A stretch of DNA of 64,000 bases from Antedon mediterranea (taxonomy: Eukaryota; Echinodermata; Crinoidea; Comatulida; Antedonidae). Below, one piece after another: positions 1 to 64,000 of this stretch. The notes beneath the pieces were generated by a model. It was not told where the DNA came from. It was given only the letters and a program-made list of their open reading frames with translations, and made no database searches. The stretch covers positions 23,042,412 through 23,106,411 of the forward strand of contig NC_092675.1 of the NCBI RefSeq assembly GCF_964355755.1. The letters are read 5' to 3'. The position numbers and the translations under genes were made by a program. Numbering within the stretch: the stretch's first letter is position 1; every line of letters starts with the position of its first letter.

Positions 1-1185
1 TTTACAATAATAATGATGAAACTCTATACAAATACTTTTAAAGGAAGCGTAAATCGTCTCCATTGTTTCAATACCTTTTATCTCAAATTTGTGCTGACAT
101 TGTACCAACAATATATTGTCAGATGTATCTATATATAAATTATGCTAAAACGTCTTCCATCTTTGGCCAAAACGGCCCATTGTTTCGCCGAATAATGTAT
201 TAATAATACCATTTTATCTACAATTTACCAAGCATTTTTTATTCCTTTTTACCACTTTTTATATCTACTAAAGGATTTTATTTATAAATGTTACCATATT
301 ATTAAAACTAAAATAATAAACGTGTCCCTCGAATAAGCACCTCCCTCAAATTAACTCCGCCTCCTCCACCCTGTAAGGGTCCTACCAAACAATAATCACT
401 ATACGCTAAAATTGCTATTAATCATCTAAGACACAGTGAAACAGGTTATTAGTAATAGTAGTTTAGTTTTACGAATATCAAGCATTTAATAATGGTAACC
501 GACCGAAAACGTCCAGGCCAGAATGTCGTTCTAAAACCTTTTTAGCCGAGTCATTATGGCTTTCCGAGAACCATCGTCTACACTTCCTAGATGGGGTAGC
601 GAGCTCACCCTCTAGTCGTACACACCATGGTTGTGATTTGGTTCCAGTTGCCAATTAGAAAGCAGCCAGTTGTGATTTTGCATACGAGTAAAAATCTTAT
701 ATCTTTGATACAATATACTATTTGAACTATAACCAAAGTGAATTCTTCCATGTAATGAAATTAACAGCAAAACCTTGTATGTCATTTTTTTGTGAAAATA
801 AATACAAATAAATATTTAAAACCAGGTATCAGATTGTGAATTAAGGTTATTTTTTAGTTGATCAATATTTATCCTTTTTAAAGTGTTAAAAGGTGTGTAT
901 AAATAAAAATACCCCCAAACAATGTTCACTTAAGAAAGTTAAGATGATGTTTTGACAAATTTTACCCCAGTTTCTATCTGGATGTTAAATTAATTGACTT
1001 TTTGTATATTAGTATATACAATATATATTTGATGCATATCAGTTTTTTGAGTGACAGTGAATATTTATTCGGTTTAGTTTCAACTCATTTATGTTGATAT
1101 AATAGAGGTTATGTAATCGTGCGACTGTAATTATTTGTCCAGAATATGCCCAGATCCGTCGTCGGTGATTAAATTTTGATCCTGA
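1..1185. other. AT-rich non-coding sequence
   Basis: No open frame longer than about 60 codons and no recognisable domain or RNA is visible. The stretch is AT-rich with scattered short homopolymers. The right edge runs into a retrotransposon remnant; any 5' part of that element in this interval is too decayed to read. Confidence 0.5.
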
Positions 1186-2018
1186 TTTCAACCAGGACCC
1201 AGAATATTTACCGTTATGGTGAATGATGCGGGTAACACCACTGATACTTGTTGGAAATTTGTGGATGATCTAACACTGGGAGAAATAATTAATATAAAAA
1301 ATAATAGTACATCATCAGAACTTCAATCCCATTTAGATTCCTTGAGTTGTTGGTGTAAACAAAATGACATGCTACCCAAGCCTTCGAAGTGCCATGTTAT
1401 TAATATAAATTTTATGAAATCCCAAATAAACTACCCCCAATTTACTATAAGTGGTGAAAAAATTGATACTGTACATAGTATGAAATTATTAGGTCTTGAG
1501 CTACAAGACAATTTAGGTTGGGATATCCAAATCAAAAGTATTATCTCTAGAGAGCAAGTAGAAGAATGTTTCTTCTTTATGCATTGAGAGGATATAGTGC
1601 ACCTATTGGTGACATGTTAAGTATTTATCAACTCTATATTCGGCCGCTGACTGAGTATGCATGTGTTGTTTGGCACTCTAGCATTACAAAACATCAGACC
1701 AATGAAATTGAGAGGTTGCAAAAGCGAGCATGCAAAATTATACTTGGCCAGGACTATGAGAGCTATGATACGGCCCTTACTCAACTTAAAATTACCAGCC
1801 TTGCTGAACGTAGAGAAAAATTAACATTAAAATTTGGAGAAGGTATCCTTAAGTCAGAGAGACATCGTAATATGCTGCCTGCTGAAAGACCTAATATATC
1901 TAGATTACGTAACCCCAATAGATTTACATTACCTAAAATAAAAACTAACCGATATAAAAATTCAACGATTCCCTATATTATAAACAAATTAAATTCCTCC
2001 TGTGAAAAATTAAATTAA
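1186..2018 (+). pseudogene. Non-LTR retrotransposon reverse transcriptase remnant (frameshifted)
   Basis: This is the C-terminal half of a LINE-type reverse transcriptase. The first frame (about 1189-1587) begins QPGPRIFTVMVND, which resembles the 'GxxLGPxLFxxxVND' region before the catalytic box, and then reads KFVDDLTL, the F/YxDD active-site box. The second frame (1566-2018) contains LYIRPLTEYACVVWHSS and IERLQKRACKIILG, which are typical of the post-RT thumb and C-terminal segment of CR1/Jockey/RTE-like elements. The two frames overlap near 1570-1587, so one frameshift separates them. An in-frame stop lies just upstream of 1189 and no endonuclease or early RT domain is visible, so the copy is 5'-truncated and inactive. 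The family assignment within non-LTR elements is not certain. Confidence 0.85.
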
Positions 2019-2521
2019 AAAAATATATAATAAATGATTGTGCAATATTACCGCCTAAAATAATCAAATGAAGAGCACTGCAGACAACGTTTAATATTAA
2101 TATATACTGTAAACTTTTATTTTCCGAAATTTAATATATTTTTGTAGATTTTTAATGTTGTGAATATTTTAGTGAATAATTGTGCAATGTTGCCAGCTAT
2201 ACTAAAAGATAATAATAATAATCAAATAAAGAACAGTGCAGATAGGTTTTAATATATTATAATGTAAATTTTTCGTTTTTTTTAAATAAAAGTGCAATTG
2301 TATTTTCCAAAATTTTGTATATATTTTAAGATTCTTAATATTTTAAATCTTAGTGAATAATTGTGAAATTTTGTAATTGTAGGCTATATTCCGAATTTAT
2401 TATTGTAGTTTTTATAGATTTCATTTCAATATTTTTTATTGTAATACAAACGTTATTAGCTATGTGCTATTGTTTTTGTAATTTTATATATACCGTAATA
2501 AATAAAAAAAAAAAAAAAAAA
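2019..2521 (+). repeat. 3' UTR and poly(A) tail of the LINE remnant
   Basis: AT-rich sequence after the RT stop codon contains a short internal duplication: 'gtgaataattgtg' and 'aagarcagtgcaga' blocks recur at about 2080 and 2230. It ends in an AATAAA-like signal followed by about 19 A residues (about 2503-2521). An A-tract at the end of the RT frame is what target-primed reverse transcription leaves, and it marks the 3' boundary of the element. Confidence 0.65.
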
Positions 2522-3030
2522 AACCTTTCTACTTTACTAGCATTTAATAACTAGCTACGGTAATCAATCACAATTTGTTTTATTTAATAAATAATCGAAT
2601 ATTGGAAAACAGTTAATAAATCTCGAACATGGCAACATATGACTACCTTTTCTGAAGAACAGGAATGATCAACCTTTAGATTTGTTTGTATATTGTTTCC
2701 ATAGTAATGCCAATTACAAATGTCCGTTGATGAGAGCTCTGGATGGTTGTTATCATAAAAGTAATATGGATGGTGTGGGCTACGGTATCAAGTATCAATT
2801 TATTATCCGTGTATTGATATTAGATACATAATGTTTACATTGCATATACGTATTGTACGAATGCATGCATTGAACAAATGAGAAAATCTCGTAAAGGATA
2901 CTTTATTATACAATATAATTATAACAAAACTATGAGAAACACGCACCAAAGTGTTGTTAAATATAGTTAATTATTAACATAGTATAATCGTCACGAAATC
3001 ACATGACATTTTATTAAGGTTTCCTACTTT
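2522..3030. other. Non-coding sequence between repeats
   Basis: AT-rich sequence with no supported gene, RNA or clear repeat. Confidence 0.4.
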
Positions 3031-3727
3031 AGTCGCGTGGAAGCGACTATATAGTTCACTATATCGGTCGGTCTGTCGGTCTGTTGGTCTGTCGGTCTGT
3101 CGGTCCGGTATCACTATGCGTTTTATCGCTTTCTGACCTTATCTTGATATCAGTTTAATCTAGCTAAGTCAATTTTTCACAGTATATTCCTTATGGCCAG
3201 GAATCGATGTGGTTATGTTTTCACGGTGCGCAATAAAAAATTACGCGGTCTACGCACGATTTAACGAAATCACGTTTGTAATCATATCTTCACAACCATG
3301 AATCACAATTAAATAAAATTTGGTACTCATAAATTTCAGGGCATAAATCATCATATGGCAATACAATTACGTGCGTAGCGCATGTAACGCATGCGTACGC
3401 GCGCTTAAAATTTTCCAAATTTATTTTCAACGAAATAAGAGTACGTTTCAGGCAATTTTAAGCGTTTACAAAATTGCCATGAGTGCGCAGATTTTTGCGC
3501 GCGCACTGCGCGTTAAATGTTGTTGCGCACTCTTTTTGCCCGATTTCTGTTTTCTTGACTTACTTTTCAACTCGAAATTACGTTATACGAGCACGTCAAA
3601 AGTGACAGGCTACGCACGTGTAAATTAAAAAAATGTTTTTAAACATTTCAACATTTTTAAACATGTTCAGTAATTTCGGTCAGTTGGTAGGTTGGTCGGT
3701 CGGTCGGTAAACACTAAGCACGCGACT
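3031..3727. mobile_element. Longest copy of an AGTCGCGTG-bounded element with GGTC cores
   Basis: The segment starts with AGTCGCGTG (3031-3039) and ends with the exact reverse complement CACGCGACT (3719-3727). Inside each end lies a variable run of CGGT/CTGT tetramers (3064-3107 and about 3676-3708). Shorter copies of the same ends, joined directly through the tetramer run, occur at 5337, 13170, 13340 and 46181, so this about 700-bp copy looks like the longer form. The internal GC-rich sequence contains a short open frame (3371-3628) that matches no protein I recognise. No transposase is visible, so the element is probably non-autonomous. Confidence 0.55.
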
Positions 3728-3749
3728 GCAGCCATATATGGCCTTGTTA

Positions 3750-4340
3750 ACAACAAGCTCGCTATATTTCAAAACTTGTATTTTTGCGACGTTGAGTAAT
3801 TAAAAAAAAAGTTAATTGAATTAACAACACGTAAGAAAAACAAAACCATGCTAAGAAATTACTATATGTATAGTTAATGGTATCTTTATATAGATTACGT
3901 GGCCACTGTCCAGAAAAAAATAATAAAGTAGGCCTATTTCCAGAGTTTGTATGTCATATGCTATCAATTTGAATTTCCAAATTATATTTGGCCAAACTAT
4001 GAATTAATTATGTTGTAAAACGTGGTGTCACATAATGCTATCAGAAATTTTGTGGAAACAAGTTTTATTTTTTAATATTACCGTACATCGTAATTAAAGG
4101 CGTATTTCATATTATTTTCTTGTTTGATTATCTTATTAAAATTACATATTTATTGCTTTGACATATTGTAAACAAATTAATTTGAAAATTAATAATGAAA
4201 AAATATTAATTTGTTTAAAATCAATTTTAATTAAGCGTCGACTACGTAGATAATTTATAGGTTTGTATGTACCAAATAACTTCGTAATTAAATGTTTCAA
4301 TAAGATCCCTTTTTTCTCCTTTACCATGCCACCTAGATTG
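3750..4340. other. Non-coding AT-rich sequence
   Basis: No supported gene. The short minus-strand frame near 4142-4327 is low-complexity AT-rich sequence without domain features. Confidence 0.4.
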
Positions 4341-4595
4341 TTTTAGAGTTTAAATAGGGCAGGAGGCGCCTGGGTGCGGGATAACCGAGACCCGAGACAC
4401 AACTGGTGCTGACCGGGATTCAATTAGACCGATCACTGGTTAGTGACGAGTGCGTATCCTCTTACTTTGGTTTGGTTTTTTTTTTGGCATGGTTGGAATA
4501 CCTTTTATCGTATTAGTTTATGTAGGCCACAGCGCTTAGAGATTTCACAACAGGCGCTATATAAATCCAAGATATTATTATTTTTATACGATAAC
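4341..4595 (+). repeat. SINE-like element with GCGCTATATAAATCC tail
   Basis: The 3' part (about 4528-4585) reads CAGCGCTTAGAGATTTCAC, then GGCGCTATATAAATCC, followed by an ATTATTATT run. The same tail occurs in reverse orientation at about 44320-44385, attached there to a clear tRNA-derived head. The 5' part here (about 4360-4450) is different and GC-richer, so this may be another SINE subfamily sharing the tail, or a chimera. Confidence 0.5.
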
Positions 4596-4599
4596 AATT

Positions 4600-5336
4600 G
4601 TATAAAACGAAACGTAATAACGTGAACAGTATAGTTTGCTAAATTCTTTACAAAACGATTATAATTCTGTCAAAAATAAAATTAAATAATCATATACGTC
4701 CTTTTGAGATTGAAAAACAGAAATATTAGATTATATTAGAACTTGTCTTAGAGCTTGCAACCATTAGTCTATGGCCTAGAATTGACAGGAGTACTAAAGT
4801 ATGAAATAGACCTAGTGGAAATAGGATTGTAATTACTATTTATTGGTGTCAAATAGCAAAATGTTTTAATATTATAAGATTTTCCGCGTCCATGCACGGC
4901 GGGAGTTATTAGCCTGATAGAGTGGCAGTGAACTACACACGTACCGAGGCCGCCTTCCTATGTATATTACGTTCGCGTTAATAAAATGTAGTTATTTATT
5001 AATTATTACTGCAAAAAGACTCCCTCTCTTTTTCACTCTTCTCTTTCCACTGGCGCCACCCTTGGAACGCAGGCTACGAATGTACATGGATATGACTTAA
5101 GCATACGTTGAATGAACGTTTTGTGTGCATCAACATTAGAAGTTGCTCTAGGACAACAAATCATCTATTAAAATAAGAATAGACCCTAGTTATTGTTAAC
5201 ATTATCAATTGTTGTTCCAATAGGCCTATATATTGTATAGAATACATTTTTCCCTTTAAATAAGAGAGCGCAGTGTGATATATGAAATATTTTAAAAATA
5301 AGTTGGGTAAAAAAATACATGCAATCGTATTAAATT
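4600..5336. other. Non-coding AT-rich sequence
   Basis: No supported gene, RNA or repeat boundary. Confidence 0.4.
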
Positions 5337-5454
5337 AGTCGCGTGCAACGCGACTCTACAGCTCACTATGTCGGTCGGTCGGTTCGTCGGATGGTCGGTC
5401 GGTCGCTTGGTCGGTCAGTAAACACTAAAATTGAGCATGGGGCTGCAGCCATGT
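5337..5454. mobile_element. Short AGTCGCGTG/GGTC element
   Basis: Starts AGTCGCGTGCAACGCGACT, continues through a GTCGGTCGGT-type tetramer run (about 5370-5417), then AGTAAACACTAAAATTGAG and GGGGCTGCAGCCATG. These blocks match the two ends of the 3031-3727 element with the interior missing. Confidence 0.55.
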
Positions 5455-6323
5455 ATATATCCTTGTTATATTTCTTCTGCTTGTTTGATTTGGTTCCTTA
5501 ATTTTTTATAATCTTAAATATACTTTCTTATTTCCTTTTCTCTTCTTAAATTGATTTATACTATTATGAATATAATTGGAATAAAATGTTATCTTTTCAG
5601 TTTCTTCTTTATTTTGCCAACCAGAATGCACACATAGTTAGACATCTGCGTATGGGTTTGAGGATATTGATTAGAAGATATACGCGTTTCATATCATTAT
5701 TACTCCACAATAGCTATACAATAGAATCACGTGACAACAAATACAATAGTATTATTATTCCTTTCTACATTATAACGTCGTCGGTGTCTAGGTTTCCAAT
5801 AACATTTTTATACGTAATTGTTCAATTGATTGATTCTTTAATTAAAAATGTTTGTGAAATAATTAATCAATCGATATGATGTGACTTACTGAATATGAGA
5901 ACCTTTCAATTTCAATATTTAACCATTTGTTTATAATCGTCCCTATGGTAATGATCATTTCACCAATTTTAAGAGAATTGATGTTATTGCGGTCATTCAT
6001 CGACGGTTCTAACTGACACTATTATAACAAATATTTAGGCATCCAATTAACTTTACTCTAGGCCTTTTCCCTCAAGAACAGTGTCAATGAGGTTTAATTA
6101 ATTATATATTGTCAAAATTGAATGATCTAGTGAAAATGATTATTTGAATTTGTCTGGAAGTTGGTGGCGCTGGTAGATATTGGAACTCCCGGACTAATAA
6201 TATTCTCCAGCAATTAAACAGCAGTTGGTACGTCATCGGTGGTTGCATTTACCGATTTTGTTGATCATACTTACTTTGTTACCAATCTTGAAGGTTGCAA
6301 TATCACACTACACACTAAACATA
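5455..6323. other. Non-coding, contains the probable 5' flank of the mucin gene
   Basis: No convincing coding sequence; the 5586-5879 frame has no recognisable features. The segment just before 6324 should contain the 5' UTR or promoter of the type II mucin gene, but I see no strong TATA box. The open frame continues upstream of 6324 to a TTG at 6225, without an ATG start. Confidence 0.4.
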
Positions 6324-6989
6324 ATGTCAAATAGTCCGCATTCTGTTGTCACCATAAACGAACCGATAGAATTAGATGGAAAAGAAAATCTGGAACTTAA
6401 TACAGTTCAAGAAACGACGGACGATAAACAGGCAGTTAATACGTACAAATCTAGTATTACTTTAATAGACCAAGATGTTGAACTTACCCGATATGAAGCT
6501 ATTAAACTTTGGATGGTGAAACATCCTTTAGTAATCGCAATTGTAATAGGATCTATAGCATTTCTGGTTCTTACTGTTATACTATGTGTTGTTTTGATTA
6601 ATCCAAAAGATGACAATACTGGTAAGTTTAAATTAGTTTGTATTATAATCTTGTCAATTGCTGAATTTAAAAACTGTAATCGTTATCGTTATGTCATAAC
6701 AAGCTTTATAGAGGAACACATTCTCGCACCTCCAGATTTGTTTGCGCTTTATAAATCTCAAATTAAATCCATTAAGAATTAAAACTAATAAATATTAATA
6801 ATATTATATATATATATAGATAAATCCAAAGACTGAAAATAATGACAATTCTGCTTGGTGATATACTGAATATATATCTCGGTTGGGGCGACTTTTTCTC
6901 ATTCTCACAGATTTCCTCATCGTTATCGTTTCAAATTAATTAATTAAATTTCAGTATCATCGGTTAAGGATTTATTCTGTGCCTATGAT

Positions 6990-7045
<56 letters not shown>

Positions 7046-8795
7046 CAATGATGTTGCGTAGCACTGTGTAAATTATATATAAATCATACTGTAAATTATA
7101 GAAACAGTTCGAATCCCGCCAGAGACAGGTTCGAATCCCGCCAGAGACATTTTTTCATACAACTAAAAAAAATACGGAACTTTCGCCAATGAGCTATGCT
7201 CGACGCGATTATGAGATCATGTTCCGAATATGAGCACTGTTTCTATAATTTACAGTATGATTTATATATAATTTACACAGTGCTACGCAACATCATTGAT
7301 TTACATATACACAATATTATTTAAAAAACCGTTGCGAATTAAAGTGGGAATTTATTCTGACTTGTTAAGCCTCCACTGATTGTGAGGGCGTTTGTTGTAT
7401 GAGAGAATGTATCTGGTGGGTGAAAATCTGTGATAATACCATACATGGCTCTGTGGTCTAGTGGTATGATACTCGCCCTGTAAGCGAGAGGTTGCAGGTT
7501 CGAATCCCGCCAGAGACATTTTTTCATACAACTAAAAAAATGATAAAGATGAGATATATATATACAAAATGATTCCGCCGATATCTAAACAAAATGTAAA
7601 TGACCATTACACGATTTAAATTATAAGTGTCAACAGTTGTAAGGAGAATAAATATAGTGATTTATAATATAAAATAATTATTATATTAGGCCTACAGAAA
7701 TCCCAAAGATTAGTCATAATAAATTTTATTTATCATAAGTCATATAGACTGATAATATTGCTCAAATATATTTGTTCTTAATTGTTAAAACGGTGAACAT
7801 ACTATGCAAGCACTATTATATCCCATTACCAAGGTAACGATAACAAGGGTCATGTTTCTTATTCCGTAACATTTTTCAAGCCCAAAGCTATACTAACTTC
7901 AGTAATACAGTAGTCAAGGTGACGAGCCCACCTAATATAAAAAGTAGTCTGCTTGCACCAAAATTAGATATTTCATATGTATTTGTATTGTCTTTATAGA
8001 GTTGTCAACGATTGGATCACATGTATCAACAGAAGAAACCAATACTTTACCTGAAAATGCTACAACTACTATAAATCCAACAACCAGGAAAACTTTGGCA
8101 ACGCTATCTAATACTCAAAACGCACCTTCCACTAATTCATACACAAGAGTAACCACAGCATCATATAGTACTGCCGATCTTACAAAACTAAACAGTGATA
8201 TTATAAAAACAAAAAGTTCTTCAACTAAGGAAACAACATTCCCAATTTCTGATCAAACATCTGTGGATTTAACATCTTCAAGTGGTTCCACTAAACCTTC
8301 TATTAATTCATATACAACAGTGAACACTCCGGCAACAGATACTACTACTCATTTTACGACAAACAATGAGGCAGAAACAACGGTAGCCGAAATTACTGTG
8401 ACACCCACAGGCAGTGTCTCAACTATGGAGGCACATTTGTCAAGTTCTGATAAAACAACAATGACCACTCCGGGAGCTGATACTACTACTACTACTACTA
8501 CTACTACTCTTACAGCAACAAACAATGAGGCAGAAACATCGGTAGCAGAAACAACTTTAACTACAAACAGTGTATCAACTATGGAGACACCTTTGTCAAG
8601 TCCTGATAAAACATCGGTGGATTCAACATCCTCAAGTGGATCTCCGGAAACAGATACTACTACTCATTCTACGACAAAAAATGGGGCAGAAACAACGGTA
8701 GCCAAAACAACTTTAACAACTACAAACAGTGCATCAACTATGGAGACACCTTTGTCAAGTTCTGATAAAACAACAATGACCACTCCGGGACCTGA

Positions 8796-8839
<44 letters not shown>

Positions 8840-8969
8840 TTACAGCAACAAACAATGAGGCAGAAACATCGGTAGCCGAAACAACTTTAAAAACTACAAA
8901 CAGTGCATCAACTATGGAGACACCTTTGTCAAATCCTGATAAAACAACAATGACCACTCCGGGAGCTGA

Positions 8970-9001
<32 letters not shown>

Positions 9002-9128
9002 TTACAGCAACAAACAATGAGGCAGAAACATCGGTAGCAGAAACAACTTTAACTACAAACAGTGTATCAACTATGGAGACACCTTTGTCAAGTCCTGATA
9101 AAACAACAATGACCACTCCGGGAGCTGA

Positions 9129-9169
<41 letters not shown>

Positions 9170-11724
9170 TTACAGCAACAAAGAATGAGGCAGAAACATC
9201 GGTAGCAGAAACAACTTTAACTACAAACAGTGCATCAACTATGGAGACACCTTTGTCAAGTCCTGATAAAACATCGGTAGATTCAACATCCTCAAGTGGC
9301 TCTCCGGAAACAGATACTACTACCCATTCTACGACAAAAAATGGGGCAGAAACAACGGTAGCCGAAACAACTTTAACAACTACAAACAGTGCATCAACTA
9401 TGGAGACACCTTTGTCAAGTTCTGATAAAACAACAATGACCACTCCGGGAGCTGATAGTACTACTACTACTACTCTTACAGCAACAAAAAATGAGACAGA
9501 AACATCGGTAGCCGAAACAACTTTAAAAACTACAAACAGTGCATCAACTATGGAGACACCTTTGTCAAGTCCTGATAAAACATCGGTAGATTCAACATCC
9601 TCAAGTGGATCTCCGGAAACAGATACTACTACTCATTCTACGACAAAAAATGGGGCAGCAACAACGGTAGCCGAAACAACTTTAACAACTACAAACAGTG
9701 CATCAACTATGGAGACACCTTTGTCAAGTTCTGATAAAACAACAATGACCACTCCGGGAGCTGATACTACTACTACTACTACTACTCTTACAGCAACAAA
9801 AAATGAGGCAGAAACATCGGGAGCCGAAACAACTTTAAAAACTACAAACAGTGCATCAACTATGGAGACACCTTTGTCAAGTCCTGATAAAACATCGGTA
9901 GATTCAACATCCTCAAGTGGCTCTCCTGAAACAGATACTACTACTCATTCTACGACAAACAATGAGGCAGAAACAACGGTATCCAAAATTACTGTGACAC
10001 CCACAGGCAGTGTCTCAACTATGGAGACACCTTTGTCGAGTACTGATAAAACATCGGTAGATTTAACATCCTCAAGTGGCTCTCCGGCGACAGATACTAC
10101 AACACATTCTACGACTAACAATGAGGCAGAAACAACGGTAGCCGAAACTATTGCAACACCCACAAACAGTGCATCAACTATGGAGACACATTTTTCAAGT
10201 TCTGATAAAACATCAGTGGATTTAACATCCTCAAGTGCCTCTACTCTATATTCTACTAATTCATATACAAAAATGACCACTCTGGCAGCTGATCCTACTA
10301 CTACTCATTCCACGACAAACAATGAGGCAGAAACAACGGTAGCCGAAATTACTGTGACACCAACAGACAATGTCTCAACTATGGAAACACCTTTGTCAAG
10401 TTCTGGTAAAACATCAGTGGATTTAACATCCTCAAGTGCCTCTACTCTATATTCTACAAATTCATATACAAAAATGAACACTCAGGTAGCTGATACTACA
10501 ACGACTCATTCCACGACAAACAATGAGGTAGGAACAACTGTAGCCGAAACCACTGTAACACCCACAAACAGTGTATCAACTATGGAGACGAATTTGTCAA
10601 GTTCTGATAAAACATCGGTGGATTTAACATCCACTCTGGCAGCTGGTACTACGACTATTACAACAACAAACAATGAGGCAGAAACATCGGTAGCCGAAAC
10701 CACTTTAACAACAAACAGTGTCTCAACACCTTTGTCAATGTCTGATAAAACATCCTCAAGTGGCTCTCCGGCGACAGATACTACAACACATTCTACAACA
10801 AACAATGAGGCAGAAACAACGGTAGCCGAAACTACTGCAACACCCACAAACAGTGCATCAACTATGGAGACACATTTTTCAAGTTCTGATAAAACATCAG
10901 TGGATTTAACATCCTCAAGTGCCTCTACTCTATATTCTACTAATTCATATACAAAAATGACCACTCTGGCAGCTGATCCTACTACTACTCATTCCACGAC
11001 AAACAATGAGGCAGAAACAACGGTAGCCGAAATTACTGTGACACCAACAGACAATGTCTCAACTATGGAGACACCTTTGTCAAGTTCTGGTAAAACATCA
11101 GTGGATTTAACATCCTCAAGTGCCTCTACTCTATATTCTACAAATTCATATACAAAAATGATCACTCAGGTAGCTGATACTACAACGACTCATTCCACGA
11201 CAAACAATGAGGTAGAAACAACTGTAGCCGAAACCACTGTAACACCCACAAACAGTGTATCAACTATGGAGACGAATTTGTCAAGTTCTGATAAAACATC
11301 GGTGGATTTAACATCCACTCTGGCAGCTGGTACTACGACTATTACAACAACAAACAATGAGGCAGAAACATCGGTAGCCGAAACCACTTTAACAACAAAC
11401 AGTGTCTCAACACCTTTGTCAATGTCTGATAAAACATCAGTGGATTTTACAACATCAAGTCATGAGACAGAAACTTTGGTAGCCCGGTCGACTTTAACAA
11501 ATACAAACAGTATCTCAACTATGCTAACACCTTTGTCAAGTTCTGGTAAAACATCGGTAGATTTAACAACCTCAAGTGGTTCTACTTCACTTTCTACTAA
11601 TCCAACAACAACGATGACCATAACAAATTTAACAACGAATGGTTTTAATACAGAAAAGGTTACTGATTTTTATACAGAGTTAGAAACAATTTTAGCAGAT
11701 GACATTACTTCTCTTACAACATAA
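6324..11724 (+). CDS. Predicted type II membrane mucin, Thr/Ser-rich (2 exons)
   Basis: I join exon 1 (6324-6621, donor G|GTAAGT) to exon 2 (8000-11724, acceptor TTTATAG|AG). Both junctions are phase 1 and the joined frame gives 1,340 aa. Residues 1-68 form a cytoplasmic tail with a YEAI (YxxΦ) sorting-type motif. A hydrophobic segment follows at about residues 69-94 (VIAIVIGSIAFLVLTVILCV), preceded by Lys/His and followed by acidic residues, which predicts a type II orientation. The remaining roughly 1,240 residues are imperfect repeats with modules such as NNEAETTVAETTVTPTNS, STMETPLSSSDKT and SVDLTSSSGS, interspersed with pure Thr runs, and contain no Cys-rich domain. Dense Thr/Ser predicts heavy O-glycosylation, so this is likely a cell-surface mucin or mucin-like receptor stalk. 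There is no folded C-terminal domain before the stop. ATG 6324 is chosen because the frame upstream lacks an ATG. Transcript evidence is missing. Confidence 0.72.
6876..6965 (+). repeat. Partial copy of the tRNA-Glu-like SINE
   Basis: Contains TCTCGGTTGGGGCGAC followed by TTTTTCTCATTCTCACAG and the TTTCAAATTAATTAATTAAA block. These are the 3' half of the tRNA-like head and the body of the element seen in full at 52383. Confidence 0.65.
7041..7303. repeat. Foldback element with 67-bp perfect inverted repeats
   Basis: 7041-7107 is the exact reverse complement of 7237-7303 by my reading. The roughly 130-bp loop holds two tandem copies of TTCGAATCCCGCCAGAGACA (the T-arm and 3' acceptor strand of the tRNA-like unit at 7447) and the block GGAACTTTCGCCAATGAGC. 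The left arm abuts an AT microsatellite. Confidence 0.8.
7447..7518 (+). repeat. tRNA-like head of a SINE (tRNA-Pro-like body, TGT anticodon position)
   Basis: The 72-nt segment folds as a cloverleaf: acceptor GGCTCTG/CAGAGAC (one mismatch), D arm GTCT...GATA, anticodon stem CTCGC/GCGAG with loop CCTGTAA, and T arm GCAGG-TTCGAAT-CCCGC (one mismatch). The body resembles tRNA-Pro, but positions 34-36 read TGT and position 33 is C rather than the normally invariant T. Related copies at 23431 and 61540-61620 share the same flanks, such as TTTTTTCATACAACTAAAAA. Repetition plus the non-canonical C33 argue for a SINE or repeat rather than a functional tRNA gene. Confidence 0.7.
8481..9475 (+). repeat. 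(ACT)n coding microsatellites within the mucin exon
   Basis: Pure ACT runs of differing length start at about 8481, 8798, 8968, 9127, 9457 and 9764. Each follows a GGAGCTGAT/GGACCTGAT codon block and precedes CTTACAGCAACAAA. They are translated as poly-Thr tracts of about 5 to 15 residues and keep the reading frame, since the repeat unit is a codon. Confidence 0.85.
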
Positions 11725-13050
11725 CAGAACGAGACAGATATTGGAATAATATAGTACTGTTTCTAAACACCGAATGTGACAAAGTCATCATCAAATAAGT
11801 TAATTATTTTGATCACAATATTATTACTTTCCAAGATCCAAGACCTAATCCCTATACTGTACAACATCAGCTGAGAGTATTGCTGATCTTATAACACCAT
11901 ACAACGGAATAAGGATAAATGCCTCCGTATAGTGGTGATGGTAATTGATTCTATTACACTTTTCCAACAACGATGGAGTAATCATCAAGATCTCCTCCTG
12001 ATACATTATTATTATCATCGTCATCATTATAGTAATTAAAAATGATAGATATGAATGAAGATATTCAGGTTTAGGTCGAAACAAAAAATGATGTACTTGA
12101 CATTTTCTAGATAATGTATAATTGTATAAAAGGAGAAATAATTTATGGTCATTCTGGCCTACGGAACTACCTACTAAACTTAAAAGAATCTGGCTGACAA
12201 GAGTATTAATCCATTGCCGCTTTATTGGGACAGAAAGGAGAGAATAATTATCATGAAATGAAATGTTAACGAATGAAAAAATTCACGAACATAAAATAGT
12301 TTTATTGTGTAAGTACACACCTAATACAATCAATAACCAGCTGCTCTTATCTTAATTTAATGTTGAAAGCTAGGCAATTGAACATTCTCTTTCAAATGTG
12401 TGCCCTACAGGTAGTAGGAGGAGGCCTACCGCATTGCACAACAATGTCATTTATTTTTAAACACAAAATTGACCGTGGAATAGAGGGCCTACATTTTTCG
12501 TTGAAATAAGAGAAAACATTGCATGGCATGTTATACGAAATCAAATGGCAAGGATAAGCTTAGGTGTGCTATAAAGGTTGTTGTAATATCTGTTTTAATT
12601 TCTAAACAGATCGATCGAATACTTGACATTTTCTGTAACACCTGCAATTTTTCGATTATGTTGTTGAACCGGATATTCTATTGGAGCAAAGTAATTTGTT
12701 AATTCAACATTATAAAAAAGACATCCTAGACTCCAAATTATCTGACGACAGAGCCTAAAGTGTTGGTTTCCTCGAACAACAATGTTAAATTTTGCACTAA
12801 ATTGTTTTTTTGTGATGTGATAATACATAACTTACCTACCTGTAGATCTTCCGACAATAGTTAGTTAGTTTGAGACTATTTACAATTATTCAATTTAAAG
12901 CTAATGTAAACCTTTATGACATTATTGTTTTATACATTTTGACAGATTTATTGCCTTTTAGAAAATGTAATTATATAAATAAGGTATATTTATAAATAAA
13001 GTTGATTGAAAAATTGAATTATTTACTTGGTCTAATACTAGACTATATTC
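11725..13050. other. Intergenic region with a possible decayed kinase-like frame
   Basis: No supported gene. A minus-strand frame at 12595-12828 contains RQIIWSLGCLFYNVEL, which recalls the 'DxWSLGCLxYE' region of protein kinases but lacks the Asp and any other kinase motif. The rest is AT-rich and non-coding. Confidence 0.4.
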
Positions 13051-13413
13051 GACATAGGGTGAATCTTTGTGTGATAAAAGGTTAAATAAATTATATTCCA
13101 TACACAATTATTGAAATAATTAGTTTAAAGATCCGGCTACTTCTAAGTGAAATAAGGCCATATACATGGCTGCAGTCGCGTATTCAAATTTAAATTAGTG
13201 TTTACCGATCTACCGACCGACCGACCGACATAGTGTGAATCTTTGTGTGATAAGAGGTTAAATATATTCCATACTCAATTATTGAAATATTTAGTTTAAA
13301 GATCCGGCTACTTCAAAGTGTAACAAGGCCATATACGTACATGGCTGCAGTCGCGTGTTCAAATTTGAATTAGTGTTTACCGACCTACCGACCGACCAAC
13401 CGACTGACCGACC
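13051..13413 (-). repeat. Tandem duplication of about 176 bp containing the AGTCGCGTG/GGTC element
   Basis: GACATAG(G/T)GTGAATCTTTG starts at 13051 and again at 13227. The following about 176 bp are nearly the same in both copies, including GATCCGGCTACTTC and ATGGCTGCAGTCGCGT, and end in CCGACCGACC tetramer runs. The repeat core is the reverse complement of the element at 5337. Confidence 0.75.
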
Positions 13414-13440
13414 GACACAGTGAGCTGTAGAATCGCGTGG

Positions 13441-16400
13441 AATAGATTGCATACTTAATTTTCCAAAACGTTTAGATTCCTATTTAACAAATAATAATGT
13501 TCCACTTTATCGTGTTTTGTAATAATGAGTTGCGACTAGAATAGATCACGGAAAACAAACCTGACTCTTCCTTTAGCAAGTCGTTATGGGATTACATTGT
13601 TTTCTGCGCTTTCGATGTCTTCGCCATTTAAATATAAAGTATCATAGTAAATCGATTTTAAAATGAATTTGATAAGCTATCATTTTTGAATATTTTAGTA
13701 AATTTAAACTTAATTTCTTGTCGTACAGCGCTATGATGTGTTTACATCCACGTCTTCTTCCATTACAGCCCAGGGCTTGTATAATGTTTTTAGGCAATTA
13801 CGTGATTAGAAAATGTAATGTATATAGCTTATAAAAACAATATTTGAATATGAAATCGGTCATGTGAATAATACCTAATAATAACAACTCCTTTTTAATT
13901 TGATTCACGAAAATTGACAAGGTTAAAATGTATCTCGGTCATATTCGTGCGCAATATCAAAAGGCATTTGTTCATAAAAAATTAATTGATCAAACATAAT
14001 AATAAGTGAATCTATTTTGGGGTCATTTCTAAAAAAACCTGACAGGAACATAATACAGTGTACACACAGCTATGCATAGGCCGCCTACACAGCAAGTTTT
14101 AACAAGTTGTTAATAATTTGATTTAAATCTAGACGCTAATTGTTCATCATAGCAAAATAAATATTGTTCAAACATAAGTGAATCTATTCTGGTCAACATG
14201 ACAGGAATACAGTACATAAACAATATATTGGCTAAGTGTTAATGGTGATTTTAATATAGTGATAACATTACAAAAATTGACCTGAAAATCTTTTTAAATT
14301 TTCACTGAGTCTGTTAAAAGGATTTTTTTTTCTGTTTCTTCACCTACTACTACTACTACTACTACAAAAAAAAGAAAAACAAAATAGGCGGGAGGGTTAT
14401 AATACTTCAATCTATCATCGTTTGTCTTTCTCATCTTACGACGTGGAATCTCAAGAAGGTCGTAATTTTACCAGTAGGCCTACTGCTTTGTTTTTCCATG
14501 ATTGTCCAAACACAGGAGCATTGTGACTATTATTTACCGTAGGCATCACTGGTAAGTTGTCATAACATCAAATGCGTAATATCTCTTGGAAAAAAATTAT
14601 GCCTACAGCCTTGGTTTTTTTCTAATGATATTGAATCTTTAAGACACTTTATTGTATGGCCTATTTTGTCGATGCGCCATAGTTTTCATACGAGAAATAG
14701 GCTTAAAGTAATATTTTCTCCTGAAAAAATATTTAAAAATTCTTTTGTTGAATATGTAATTTTAATGAAATAAAAAATAACTTTGACCACAAATTAGATC
14801 CAAACAAAGATATTTACACGAAAAGTGTAATTTAAAGCAACTGTCAATGGGTTTTTGGTTAAATTTCACTGTTTATTATCAAATTTGTTTTCTATGGAAG
14901 TGAATAGCTTTATGATTAGAACTGAAAACTGGCATAATCTTAATTCATTCTTCTTTTTTTAAAATGTTTTTGAAGGACAATATCATCTTTAATTACAAAA
15001 TCGACATTCCAATTATACATTTTAATTGAACGGTAACACGGAAATTTTAATTTTATTTTTCGTCTCCGTTTATTAATAATAATTTATCAATGATTTAACT
15101 ATATAAAATGCCTTTACAGCTTTATTCGCTCTGTTAATCATGTAATTAATTAGTTTGTTACCAAATACAGTACCTTTCAGTAAACACGTATCTGTATTAA
15201 TCCGCTAGTCTCTTTGGATTCCGTAACAAAATACTACTGTCGATCACACCTCAATAAACACTGGGAATTAAAGCTCAGGTACAGGCATGAATTTTAAATA
15301 TAATATTTGGTTAATTGTACATAAATCAAATATTTGTAACAGAAATCAAGATGAAAAAACATGAATTTCCCTTAATATGGTCAAATACAAAATTTTGTAA
15401 AATTCTTCTATAAAAACCAAAAAGACTTTTTTCAGTAGTTAGGTAGTTAACCTAATGTAATAACATGTCTGGTGACTCCCTAGAAGGTGAAAAACGGTGG
15501 TGGATATACGGTGGATAATTTTTGCTATAGAATGAAAATAAAAATCTGAAGTTGAATAAAAATACCAGAAATGTAATATTCAAGTTATATTACCTATATT
15601 TAGTCATCTGATAACATTTTTTACCACACCGTTTATTTTTCATAGCTTTTTAAAATGCCTCTCTATTTACAAAATTTGTGTACAAAAGAATAGAGATTTT
15701 ACTGTGTAATTTGAACTATCCCCCCACTGATAAGAAAGTGCTTATTTTCAACAAGCTCGTGTAACACAAATAAAATCCCAAAAATTATGAAACATAGGGG
15801 AAACTATAGATCGATAATTATTGGAATGTATGGTCAATAGAAATTTTTTGCCCGCATCTGGCCTTTAAAATCAGTTGCTAAGTAAATCGCACCAATATGT
15901 TTTCACGCTGCTGCTCTAGCCCGCTACGTCCCATTAGGACTACTAAATCAGAAGCTAAAGCAAGCAGCAGTTATAGTTCTAAGGACAGACAGTTTTGTGA
16001 AAATGGAAACTCCACTATGATTTATTGATTCCAGCTGCTACAGTAGACCCAAAAAACGTCTGGGAAAGAGTCTATTAGGACATGTCATGCTAAAATTACA
16101 AATCCCTAAGCATTTCTGGTATATTCAGTGTCAGATATTCATTGAATTATTATCGAAACAGTCCATTAAAGTTTGTGTTAGTAATAGGATACTTCACAAT
16201 TGAAATATCTAGGGTGATGAAGTGACCCCCAGATTTGACCTTAGCAATAAAATTAACTAAAGTGACAGAAATTGAGTATTCACTTCTGTAACAAAAAAAT
16301 ATTTATTCACGTATAAAAAAAGAAAAGAAACCCAAAAACCATTGTCTGACAAACAATTTAAGTATTTGTTGCTTTAAATTACATTTTTTTCAGGTAAAAT

Positions 16401-16814
16401 AACTATTATGTGACAATAAAATGACACATTCAAAAACATTTGAAATAAAAAATATTTTTCAATAAGCGAGCAGCGTTTTTTGTAAGAAATATTTCTTGTT
16501 ATTGATAATTCAACACAACAGGCTAGAGGATGAATGACATTTTTTTGTTAATGTCTTATTAATTCTTAAAAGTGTTAATACACAATTATAGTCATTGTTT
16601 TAGAGTATTAAATGTATCCGCCGAATTAAATGCTACTTTGGGTAATAGATTGATGGCTTCCAAAAAGATTAAACCATCCATCGCAAAAAAATTAAAATGA
16701 CGCGTCATGATCAAGCACTTGACTAATAAAAACGCGTTCCCGTTCGCTGCTCGTCGGATGGCACATGGGGGCGTTGTTTTGTTTTCGCTCGACTTATTCA
16801 TCAAGAACAACAAC
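13441..16814. other. Long intergenic region upstream of CABLES
   Basis: No coding sequence is supported. It holds a local imperfect duplication (AAGTGAATCTATT blocks near 14005 and 14180) and an (ACT) microsatellite at about 14344-14365. The CABLES promoter should lie at its right end, but I see no obvious TATA box. Confidence 0.4.
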
Positions 16815-19800
16815 ATGGCTGATATAATCAGTCGGAGGCGTAAGCATTTAAAGTCTAAAAGAAGGTCTGATGCTTTGGTTTTTCTATCAAACATTCCACT
16901 TGATGGTCCAAGTCATGAGGTTATACAATTAAAACATGCACGTTCGAGTGAATTATCGGATCAATCGCAGGGTAAATTGCAACTTGACAAAGACTGTACA
17001 CGTAGCGGCAGTGCCACTAGGTATACAGCAGCTCTGACTGATGATGTATCGACAGCGGATGAAGTCTTAGGCCTAGGCCTAGGCTTAGTTTCCATGGACA
17101 GCACGTGTGGCATTGCTGGAAGTACAACTCCTATAAGCTCACAACAAGGCATAGGCCAATTGCATCCGGTTGAGGACACAACCATAAGATTTTATGGTGG
17201 AAAGAGACGAAGTAAAGATGAATTAGAGACGAACTTTCGGCAAAGACAAAGTTCAGTAGTTCTTCTAAAAGATCGTTCTCATTCTTTAATTAGTCAAGAT
17301 AAAACTTTAGTTATGGGATCCGTGTTACCTGATGATAAAAAAATAGCATTACCACTATGTGGGAGCAGTAATGGGAATATCAGGTGGGAAGACCTATTGT
17401 GGTTGTACACCTTATTCAGACAAGCATTGTAACGCTGCATTTTATTAAACAATTACTAATACTACCCACACTTTATTACCTGCCAACTCCCATGCATAAA
17501 GGGTCTTTCACACCTGTTCAAGTGTTTCATTTTCACAATGCTACACGAAGCTATATGCGCCAATAGATGTGCATAGCCATGTGAAACGAAACATAGACCT
17601 TTGTTTTAATTTTCAAGCCGCCGGAGTGGAACCATGCAGGAACAGGTGTGAAAGACACTTTTGGTCTCGCACATCTATAAAAATATTTTAGAAAAGTATT
17701 GTTTCAAACTAGCTTGGATGCATAGGGTTATAATGCACTTTCGCACTTTGTTAATGGATATTGTTCTTATAAAATAATAACCCACCTTTATAAAATACCA
17801 ATGTAACATTTTCTCATTGAATTTTTAATACAATTAAAACATTTCCCTGAAACAATTCACCATTCTTAGTAAACCATGTTTAGATAACTTGAACAGTGAA
17901 TATACTTGCATAAAGTATACAATACAGAATACACCTACACAGCAATCAACTGGTGCTGGTCCTGCATGTATGTTTGTACATTAAAATGTTTACTTCTATT
18001 GCATATACTATAACTCCTATAGTAACGTGGGCAAACCTTTTATTAACATTTTCCAGTAAAGTCAACACAAGGTTTGGAAATCCGCCATGCTACTATTTCC
18101 CTTAAAGATGTACATATTCTGTTGTACGGAAATTGTGTATTTGATTCTCGAGTCCAACCTTAAAGTCAGGTGTAAAAACTCATTAGTGCTGTCTACTACA
18201 CACTGTCAATAATTATAGGCCTAAAATATGCAGATGGCTTTTTAGAAAGTGTATTTTTGTGTGTTTAAGATAACATGACTTGCCGCGTAAACAAAATATT
18301 TCTGAAAGCTTTCACAACCAGACTTGGACAGGTAGCTTCTGTAATTCTCCATAGCATTTAAACACGTGATTGGTTACTTCTTGACATGACATGTCTTCTT
18401 GTTTATTGATCCCTTTGTAGCTCAATAGTAGCTATTGGATTGGGTGTGTAAAAAACATGATTGTACAATTGGTGCGCAAGAATGACCATCTTACCCATAA
18501 TAATAATTGGCCAAGATTTTATGAGTTCTTAGTTGACATCACTACCAATTCATGACTCACAGAATCAATGTTATGGAGTGTGTTGCACTTTTTTGTGAAT
18601 AAGTCAGGTATAAATAAGAAATTCGTAGAAACTATATGTGTATGCTACAGTTGATATATTGATCAATTACCTTCCACTAACTAGCCTACAATAATGCATG
18701 TTAACTGACAGCTCTACTACTACATATGCTTGTCTGAATAAGTTGATATAATGAATTTTGATATTTTGTTTATTTTGTTTTCTCTTTTGTAGGAATCGCT
18801 CCAGGTTTATTGTTCTCATTTTAATGCAGTGGATTTACATACACATAAATGTCATCTATTCATGCACATAGTAACTGTACAAACGAAATAATAACAATTT
18901 GTTGACGATTCAATTTTCAAAGCTATACTCTCATAAAGCAAAGAAAGACAAATACATTAATATACACACAGTATGCATTGTGGCTATATTTACTTGTTTT
19001 ATTTATACTCCACATATAATGAAATCTGTTCAAACAGCTTACTTATGTTTTGGTTGGTAACCAATTTCAGTTGGTTGCAAAATTATGTGTAAAATGAGTT
19101 CAAATTTTGTCTAGGTCTACTGAATTTATACATATTTCAAATATTTTTTACCTTTTTAGAATGGTTTTAGTTTCAAGTCAACGATCCCCATTTGCAATAT
19201 TTTCATACTTGTCATATAAACAATTGAAAACAGGAGCAGGCAGGTATGTTTTATGTACTGATAAGTAACAAACATTATGAGTCAGTTTTATGATGTAGTA
19301 ACACCTGGTCGATTCACATACAAAACTACTCTCTTTTTAAGCAGTAAAATCAAATTACAGTATTGACATTGCATAAAATTGACAAGTTCAATACTCGAAA
19401 AAATTGTCATAATAATGCCTTTTATATACAGATTGCTTTATTAAAGGAATTATGAATAGAATAATGAGTTAAATTGTATATTAATTTCAAATATAGAAGT
19501 AATCATAAACATATATTCATGTGCAATAATCTTCTGTTTTTGTCTTTGGTTCAGTTATCAATTCTACTGAATTTTCAACTAATTGTCATTGCAACCCCTT
19601 TTTTCAGATATGAGATTGAATCCAATTTGAGATCTCGGAAACACTCTGGCAACCAGCAAATTGGAACGTGTGATGATTTCGTTGTGAACTTAAACAGTGA
19701 GGTGGCTGACAGTAAGGTAATACAGTAATACTATTATGCATTTAAATTATCTATGTTTTGGTTTTTGCATATTTGACCAAATTTGCTGCTTTTTCATTGC

Positions 19801-22680
19801 AGATAGTTTAAGTTGACATCATCTACAAAATTTCCTCTTTACTTTACCAATTAGTACATCATGTGCTTCTGCACCAACTTACCTCCAGGATACCATTTCA
19901 TGTTACCATACAAAAGGCCTTGGTTTTGAAATTGCACCATTAATTTGAAATCGGTGTAATTTATTCTTGTTAATTTTAGCACTGTATTAATTGTGTTTTA
20001 TAAATGATGTTTTGTGATATTAATTTATTGATTTGTTAATATTGTATCACTAATTGTTTTTAATGCTTACAGATTGTATCCTATCGTCACTTCTTGGTTC
20101 CTACTAGAGAGCATTTGCATATGCAGCATGTACAACTTAGACATATTGGACAAGACATGACAACTTTACCAAACTCGCCAGCTGCTAAAAAGCTCACCTC
20201 ACACCCATTTAAATCGGCAGGACTTCCACCTTCACCTTCAAAAGGTTTTGTACTCTGGTTAAATTACTCTGTATTTAAAAACTCTCCCAAAATCATACTC
20301 TTCCAAAACAGTTTCAAAATCTTTGATGCTGGAAATTCCTCCAAATGGAAACTTTCCCAAAAAATTAGATACTTTTTAACTTTGTCCAAAACGGAACACT
20401 TGGAAATTCCTCCAAAATGGGATACTAATGCATACTGGAAACTCCCCACAAATGGGCCAATGACACACTTCTCCCAAAAGGAAACACTTGGCTGCTACTA
20501 AACATGAAAGTTATATATGATTTTACAAAAGATACAAATTGGATAATAAATTAGATATTAATAAATTATGAATATGCTTATTAATTAATTTTACTTGCAG
20601 TTGTTGATGTAGAGAGTATATTTAATGAGAATCTTTTAACTGGAGGACATCTTTATGATCCAAATATATTGGATGATCCAGAACTTAGTGCTGGGAAGCA
20701 CAAAAAAGTGCTAACATTCCCTTCATATATGGTAGGTACAGTCAAAGAACTTATAACACAAGAATCTCCTGTTCTTCAATTTGCATTCAAAACACAGTAT
20801 CGGAAGTACAGGGTTAAAAGGTCAAACTGGGCGACGCCATTTCACAGCATGGAGCAGCGCCCCCTCCAAACTAGGTAGTCAATTACTCTACCCCCTAGAG
20901 TATTAGCAGATCCCCTCTATGATTTTGACTTTCTAATTTGATGCGGGCGCCCTACTCCTCAGTCAATTACTCTATCCCCCCTAGAGCATTAGCAGATCCC
21001 CTCTATGATTTTGACTTTCTAATTTGATGCGGGCGCCCTACTCCATGGCTCACAATGGCGCCACCCATAGCTCTATTCTATCCCACAATGCCTTTCGAAA
21101 TTGTTACGCGCTTCGGACGAACAGGAGATTCTTGTGTTATAAGTTCTTTGGTACAGTATTAAGCTCAATACCGATGTGCCAATCGAAATAATCATTTATT
21201 TTTAAAATATATTTCGAAGAAGATAAACAGAAAATATGGAGTTCATCATAAGCTCTGCTTATATTTATCCGATGATTTTAGAAACTTCATTTTTTTTTTG
21301 CTTGATGAAAAATCAGTTATGTTGAACCTGCTACCTTAAAAAAATGTGATTTGTATTCAGTGATATATGTTGATTCTGATGTGATATGCTATAATAGTAT
21401 ATAAATATAAATATTATTATTGATTACTACTTTGAAGGTATCTATAATTGAACATGCGAAACCTTCAGAACTGAAAAAGGATTTGAACGAACAGTTTGCA
21501 GAACGTTTTCCAAGAATAAATTTAACACTAAGTAAACTAAGAAGGTACCTTTTATTTTATTATAACGTTGTTTGACCACCCAATACATTTATAGTTATTT
21601 TTGGTGCAATGTGTTCACAATGTTGTTGACATTTGTAGTTATTTTTGGTGCAATGTGTTCACAATGTTGTTGATATAGTAGATAGCAAGTTGTTTGATTT
21701 TAAGTATGAATAGTTATTTTAAAAACTAAAAATATAAATAAAACAAATATTTTATTACATAATAAAAATAACGTTTTTCTTCAGTCTTCTACTTCAGATC
21801 ATTCTGAATTGTTCACATTGATTGATTTTATGTTATTTATTTTTGTATGTAAGTGTGTAGGTATAATAATTTTACTTGGTATTGTTATAGGTAATTATAG
21901 TTAATTTCATTATCATATAGCATAAAGAAAGACATGTGGAAAATCTGTATGGATTGTGACGTTGAACCAGCAACTTTAGCACAAGCATATGCCTACTATG
22001 AAAAATTAGTCTTGAATGGAAAAATACACAAACAGAATAGAAAGTTATGTGCAGGTAAAATATTATTAAATCAATGATAATTTTTTTGTTTTCCAATCTA
22101 TTTTCCCCAAACTCATCACCATGGCCATAGTCTGTTTGAATGTTTATAATGTTTTTTTCAATTCAAAAATCAGTATTTCTGGAACTCATTGCCACACCAC
22201 ATTGAAACTAGATTTTGAGGAAACAAAAGGACATTCCCAGAAAAAAAGGAATATTATGGCTAAAGGAATATTAGTTCCTGAAGGCCTATTGCTCACACTT
22301 AAGTACAAATTATCAAATAACTATGTTAAAATAGATTTGATGACGATATGATCAAAAGTGGCAAGATTTGCCTTTTTAAATTTCAGCAGAAGATTGAATG
22401 GTACATTATGTTCATAGTATATACAATCATTTATTATTATTTCTTAAATTATAATTGTATGCCTCTTATAGGTGCATCATTACTATTATCTGCCAAACTA
22501 AATGATGTGAAGCGATGTGATTTAGATGATGTTATCAAAGAAATTGAAGAACAATTCCGTGTCAGTCGAAAAGAACTATTTTCATATGAATTCCCGGTGT
22601 TAGTTGCATTAGAATTCTCATTACACCTTGCAGAATTTGAAGTCTTACCTCACTATAAAAGAATTATACAACTTACTTAA
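16815..22680 (+). CDS. CABLES1: CDK5 and ABL1 enzyme substrate (CABLES) orthologue, 8 exons
   Basis: Exons are 16815-17383, 19160-19243, 19608-19716, 20073-20244, 20601-20731, 21438-21544, 21921-22054 and 22472-22680. All have GT-AG borders and matching phases, giving 504 aa. The N-terminus has the family signature [11 protein letters not shown], and exon 2 encodes [18 protein letters not shown]. Exons 5-8 (about residues 312-504) encode the C-terminal cyclin-like fold: [53 protein letters not shown], and [20 protein letters not shown] near the end. In vertebrates CABLES proteins link CDK2/CDK5 to the kinases ABL and WEE1 and influence cell-cycle and neuronal signalling. I chose ATG 16815 (CAACATGG context) because it begins the conserved basic segment; in-frame ATGs at 16707 and 16759 are possible. 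CABLES1 and CABLES2 cannot be told apart here, and this may be the single ancestral gene. Confidence 0.93.
20743..21150. mobile_element. MITE with 32-bp TIRs and 7-bp target duplication
   Basis: The 408-bp element has perfect inverted ends: 20743-20774 starts CAAAGAACTTATAACACAAG, and 21119-21150 is its reverse complement. It is flanked on both sides by GTACAGT (20736-20742 and 21151-21157). Internally a roughly 90-bp segment with AGCAGATCCCCTCTATGATT and TTGATGCGGGCGCCCTACTC is tandemly duplicated. A second copy, in reverse orientation and missing one end, lies at 42024-42392. No coding capacity is visible. Confidence 0.88.
21592..21674 (+). repeat. 44-bp tandem duplication in a CABLES intron
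   Basis: TAGTTATTTTTGGTGCAATG starts at 21592 and again at 21636, and the following sequence through TGTTCACAATGTTGTTGA is the same in both copies. Confidence 0.8.
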
Positions 22681-22865
22681 CCATTGAAAAGTTATAAATA
22701 TATTACCAAATTGTCTAAAGAGAATTTTGCGTTTAAAATGTCTATTGTTTTTTAAACTGTATAAAGACCAATGAACTGCATGATTTTTTTGCATGGAACA
22801 CCAACCAACTTATTCATGATCTACTAAAAAGACTTGGATGTGATGCTTAATGATATTTTATACAT

Positions 22866-22871
22866 AATAAA
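22866..22871 (+). terminator. Candidate poly(A) signal of CABLES
   Basis: AATAAA lies 186 nt downstream of the stop codon at 22680. No experimental end is available. Confidence 0.4.
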
Positions 22872-23400
22872 GGCCTGTTTATAGATGATAACAAATCACT
22901 TTAAATGGATGATTATTATGCGCTTCAAGAATTTTCGATTTTGAATGATTGACTACTCTAATTAACACTCGGATGTGTTTATAATGCTGTAACTGTTGTG
23001 GTGATCGTCATCATTATTATTGTAACCATACATATTACAACATCTTGTGCATGTACTCCATATGTGGGCCATATCCCATATAAACCCATTACATTTATCT
23101 GATAATGTGATACAATATTTAGGCTATACTTTGATAAATTCCAAAAATGATGTTGACCATGTTTATTGTACAGTCTAGAGAAATACATTTATATAAAAAA
23201 ATTATATTCACAAATTTTTAGGTCTATGCTTTTTATTTTTGAAATTGAGTTTATTATTCAGGCACATAGGTCTGAAAGTCATCCAAGTGGTATTATATAA
23301 TAAGGTGAGATGTTTTACGAGGGTCGTTGGTTAGAAGATGAGCGTCATGTTTTACTATTGTCTGTTTAGGGGACTTTCAAAATATATTCCATAGCCCGCG

Positions 23401-23430
<30 letters not shown>
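22872..23430. other. Intergenic, no gene seen
   Basis: AT-rich sequence ending in an AT microsatellite (about 23403-23430) that abuts a tRNA-like repeat. Confidence 0.4.
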
Positions 23431-23435
<5 letters not shown>

Positions 23436-23630
23436 AGTGGTATGATACTCGCCCTGTAAGCGAGAGGTTGCAGGTTCGAATCCAGCCAGAGGCATTTTTT
23501 CATACAACTAAAAAATATGGAACTTTCGCCAATGAGCTATGCTCGACGCGATTATGAGATCATGTTCCGAATATGAGCACTGTTTCTATAATTTACAGTA
23601 TGATTTATATATATATATATTTATATGGTG
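23431..23630 (+). repeat. Copy of the tRNA-Pro-like SINE
   Basis: Begins inside the D arm (AGTCTAGTGGTATGATACTC), continues through the T arm GGTTCGAATCC, then carries the same trailing blocks as the 7.1-7.5 kb copies (CATACAACTAAAAA, GGAACTTTCGCCAATGAGC, CACTGTTTCTATAATTTACA). The acceptor 5' strand is missing. Confidence 0.7.
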
Positions 23631-23740
23631 GTGGTGGTTATTTATAACCACCATTTAAGCTGTTTTTTAGTCTCATTCCAAAATTGTTTATATCTCTACC
23701 AAGCTACCTTCTTTTTCTTTTATTCCTGTCCACCCAGGCA

Positions 23741-23948
23741 GCACTTGCCAGCTTTATACTATGACGTTATCCAAATTCTTTCACTTGCACTGATGAAGGG
23801 CTAGTGTTGCCCGAAAGCTCTGCTAACTTTTCTGGCTGTTTACTTTATCGTTTTGATTTAACTTTTCGCTTTTTATTTTTGTATCTCCATTGAGATCCAG
23901 CCACTGATACCCACAGCATTGTCATTTTTTTCAGTAATTTGCCTTTGG

Positions 23949-23952
<4 letters not shown>
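23741..23952 (+). repeat. Dispersed repeat ending in an AT microsatellite
   Basis: Key blocks are CACTTGCCAG, GGCTAGTGTTGCCCGAAAGC, CTGATACCCACAGCATTGTC and AATTTGCCTTTGGATTTATA, followed by an AT run. Further copies lie at 49615-49790 and 52066-52280 (+) and 55322-55466 (-). No open reading frame is present. The consistent AT tail suggests a retroposed or microsatellite-targeted element. Confidence 0.75.
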
Positions 23953-23989
<37 letters not shown>

Positions 23990-24345
23990 CTGTACCTCCT
24001 TCATGGTAAAATGTATTATGAAATATGATGAATGTGCAGTGCACATTGCTTGTTGATATAAAATACATGCCTAAGCTATCCTTATTTTCCGAAGCACCTT
24101 GGAGCAATAATTGAACAACTGCGAGGAATTGCACTGAAATAAACATATGAAAAATTGAAAAAGTAGCCTTCCCATGAAAAAGTATGTTAATCAACCGATA
24201 TACTTGCCACTATGATTCATTCTGTAACACAAACTGAGAAAAGTTTTATGGATAGGAATGTTTAGAAAAGACAATGTAACATGTTTTCTACAGTAGGACT
24301 ACATTTGCAATATAATATAGGATATCAAACTGTTTTTTTTAACGT
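23953..24345. other. Non-coding, 3' flank of the giant lectin gene
   Basis: No gene is supported; the minus-strand frame at 23931-24194 includes a translated AT microsatellite. Confidence 0.4.
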
Positions 24346-24402
24346 TTTATTTTTTCTTCGTCATGTTTTTTTTTTTGGTTTTTACAATTCATATAGTTTA
24401 TT
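24346..24402 (-). terminator. Candidate poly(A) signals of the giant lectin gene
   Basis: AATAAA occurs on the minus strand at 24402-24397 and 24351-24346, about 274 and 325 nt after the stop codon at 24678-24676. The choice between them is open. Confidence 0.35.
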
Positions 24403-24675
24403 TTATATAATTATATTTGTTGCACTGTTATACATAATTCCCTTATGTAAACTTATATAGATACAGAGAGCGTTTCCACTATATTATACATATCCTTCAT
24501 GTACAATGATTGAATTCTTAATTGCACTGGAATCACAATTCATTATGTATAAATTACTTTTGTATTAATATGTATTTTATGTTTAAAAAATACAAACCGT
24601 TTTTAGTGGTCTTAGGCTTATTTCTTCAGTTACAGTATCATATTAATTGTTAGTTTACTGGTTCAGTCAAGTAGT

Positions 24676-25049
24676 CTAGATGAATAGTAAATCTTGTGAA
24701 CACGAGCACTTTTCGGTCTGTTGTAGCTCAAGTTGAACTGTGCTGTTGTCACTGCATCTAAAATGTTTCAGTGACATACTGGTCTCTGATGGTTTACACA
24801 CCCCAGTTACACTTATTCTTTGGAGACGCTGTTCAATAGATATCACTTTAGTGTATGAAGGGCAGCATCCGGTACATTCAGTTGTCTCGATAACACCAGT
24901 GCATGTATGTCCAGAGTCTATTGTAATACACAGGTTCTTCTTTATTTGTTTGGTAGAACATGCTGTGGTTGGCTCTTCAATAGGGTTAATTTCTGTTGTA
25001 ACTTCTATTCTATCTACGTCAATGGAATGTGTTTCTTGAACAGGTGTCA
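24676..25049 (-). CDS. Last exon: cystine-knot-like (CTCK-type) domain
   Basis: Reads in phase 1 after the CTLD 3 exon. A linker with Thr, Glu and Ile is followed by about 90 residues with Cys in the pattern ACS...NLC...HTC...TECTGCC...GVC...FRC...KCSCS, ending 8 residues later. The CxGCC motif in the middle and CSC at the end resemble C-terminal cystine-knot domains of mucins, VWF and slit-type proteins, where the domain drives disulfide-linked dimerisation. The cysteine count is plausible but the alignment is by eye. Confidence 0.6.
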
Positions 25050-28000
25050 CTGAAATAATAATGTTTATAACTTGTTGTAAAGTTAGGTTTGTGCATTGAA
25101 GACATTCTGTTCTTCACTTAAGTTGGTAATTAAGTACAACTGGAAAATAAACATTTGAAACCTAAAAGTTGCTTTAATTATACTAAAATTATAATTTAAA
25201 AATGTACCTAATTCCTTGGCAACAGTTGTGAAGGAGTACGTAAATAACTCTGTCTCTGTTGATTTTTCGCAAGCTGCTATAAATAACTCGGAGCAGACAC
25301 GATCCTCCCATTTTCCAGTGGTTGATGTCAGAACAGCACAATTGGACGTACCTGGCTTTCCTAATTCCCAATCTGAAACATAGATAGTGAATTCAGAGTA
25401 CAGATAATAATATCCATGTACGGCCTATATAGGTGTGAAATATGAAAAAGAATATTGAGAATGTGGGTTTTAGAACCTAATCAGTAATAAAGCGTCTTTT
25501 TTAAGAAAGTAATAGGCCTAAGGCCGAAATGGAAATTATTTATGCCACTTGCATGCACAGTTTAATATTCAAATATTATTAAACAAACAACATACTTGTA
25601 AACCCAGATTCGTCTTGTCCACTACTCCATATTCCATCACCATTAACAGATAACCCAATCCACATAGCATCATTATACTTTCGACGTTGTGAAATCTTTG
25701 ATCTTAAAAACTCATTCTCTTCAAGATTATCAATTGTTGTCATCACTGCGTTTCTTTCTGAACAGAAAGAACTAGCTGACGAAAAACTCAACCTTCTTAA
25801 TGAAAACTGGTAACACTTTTTGTTGAAATAGACCCAGTTCTCAGGACACAATTCTAAAATAAAAAAAAGGTTTGTATCAGTATTTTATTTAACATTAAGC
25901 TAATGTATTATTATTGTTTAAATAATATTAAACCTATAATGTTGGAATTGGTATTATTTTTCAATATAAAATGATTACCAGAATGAAAACCCACCTGCAT
26001 AGTTTGTTTCTGAATAGCTTTCCGTAACTACCTGAGGTTTCTCAGTTGATTTGGATGACGAAATGTCAGCTTTGTTTTCAACATGAAATAAATCGGTACT
26101 TGTATCTCCATTGTCTTCTGTAGTCACGGGAGATTTGACTACTCCTTGGTCAACTTCATTAGGTGTCTGTGTTTCTCCATTTTTTGTTGTTTTTTCTGTG
26201 TCTGTTTCATCAACAAAAACGATTTCTGTAGTTTTATCAACTTGTTCAACCATATCAGGAGCTTCCGTCCCAACTTTGTTCTCACCTTCTCCTGACTCTG
26301 TATCATCTGTAACCGTTTCAATTTCTATCTCTGTGTCTACAACGACCTCAGGAAGAGCTTCAGTAGTTTCGTCTGACTTTTGGTCAACTTCATCAGGTGT
26401 CGGTGTTTCTTCTATAATATCATCACCTCCTGTTTCAACCACAATCTTTACCTGTGGCTCTTCCTCAGTAGTAGTAGTAGTAGTCTCTGTTTCTTTTTCA
26501 GGTTCTTCAACACCATTGGAAACAATTTCTTCATTAGTTTCGTCTGTGTCTGTTTCACCAGCAACATCAACAGTTTCCATAGTTTTGTCAGATATATCTT
26601 CAATAATCTCTGGACTCTCTGTTCCAAACATTTCCTCTGTTTCTTTTTTGTCATCAGTAAGCTCAGCTGTTGTCATTTCTGTTTCACCTTCAGCCTCAGC
26701 TTCTGTTTCTTCTATTGTTTTTCCAGTAGTCTCTTTATCTACTGTTTCATCCGTCACTGTTTCTTTTTCAATTGCCCCAGGACTCTCTGTTCCAACTGTT
26801 TCCTCTGTGTCTTTCTCATCATCAGTAGGCTCAGTCACAACATCCTCTTCCATCTCTTTGTTATCCATTGTTTCTGTTTCTTCTTCATCATCAACTTCTG
26901 TTGTAGTTGTTTCTTCTATTGTATCTTCAGTAGTCTCCTTTTCTACTGTTTCATCCGTCACTGTTTCTTTTTCGATTGCCTCAGGACTTTCTGTTTGAAC
27001 TGCTTCCTCTGTGTCTTTCTCATCATCAGTAGGCTCAGTCACAACATCCTCTCCCATCTCTTTCTTATCCATTATTTCTGTTTCTTCTTCATCATCAACT
27101 TCTGTTGTAGTTGTTTCTTCTATTGTATCTTCAGTAGTCTCCTTTTCTACTATTTCATCCGTCACTGTTTCTTTTTCAATTGCCTCAGGACTTTCTGTTG
27201 TAACTGTTTCCTCTGTGTCTTTTTTGTCATCAGTAGACTCAGTCACAACATCCTCTCCCATCTCGTTCTCATCCATTGTTTCTGTTTCTTCTTCAGCCTC
27301 AGCTTCAGTTGTTTCTTCTATTTCCTCAGTATCTTCAGGTGTGTCTTTTTCTACTATTTCATCCGTCACTGTTTCTTTTTCCATTGCCTCAGGACTGTCT
27401 GTTTGAACTGCTTCCTCTGTGTCTTTCTTATCATCAGTAGGCTCAGTCACAACATCCTCTCCTGTCTCTTTCTCATCCATTGTTACTTCTGTTTCCTCTT
27501 TAGCCTCAGGCTCTGTTGTAGTTGTATCTTCTATTTTCTCTCCAGTATCTTCAGTAGTCTCTTTTTCTACTGTTCCATCCGTCACTGTTTCTTTTTCAAT
27601 TGCCCCAGGACTGTCTGTTTGAACTGCTTCATCTGTGTCTTTCTCATCATCAGTAGGCTCAGTCACAACATCCTCTCCCATCTCTTTCTTATCCATTATT
27701 TCTGTTTCTTCTTCAGCCTCAGCTTCTGTTGTAGTTGTTTCTTCTTCAGTATCTTCAGGTGTGTCTTTTTCTACTATTTCATCCGTCACTGTTTCTTTTT
27801 CAATTGCCTCAGGACTTTCTGTTTGAACTGCTTCCTCTGTGTCTTTCTCATCATCAGTAGGCTCAGTCACAACATTCTCTTCCATCTCTTTGTTATCCAT
27901 TGTTTCTGTTTCTTCTTCAGCCTCAGCTTCTGTTGTAGTTGTTTCTTCTATTGTATCTTCAGTAGTCTCCTTTTCTACTATTTCATCCGTCACTGTTTCT

Positions 28001-31000
28001 TTTTCAATTGCCTCAGGACTTTCTGTTTGAACTGCTTCCTCTGTGTCTTTCTCATCATCAGTAGGCTCAGTCACAACATCCTCTTCCATCTCTTTGTTAT
28101 CCATTGTTTCTGTTTCTTCTTCATCATCAACTTCAGTTGTAGTTGTTTCTTCTATTGTATCTTCAGTAGTCTCCTTTTCTACTGTTTCATCTGTCACTGT
28201 TTCTTTTTCAATTGCCTCAGGACTTTCTGTTTGAACTGCTTCCTCTGTGTTTTTCTCATCATCAGTAGGCTCAGTCACAACATCCTCTTCCATCTCTTTG
28301 TTATCCATTGTTTCTGTTTCTTCTTCATCATCAGCTTCAGTTGTAGTTGTTTCTTCTATTGTATCTTCAGTAGTCTCCTTTTCTACTGTTTCATCCGTCA
28401 CTGTTTCTTTTTCCATTGCCTCAGGACTTTCTGTTTGAACTGCTTCCTCTGTGTTTTTCTCATCATCAGTAGGCTCAGTCACAACATCCTCTCCCATCTC
28501 TTTCTTATCCATTATTTCTGTTTCTTTTTCAGCCTCAGCTTCTGTTGTAGTTGTTTCTTCTTCAGTATCTTCAGGTGTGTCTTTTTCTACTATTTCATCC
28601 GTCCCTGTTTCTTTTTCAATTGCCTCAGGACTTTCTGTTTGAACTGCTTCCTCTGTGTCTTTCTCATCATCAGTAGGCTCAGTCACAACATCCTCTTCCA
28701 TCTCTTTGTTATCCATTGTTTCTGTTTCTTCTTCATCATCAACTTCTGTTGTAGTTGTTTCTTCTATTGTATCTTCAGTAGTCTCCTTTTCTACTGTTTC
28801 ATCCGTCACTGTTTCTTTTTCAATTGCCTCAGGACTTTCTGTTTGAACTGCTTCCTCTGTGTCTTTCTCATCATCAGTAGGCTCAGTCACAACATCCTCT
28901 TCCATCTCTTTGTTATCCATTGTTTCTGTTTCTTCTTCAGCCTCAGCTTCTGTTGTAGTTGTTTCTTCTATTGTATCTTCAGGTGTCTCTTTTTCTACTG
29001 TTTCATCTGTCACTGTTTCTTTTTCAATTGCTTCAGGACTCTCTGTTTGAACTGTTTCCTCTGTGTCTTTCTGTTCATCAGTAGGCTCAGTCACAACAGC
29101 CTCTCCCGTCCTTGTCTCATCTATTGTTACTGTATCATCCTTATCTGTCCCGGAAACTTCTGTTTCAGTGACTTCTTCACTTTCAAATTCCACAACTGAT
29201 TTGAAAGATGATTCTTCGTAAACAACATTTGTTGATGTTTTGCATATAACACGATGCACTTTTTTACACGATTCAGCCATCCACTTTCCTGTGGACGATA
29301 TAATTACTGCACAAGCTCTACCATCATCTCCAACTGAATCATCTACATTTATATTGGATGGTTCTCCATCCTTCCAATCTGTGAAATTAGATATATACTA
29401 CAAATTAGATAACATTTATTATTAGAAATTACGAATTCACTTGCTAATCGTCATATTCGATTATGAATTTTAGAATGAGGTTTATGAGATATCTGTTTTG
29501 ATGTATTATTGTATTGTAAAACCTTAAATCCGAGTTGCATGTTGAAATAAGCTGATTCCACTAACACTCATTATTTAATAAAAAGTATTTGACTTTCGAA
29601 ATTTCATTTATAAAACCAAACAAGATTGTCAAAAACATCGTCATAACTAAAGAAAACCATAATTGTGTGAATGTATTCTGTAAGGGAAAAGGAAGTTGCT
29701 TCATTTTATTTTTTATTTTCAAATAAAAAGAAGAAATTATTTACTACACAAATACTACAATATAGATAAAACTAGAAATTGCAAAGTGCAAGTGAGTGAA
29801 GCAGATATAACATTACATAGTTTTGATGAGTCAGGGCCCTCCTAAAGACAGAAACTGAATGTCAATATTAGAACACTTCTCATTGTACAATCTCTGCCTG
29901 ATAAATGTATTTCACCTGTAAACATCAACTCTGCATAGGTGTCTTATACCAATGTTTTGACAAGCAATGACTTTTATGAGAGGTCAAATTGCTGTGCAGA
30001 ATATGAATAGTTGACATAAAGCAATAAACATATTACACATAGAGCGTGTATTTGTATATGTTAGCTGCTTGTTTCCAAAATGTTATTCGTTAACATTATC
30101 GTATTCATTATTGGTGAAACATTTTCATATAATTCCAAGACAAATACCCAAAATTCTATTTTAAATTAAAATTTACTTACTTTCAAATTGAACATCTTCA
30201 CCGGATTGCCACCTCCATTCCATTCCATATTCGCGTGTATAACCTATCCATGCACGGTTATTGTACCACTTTTTCTTTAACAGATTCTCTTTAACAAATT
30301 CATTTTCATCTTTACTAGACATATCAGCTAGATAAGAATTTTGTTCTCGACAATATTTGATAGCAGCAAAAACAGTAAAGCGTTTATTTGTGAATTTATA
30401 GCAGCTTCCTTGATATTGCAGCCATCCTACATTACACAAACCTGCATGTAAAAGAATTATTATAATTAAAAATTAAAGACAAGATAACATTTAATAACAT
30501 TTGCTTAACCTAGATAAAGAACATTATTTACTCAATATTAGTGTATAGTGTACATTTTTCAGTTTAAAAATATGAATACATTATGTTTCTATTTTTACTT
30601 ACTGCATCCATTAATAGTTTCTTTATCATCATCTACAGTTCCGTCAATCTCATCTTCAGTTTCAGTTATTTCTTCTACCTGGTTTTCAACTGTAGTTGTC
30701 TGATCAGCAGTAACCTCTGTGTCAGTTTTTTCATCAATATCATTAGTTACGGTTCCTTCTGCATCTATCTCATCTCCAGTTGTTTTGTCATCAGTAGTCT
30801 CCGTGTCTACGTTGTCATCCATAACTGTTTCTTCTTCAGCAGTAGTTTCTGTGTCTTTCTCAGAATCATCAACGCCATTGGAAACAATTACTTCTGTTGT
30901 TTCATCTGTGTCTGTTTCATAAAAAATATTAATGGTTTCTGTAGTTTTGAAAGTTTCTTCTTCCACTGCCTCAGGACTTTCTGTTTCAGTTGGTTCCTCT

Positions 31001-34000
31001 TCATCAGTAGGCTCAATCACAACATCATCACTTGTCTTAATCTCATCTGTTGTCACTTCTGCTTTTGTTTCTGTTGTTTCCTCAATTTCTTTTAGAGTAC
31101 CTGCAGTAGTCTTTGTGTCTACTGTATAAACCGTAACTGTTTCTATCGTAGGCTCATTCCCAACAACCTCTTCCGTGTCTGCCCCATCTGTTACTTCTGT
31201 TTCTGTTTCATCACCAACCTTAGCTTTTGTTTCGGTTGTTTCTCCAGTTTCTTTTCCTGGTTCTTCAGTAGATTCTGTGTCTACTGAGTCAACAATTAAT
31301 GTTTCTTCTTCAGTAGTTGTAGGACTCTCTGTTTCATCTGTTTCCTCTGTTTCTTTCTCTTCGTCAGTAGGCCCAATCACAACAACATCTCCCTTATCAG
31401 TCCCACCTGTTGTTACTTCTGTTTCATCATCAACCTCAGCTTCTGTTTCAGTAGTTTCTTCAGTTTCTTTTCCGGGTTCTTCAGTAGATTCTGTGTCTGC
31501 TGTGTCAACAATTAATGTTTCTTCTTCAGTAGTTGTAGGACTCTCTGTTTCATCTGTTTTCTCTGTTTCTTTCTCTTCGTCAGTAGACTCAATCACATCT
31601 CCCTTATCTGTCCCACCTGTTGTTACTTCTGTTTCATCATCAACCTCAACTACTGTTTCAGTAGTTTCTTCAGTTTCTTTTCCGGGTTCTTCAGTAGATT
31701 CTGTGTCTGCTGTGTCAACAATTAATGTTTCTTCTTCAGTAGTTGTAGGAATCTCTGTTTCATCTATTACCTCTGTTTCTTTCTCTTCGTCAGTAGGATC
31801 AATCGCAACAACATCTCCCTTATCAGTTCCATCTGTTGTTACTTCTGTTTCATCACCAACGTCAGCTTCTGTTTCGGTTGTGTCTTCAGTTTTTTTTCCG
31901 GGTTCTTCAGTAGATTCTTCGTCAGAGGGCTCAATCACAACAACATCTCCCTTATCTGTCCCACCTGTTGTTACTTCTGTTTTATCATCAACGTCAGCTT
32001 CTGTTTCAGTAGTTTCTTCAGTTGCCTTTCCGGCATCTTCAATAGTTTCTGTGTCTACTGTTTCAACCGGTGTGTCTTCAGTTTCTTTTCCGGGTTCTTC
32101 AGTAGATTCTGTGTCTGCTGTGTCAACAACTAATGTTTCTCCTTCAATAGTTGTACGACTGTCTGTTTCCTCTGTTTCTTTATCTTCGTCAGTAGGCTCA
32201 ATCACAACAACATCTCCCTTATCAGTCCCACCTGTTGTTACTTCAGTTTCATCATCAACCTTAGCTTCTGTTTCAGTAGTTTCTTCAGTTGCCTTTCCGG
32301 CATCTTCAGTAGTTTCCGTGTCTACTGTCTCAACCGGAATTAATGTTTCTTCTTCAGTAGTTGTAGGACTCACTGTTTCTTTCTCTTCGTCAGTAGGCTC
32401 AATCACAACAACATCTCCCGTATCAGTCCCACCTGTTGTTACTTTGGTTTCATCATCAACCTCAGCTTTTGTTTCAGTAGTTTCTTCAGTTTCTTTTTCC
32501 GGTTCTTCAGTAGATTCTGTGTCTGCTGTGTCAACAATTAATGTTTCTTCTTCAGTATTTTTTGGACTCTCTGTTTCATCTATTACCTCTGTTTCTTTCT
32601 CTTCGTCAGTAGGTTCAATCACATCTACATCTTCCTTATCAGTCCCACCTGTTGTTACTTCTGTTTCATCACCAACCTCAACTACTGTTTCAGTAGTTTC
32701 TTCAGTTTCTTTTCCGGGTTCTTCAGTAGATTCTCTGTCTGCTGTGTCAACAATTAATGTTTCTTCTTCAGTTGTTGTAGGAGTCTCTGTTTCATCTGTT
32801 TCCTCTGTTTCTTTCTTTTCGTCAGTAGGCTCAATCACAACAACATCTCCCTTATCAGTCCCACCTGTTGTTACTTCAGTTTCATCACCAACGTCAGTTT
32901 CTGTTTCGCTTGTGTCTTCAGTTTCTTTTCTGGGTTCTTCAGTAGATTCTGTGTCTGCTGTGTCAACAATTAATATTTCTTCTTCAGTTGTTGTAGGAGT
33001 CTCTGTTTCATCTGTTTCCTCTGTTTCTTTCTCTTCATCAGTAGGCTCAATCACAACAACATCTCCCGTATCAGTCCCATCTGTTGTTACTTCAGTTTCA
33101 TCACCAACGTCAGCTTCTGTTTCGGTTGTGTCTTCAGTTTCTTTTCCGGGTTCTTTGGTAGATTCTGTGTCAGCTGTGTCAACAATTAATGTTTCTTCTT
33201 CAGTTGTTGTAGGACTCTCTGTTTCTTTCTCTTCGTCAGTAGGCTCAATCACAACAATATCTCCCTTATCAGTCCCACCTGTTGTTACTTCTGTTTCATC
33301 ACCAACGTCAGCTTCTGTTTCGGTTGTGTCTTCAGTTTCTTTTCCGGGTTCTTCAGTAAATTCTGTTTCTGCTATTTCAACAATTAATGTTTCTGTGTCT
33401 GCTGTGTCAACAATTAATGTTTCTTCTTCAGTTGTTGTAGGAGTCTCTGTTTCCTCTGTTTCCTCTGTTTCTTTCTCTTCGTCAGTAGGCTCAATCACAA
33501 CATCTCCCGTATCAGTCCCATCTGTTGTTACTTCAGTTTCATCACCAACGTCAGCTTCTGTTTCGGTTGTGTCTTCAGTTTTTTTTTCGGGTTCTTTGGT
33601 AGATTCTGTGTCTGCTGTGTCAACAATTAATGTTTCTTCTTCTGTTGTTGTAGGAGTCTCTGTTTCATCTGTTTCCTCAGTTTCTTTCTCTTCGTCAATA
33701 GGTTCAATCACATCTACATCTTCCTTATCAGTCCCACCTGTTGTTACTTCTGTTTCATCACCAACCTCAGCTTCTGTTTCAGTAGTTTCTTCAGTTTCTT
33801 TTCCTGGTTCTTCAGTAGATTCTGTGTCTGCTGTGTCAACAATTAATGTTTCTTCTTCAGTAGTTGTAGGAATCTCTGTTTCATCTATTACCTCTGTTTC
33901 TTTCTCTTCGTCAATAGGCTCAATCACAACAACATCTCCCGTATCAGTCCCATCTGTTGTTACTTCTGTTTCATCACCAACGTCAGCTTCTGTTTCGGCG

Positions 34001-37000
34001 GTGTCTTCAGTTTCTTTTCCGGGTTCTTCAGTAGATTCTGTGTCTACTGTGTCAACAATTAATGTTTCTTCTTCAGTAGTTGTAGGAATCTCTGTTTCAT
34101 CTATTACCTCTGTTTCTTTTTCTTCGTCAGTAGGCTCAATCACAACAACATCTCCCGTATCAGTCCCATCTGTTGTTACTTCTGTTTCATCACCAACGTC
34201 AGCTTCTGTTTCGGCTGTGTCTTCAGTTTCTTTTCCGGGTTCTTCAGTAGATTCTGTGTCTGCTGTGTCAACAATTAATGTTTCTTCTTCAGTAGTTGTA
34301 GGACTCTCTGTTTCAACTCTTTCCTCTGTTTCTTTCTCTTTTTCAGTAGGCTCAATCACAACAACATCTCCCTTATCAGTCCCACCAGTTGTTACTTCTG
34401 TTTCATCATCAACCTCAGCTTCTGTTTCGGTAGTTTCTTCAGTTTCTTTTCCGGATTCTTCAGTAGATTCTGTGTCTGCTGTGTCAACAATTAATGTTTC
34501 TTCTTCAGTTGTTGTAGGACTCTCTGTTTCTTTCTCGTCGTCAGTAGGCTCAATCAGAACAATATCTCCCTTATCAGTCCCACCTGTTGTTACTTCTGTT
34601 TCATCATCAACCTCAGCTTCTGTTTCGGTTGTGTCTTCAGTTTCTTTTCCGGGTTCTTCAGTAGATTCTGTGTCAACAATTAATGTTTCTTCTTCAGTTG
34701 TTGTAGGACTCTCTGTTTCTTTCTCTTCGGCAGTGGGTTCAATCACAACAACATCTCCCTTATCTGTCCCACCTGTTTCTACTTCGGTTTCATCATCAAC
34801 CTCAACTACTGTTTCAGTTGTTTCTTCAGTTTCTTTTCCGGGTTCTTCAGTAAACTCTGTGTCTGCTGTGTCAACAATTAATGTTTTTTCTTCAGTAGTT
34901 GTAGGAATCTCTGTTTCATCTATTACCTCTGTTTCTTTCTCTTCGTCAGTAGGTTCAATCACAACAACATCTCCCTTATCTGTCCCACCTGTTGTTACTT
35001 CTATTTCATCACTAACGTCAGCTTCTGTTTCGGTTGTGTCTTCAGTTTCTTTTCCGGATTCTTTGGTAGATTCTGTGTCTGCTGTGTCAACAATTAATGT
35101 TTCTTCTTCAGTTGTTGTAGGAGTCTCTGTTTCATCTGTTTCCTCTGTTTCTTTCTCTTCCTCAGTAGGCTCAATCACAACATCTCCCGTATCAGTCCCA
35201 TCTGTTGTTACTTCAGTTTCATCACCAACGTCAGCTTCTGTTTCGGTTGTGTCTTCAGTTTTTTTTTCGGGTTCTTTGGTAGATTCTGTGTCTGCTGTGT
35301 CAACAATTAATGTTTCTTCTTCTGTTGTTGTAGGAGTCTCTGTTTCATCTGTTTCCTCAGTTTCTTTCTCTTCGTCAATAGGTTCAATCACATCTACATC
35401 TTCCTTATCAGTCCCACCTGTTGTTACTTCTGTTTCATCATCAACCTCAGCTTCTGTTTCGGTAGTTTCTTCAGTTTCTTTTCCTGGTTCTTCAGTAGAT
35501 TCTGTGTCTACTGTGTCAACAATTAATGTTTCTTCTTCAGTAGTTGTAGGAATCTCTGTTTCATCTATTACCTCTGTTTCTTTCTCTTCGTCAATAGGCT
35601 CAATCACAACAACATCTCCCGTATCAGTCCCATCTGTTGTTACTTCTGTTTCATCACCAACGTCAGCTTCTGTTTCGGCGGTGTCTTCAGTTTCTTTTCC
35701 GGGTTCTTCAGTAGATTCTGTGTCTACTGTGTCAACAATTAATGTTTCTTCTTCAGTAGTTGTAGGAATCTCTGTTTCATCTATTACCTCTGTTTCTTTT
35801 TCTTCGTCAGTAGGCTCAATCACAACAACATCTCCCGTATCAGTCCCATCTGTTGTTACTTCTGTTTCATCACCAACGTCAGCTTCTGTTTCGGCTGTGT
35901 CTTCAGTTTCTTTTCCGGGTTCTTCAGTAGATTCTGTGTCTGCTGTGTCAACAATTAATGTTTCTTCTTCAGTAGTTGTAGGACTCTCTGTTTCAACTCT
36001 TTCCTCTGTTTCTTTCTCTTTTTCAGTAGGCTCAATCACAACAACATCTCCCTTATCAGTCCCACCAGTTGTTACTTCTGTTTCATCATCAACCTTAGCT
36101 TCTGTTTCGGTAGTTTCTTCAGTTTCTTTTCCGGGTTCTTCAGTAGATTCTGTGTCTGCTGTGTCAACAATTAATGTTTCTTCTTCAGTTGTTGTAGGAC
36201 TCTCTGTTTCTTTCTCGTCGTCAGTAGGCTCAATCAGAACAATATCTCCCTTATCAGTCCCACCTGTTGTTACTTCTGTTTCATCATCAACCTCAGCTTC
36301 TGTTTCGGTTGTGTCTTCAGTTTCTTTTCCGGGTTCTTCAGTAGATTCTGTGTCAACAATTAATGTTTCTTCTTCAGTTGTTGTAGGACTCTCTGTTTCT
36401 TTCTCTTCGGCAGTGGGCTCAATCACAACAACATCTCCCTTATCTGTCCCACCTGTTTCTACTTCGGTTTCATCATCAACCTCAACTACTGTTTCAGTTG
36501 TTTCTTCAGTTTCTTTTCCGGGTTCTTCAGTAAACTCTGTGTCTGCTGTGTCAACAATTAATGTTTTTTCTTTAGTAGTTGTAGGACTCTCTTTTTCATC
36601 TGTTTCCTCTGTTTCATCTGTTTTCTCCGTTTTTTTCTCTTCGTCAGTAGGTTCAATCACAACAACGTCTCCCTTATCAGTCCCACCTGTTGTTACTTCT
36701 GTTTCATCATCAACCTCAGCTTCTTTCTCAGTAGTTTCTTCAGTTTCTTTTCCGGGTTCTTCAGTAGATTCTGTGTCTACTGTGTCAACAATTAATGTTT
36801 CTTCTTCAGTAGTTGTAGGAATCTCTGTTTCATCTATTACCTCTGTTTCTTTCTCTTCGTCAGTAGGCTCAATCACAACAACATCTCCCGTATCAGTCCC
36901 ATCTGTTGTTACTTCTGTTTCATCACCAACGTCAGCGTCTGTTTCGGCGGTGTCTTCAGTTTCTTTTCCGGGTTCTTCAGTAGATTCTGTGTCTACTGTG

Positions 37001-40000
37001 TCAACAATTAATGTTTCTTCTTCAGTAGTTGTAGGAATCTCTGTTTCATCTATTACCTCTGTTTCTTTTTCTTCGTCAGTAGGCTCAATCACAACAACAT
37101 CTCCCGTATCAGTCCCATCTGTTGTTACTTCTGTTTCATCACCAACGTCAGCTTCTGTTTCGGCTGTGTCTTCAGTTTCTTTTCCGGGTTCTTCAGTAGA
37201 TTCTGTGTCTGCTGTGTCAACAATTAATGTTTCTTCTTCAGTAGTTGTAGGACTCTCTGTTTCAACTCTTTCCTCTGTTTCTTTCTCTTTTTCAGTAGGC
37301 TCAATCACAACAACATCTCCCTTATCAGTCCCACCAGTTGTTACTTCTGTTTCATCATCAACCTCAGCTTCTGTTTCGGTAGTTTCTTCAGTTTCTTTTC
37401 CGGGTTCTTCAGTAGATTCTGTGTCTGCTGTGTCAACAATTAATGTTTCTTCTTCAGTTGTTGTAGGACTCTCTGTTTCTTTCTCGTCGTCAGTAGGCTC
37501 AATCAGAACAATATCTCCCTTATCAGTCCCACCTGTTGTTACTTCTGTTTCATCATCAACCTCAGCTTCTGTTTCGGTTGTGTCTTCAGTTTCTTTTCCG
37601 GGTTCTTCAGTAGATTCTGTGTCAACAATTAATGTTTCTTCTTCAGTTGTTGTAGGACTCTCTGTTTCTTTCTCTTCGGCAGTGGGCTCAATCACAACAA
37701 CATCTCCCTTATCTGTCCCACCTGTTTCTACTTCGGTTTCATCATCAACCTCAACTACTGTTTCAGTTGTTTCTTCAGTTTCTTTTCCGGGTTCTTCAGT
37801 AAACTCTGTGTCTGCTGTGTCAACAATTAATGTTTTTTCTTCAGTAGTTGTAGGAATCTCTGTTTCATCTGTTTTCTCCGTTTCTTTCTCTTCGTCAGTA
37901 GGTTCAATCACAACAACATCTCCCTTATCAGTCCCACCTGTTGTTACTTCTGTTTCATCATCAACCTCAGCTTCTGTCTCAGTAGTTTCTTCAGTTTCTT
38001 TTCCGGGTTCTTCAGTAGATCCTGTGTCTGCTGTGTCAACCGTTAATGTTTCTTCTTCAGTAGTTGTAGGACTCTCTGTTTCATCTGTTTTCTCTCTTTC
38101 TTTCTCTTCGTCAGTAGGCTCAATCACATCTACATCTCCCGTATCAGTCCCATCTGTTGTTACTTCTGTTTCATCATCAACCTCAACTACTGTTTCAGTA
38201 GTTTCTTCACTTTCTTTTCCGGGTTCTTCAGTAGATTCTGTGTCTACTGAGTCAACAATTAATGTTTCTTCTTCAGTAGTTGTAGGAGTCTCTGTTATAT
38301 CTGTTTCCTCTGTTTCTTTCTCTTCATCAGTAGGTTCAACAACATCTCCAGTATCTGTCCCATCTGTTGTTAATTCTGGTTCTTCACCAACGTCAGCTTC
38401 TGTTTTGGTTGTGTCTTCAGTTTCTTTTCCGGGCTCTTCAGTAGATTCTTCGTCAGTGGGCTCAATCACAACAACATCTCTCTCATCAGTCCCACCTGTT
38501 GTAACTTCTGTTTCATCATCAACCTCAAGTACTGTTTCAGTAGTTTCTTCAGTTTCTTTTCCGGGTTCTTCAGTAGATTCTGTGTCTGCTGTTTCAACAA
38601 TTAATGTTTCTTCTTCAGTAGTTGTAGGACTCTCTGTTTCATCTGTTTCCTCTGTTTCTTTATCTTCGTCTGTAGGCTCAATCACAGCCACATCTCCCTC
38701 ATCAGTCCCACCTGTTGTTACTTCTGTTTCATCATCAACCTCAACTACTGTTTCAGTTGTTTCTTCAGTTTCTTTTCCGGGTTCTTCAGTAGATTCTGTG
38801 TCTGCTGTGTCAACAATTATTGTTTCTTCTTCAGTAGTTGTAGGAATCTCTGTTTCATCTATTACCTCTGTTTCTTTCTCTTCGTCAGTAGGATCAATCG
38901 CAACAACATCTCCCTTATCTGACCCACCTGTTGTTATTTCTGGTTCTTCACCAACCTCAGCTTCTGTTTTGGTTATTTCTTTTCCCGGATCTTCAGTAGT
39001 TTCCGTGTTTACTGTGTCATCCTTAGCTTCTGTTGGTTCAACCTCGATAACATTTTTATTTTCAGTAACATCCTCAGGGACAGCTTCAGTTGTAACCGTA
39101 CATTCTTCAGGTAATGGTAGCGTAGGATCTGGTATTTAATAGAGTTGCATATTGTTTATACATTGTTATATCGTGTATTTTATGGAATTTAATTTTAACA
39201 ACGTATTATTAACTTGAAATTTGAATGAATGATATTATTCTAACGGCTTTGATAAAGTCCCTTTTTAAAATGTTAATGATATAGAAAGGATTAAGACCTT
39301 GTTTGAAAGACAGAGAAAATATTTCTTTTTTTATAGGCTACAACACCCCTGATTGAATCATTGAATTAGATAATCTTGTAATTTTATTCCAGCTGGGCCA
39401 TTTTTAAATGTTTTATCGAATAATGACTGATCTCCTGAAAATACTAATTTATTTTTTTAAACTGTTTTTGTCACATAAAATATATTCACTTTTGTCAAAA
39501 AGTAGATCGAGAAACAGTTTTAAATTTTACAGTATTTAGAATATACTAACCAAATTCGCACAGTATCTTTATGTGTCTTTCACATGGTATTGCAAACCAC
39601 TGTCCTAAACGAACTTTCATTGCGGCACATAGGTTTCCTCTTTGTGGTTCTCCATCCTTCCACGCTGAAAATAATTTAAAATTATATAACTAATTAACTA
39701 AATATATTGAGTGAATGTAGTTTAATGTATATCTATGTATATATGATAAAGTATATGAATAGTAGTTGTGGAATGTGTTATTGTCTAAACATAAGAAATA
39801 TGTCACATCACCCACAATCTAAGGAACAACTCAATATCTCATGATTATGTAAAGGAACATGCTTTGTTTAGTGCAATACCTTCAAACCGTGATGTCTCAT
39901 CAGTTGGAATCCAACGATATCCATCAACCTGTGAAATGTAACGGTAGCCTATCCAGATAAGCTTGGTTTTGTAACCATCGTCAATAAGTCTTTCTTGCAG

Positions 40001-43000
40001 AAAGTCGTTTTCTTCTTGAGACGATATGACAACAGGTCTGGCATTGCACATTTCCTCGTTACATCGTGCGGCAATGCCCTCAAACGGATTTGCGTTTGCC
40101 ACAAAGTAACAATTCTTTCCATAACTGTAGGTTTGAGCCGGACATTCTGTGAAATAAATAATATGCGATAAATAATGTTTCAATATCTAATGTTCCCATG
40201 TTGTTGTCTAATATTTAAATGTGTATTTTTTATTTCGACAGGGTTAGCAAATATACATTGCTCCGATATCCTGTCATTATATGTATGCGAAACATCTTAT
40301 TATATAGCTATACTTTAAGAAAATGCACATCCAATACCGTAAATCCCGTTTAATATATTAGGGAGCTTTTGCATCGGGACGGTAAATGAAGGGGATGGTA
40401 ATTAACAGAGCGTAACGATTTTTTTCGACACAAGCGCTGACGTCATCCTTCTTGGTGAGTTTATGCGTCTTTGGTTAGAAAAGTTTATTTAGTCATTTTT
40501 GTCATTACCAAAATTGCAGCTTGACAAGGGAATAAGATATCTGAATCCTTTGATTTTCCGACGACAACATTACAATGATTAATTAAAAATGTCTTACCTA
40601 TCATAGGTTCTGCCGTCCTTTTCGCTATTCTATGGTTAACCTATGTAATATAAATATATACAATGATAGATATTTTCAATTTAAATCAACTTGAAACAGT
40701 GTTTCAATATCGAATATCCGTCGATATTCGTACGATAACAAGCTCAATTTATAGAACCTAACTCTTAAAGAAAGTTAACCTACTCTAACCTAAATACTTA
40801 ATAATATTAATTGAGTAAAATGGCCGAGTGGTTAAGACAGAAACGCCGTTTACCATACATCAGTTCGAGGCCGACTACCTCCTAGTTCTGGTGGTGGAAC
40901 AAGTCTTCTCAGATATGGAATATAAGCCGTAGGTCCAATGTACACAATTTGCCCTTTGCCTTTAACGAAAATCATTCGTTCCCGGTGAACTGGTTTACAA
41001 AATATCCTCTTGGTCAGTGAGATTGTCACCAATCGGATAGGACAGTGATTGATTTACTAACACTAATTAATCAGTGGAGCTGCTGATTGGCAGAAAATCG
41101 TCGACATAAACTTTCTGAAAATGAGATTATTGTATTTGTCGTGTGATTATACTGCATAATTTTCGTCGTCGCTAAACAAGATACCGATCTGGTGAAACAG
41201 TCTGGTATGTTCTTTTTAAAATTATAACTAGTATTTATTATGAAACATGAACAAACCAGGCTTAGTTTCTCTGAAAAATTGCTAAGAAAACATGTCATGG
41301 ACAACAGTATAATAAAATTGGTAAAATAGTCAAAGTAAAGCAAGAAAAAAAAAATTATAGTCATGCAGACAGTTTCATGTTATAAGAAGGTTTTAAGGAC
41401 GTACATGTGTATTGCAAAGTGGTAGATCGGTTTGCCGTTTTGTATTTTTACACTATTACACATTGCTGTATTTATAATACTCATGTGCTACTCACAATTT
41501 GATATTGTAAAATTAACATATTAATTAACGGAAACATTTTAGGCATGAGGAAATAAAGCTATTAACCTCGTTCTAAAATGCAATGGTGTTCTTTATATTA
41601 TGATTATGAACTCGCTCTAAATTGATTAGGATACCGTGGCATGCTATGGACTGCTGTATTGAATTGAAATGATGGACCTGTTTCAATCGTAATCAATCAT
41701 TTCCACATGCAAAAATTGACCGTTTGAACATTAATTTAAAACCGTATTATCATACTGGTTCACTACCAAATTGATGCATGCATTTTCGGTATGTTGAAGT
41801 TATTATAATCTATACAGTAATTTGTATTTAGCTTGTACAGTTTTATAAAGCCAGCCTAATGTTTATGGACGTTTTCAGAAAACACAAGTAATAAAAAAAA
41901 AAAACAATAGGCCTACAGGCGTATAGACAGTAATATTAATAATATTAAAAATAATGGAATCAGTCTTTAATATTATAAAACAACCCAATAAATAAAGTCA
42001 TGTTAGAACATATAAACATATAAGCGCGTAACAATTTCGAAAGGCATTGTGGGATAGAATAGAGCTATGGGTGGTGCCATTGTGAGCCATGGAGTAGGGC
42101 GCCCGCATCAAATTAGAAAGTCAAAATCATAGAGGGGATCTGCTAATGCTCTAGGGGGGATAGAGTAATTGACTGAGGAGTAGGGCGCCCGCATCAAATT
42201 AGAAAGTCAAAATAATTGAGGGGATCTGCTAATACTCTAGGGGGTAGAGTAATTGACTACCTAGTTTGGAGGGGGAGCTGCTCCATGCTGTGAAATGGCG
42301 TCGCCCAGTTTGACCTTTTAACCCTGTACTTCCGATACTGTGTTTTGAATGCAAATTGAAGAACAGGAGATTCTTGTGTTATAAGTTCTTTGATATAAGT
42401 AATAATCAAATGAACCGCTAAACATTCTGAATTGTGTATTAATGTACGTTACGTGAGCCGCTGTTTTAATACATCTGTGTTATGTCACTATAAACTTCCT
42501 TCCAGCTTAACAGCTGAACTGATTCAGTGGTTATATCAATGAACTTTCGAATTGAGATAATTATCGTAAAAGTTCGTCATGCAATGCAAGATATTAAATA
42601 GTCTATTAAAAAGGATAAATGTAACAAGTTGTTTCATTATAATTTAACTATTATATTTAGTCATGACAAACTGGTGTACCATTATATCGATAATTATGAC
42701 GATCCACTTGGAAATGTAATTATCAAATGTGTATTCGCTCAAAGGGGAAGAAAAATCGTGAAGTGCCTATATTGTGTGACGGTGATATGAAATTTATAAA
42801 CTAAAGCTCTGTCTACACTATCAAACTTTAAGACAAATAATGTGATGTGCCTATGGACATGATGATGTCATATCACTACCGTATTTAGGCATATCACACT
42901 TTTTTGTCAAACTAGAAATTGATAATGATGCCATATTATAATTATCATGATTTAGGCCTAAAATAAATTTATATAAATTAATCTATTAAAATGTTTTACG

Positions 43001-45821
43001 ATGAACCAATATAATTTTATTTTGTTTGTTTGATAGATGCTGTTTTTTTTAAATTGGAGATGAACATCTTTAAATACGGTAGCCAATTTTCTGGTTCAAT
43101 TTAAAAAAATGGCTGTATATGTATTGTGTATTAGACACCTAAAGAACAATCCATTTTGAAATGAAATTTAATTATCAAATGTGTACTCGCTCAAAGGAGG
43201 AAGAAAAACAAAGTACCTATCTCATTTGATGATATGAAACGTATTTGTGAAACTTAGATGTCAGAAATTGATTGTGATGCCATCCATTTTTATGTCATTA
43301 CAATTTAGGCCTAATCACAAAAAGTAAGACCAGAAACAAGATGACTTTACAAAACAATTTTTACTCGATCGTTAACTACATTAAGAGTATCTGAGGACAG
43401 GATGACTTTTAAATTTGTCTTAAATGTACCGTGTCTGAACATTAGCCTGGTCAAGCGACCGACTATAACCGAATTACGGAAGAACTGTCACAGTAAGTTT
43501 TAAAATATTTTTACAAATTAGTTTGTGAACGGCCATTGCACTATTTTTATATCCGTCGACAAATACAATATGATAGAAAGAGAAGCGTGTAAAGGTTGCG
43601 CCATCTACAGTACGGTCGACTTCGCTTTATGAATTTTAACCAGATTTCAAAGCAATCGACTGCGGTGCGGTGCTCCGTTTGGAGAGATATTTTAAAAGGA
43701 CAAATACCCACTCAATTAACGTGAGCTGAAAGAACACAGGGGTTCGTTTTTCTAGTGGCTGATCTGGATAGGCGCGAATGCTGACGGCTGTGAGTCCGCA
43801 GATTAAATTGCCTCAGTTACAAGTTATGCTGGGGGACGATAATAAAACATACCTATACTCGATAACCAAACGGGAAGGGTAAGCCCAAAATGGTGTTTCA
43901 GATTCTAAAGCTGTTGTTTATATTGGATAAATAATCTTGTTATAGGCGATTTATTTTCATCGCTATAAAACATTGATTTATTTTGTTTTGTACCGCTATA
44001 GTGCCGCTATAGCTAAATAATTTCTAGTAGGCAGTGTTGAGTATGGTTGATAGAGCTAACCTAACACTTTTTAAAAAATAGAAGCGTACTTAGCTGTGGC
44101 TCCATGAAAAATAATTTATTGCGACTATTTTCCAACGCGACATATTTTATCCCGTCACCAATCTTTATATTAGGTCGGTGGTATACCAGTATAAATTGAA
44201 AGTATTTAAACTGAGTGACGTAATAATTAATTTGTAAATATGCCTTTCTAATTTGTATCATCATCATCATTGGCAAGATCCAGGGGCGGATGAATTGAGT
44301 TCATTGGTGGTATGTGATAATAATAATATAATATCCTGGATTTATATAGCGCCTAATGTTGTGAAACCTCTAAGCGCTGAATAATATTACCCCAGTCAAT
44401 TTTTTGATCAAACATACTCCCATAATGCAGCTAGTATTCAGCGCAAAGTGGGATTCGAACCTCGATCTCTCGATCAGTAATCCAACGTCCGGACACACTT
44501 TGCGCCACACGCCCTAACTGGCGACGGCAAGAAAGCCTCCTTCCCACAAGTTAACATCTGCCCTAAAAATATGTAAATAGTAATATACCTCGAGGCTACA
44601 TTATAGTACTGTGACTACACTACTTTCACAATACAAAAATTTGAATTAATGTAGGCCTCATAATTAGAAATATTTAAAGTAAATTAATAAAAGAACAAAA
44701 AAAAATCCATTTCATTCAATTATTAAACAGAAAGATCTGATTTATAAGGAAATTTGATGTAAGCTTTAGTACAGTAACAGTCAACATAAGAGAACATAAA
44801 ACATTTTGTTCAATAACATATACTGCAAGTCGTTGCTAATTGCAATCCCTTTTGGGTTAAAACAAGTGCATTCTTTAAAAGATATCGCAGACATCATTTA
44901 TGTAAACGAAAGTAGACCTGTCAATATCAGTATGAATGATGTAACTGTAACACGTTTTCAAGTTCCTAATTTTGGTTTTTCTCCATTTTTTTTATGATAT
45001 TATATAATTATTTATCAGCCTACAAAATACAAGGCTAGCTAATTTTAAAAATGGACAATAAATCTTTATACAAAGTATAGGCTATACATCTAATTTAGAA
45101 GTATTACCAGAGTTAACACAGTTCTATAAAGATGTATTGTCTTATATAAAATGAAAAATAAAGATTAATAAAATCAGACTTTGAAGATGTTTGTAGTTAC
45201 TTCCGATGGGGAAAATGACAAAATAAATGGTTAAGTTCAACTAAAAAACCTATTGGCTGGCAGCCAATTTGACAATGTTTTGCTTTAAATTACAGTTTTT
45301 TAGGTAAATACATTTTCTTTTTCAAAGTGGATAACTATTATATGTCTATTACTACTATTATATTAAACTAACAACTTTTTTTTAAGGGGGACAATACATC
45401 TTTAAAATATGAACTAAATGTGTTGACAATTAACCAATACAATTGTATTTTTTGTTTTATAAATGCATTTTTTTTTTCAAAATTAGCAATGAACATCTTC
45501 TAATAGCCAAATTTCCGGTTCAGTTAAAAAACTGTAAAAATGTATCTTTATTAAAATCTTAATACATACTTGAATTATTATCAAATCAATACACATAATA
45601 CGTATTTTATTAATCTCACAGCTACGATTAAACTAGAAATTAGCATTGTTAATGTAAGATATATATATATATATTTTATAAATGTCCAATCTAATTTTTT
45701 TTAATGGCCATATTTAATAAATCACGGTTCTGAAAAAAAAGTATTACTATAAACTTACCAGCTTGACTGCCTGTACAGTTGTCAACATGCACAACACAAT
45801 AATGGTATGTAGGTCTCTCAT
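24676..45821 (-). CDS. Giant secreted protein: 3 C-type lectin domains, two acidic Glu/Thr repeat regions, cystine-knot-like C-terminus (10 exons)
   Basis: Exons in transcript order (minus strand): 45821-45759, 40640-40598, 40146-39880, 39664-39551, 39128-30603, 30441-30181, 29378-25995, 25853-25596, 25372-25208 and 25049-24676. Every border is GT-AG. Intron 1 is phase 0 and the other eight are phase 1, so the frame stays open for 4,484 aa. Order: signal peptide; 14-residue linker (VNHRIAKRTAEPMI); CTLD 1 (about 36-162); acidic region A (about 163-3004); CTLD 2 (about 3005-3137); acidic region B (to about 4219); CTLD 3 (about 4220-4348); linker; cystine-knot-like domain (to 4484). The acidic regions are rich in Glu, Thr, Asp and Val and almost Cys-free. 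I infer an extracellular gel-, matrix- or coat-forming protein. The function is unknown, and separate shorter transcripts cannot be excluded. Confidence 0.7.
25208..25372 (-). CDS. Exon: second half of C-type lectin domain 3
   Basis: Starts phase 1 after a TTTCAG acceptor. It encodes WELGKPGTSNCAVL, then GKWEDRVCSELFIAACEK, the conserved 'W..G.P...C......G.W.D..C.....CE' half of the fold. WED corresponds to the WND calcium-site motif. The sugar-specificity loop reads GKPGT rather than EPN or QPD. Confidence 0.85.
25596..25853 (-). CDS. Exon: first half of C-type lectin domain 3
   Basis: Encodes LCPENWVYFNKKCYQF at the start, then SSFCSERNA, ENEFLRSKI and AMWIGLSVN. The CPxxWxxFxxxCY start, the helix-2 ENEF motif and the WIGL core are diagnostic of long-form C-type lectin domains. 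The exon ends phase 1 (donor ACAA|GTATGT). Confidence 0.9.
25995..29378 (-). CDS. Exon: second half of CTLD 2 fused to acidic repeat region B
   Basis: The first about 46 residues (NWKDGEPSNINVDD, ACAVIISSTGKWMAESCKK, HRVICK) complete CTLD 2. About 1,080 residues of acidic repeats follow in the same exon. The dominant unit is 68 residues (204 bp) with blocks EEAVQTESPEAIEKETVTDE, IEETTTTE and EDVVTEPTDDEKDTEE, repeated about a dozen times between roughly 26790 and 29090 and then degenerating toward the end. The exon ends phase 1 (GCAG|GTGGGT). The unit spacing is regular and in frame, which points to expansion by unequal exchange under coding constraint. Confidence 0.85.
30181..30441 (-). CDS. 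Exon: first half of C-type lectin domain 2
   Basis: Encodes LCNVGWLQYQGSCYKF, then IKYCREQNSYLADM, SKDENEFVKEN, NRAWIGYTRE and WRWQSGEDVQFE. This is a standard first half of a long-form CTLD. Phase 1 at both ends, with donor GTAAGT. Confidence 0.9.
30603..39128 (-). CDS. 8.5-kb exon: acidic Glu/Thr repeat region A
   Basis: A single uninterrupted frame of 8,526 nt (2,842 codons) from the acceptor AATACCAG|AT to the donor GCA|GTAAGT. It begins DPTLPLPEECTVTTEAVPED and then consists of imperfect units of about 71 residues with blocks ESPTTTEEETLIVDTADTES, TEEPGKETEETTETEAEVDD, ETEVTTGGTDKGDVVVIEPT and DEEKETEE. The last about 150 residues before the donor diverge into non-unit acidic sequence ending INGC. 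Cys is almost absent except near the two ends. Predicted to be highly acidic, extended and disordered, with many potential Thr O-glycosylation sites and possible low-affinity cation binding. The frame has no stop and the flanking splice phases match CTLD exons, so I regard it as genuine coding sequence. Confidence 0.85.
32700..38100 (-). repeat. Higher-order repeat inside acidic exon A
   Basis: Diagnostic unit variants recur in register. The variant encoding ERVETES (plus strand GTTTCAACTCTTTCC) sits at 34310, 35990 and 37259. The variant with CTCTTCGGCAGTGGG sits at about 34723, 36403 and 37671. Spacings are 1,680 bp (560 codons) and 1,269 bp (423 codons), both multiples of three. Confidence 0.8.
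39551..39664 (-). CDS. Exon: second half of C-type lectin domain 1
   Basis: Encodes AWKDGEPQRGNLCAAM, RLGQWFAIPCE and IKILCEF in phase 1 to phase 1. EPQ occupies the EPN/QPD position and the WND motif is replaced by WFAIPC. Confidence 0.88.
39880..40146 (-). CDS. Exon: first half of C-type lectin domain 1
   Basis: Encodes ECPAQTYSYGKNCYFV, ARCNEEMCNARPVVISSQEE, NDFLQERLIDDG, KLIWIGYRYI and YRWIPTDETSRFEG. It has the CTLD starting disulfide pair and the WIG core, plus an extra Cys pair (CNEEMC). Phase 1 at both ends. Confidence 0.9.
40598..40640 (-). CDS. Exon: 14-residue linker of the giant lectin gene
   Basis: A 43-nt exon (ACATAG|GTTAAC ... GATAG|GTAAGA) encoding VNHRIAKRTAEPMI, phase 0 in and phase 1 out. 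That is exactly what is needed between the signal-peptide exon and CTLD 1. The paralogue at 56780-56822 keeps the same length and splice sites with changed residues (VNYRIEKRTPESMI). Confidence 0.6.
40818..40905 (+). repeat. tRNA-like sequence in intron 1 of the giant lectin gene
   Basis: Contains an A-box-like TGGCCGAGTGGTTAAG and a B-box-like AGTTCGAGGCC, as in tRNA-Ser/Leu or SINE promoters. The only other copy seen is at 56970-57063, inside the duplicated block, so it may have travelled with the duplication. Confidence 0.45.
42024..42392 (-). mobile_element. Truncated reverse copy of the CABLES-intron MITE
   Basis: Matches the 20743-21150 MITE in reverse complement, including the internal tandem duplication and one TIR (42361-42392, GAACAGGAGATTCTTGTGTT). 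The other TIR is missing, because the match begins at GCGCGTAACAATTTCG. Confidence 0.85.
44317..44513 (-). repeat. tRNA-derived SINE
   Basis: On the minus strand it reads TAGGGCGTGTGGCGCAAAGT, then a B box GGTTCGAATCCC (about 44461-44450), a body with GGGGTAATATTATTCAGCGC, and the tail GGCGCTATATAAATCC with an ATTATTAT run. The A and B boxes plus the tail structure indicate a pol III-driven SINE. The tail is shared with the element at 4341. Confidence 0.75.
45759..45821 (-). CDS. Exon 1: signal peptide of the giant lectin gene
   Basis: ATG at 45821-45819 opens MRDLHTIIVLCMLTTVQA, a strong signal peptide with predicted cleavage after VQA, then VKL and the donor CTG|GTAAGT in phase 0. It joins in frame to the 43-nt linker exon 5.1 kb away. 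It is the only signal-peptide exon I found upstream of CTLD 1. Confidence 0.65.
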
Positions 45822-45911
45822 TCTGAAAGATGCGTAACCTGGTCGAGTACGACCGTCCCAACCAAACCGATGATTGTGGGTTAAACAGAACACCAATGTA
45901 TAAGTAACTAG

Positions 45912-45919
45912 TTTTTATA
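45912..45919 (-). promoter_or_regulatory. Candidate TATA box of the giant lectin gene
   Basis: TATAAAAA on the minus strand, about 90 nt before the ATG at 45821. Transcription would be expected to start near 45885. Confidence 0.4.
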
Positions 45920-45924
45920 ATTTT

Positions 45925-48900
45925 GAATTTCCTTTCTAAATTTTAAATTACTTCACAGGGGGCGCACTTCGTGTAATAGTAAAAAATAATTGTTCTCGGA
46001 TACAGTCACAAAAATTAATCAAAAGAGAAATGGAAATCAACAATGACACACTAATAATAATTATAGCTAGGCTAGCAAATGACTAATTCCTACCTACTAA
46101 AGCTGGCCTATATTACATTATACGAATGTGGCAAACAATAATAGGTTACTTTGGAAAATGTCAATTCAGCTCTTATGCAAACATGGCTGCAGTCGCGTGC
46201 GCAAATTTGAGTTAGTGTTTACCGACCGACCGACATAGTGAACTATAGATAACAATACACCCTTGTCTGCTTCTTTTTACACACCTGGATAATGTCACCT
46301 GTAACAACGATATAACGGTCGAACAGAATGCATTATTCAAACCTCAATTTGTTTTTCTGTATTCTTTAAATCAAAGCAGAGCACCAATTATATGTTATAT
46401 AAACTATATATAGACCTAAACAAAGGTTTTATCATGTGATTCTGTTTGCAATAATGTAAAGTGAATATTATATTTTAATATAGGTACCCGAACACCACGA
46501 AAGAAAAAGAAACAGTATAACGGTATATGTTGTATTTATTTACATTTATATTGTAAAAAGTTCGTTCATAGAAAGAATGGTACAATGACAAAAATCTACA
46601 GGAAACAACCACTTCATCAAACAATAACATGAGAAAAAAGACTAAGAACAATTTGTTCACCATGGAGTCAGATCAAAATAGTCTTGTAGTGATGAATTCT
46701 ACTGTAAAATAAAAGAAAGTATCACTTTTATAAGACACGATAGTTGTTCTGTTTTGTATTAGCAAATTAAAATCTTGATCAAACGACAGCGGGAAGCAAA
46801 AGGTACTTACATTTCTACTTGATGATGATTGTTGATTTATATCACATTGATAAAATCTACCCGTGCGCCGTGATATCTTTATAAAGATTTGTACTAAATA
46901 TGATTCGGGCAAACTTTTTTTCGAAGGGATATTAGTAGGCCTATACAACGGAAAGATTGTATATAAAAATTACAGCAACTTTTAGTGTCCATCATAGAAA
47001 TCAGAATCAGCCTAAGAATAAAATTCTCCTAGGGAAGATTGTGGGTCAATTAATAAACGAACACATTACTTTCCAACGTTTAGTTTTTAAAATAAACCAG
47101 ATCAAATAATGAGCAGTTTGGCTTTCCGTGGCTTGTACATCTTAATTTATTAGAACTTTTCAGAAATAAAAAGTTAGTTACTCCTTGGTTCACTATTGGC
47201 ATTCAAAACTATCTTCTCTATTGGGATTGTACACATAAGGCATCGGAAGTCAAAATGCCAATAATGGCATAAAATAAAAGTACTTGGCATTCGAAGAATA
47301 TTAAACAAATAAGTTTTTTTATATACAACTAAATAAAATGAATACAAATTATGACCTTCAACAACTTAATAGCGAATATGTCAGCGTGATACAACATCCT
47401 TCAGCCGTCTATTTACATTCACGAAATAAATATGAGACATTTAACACAAATATTAATAATAATGATGATTGAAGATGTGATCTATTTTGTAAATTTAATT
47501 GTATTGACTAAACATAATGTACACACATTTCTAAAACATTATTACTTGTCCTTAATATGTAGATTTCTTGGCTTTGAGATATGGGATTGTGGCTTTTTCG
47601 GTAAGGGGGGGGGGGTGCACTTTGTGGTTTTTAATCAAGGTTGTGGTGAGAGTTATTAGTTTGTTTTTCCAGAAGAGTATTCCTATAAACTAGAGAATCG
47701 CGTTGCTACGACTAAAGAGATAAAAAAAAAGTCCGATGGCCAATGACGTCACAATTCAAGAACATTTAATAAAGAGAGTGTTACGAAAAAAGCTTTTATA
47801 TAAAATAATAAAAGATATCTCAGAAATGTATAGATACGTGTTCATTTTGATATTCGTGATATATGCAGCTGTAGCTATCAGGTATTTGTCGTGTATCATT
47901 CCAAAATTTAGCAGATTAATGTTATAGTTCCGTTATTAGTAGAGCATGCAAACTCGCCACTTGTGCACTGCCATCTCAAACTGACCTCTAATTGACACAT
48001 CGACCTACAGCCATCAGTTCAAGGATTGGCTAGAAATTGTGCTGACATTGCAGAAGGACAAGCACAAGATATTTAATTGTGGCACGAATTGCGTGCAGCT
48101 ACTAGACTATTGCATAAAATAAACAGATGACAGGGCATGCGCAGGATTGGGGAGTATCATTTTATAATTTCGTGTAATATTCATTAAATAGATATATTCG
48201 CACAATTACGCGAATAATCATTCAAGGACTGGCTAGCAAATGTGCTGAAATTGCAGAACGACACAAGCACATAAACGATGGTATTGTAGCACTAATAAAA
48301 TGCAGCTTATATTGAGAATCACATCATTCCGCATTGCGTGTAAACTTCAAGATAAATTTTGTCTTCGCATTCTAAATCAATAGTGTATGTCGAATAGTCA
48401 TGTGCGATGAATGTCAAAATGTGAGAAAAAAAACGCTACGGACACGTTGTACAAAATAATTGTAATTTAAGTATTTTATAGTTTTGTTTACTCATGTGCA
48501 GTGGTGGTTCCAGGATTTGCCCGACGGGGTTGGGGGTGGTAATGTGCGCTTAGCATCCATTTGGTGGGGACGCCAAGTGGGTTGGCTGAGCCCCGGAATC
48601 TCCCACAATATTAAACATTTAAATTTAGTTGCTTTTAAAGATGAAATCCTTGATTGGGCACAGCAGGGTATTTTTATCAAGGAATATGAATATTTTTCGG
48701 CCGAAACATGGTCAATCACCCGGTCCTTCTTTTTCCGGAAATCCAGATCATTTCATAGTTTATTGTGTGAACTCGGTAGAATTCATATAACTTCAGCATG
48801 CACTTTAATTATTTGAAATGTTCACGATTTTGAATTTGTTACTATTTTCATACCTTACAGTTAGTAGTCTGCTATCACTAAAATTTAAATGGAATATTGA

Positions 48901-49614
48901 TTCATTGGCAAAAGAATCAATTGTTGGATCTATTTAGTTTCTTTTTATATATCTCCACTATGATGGGGAACATTATCTGTGACTGTGATATTTCATTCAA
49001 TGCATTGGGCGAAATACAATTTTATCCCAAAGTGACACACATTGCCAACATTTTCTTCCCCCCCCCCCCACAATCTTTCAAACGTATACGTAAATTAATC
49101 AAGATGCCTGTCAAAGTGCTGTCAGCAGAGTTATTTTCTTGTCTTCTTGCACCAGCTTGGTTCCCCGAAACGCAACAATGACAATTTGGCCAATCACAAT
49201 TAAGCGATGGATTATTCTTATTAACTGTGGCACGATTTGATCCGATTTTCTTCTTCTGAGAGTCTTTTTGGGGGAAAATGTCTAAATACTACACAGTTAG
49301 AATATCTACTTCCTGTTTTAGAATGAAATGTTGAGCTAAATGTTTGGAGTCACACTATGTAGACATATGCTACTAGTTTACGAGTATAAATATTTCCACC
49401 CACGCATAGGAAATTAAAAATAGTTTTTGGTTTACTGTTGTGGTAGGTTACAAACGTCACAATGTTATCATCCATTCGATGGAATACCGTACCTAATGTA
49501 TTGAAAAACCTAATATTCGATGTATGTGTTGTACGGCAGTTCATATGTTAGGTATTATACAGATTATATAACAAACCTTACGAATATATAATTTATATTA
49601 TGTATATAATAAAT
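45925..49614. other. Intergenic region with scattered repeats, no supported gene
   Basis: Contains the short GGTC element at 46181-46249. The longer open frames here (46475-46948, 47432-47659, 48484-48816) have no recognisable domain, signal or conservation. The 48484-48816 region starts with a GC-rich CAGTGGTGGTTCCAGGATTT block that may be repeat-derived. Confidence 0.4.
46181..46249 (-). mobile_element. Short AGTCGCGTG/GGTC element
   Basis: ACATGGCTGCAGTCGCGTGC, then GAGTTAGTGTTTACCGACCG and ACATAGTGAACTATAG: the reverse complement of the element ends seen at 3031 and 5337. Confidence 0.55.
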
Positions 49615-49790
49615 AGACTTGCACTGATTAAGGGCTATTGTTGCCCGAAAGATCTGCAAATTTGTCTGGCTGTTTCACTTATCGTTTTCATTTAGCTTTT
49701 TGCTTATTTTATATTTTATCTCCATTGGGATCCAGCCACTGATACCCACATCATTGTCATTTTTCAGTAATTTGCCTTTGAATTTATAAA
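49615..49790 (+). repeat. Copy of the AT-tailed dispersed repeat
   Basis: Shows TTGCCCGAAAG, ATCTCCATTGGGATCCAGCC, CTGATACCCACATCATTGTC and TTTGCCTTTGAATTTATA, matching 23741-23952. The AT run at its end has been lost. Confidence 0.7.
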
Positions 49791-50410
49791 TAAATTACAT
49801 AAAAAGACCAAGATGTCAAGGCTTATTATGTTCAAATCCGGTAAACAACATTTACGTATAACGGTAAGTTCATTACTACATTACTCTAGATCATTATACC
49901 AGTGTTGTGTGTGAATATTTGATTTTATTATTAACTGTTGTATAGATTCAATGCAATATTTGTGTTATACATTTGTGGTAGTGGTATGGATTTACAAATG
50001 TCATTAATGACGGTGAAAATATAATTTTCGTTTGATTCAAAAGTTGAAAACGGTTCAAATTATGTAATTTGGGTAAGATAATTGTTTACATTAGAAATAA
50101 TACCGCTTTCAGAAAGTGAAATTATATCAATGTTAATGCAAACGTTTATATTTTAAAATTTACATGTAGAGAAATACCCTTTCAATATAGTGAATCATCA
50201 TTGAGGAACAGCGTTATTTCCTTGAAGACATCTTATAGCGGGAATACAAATAGCTTGTGTTTAATTCAATTCTGTTACGCCAATTTCCTATTAAATATAG
50301 CAGAAAATATGACTGTTAAAAAGTTACTACTTACACACGGATGCATAATATTACAGCTGTCTGATAGAATTACATTTAACAACATACACTATATGTTTAG
50401 TAAGACATAA

Positions 50411-51025
50411 TAGATAATATCCTCCTAAAACATCCTTTATCATAACACCTAAAATACTTGTATGTATTGTCGAGTGCAATTCGAGATCTAACATTGTATT
50501 TCATGTTTTAAAAATACATTTACATGATAATTACACATTAGCAATTATTCAATTTATTCAAAGATGTGATCCTGTAATATAAGATACAATGTTGAAAAAA
50601 CGACAAAGATAGTTAATATTATTATTTTAAGTGTAAAATCGATCGCATACTTTGGTAATCGCACTCGTGGATAACATTCTATATTTTTCTCCTTTTTTCA
50701 TCTTACCATTTATTGATCTTCTGTGGTTTACCTATATAACTATGCTTTCGGTAATCCTTATGAATACTCGAAATAATAATAAAACAAAAACTAAACAACC
50801 GAAAGCACAAGCATTTAGGCCGAAAAGCTATGTTGATGACACGTATGCAGGTGCGGATAAAAACCGAGATGGTAAATCAACACATCAACCAGCCTGGCGT
50901 CACCAGCGAAGTATGCCAGTCAATTCCAAGAATGACGTGACAATGGGTCCACCGGACGATGCAAATGAGTTTTTTCAGTGGTATGTCAAAGTCAACACTG
51001 AGAAAATCTTCATTAGCAGGTAGAA
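50411..51025 (+). repeat. Duplicated segment, also present at 63455-64000
   Basis: About 600 bp closely match the right end of the window. Shared blocks are TCCTCCTAAAACATCCTTTA, GTCGAGTGCAATTCGAGATC, GAAAGCACAAGCATTTA and AACCAGCCTGGCGTCACCAG. It contains an open frame (50652-51023) whose last 70 codons look more protein-like (YVDDTYAGADKNRDGKSTHQ). I do not recognise it; it could be part of a mobile element or an exon of a duplicated gene. Confidence 0.6.
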
Positions 51026-51029
51026 ACCA

Positions 51030-52065
51030 GAGTGGACATGGATAATTTGTTTACGTCGGTCGAAAGAAAATTAACTTGACTCAAAGCCTGAAATGCTGAG
51101 TAAATTGATGAGACCACTAGCCAACAAAGGATTACGATTGATGGTAAAATTGACTGAAATCTTGAACCGGGATAAAAATAAACTGGAGATCAATTAAAAA
51201 AGAAATAATATTCAGATTGTTGGCTACAAGGAAGAAAAAGGTGAATATATAGAAATTGTTAGTTGACCGAAATGGTTAGACAGTAATATATCTGATTTCA
51301 CTCAACTAGACTCAATTATATTCAAGGTCTTTCTTCAACCGAAACAACAAATTAGATTAAAATATCAAAGATTGAAAAGTAGCAGAATGTTTGGGAGCAA
51401 TTCTCCTGATTTACACTGTCTTCATACATGCTCAACATATCAACTATTGTTCTACACTTTTCAGTGTAAGAACAAATAAAAGAAAAATAGTTTTATGCAG
51501 ATTTCTTAACTTAAGTTATATCATTTCGTTAATTGGATAACAATCCGGATAATAATCGTAATGAGATAATTAACAACTTAAATATCGAGCTGGATATGCG
51601 GTCTTTTACTGAGGAGCTGCGGTAAGCTTCAACATCGTGTTACATATCTATAAGGGTACGTCTAGTTTAAGATTTGTATTGCTCTGCACATGTATAAGAG
51701 CAGATTGATATTTATAAGCACACTGAAACATGTATTGGCAAAACAATTAGGAATAAATTATATTAATAATAATGACGTGTAAAATACTGTGAAGATCCTA
51801 TATTTACACTGTTAACAGTGGAAAATGACAGCTGGAGTATATAGTTCATTGAAAATACATTTTAAAGAAACGAAGGGTATTTCTTTTTATTGTATTGAAT
51901 TTTTTTTTATTAGAGTGTATGTATTATCCGTATATTGACCTTGACCTTAAAAGGAAATTCAAGGTGTCCCATCAGTGTGTACGACGTCCGTTTTCATTTA
52001 TGCTGAAGGCGACACCATTGGATCACCAGTTAAAATTTGTAAGCCATAACTAACATAACTAACTA
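51030..52065. other. Non-coding AT-rich sequence
   Basis: No gene, RNA or repeat family recognised. Confidence 0.4.
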
Positions 52066-52276
52066 GCACTTGCCAGTTCTTATACTATGACGTTATCCAA
52101 ATTCCTTCACCTGCACCGATGAAGGGCTAGTGTTGCCCGAAAGCTCTGCTAACTTTTCTGGCTGTTTTACTTTATCGTTTTGATTTAGCTTTTCGCTTTT
52201 TTTTTGTATCTCCATTGAGATCCAGCCACTGATACCCACAGCATTGTCATTGTTTTCACTAATTTGCCTTTGGATT

Positions 52277-52280
<4 letters not shown>
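52066..52280 (+). repeat. Copy of the AT-tailed dispersed repeat
   Basis: Near-complete match to 23741-23952, ending in GGATTTATA and an AT run. Its last 52 bp form one arm of a palindrome with 52312-52363. Confidence 0.75.
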
Positions 52281-52318
<38 letters not shown>

Positions 52319-52382
52319 CCAAAGGCAAATTAGTGAAAAAAATGACAATGCTGTGGGTATCAGTTCGAACAATACCATGAAA

Positions 52383-52454
52383 GCCCCAGTGGTCTAATGG
52401 TTAGGACATCTGCATATCAAGCAGGCGGTCCGAGTTCGAGTCTCGGTTGGGGCG
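52383..52454 (+). repeat. tRNA-like head of a SINE, intact cloverleaf (ATC anticodon position)
   Basis: A 72-nt cloverleaf: acceptor GCCCCAG/TTGGGGC (one G-T pair), D arm GTC...GAC, anticodon stem TCTGC/GCAGG (one wobble) with loop ATATCAA, and a perfect T arm CCGAG-TTCGAGT-CTCGG. The body resembles tRNA-Glu (GGTCTAATGGTTAGGA), but positions 34-36 read ATC, which would decode GAT. Copies with identical flanks (TTTTTCTCATTCTCACAG) at 6876, 62435, 62690 and, inverted, 55466-56000 show it is the head of a SINE. Confidence 0.7.
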
Positions 52455-52580
52455 ACTTTTTCTCATTCTCACAGATTTCCTCATCTTTATCGTTTCAAAT
52501 TAATTAATTAAATTTCAGTATATCACCGGGCGGTTTAGCATTAATGTTCTTTGCCTCTTGTGTTTATATATATATATATA
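52455..52580 (+). repeat. Body of the tRNA-Glu-like SINE
   Basis: ACTTTTTCTCATTCTCACAG, then TTTCAAATTAATTAATTAAA and TTTCAGTATATCACC, ending at an AT microsatellite (about 52563-52586). The same order occurs downstream of the other tRNA-like heads. Confidence 0.65.
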
Positions 52581-52593
52581 TATATAAAGAAAA

Positions 52594-52632
52594 TTTAGCA
52601 GAGCTTTCGGGCAACACTAGCCCTTCATCATA
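52594..52632 (-). repeat. Fragment of the AT-tailed repeat
   Basis: AGCAGAGCTTTCGGGCAACA and CTAGCCCTTCATCA are the reverse complement of the 5' part of the repeat at 52066. Confidence 0.7.
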
Positions 52633-53244
52633 TGTATATATATATACACATATATATATGATTTATATATATTGATTTGTTTGTTGCAATTTTAATGTCA
52701 CAAAATAGTTATTGATTTTGACCAAAAATTGGATCGCAAAAAATTATCGACTTGATAAAACAGCAATTTAAAACAATCAAAATTTCAAATTGTTTTTTGT
52801 TAATTTTTACGGTTTGTTTTTATTTGAAAGCCCTAGTGGTATGTGTAATTATAAAACAATACATTCCTAATTTCTTTACATTCACAGTTTATGTTATAAT
52901 AGTTGTATTGTATAGGCCTATATTATCATCATGATAGCTACATACTTGTAAATATATATATTTTGTTTCATTTAATATACTTAAATTGTTTTATTTATTG
53001 TAAAATGAGGTTGTCAGATATGGCGCTTGTCATACTGACTCTTTGTCAAAAGTCTGTGATCACATTGCTTAATGTTAGAACTAGCATGCTATCAGAATAA
53101 AATAATACATTAAGTAAAATAATATTTAAACGAATACTACACCCGGTAGGTAACGAAACACAATAATGTTCACAAATTAAACTACGAATAGTCCTATCAT
53201 GCTACATATATATCATAATAGACTAAAACGTATTCTAGCCATAT

Positions 53245-56200
53245 TCATTCAGCACCTGTTGTTACTTCTGTTTCTGTTTCTTCATCAACTTTAGCTTCTG
53301 TTTGGGTTGTTTCTTCAGTTTCTTTTCCTGGATCGTCATTAGTTTCTGCGTCTGCTGTGTCAACCGTTAATGTTTCTTCTTCAGTAGTTGTAGGACTCTC
53401 TGTTTCATCTGTTTCCTCTTTGTCTTTGTCTTCATCCGTAGGCTCAATCACAACATCTCCCGTATCTGTCCAACCTGTTTCTTCACCAAAATCAGCTTCT
53501 ATTTCGGTTTTTTCTTCAGTTTCTTTTCCAGGATCGTCAGTAGTTTCTCTGTCAACCGTTAATGTTTCTTTGTCTTTCTCTTCATCAGTAGGCTCAATCA
53601 CAACATCTCCCGTATCTGTCACACCTGTTGTTACCTCTGATTCTGTTTCTTCACCAACCTCAGCTTCTCTTTCGGTTGTTTTTTCAGTTTCTCTTCCAGG
53701 ATCGTCAGTAGTTTCTGTGTCTGCTGTGTCAACCGTTAATGTTTCTCCTTCAGTAGTTGTAAGACTCTCTGTTTCATCTGTTTCCTCTTTGTCTTTCTCT
53801 TCATCCGTAGGCTCAATCACAACATCTCCCGTATCTGTCCCACCTGTTTCTTCACCAACATCAGCTTCTATTTTGGTTGTTTCTTCAGTTTCTTTTCCAG
53901 GATTGTCAGTAGTTTCTCTGTCAACCGTTAAAGTTTTTTTGTCTTTCTCTTCATCAGTAGGATCAATCCCAACATCTCCCGTATCTGTCCCACCTGTTGT
54001 TACCTCTGTTTCGGTTTCTTCACCAACATCAGCTTCTATTTCGGTTGTTTCTTCAGTTTCTTTTCCAGGATCGTCAGTAGTTTCTGTGTCAACCGTTAAT
54101 GTTTCTTTGTCTTTCTCTTCATCAGTAGGCTCAATCACAACATCTCCCGTATCTGTCCCGCCTGTTGTTACCTCTGTTTCTGTTTCTTCACCAACATCAG
54201 CTTCTATTTTGGTTGTTTTTTCAGTTTCTTTTCCAGGATCGTCAGTAGTTTCTGTGTCAACCGTTAATGTTTCTTTGTCTTTCTCTTCATCAGTAGGCTC
54301 AATCACAACATCTCCCGTATCTGTCCCACCTGTTGTTACCTCTGTTTCTGTTTCTTCACCAACATCAGCTTCTATTTCGGTTGTTTTTTCAGTTTCTCTT
54401 CCAGGATCGTCAGTAGTTTCTGTGTCTACTGTGTCATCCGTTAATGTTTCTCCTTCAGTAGTTGAAAGAATGTCTGTTTCATCTGTTTCCTCTTTGTCTT
54501 TCTCTTCATCAGTAGGCTCAATCACAACAACATCTCCATTATCTGTCCCATCTGTTGATACTTCTGTTTCTGTTTCTTCACCAACCTCAGCTTCTCTTTC
54601 GGTTGTGTCTTCAGTTTCTTTTCCAGGATTGTCAGTAGTTTCTGTGTCTACTGTGTCAACCGTTGTTTCTTCTTCCGTAGTTTCATCTTTGTCTTCTTCA
54701 GTAACATCCTCAGGGACAACTTCAGCTGTACATTCTCTAGGTAATGGTATCGTAGGATCTAGTATTTAATAGAGTTACATATTGTTTATACATTGCTTTA
54801 TCTTGTATTTATGAAATTGAATTTTAACAACGTATTATTAACTTTAAATTTAATCAATGAAGGATACTGTTTTTAACAACTTTGACAAAATTCCTTTTTA
54901 AAATGTTAATGATGTAGGAAGGATTAAAACCTTGTTTGAAAGACAGAGTGAATATTCCTTTTTCATAGGCTACAACATGAATCAATACATTAAATGCTCT
55001 TGTAATTGTATTATAGCTGAGCCATATTTCAAATATTGTATTTTCGAATAATGAATGCTTTCCTGAAAATACTAATCTTATTTTTAAACTGTTTGTTGAA
55101 TAATTGTTTTATTATGTCATAAAATGTATTCACGTTTGTCAAAAGTAGATCTAAAGTGTACAACGTACAGCATTTAGAATATACTAACCAAATTCGCACA
55201 GTATCTGTATGTGCCTTTCACATGGTATTGCAAACCACTGTCCTAAATTAACTTTCATTGCGGCACATAGGTCTCCTCTTTGTGGTTCTCCATTTGTCCA
55301 CGCTGAAAGTAATGTAAAATTATATATATAGGCAAATTACTGAAAAATGACAATGCTGTGGGAATCAGTGACTGGATCTCAATAGAGATACAAAAAAAAA
55401 GCGAAAAGTTAAATCAAAACGATAAAGTAAAACAGCCTGAAAAGTTAGCAGAGCTTTTGGGCAACCGCCCGGTGATGTACTGAAATGTAATTAATTAATT
55501 TGAAACGATAAGATGAGGAAATCTGTGACAATGAGAAAAATCACCCCAACCGAGACTCGAACCCAGACCTTCTGCTTGATATGCAGCTGTCCTAACCATT
55601 AGACCACTGTGGCTTTCATAGTATTGTTCAAACTCGATTGGATAGCGACTATTTAACATTCTCGGCGTGGTACGATGGAAGAGCACTAGTCCCTCAATTG
55701 TACGCACGCGCACCAGAGATCATATTGAAACGCCCTCATCTTTCAGTATTTTATTCATGAGGCGGGATCTCAGAGGAGAGACACTTTTATATACATAAAC
55801 ATCACAGGCAAAGAATAAATTCTGAAATACTGAAATTTAAGTAATTATTTAAAACGATAACGATGGAAAAGGATGAGGAAATCTATGAGAATGAGAACCC
55901 CCGCCCCAACCGAGAACCCGGAACCTCCTGCTTGATATGCAGATGTCCTAACCATTAGACCACGTGGGCTTTCATGGTAATCTCGATTGGATAGCGACTC
56001 TTTAAAATTCTCGGCGTGGTATGGCGGAACAGCAATAGTCCCAAGAGTCTCTATCCAATCGAGTTTGAACAATACCATGAAAGCCTTTTGAGTATTAGTT
56101 GTGGAATGCGTTATTGTCACCTCACCCACAATCTAAGGAACAACTCAATGTCATAATTATATAAAGGAACATGCTTTGTTTAGTGCAATACCTTCAAATC

Positions 56201-56822
56201 GTGATGTCTCTTCAGTTGGAATCCAACGATATTCATCAACCTGTGAAATGTAACGGTAGCCTATCCAGATAAGCTTCGTTCTGTAACCATCGTCAATAAG
56301 TCTTTCTTGCAAAAAGTCGTTTTCATCTTGAGACGATATGACAACAGGCCTGGCATTGCATCTTTCCTCGTTACATTGTGCGGCAATGCCCTCAAACGGA
56401 TTTGCGTTTGCCACAAAGAAACAATTATTTCCATAACTGTAGGTTTGAGCCGGACATTCTGTGAAATTAATAACACAAATAATGTTTCAATATCTAATAA
56501 TGTTCCCATGTTATTGTCTAATATAAATGTGTATTTTTTTTTTATCACGACAGGGTTAGCAAATATAAATTGCTCCGATACTCTTTAATGTCTTTAATGG
56601 AGGAAAGTGCTTAGGTTAGGAAAGTTTATTTCGCCGTTTTTGTCATTACCAAAAAGGCAGCTTCACAAGGAAATAAGATATCTTGCTATGTTACCATGAT
56701 TATAATGGTAGCTGCATGAAGATGTGGATTGATTTGAGTTCAGCCCGACGACAAAAATACAATGATAAAAATGTCTTACCTATCATAGATTCTGGCGTCC
56801 TTTTCTCTATTCTATAGTTAAC
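53245..56822 (-). CDS. Partial paralogue of the giant lectin gene: linker, one CTLD and a shorter acidic tail
   Basis: Exons (minus): 56822-56780 (linker VNYRIEKRTPESMI), 56458-56192 (CTLD first half, ECPAQTYSYGNNCFFV to SRFEG), 55302-55189 (second half, AWTNGEPQRGDLCAAM to ILCEF) and 54758-53245 (acidic region). Splice sites, phases and exon lengths (43, 267 and 114 nt) are the same as in the large gene. The acidic exon begins DPTIPLPRECTAEVVPED and has about 503 codons of units such as TETTDDPGKETEETTEIEAD, ending TEVTTGAE and a stop at 53247-53245. It has no CTLD 2 or 3 and no cystine-knot domain. The intron between the CTLD halves has grown from 215 to 889 bp through SINE insertions. All frames are open, so this may be an expressed shorter paralogue; its first exon is uncertain (see 57551-57658). 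Confidence 0.7.
55322..55466 (-). repeat. Inverted copy of the AT-tailed repeat in the paralogue intron
   Basis: GGCAAATTACTGAAAAATGA, CAATGCTGTGGGAATCAGTG and GTTAGCAGAGCTTTTGGGCA are the reverse complement of the 23741 family. Confidence 0.75.
55467..56085 (-). repeat. Two inverted tRNA-Glu-like SINE copies in the paralogue intron
   Basis: Each copy has, on the minus strand, a tRNA-like head (about 55615-55545 and 55975-55900) with GGTCTAATGGTTAGGACA-type D arm and a CTGCATATCAAGCAG-type anticodon arm, plus the TTAATTAAT body. Upstream blocks TCGCTATCCAATCGAG and GAGGGACTAGTGCT-like sequence also match the copy at 62280-62580. Confidence 0.7.
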
Positions 56823-56969
56823 CTATATAATATAAATATATACACAGTAATAGATATTTAATCACCTTGAAACAGCAATGTAATGTAACAAGCTCAATTA
56901 TAGCACCTAACTCTTAAAGAAAGTTAAGCTACTCTATAACCTAAATACTCTTTTCCTATATTAAGTGAG

Positions 56970-57063
56970 TCAAGTGGCCGAGCGGTTAAGGCAGGATCAC
57001 CGTTTTACCATGCATCGATTCGAGGCCGTCTAGCTCCTAGTTCTGGTGGTGGAGGAACAAGTC
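56970..57063 (+). repeat. tRNA-like sequence shared with 40818-40905
   Basis: AAGTGGCCGAGCGGTTAAGG and CGATTCGAGGCC, followed by CTCCTAGTTCTGGTGGTGGA as in the other block. It marks the outer end of homology between the two lectin loci. Confidence 0.5.
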
Positions 57064-57084
57064 TTCAGATAATAGTGGGGAACC

Positions 57085-57345
57085 TAATGTTCCAAATATC
57101 AATTCCGTGAGATTTTAATGCTCAAGTTGAGTTCTTGGCAGTTTTGGAATCCTTAAGACTAGTAGAATTCATTGCAACTAGGGGCCAATTTTCCCGACCT
57201 AATTTGGCCGCCATCTTGGATTTCAAAATGGCCACCATTATTTAAAACTGATAGTAGCTCCTATTTTAAACCTCGTACGAAAGTGACAAATCTTACAAGA
57301 TTATGATAAATCAGTCCAATGGTACAATTTATATATTAGTGGGGA
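57085..57345 (+). repeat. Third copy of the arm-end segment of the inverted duplication
   Basis: GGGGAACCTAATGTTCCAAA, CTCAAGTTGAGTTCTTGGCA, GGCCGCCATCTTGGATTTCA and TGATAGTAGCTCCTATTTTA also occur at 58200-58456 (inverted) and 59127-59375 (direct). Confidence 0.75.
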
Positions 57346-57550
57346 ACCTAATGTTTCAAATATCAACTTCATGAGATTTTAATTTTTTTTATTAATATAA
57401 TTATTATAATAATAATATAATATTATTACAATCATATATAATTCTCAAAATTTACTGACAATGCAATACAAATAATATGTCAAACAACAATAACAATTAT
57501 TTTAACAATATTTATCTAAAGTTTAACTTCAAAGACGAATAAAAACATAC

Positions 57551-57658
57551 CCTAAGTCCAATGATGTATTTACCAGGAATTGGTTTCTTGGCTTTGCGTA
57601 ATGGTGCTAGGGTAGCACTGGCGACAACCACCAACAAGAGAAGACAAAATACACGCAT
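57551..57658 (-). CDS. Exon: signal peptide and start of a subtilase-type propeptide
   Basis: ATG at 57658-57656 opens MRVFCLLLLVVVASATLAPL, then RKAKKPIPGKYIIGLR, ending at CTTAGG|GTATGT in phase 0 (36 codons). The acceptor is TTGTTCTAG|ACTACATC, 8 nt before the ATG. A strong signal peptide followed by basic residues and IPGKYII resembles the start of the inhibitor I9 prodomain of secreted subtilisin/proteinase K-like proteases, which typically begins 'xPGxYIVxL'. No protease catalytic exons are visible in the window. The donor phase would allow splicing to the linker exon at 56822-56780. Confidence 0.6.
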
Positions 57659-57956
57659 GATGTAGTCTAGAACAAAACGAACATTTAAACAAAATTGGTA
57701 CAAATTACAATGTTATTTGTAAATTACACATTTTATATTATTCAAAAATCAATAAACATTAAACCTAAACTGGACTATGAATAATATTGACTGAAATGAC
57801 GACATCAATAAATACCTAGTATAGATGTCAATAAGATGATCAATCAAATCAACAAAACAATATGCAATGAACTTAAAACTTAAAACTTGAAATTAGGTAT
57901 GTCTAAATTAATACTATTACGAAAGAACCAATAACTGATCCTGTTGTTTGGCCTAC

Positions 57957-58022
57957 CTGATCAAATCTTGTCCTATAATGTGATTGAGAATGATGGTCCG
58001 ACGAGCTGCTGTCCTTTAAATA
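57957..58022 (-). promoter_or_regulatory. Candidate TATA box and 5' UTR exon for the signal-peptide exon
   Basis: On the minus strand a TATTTAAAGG box (58022-58013) is followed by GACAGCAGCTCGTC and then TTTGATCAG|GTAGGC, a good splice donor (exon end 57957). This gives a short non-coding first exon about 290 bp upstream of the signal-peptide exon. The region is absent from the right arm of the inverted duplication. Confidence 0.45.
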
Positions 58023-58456
58023 CTTCATTCTGTCCAGAGGCGTGGTAATCAATGGTACAATTTATAATAATAGCATATGGCAGCCATATTTTGATGATTA
58101 AATACATAAATGCATACATTATATACGTTTTTATTGGCGGCCATCTTGGAATTTAATGTGGTTGCCATATGCTATTTTTATAAATTGTAGCGTTGGACTA
58201 ATTTATCATAATATAGTAAGATTTGTCACACACATTACGTTCGTACGTGGTTTAAAATAGGAGCTATACTATCAGTTTTGAGTAAAAAATAGGGGCCATT
58301 TTGAAATCCAAGATGGCGGCCAAAGTAGGGATGGGAAAAATAGTCCCCAGTTGCAATGAATTATACTAGTCCTAAGGATTCCAAAACTGCCAAGAACTCA
58401 ACTTGAGCATTAAAATGTCATGGAATTACATTAGGTTCCCCACTATTAGGAAAAAT

Positions 58457-59126
58457 CTGCATATCAAGCAAACTGTTCCGGTTTCGAATTTCGATTTTGG
58501 TGACTTTTCGATCTTTATCGTTTTGAATTTTTCTGTGCCTGTGATGAGTATATGTATAATATAAATATAAATTGAATTGAATAGATATACAAATATTTTA
58601 ATATTGATGTATAAAGTTATTTTAAATCTTTTTATTAGTATAGATATATACTTTAAAAAAAAGTTTTACGTCCGGGTAAGAAGAGCCAAAATACTTTTTT
58701 GGACTTGCACAGTGTATGGACTCTAACCTTACGGTTTTAATTAATTTTTATCGTATTTTTATTGCCATTTTGTTACTTATTTTATATATTTAAATTACTT
58801 TTTTTGTATTTTTTAAATGTAAAATAACGAATGTAAATATGGTTTTAAAAACATCAAAATCCATCATTTTATGTATTATACAGCAAATTTTTTTATCACA
58901 ACTACTTTTAACGTTGTAACATATAAACGAGAGGAAAAAATATGCTTAAACAATATATTATTTATAACAGAGTATGATAATAAAAGTTTAAAAAAGTTAA
59001 TAGTCCTGTTTCTGTTTTTTATTTATTATTATCGGTTGATAACCATTATGTTAGTCAGGATCTTTTTTTTTTTTTTTTTTGGTTATCAGCAACTTTTATT
59101 GCGGATAACCCTTATTATTGTCATAA
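58457..59126. other. Spacer between inverted arms
   Basis: AT-rich, with a fragment resembling a SINE body (ATCTGCATATCAAGCA near 58456) and long T runs. No gene. Confidence 0.45.
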
Positions 59127-59943
59127 TGGGGAACCTAATGTAATGCCGTGAGATTTTAATGCTCAAGTTGAGTTCTTGGCAGTTTTGGAATCCTAGTAGA
59201 ATTCATTGCAACTGGGGGCCAATTTTTCCCGACCGTACTTTGGCCACCATCTTTGATTTCAAAATGGCCCCTATTTTTTACTCAAAACTGATAGTAGCTC
59301 CTATTTTAAACCACGTACGAACGTAATGTGTGTGACAAATCTTACAATATTATTATAAATCAGTCCAATGGTACAATTTATAAAAATAGCATATGGCAAC
59401 CACATTGAATTCCAAGATTGCCGCCAATAAAAACGTATATAATATATACATTTATGTATTTAATCATCAATATATGGCTGCCATATGCTATTATTATAAA
59501 TTGTACCATTTGATTTGATCATCTTATTGAAATCTATACTAGGTATTTATTGATGTCGTCATTTCAGTCAATATTATTCATAGTCCAGTCTAGGTTTAAT
59601 GTTTATTGATTTTTGAATAATATAAAATGTTTAATTTACAAATAACATTTAACAATAACATCAAACAAATTTGTACCATTTTTTTTTTAAATGTTCATTT
59701 TGTTCTAGACTACATCATGTGTGTATTTTGTCTTCTCTTGTTGGTGGTTGTCGCCAGTGCTACCCTAGCACCATTACGCAAAGCCAAGAAACCAATTCCT
59801 GGTAAATACATCAATGGACTTAGGATATGTTTTTATTCGCCTTTAAAGTTAAACTTTAGATAAACATTTGTTAAAATAATTTTTATTGTTGTTTGACATA
59901 TTTATATTGCATTGGAAGTACATTTTTGAGAATTATATATGAA
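59127..59943 (+). repeat. Right arm of the inverted duplication
   Basis: Reverse-complement match to 57433-58456, with an internal deletion that removes the candidate promoter and 5' UTR exon. Confidence 0.85.
59717..59824 (+). pseudogene. Decayed copy of the signal peptide/propeptide exon
   Basis: ATGTGTGTATTTTGTCTTCT opens MCVFCLLLLVVVASATLAPL and RKAKKPIPGKYINGLR, with two substitutions relative to the left arm. The splice donor has changed from GG|GTATGT to GG|ATATGT, and the upstream non-coding exon is deleted. The reading frame then runs a few residues into intron sequence before a stop. The acceptor TTCTAG remains. Confidence 0.7.
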
Positions 59944-61429
59944 CATATATACTTATTATGAAGTAGTACTTAGTTGGTAGGAACAGATTGCTAGCCTTGT
60001 CTTCATACTTCTCTGTATCCTGAGATACACGAGACTGTCATCTGTGCGTGTTTTCTTTCTTCTTCTTTCTTTCCACGATTTTTGCGGCGGACAGCATATC
60101 TCCAAATATTTGTGAACATAACTTTGCATAACTATGTCAAAAGATTGACTTTGAAGTGTAGATGTACAGCCAAGCTTTTTGACGACTTTATGAATTTCTA
60201 TGAATAATCATAACTTTAGAACAAACAAATATTTTTTAAGGAAACTTAATGAAATTTATAATTCATATCATTCAAATCCATATCATGGGGAAAATTTCTA
60301 TGGAGTAAAAAAAGCGGGTTCAAACGAAATTTCGCGCGTAAAAATTAATTTCTAATAAATTTTGAGATTTTTCACGTTTTGCGCACAGCTCGTACAAAGC
60401 GTAGAAACATGTTTATTTGCAATTGATTTTTGTTTTTCTTACCGTACCTTCTGTAGAAGATTTCATTCAAGTTCATGAACTTTAATTGCAAAATAATAAC
60501 TCTTCAGGATGGCAGGTTACCCCGTTTTTTAAAATGTATTATGGAAGCTAATGAGTTGTAGATATCAATTCATTTACATTTCCTACCTACAAGGATGTTT
60601 TGACTTCACCATAATATGGCCACTCGAATTTTAGAAATTGATTTTTGTTCTCTTTTGTAGGCCTACTCGTTAATCCCATTTAAAGATGTATTGTCCCTTT
60701 GAATAATTCCAAAAAAAATAAAAAATAACAAGATTTCGAAAAAAGGTGGATCATTTTGAAGTATCATAATAGTTATTAAGTTTCACCTAAAATTAATCGA
60801 AAAAAAATCATTTAACTGAAATACGTACAGACGTTTTTTTGATCAAAACATATCCCATAATGAAACGCGCTTGTTTGGCTACTCGGTATGCATAATCATA
60901 AAACTTCCTGGCGATCTGTGTGAAAACACCTTCTCAACCGTGACGAGTTGTAACAATCTTGAAATCTTTGTTTACTTTCGCTCGCGACGATTTTCCAGAC
61001 GAAATGTAATCAAACTAATTTACCTGTTAGTTACGTAAACTTGTTTTGTTTGGCTCGAATTTTCGACTTAAAGTGAATAACTTTAATATTACTTTGATAT
61101 GGCCAATTTAAATTTAGAATATTTTGACATTCATTTTTTGTGTTTCAAATACATCTTTAATAAAGCGCATCGCGCTAAAGCGTTCCAAATTTTCTCCTAC
61201 ATTTTTATATGTTCTTGCTAAATCAATTTTCTTGATGAGTTAAAAACATTTATATTTTTATTACGTCGTCGTATAAAAAAAAAATAGAGTGAGTTACGTG
61301 AGTTACTTAATTTCATCTATACAGTATATTTTAATCTGTTATATCTCATCGGAATGAAAAGTGACCTACGTGATTAAACGTATTATGGAAGTTGTTGAAT
61401 TGTAGATATGAATTCATATATAAATCACA
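59944..61429. other. Non-coding, no gene seen
   Basis: Contains the short block AAAGATGTATTGTCCC (near 60682), whose core also occurs around 45125, 45385 (inverted) and 61150 (inverted), suggesting an old dispersed repeat. No coding evidence. Confidence 0.4.
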
Positions 61430-61890
61430 CTGTCAAATTATTGAAGCAGTGCTCATATTTGGAACATGATCTCATAATCGCGTCAAGCATAGCTCATCAG
61501 CTCGCGGTGAAATTTCCATAATTTTAATTGTATGAAAAAATGTCGCTGGCGGGATTCGAACCTGCGATCTCTCGCTTACAAGTCGAGTATCATACCACTA
61601 GGCCACAGAGCCAGATTTTCACCCACCTGATACATTCTCTCATACAACAAACGTACTCACAATCAGTGGAGGCTTAACTAGTCAGAATAAATTCCAACTT
61701 TAATACGCAACGGTTTAAAACAAATAATATTGTGTACATGTATTGTGTTGCGTAGCACTGTGTAAATTATATATAAATCATACTGTCAAATTATTGAAAC
61801 GGCGGGATTCGCCGATGAGGTATGCTCGACTGCGTGATTATAAGATCATGTTCCGAATATGAGCACTGTTTCAATAATTTATATACAGTG
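61430..61890 (-). repeat. Inverted copy of the tRNA-Pro-like SINE with foldback ends
   Basis: The minus-strand tRNA-like head lies at about 61612-61540 (GGGATTCGAACCTGCGATCT and ACCACTAGGCCACAGAG on the plus strand). Flanks match 7237-7520, including AATCAGTGGAGGCTTAAC and GCGTAGCACTGTGTAAATTA. Both ends carry the CAAATTATTGAA/TTCAATAATTT foldback, as in the 7041-7303 copy. Confidence 0.7.
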
Positions 61891-62279
61891 TAGCATAGAT
61901 GAAATTACAAGACCCATCTTTTTTTAAATCCAATTATTAACACGATGACGTCATCAAATTGACGTATAAAGATTAACTATAGTAGAAGATAGTATCTGAA
62001 TAAACACACTAATGAAAATTTGAAGGATTTTGGGCACGTAAAAGTTAGATGCGTTGTTGTCTTTTAAAGGCGATGAGCTTTTACGAAAGAGATGAAAATC
62101 TGACTTTTTGAATTTAACTGGCCATTATGATGACGTCATGACATCAGATAGACAACATTTGTATATGAATTCATATATAAATCATACTGTCAAATTATTG
62201 AAACGGTGCTCATAGAAATTACCAGAATGTTTCACCAGATACATGTGATGTTTATATAAATAAAAGTATCTCTTCTGAG

Positions 62280-62580
62280 ATCCCGCCTCGTGAATAAAAT
62301 ACTGAAAGATGAGGGCGTATCAATTTGATCTCTGGTGCGCGTGCGTACAATTGAGGGACTAGTGCTGTTCCGCCGTACCACGCCGAGAATGTTAAAGAGT
62401 CGCTATCCAATCGAGTTTGAACAATACCATGAAAGCCCCAGTGGTCTAATGGTTAGGACATCTCTTGATGTAATCAAGCAGACGGTCCGAGTTCGAGCCT
62501 CGGTCGGGGCGACTTTTTCTCATTCTCACAGATTTCTGTCGTTTCAAACTAATTAATTATACCGACCAAGAACTCATTGC
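62280..62580 (+). repeat. Long copy of the tRNA-Glu-like SINE
   Basis: Upstream block (GATCCCGCCTCGTGAATAAA, ATTGAGGGACTAGTGCTGTT, AGTCGCTATCCAATCGAG), then a tRNA-like head at 62435-62511 whose anticodon arm carries an insertion, then the TTTTTCTCATTCTCACAG body. Comparison with 55467-56085 defines the upstream part of the element. Confidence 0.7.
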
Positions 62581-62689
62581 GATTGTGGTACACGGCGAAG
62601 AAAAAGAAAGAAAGAGAAAGAACTCATTAACGACTCTTTAACACTTTCGGCGTGATACGGCGGAGCAGCACTAGTCCCTCTTTGTTTTG

Positions 62690-62841
62690 AGCGGTCCGAG
62701 TTCGAGTCTCGGTTGGGGCGACTTTTTCTCATTCTCACAGATGTTCTCATCTTTATCGTTTCAAATTAATTAATTACATTTCAGTATATCACCATTTCGA
62801 ATTAATGTTCATTGCCTAATGTGTGTGTATATATATATATA
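62690..62841 (+). repeat. 5'-truncated tRNA-Glu-like SINE copy
   Basis: Starts in the variable/T arm (CGGTCCGAGTTCGAGTCTCG), continues through the body and ends in an AT microsatellite. Confidence 0.7.
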
Positions 62842-62842
62842 T

Positions 62843-62955
62843 CATCTATAAATAAAATTTAATTATGGTTAATTCTGACATTGGAAAACCTTCGGTACAA
62901 ATCCATCTATAAATAATGGTTAATTCTGACAATGGAAAAATTTCGGTAGAAATCT
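62843..62955 (+). repeat. Short tandem duplication
   Basis: CCATCTATAAATAATGGTTA and TCTGACA(T/A)TGGAAAA... TTCGGTA(C/G)AAATC occur twice in succession with small differences. Confidence 0.65.
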
Positions 62956-63406
62956 CCGCCGTGGATACTTACCTGATCTATCTCAGATGTACCGCGAAAC
63001 GTAGATTTGATAACATTAATTTCCACTATTACGATATTGTTCCATATTTCTATCTTAGGAAGATAAATTATTATAAAGGGTTTTATAAGACAATTTCTGA
63101 TTCAATCGGTAAATTTTAACTCTACGCGCGGTAGAAGTAATTTCCGGGTTCACGGTAAGGTGTGTCAATCACCTTGCAACTTCCCTGCATGGTTGGTTTC
63201 AACCAGGGAGTTCCTCAACTAAGTTGGCCGTTGGTGCTTGTATTGGTGGCGATAGCCATTTTGTTTTTTTGTTTATTTTCGGACCGCGCGTGTGAAGGTA
63301 TAGTAGTATAAAGATCAAATTAATTATATTCATAAAACATAGGAGTAAATTCTGAGAAATTATTATATAAAATTACATCAAGAGAACTGATGATAAGAGC
63401 TTTTGT

Positions 63407-64000
63407 TTGAAATCGAATGAAACCCCGATAGCCGAGTTGTTGAGTAAACTACCAGGACTTTATCCTCCTAAAACATCCTTTATCATAAAACATAAAATAC
63501 TTGCAGATATTGTCGAGTGCAATTCGAGATCTAACATTGTATTTCATGTTTTAAAAATAAATTTACATAATAATTACAAATTAGCAATTATTCAATTCAT
63601 TCAAAGATGTAATCCTGTAATATAAGATACAATGTTGAAAAAACGACAAATATAGTTAATATTAAATTATGATTATTTTAAGTGTAAAATCGATCGCATA
63701 CTTTGGTAATCGCACTCGTGGATAACATTCTATTTTTTTCTCCTTTTTTCATCTTACCATTTATTGGTCCTCTGTGGTTTTCCTATATAACTATGCTTTC
63801 GGTAATCCTTAAAATATAAATACTCGAAATAATAATTAAACAAAAATAAACAGCCGAAAGCACAAGCATTTATGCCGAATGCTATGTTGATGACATGTAT
63901 GCAGGTGCGGATAAAAACCGAGATGGTAAATCAACACATCAACCAGCCTGGCGTCACCAGCGAAGCATGCCAGTCCATTCCAAAAATGACGTTACAATGG
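63407..64000 (+). repeat. Duplicate of the 50411-51025 segment, cut by the window end
   Basis: From about 63462 the sequence follows the 50.4-51.0 kb segment with small indels. It contains an open frame (63407-63625, ending LAIIQFIQRCNPVI) that also exists, in part, in the first copy at about 50460-50580. I do not recognise the protein. Confidence 0.6.

Follow-up and report, generated by a model that had tools for sequence, protein, structure and literature searches.

Gel-forming mucins and VWF/hemolectin-like proteins are very long, secreted proteins with a repetitive centre and a C-terminal cystine knot, and the lecticans, such as aggrecan and versican, combine a C-type lectin domain (CTLD) with a long extended central region. 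The gene described here, gene A, resembles the former in its great length, repetitive centre and terminal knot, as known here from sequence alone, but has acidic Glu/Thr repeats in place of Pro-Thr-Ser tracts and a knot without the CxCC motif and the terminal cysteine. A Pfam scan covering exons E3–E10 gave no match to VWD, C8 or TIL. With the lecticans gene A shares the pairing of a CTLD with a long extended region, although the Pfam scans of E3–E10 contain neither a Link nor an Ig domain. A proteoglycan core was considered and rejected on account of the scarcity of Ser-Gly, which occurs 8 times in 4,484 residues, five of these fitting a simple acidic-SG pattern.

According to the available text of PMC4381721, Rosetteless of Salpingoeca rosetta has a signal peptide, two CTLDs and Ser/Thr-rich tracts and is associated with an extracellular layer. 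A signal peptide (in gene A a probable one), more than one CTLD and low-complexity Thr-containing tracts are common to gene A, Rosetteless and Rtls-like animal CTLD proteins; Rosetteless, however, is a 119 kDa protein with Ser/Thr runs rather than acidic repeats and with an EPN motif, and that text makes no mention of a cystine knot (PMC4381721). The flatworm adhesion proteins Mlig-ap1 and Mlig-ap2 and their homologues are giant, secreted and built of repeat arrays, RNAi against them abolishes adhesion, and C-type lectin domains appear in a figure legend for the family (available part of PMC8621496). Unlike gene A, they contain vWD, TIL, TSP-1, EGF and LDL domains, and their repeats are Lys/Arg-rich or 221/255 residues long, whereas the gene A arrays are polyanionic (same part of PMC8621496). 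The open-licence literature yielded no work that joins 'C-type lectin' with 'C-terminal cystine knot', and its titles and abstract openings no protein with the gene A domain order; a single paper, on a limpet, brings together C-type lectin, CTCK, 'domain architecture' and 'secreted' (PMC7333891). The parts of gene A are known, and their combination is apparently new.

Gene A lies on the minus strand, from 45821 to 24676, of a 64,000-nucleotide stretch of the Antedon mediterranea genome (the window). Re-derivation of E3–E10 from their splice sites, with E1 and E2 added, gives the 4,484 residues of the initial annotation: ten exons in a single frame, joined by introns that are all GT-AG, the first in phase 0 and the other eight in phase 1 (Table 1). 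As a gene model, gene A is one gene, predicted to encode one very large protein of ~492 kDa without its signal peptide, the whole precursor having a net charge of ~-1,320. Its product is most probably secreted, a polyanionic protein of a matrix, mucus or adhesive, and we infer, as did the initial annotation, a network, coat or adhesive role. That one gene would give rise to a secreted CTLD/polyanion/knot strand forming mucus, glue, cuticle or mineral-associated matrix has, in our estimate, somewhat better than even chances.

Table 1. Features of gene A and its paralogue B in the window
Feature	Position	Strand	Description
E1	45759..45821	-	ATG at 45821 and predicted signal peptide MRDLHTIIVLCMLTTVQAVKL; phase-0 end, donor GTAAGT
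E2	40598..40640	-	43 nt, VNHRIAKRTAEPMI; entered in phase 0 and left in phase 1; contains dibasic KR
E3	39880..40146	-	first part of CTLD1
E4	39551..39664	-	second part of CTLD1; Lectin_C 46.5 bits over E3+E4
E5	30603..39128	-	acidic Glu/Thr/Asp array 1; 2,842 codons; commonest spacing 72 residues; without Pfam match
E6	30181..30441	-	first part of CTLD2
E7	25995..29378	-	second part of CTLD2 and acidic array 2, units 68 residues apart; E6+E7 give 64.4 bits for Lectin_C
E8	25596..25853	-	first part of CTLD3
E9	25208..25372	-	second part of CTLD3 and linker; Lectin_C 62.9 bits over E8+E9
E10	24676..25049	-	predicted C-terminal cystine knot, 10 Cys, then stop codon
AATAAA	24346..24351	-	possible poly(A) signal; starts at base 325 past gene A stop
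Signal-peptide exon MRVFCLLLLVVV...	57551..57658	-	donor in phase 0; lies 0.7 kb upstream of E2B and may be where B starts
E2B (paralogue B)	56780..56822	-	E2 copy
E3B (paralogue B)	56192..56458	-	CTLD1 copy, first part
E4B (paralogue B)	55189..55302	-	CTLD1 copy, second part
E5B (paralogue B)	53245..54758	-	acidic array of ~500 residues, own stop at end

The acidic Glu/Thr spacers noted initially are indeed rich in Glu, Thr and Asp; together the two arrays span ~3,900 residues, with a net charge per residue of -0.34 in E5 and -0.33 in array 2. Their end caps align with a score of 274, compared with at most 189 in 1,000 shuffles, and for 49 of 50 pairs of exact array units none of 200 shuffles reached the score of the pair; by these alignments arrays 1 and 2 are homologous and of common origin. 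Since Ser, Thr and Pro together average 29 per 100 residues, with a maximum of 38, dense mucin-type O-glycosylation is not expected. A test of synonymous changes placed the sense frame of the arrays modestly above expectation, as it did, in E5, another sense and two antisense frames. An antisense frame of 2,669 codons was rejected as the real gene, the sense frame carrying on CTLD2 in the same exon; E7, a single exon of 1,128 codons, contains the latter half of CTLD2 together with array 2. The product could instead be an acidic matrix protein associated with mineral, its Glu/Asp arrays binding calcium carbonate or amorphous precursors and its CTLDs tethering them to an organic frame. The charge of E5 would suit such a role, and the phrase 'C-type lectin domain' occurs 18 times in a paper on the brittle-star skeletal proteome (PMC4336488), but Thr in E5 (25%) nearly equals Glu (27%) and Asp is at 12%, and we regard this reading as unlikely.

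The preferred reading, one gene for one secreted strand, is supported by the exon chain. Exons E3–E10, re-derived from splice sites, have AG acceptors and GT donors, are all in phase 1 and contain a sole, terminal stop, and for none of the eight is there an in-frame ATG from the acceptor back to the nearest stop before it; E2 has an in-frame ATG within the exon. The introns that follow array 1, array 2 and CTLD3 measure 161, 141 and 158 bp. Separate CTLD genes are unlikely because of this lack of upstream in-frame ATGs and the shortness of the introns between modules. Paralogue B, a CTLD1-acidic unit with its own stop, indicates that such a gene shape can exist, and E1 has no copy elsewhere; a division into two or more genes (CTLD1-acidic; CTLD2/CTLD3/knot), or another 5' end in place of E1, is nevertheless improbable in view of the missing ATGs, the short introns joining the modules and the consistent phase.

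Within this model E1 is the least certain exon and the weakest link. The 12 kb upstream contain four signal-like ORFs carrying a phase-0 donor, and of these E1 has the highest donor score and the second-highest hydrophobicity. It has no counterpart elsewhere in the genome at E 1, nor in paralogue B. A signal peptide, as annotated initially, is probable, the call being that of a hydrophobic-core scan only. When the gap between E1 and E3 was scanned ad hoc for splice consensus, the acceptor/donor pair of E2 came out on top with 8.2, the runner-up scoring 7.1. E2 matches its paralogue B copy, VNYRIEKRTPESMI, at 39 of 43 bases with no indel, in a stretch that aligns at 72% with many gaps.

All three CTLDs of the initial annotation score above the curated Pfam cut-off of 22.6 bits for Lectin_C (PF00059; Table 1), which over E3–E10 is accompanied by knot-like and other weak, below-cut-off matches only. 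An alignment of the three domains with the paralogue B copy contains the conserved CTLD cysteines, and the WIG motif reads WIGY, WIGY and WIGL. The motifs EPN, QPD and WND do not occur once in the 4,484 residues, GEPQ, GEPS and GKPG being present instead, and canonical sugar binding is not supported. CTLD2 has its best other match in CTLD3 (48 bits), CTLD3 its best in a gene on C10 (55 bits), and CTLD2 is absent from the matches of CTLD1 at E 0.001. These similarities fail to place CTLD1 and CTLD2 as mutual nearest relatives, and for duplication of a whole CTLD-plus-acidic module the support comes from the arrays only. At the exon level, Lectin_C matches number at least 154 in this genome, a pattern shared with animals whose lectin sets are expanded; this would agree with a factor of immunity or recognition, such as a soluble opsonin in which several CTLDs are set apart by a long spacer. 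We think this improbable: a 3,900-residue polyanion far exceeds an ordinary spacer, the motifs of canonical sugar binding do not occur, and one search placed the array repeat at three loci only, namely gene A, the truncated gene B and, in decayed form, C11. The query of that search was composed of E5 units rather than the array-2 unit and was 98% identical to the best match.

The last exon, initially described as CTCK-like, falls below the Pfam cut-offs for both DAN, its best match (18.2 bits; cut-off 22), and Cys_knot (13.1; cut-off 24), as does the VWF-like knot L018 of this genome for DAN (19.5). The likeness stands at the level of profiles. A first knot profile, built without E10 but mildly circular in that L018 and L019 were located by their similarity to E10, gave 30.4 bits (E 2.3e-8), and a second, made of six knots picked by Pfam without E10 (excluding L055, which nearly duplicates L054, as well as L053 and L057), gave 20.8 bits (E 3e-5); with each, E10 ranked first of 1,250 local ORFs and none of 1,000 Cys-preserving shuffles scored as high. 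A one-sequence profile of L059 gave 1.9 bits, a score reached by 134 of 988 shuffles. As in DAN/gremlin and VWF knots, CxGxC, Cys-Pro and CxC follow in knot order, and C-x8-C and C-x13-C spacings are common to E10 and L018. E10 differs from those knots in having ten cysteines, two of them surplus: Cys4422, inside a CxGCC that recalls PDGF/VEGF, and either Cys4391 or Cys4401, between which the alignments do not decide, L018 matching one of the two and L019 the other. On these grounds the last exon is a predicted, divergent cystine knot.

In VWF/mucin-type knot dimers, CxCC and the terminal cysteine serve between chains. Among eight genome knots examined, CxCC occurs in six (L018, L052, L054, L056, L058 and L060; not L019 or L059) and the terminal cysteine in seven (not L059); E10 has neither, and covalent dimerisation of VWF/mucin type is not supported by its sequence, other cross-links through the surplus cysteines being possible. 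A single-sequence AlphaFold model of E10 alone had a pLDDT of 38.9, and a PDB sequence search with E10 alone gave no matches. The same search with the L019 knot was led by gremlin-2, NBL1 and gremlin-1 (E 1e-4 to 8e-4), with VWF at E 0.024; with L018 it returned mostly TALE-repeat proteins, judged to be chance matches built from many weak stretches, VWF being last of the best 30 rows (E 0.031).

In the mechanism that we propose, the arrays would be disordered polyelectrolytes, swelling in water, which calcium condenses or bridges. The CTLDs, with no canonical calcium-sugar site, would serve as nodes that bind surfaces of protein, glycan or mineral, and the knot would join two chains at their tails, either non-covalently or via its surplus cysteines. 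The outcome would be an extended multivalent strand contributing to mucus, glue, cuticle or mineral-associated matrix, working like a gel-forming mucin yet being none. If made and secreted, it would represent another route to a giant cross-linkable hydrogel protein, with charge for sugar and lectin-type nodes for VWD assemblies, and one that a search for mucin domains would miss. Long repeat genes are also hard to assemble from short reads, as stated for the flatworm adhesion proteins (available part of PMC8621496).

No copies of CTLD2, CTLD3 or the knot were found for paralogue B. Gene B and the C11 copy each lie downstream of a signal-peptide exon resembling the first exons of S8 proteases. 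As to the exon shuffling suggested initially, the phase-1 exons are confirmed, the arrays are homologous and a protease-like signal exon stands before the two related copies, but gene A itself yielded no donor, and CTLD1 and CTLD2 were not shown to be nearest relatives. We raise, tentatively, the possibility of a class of gel or glue proteins peculiar to the lineage, in which polyanionic arrays replace glycosylated tracts, CTLDs replace VWD assemblies and a knot not of VWF type serves as the tail joint, new members arising by array duplication and capture of a serine protease signal-peptide exon. The three related loci, one whole, one truncated and one decayed, would make it possible to study how new secreted proteins are born, through duplication and perhaps the capture of a signal exon. 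Least probable of the readings considered is a non-functional expansion, a decaying or haplotype-specific repeat without a stable protein, which the truncated and decayed relatives and the residue-altering nature of all four A–B differences in E2 would favour, but against which stand a CTLD1 dN/dS between A and B of 0.56, on only 6.5 synonymous changes, and a gene A that is open across 4,484 codons.

Gene A, predicted on the minus strand of the 64-kb window, is read from ten exons (E1–E10) as one continuous frame, and re-joining them returned the 4,484 residues of the initial annotation. Re-derivation of the splice sites of E3–E10 found AG at every acceptor, GT at every donor, phase 1 at every junction among these exons and a sole stop, the terminal one, which bears out the proposed single frame for this part of the gene. 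E2 ranked first (score 8.2, against 7.1 for the runner-up) when the interval between E1 and E3 was searched for a phase 0-to-1 exon using ad hoc splice-consensus scores. It shares 39 of 43 bases, with no indel, with its counterpart in the truncated neighbouring paralogue, gene B; the surrounding stretch is 72% identical with many gaps. All four differences alter a residue, so what has been kept is the frame and the splice sites, not the sequence. E1 appears to be the weakest part of the one-transcript model: the 12 kb upstream contain four signal-like ORFs with a phase-0 donor, among which E1 ranks top on donor score and second on hydrophobicity, and a genome-wide search gave no other match to it.

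That the lectin segments might instead belong to separate genes with their own starts is disfavoured by the exons themselves. None of E3–E10 has an in-frame ATG between the preceding stop and its acceptor, and the single in-frame ATG of E2 is internal to the exon. The introns joining the modules are short (array 1 to the second C-type lectin-like domain, CTLD2, 161 bp; array 2 to CTLD3, 141 bp; CTLD3 to the knot, 158 bp), the others measuring 5,118, 451, 215, 422, 802 and 223 bp, and array 2 shares an exon with the second half of CTLD2. An AATAAA starts at the 325th base past the stop. On sequence grounds, a predicted single transcript is well supported. The first intron contains one of two inverted repeat copies (42022-42393; the other at 20742-21113) that are 98.9% identical, each with an 86-bp duplication.

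The three CTLDs stand as first described, with Pfam Lectin_C scores of 46.5, 64.4 and 62.9 bits for CTLD1 to CTLD3 (cut-off 22.6); weak sub-cut-off matches to the viral families UL45 (CTLD2 and CTLD3) and A33R (CTLD3) were also seen. The gene A protein contains none of the motifs EPN, QPD and WND, and a canonical calcium-dependent sugar site is therefore not predicted. In the genome search (354.4 Mb in 18 contigs, the window being C6:23042412-23106411), the best other match of CTLD2 is CTLD3, that of CTLD3 is a gene on C10, and CTLD2 is missing from the match list of CTLD1. Outside gene A, CTLD3 is matched best by the two CTLDs of a 609-codon open frame at C10:21806844-21807854.

The acidic arrays carry a net charge per residue of -0.34 (E5, array 1) and -0.33 (array 2, in E7). 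Anchors divide E5 into 36 intervals, 20 of them of 72 residues, and E7 into 10, nine of them of 68 residues. Their end caps align with a score of 274, while none of 1,000 shuffles exceeded 189; for exact units, 49 of 50 pairs beat all 200 of their shuffles, and one of 10,000 shuffles overall scored as high. The two arrays are, judged from these alignments, homologous. A lectin domain may have been copied along with its array, a step that the arrays support and the CTLD match lists do not. Pfam gave no other match to them at E 0.01. A composite of E5 units, used as the only query, gave 47 matches at E 1e-6, confined to gene A, gene B and C11:13392565-13393864.

Gene B comprises E2, E3 and E4 together with an acidic exon, about 500 residues long, that closes in its own stop; a search of 144 kb turned up no copy of CTLD2, CTLD3 or the knot for it, nor did the genome yield any close copy of the knot or CTLD2. 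Between the two genes, CTLD1 has a dN/dS of 0.56, based on few changes. The C11 copy, in which the E3 match spans 25 residues and the frames are broken, is decayed.

Positions of the exons and copies discussed (window positions unless a contig is named)
Feature	Position	Strand	Remark
E1, signal-peptide-like exon	ATG 45821	minus	
E2, 43-nt exon	40640-40598	minus	top of phase 0-to-1 exon scan
Paralogue B	53245-56822	minus	CTLD1 and short acidic array, own stop
MRVFCLLLLVVVASATLAPLRKAKKPIPGKYIIGLR-type exon before gene B	57551-57658	minus	
Second in-window MRVFCLLLLVVVASATLAPLRKAKKPIPGKYIIGLR-type exon	59717-59824	plus	inverted
MRVFCLLLLVVVASATLAPLRKAKKPIPGKYIIGLR-type exons elsewhere	C11:13395252-13395359; C10:20823398-20823499; five places on C4		
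Third CTLD1-acidic copy (L065)	C11:13392300-13395359		decayed

Upstream of both gene B and the C11 copy lies an exon that encodes MRVFCLLLLVVVASATLAPLRKAKKPIPGKYIIGLR or a closely related peptide. It has nine genome matches, and each of the five on C4 is followed 1.9-5.6 kb downstream by a same-strand Peptidase_S8 match, so that it resembles an S8 protease first exon; Pfam does not recognise the peptide. No CTLD1-like exon was found in the 10 kb read around the C10 copy, which, with the inverted copy in the window, indicates that the exon has also dispersed on its own. The donor that ends the copy before gene B is in phase 0, as the E2 counterpart 0.7 kb further downstream requires, and gene B may possibly use a captured S8-protease-like signal exon.

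The cystine-knot likeness of E10 held in part: Pfam scores stay under the cut-offs (DAN 18.2 against 22; Cys_knot 13.1 against 24), whereas two dedicated profiles rank the exon first. The first, built from gremlin-2 and NBL1 segments and two knots of the same genome that had both been found via E10, placed E10 top of 1,250 ORFs in a 144-kb stretch (E 2.3e-8; next 0.45). With the second, built from six knots picked by Pfam independently of E10, it reached E 3e-5 (next 0.31), although a one-sequence version failed. None of 1,000 shuffles with fixed cysteines reached its score with either profile. AlphaFold modelled E10 alone poorly, at pLDDT 38.9.

The interchain bonds of VWF involve C-x-C-C and a cysteine after the final CxC. 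Among eight knots compared in this genome (L018, L019, L052, L054, L056, L058, L059 and L060), the former is present in six (absent in L019 and L059) and the latter in seven (absent in L059). E10 has neither, which leaves covalent dimerisation of the VWF or mucin type without support. Its two surplus cysteines are Cys4422, in a CxGCC motif reminiscent of PDGF and VEGF, and either Cys4391 or Cys4401, on which the L018 and L019 alignments disagree. Removing the 18 signal residues leaves the predicted protein with an odd number of cysteines, 31, so that at least one cannot pair within the chain and is available to bond outside it. The chains could thus be linked covalently, and any such linkage would not be of the VWF type.

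We lean towards a secreted, polyanionic strand responsive to calcium, along which the CTLDs would serve as nodes, with the knot at its tail, such strands building mucus, glue or matrix. Of the analogues described so far, Rosetteless (PMC4381721) and the flatworm adhesion proteins (PMC8621496) come nearest. The order CTLD-acidic-CTLD-acidic-CTLD-knot was not met in the open-licence papers searched; the parts are known, and their combination seems new.

Elsewhere in the window, a plus-strand frame at 6201-6779 contains a hydrophobic, membrane-span-like stretch and is followed by a plus-strand, mucin-like frame of 1,258 codons with Thr-rich repeats (7948-11721); neither matches Pfam at E 0.05, and our guess is that the two form one unit. 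The plus strand also carries a reverse-transcriptase-like fragment (1186-1584; RVT_1 19.9 bits, under the cut-off of 29.6) and a weak Cyclin_N match (22330-22677; 17.1 bits against a cut-off of 23).
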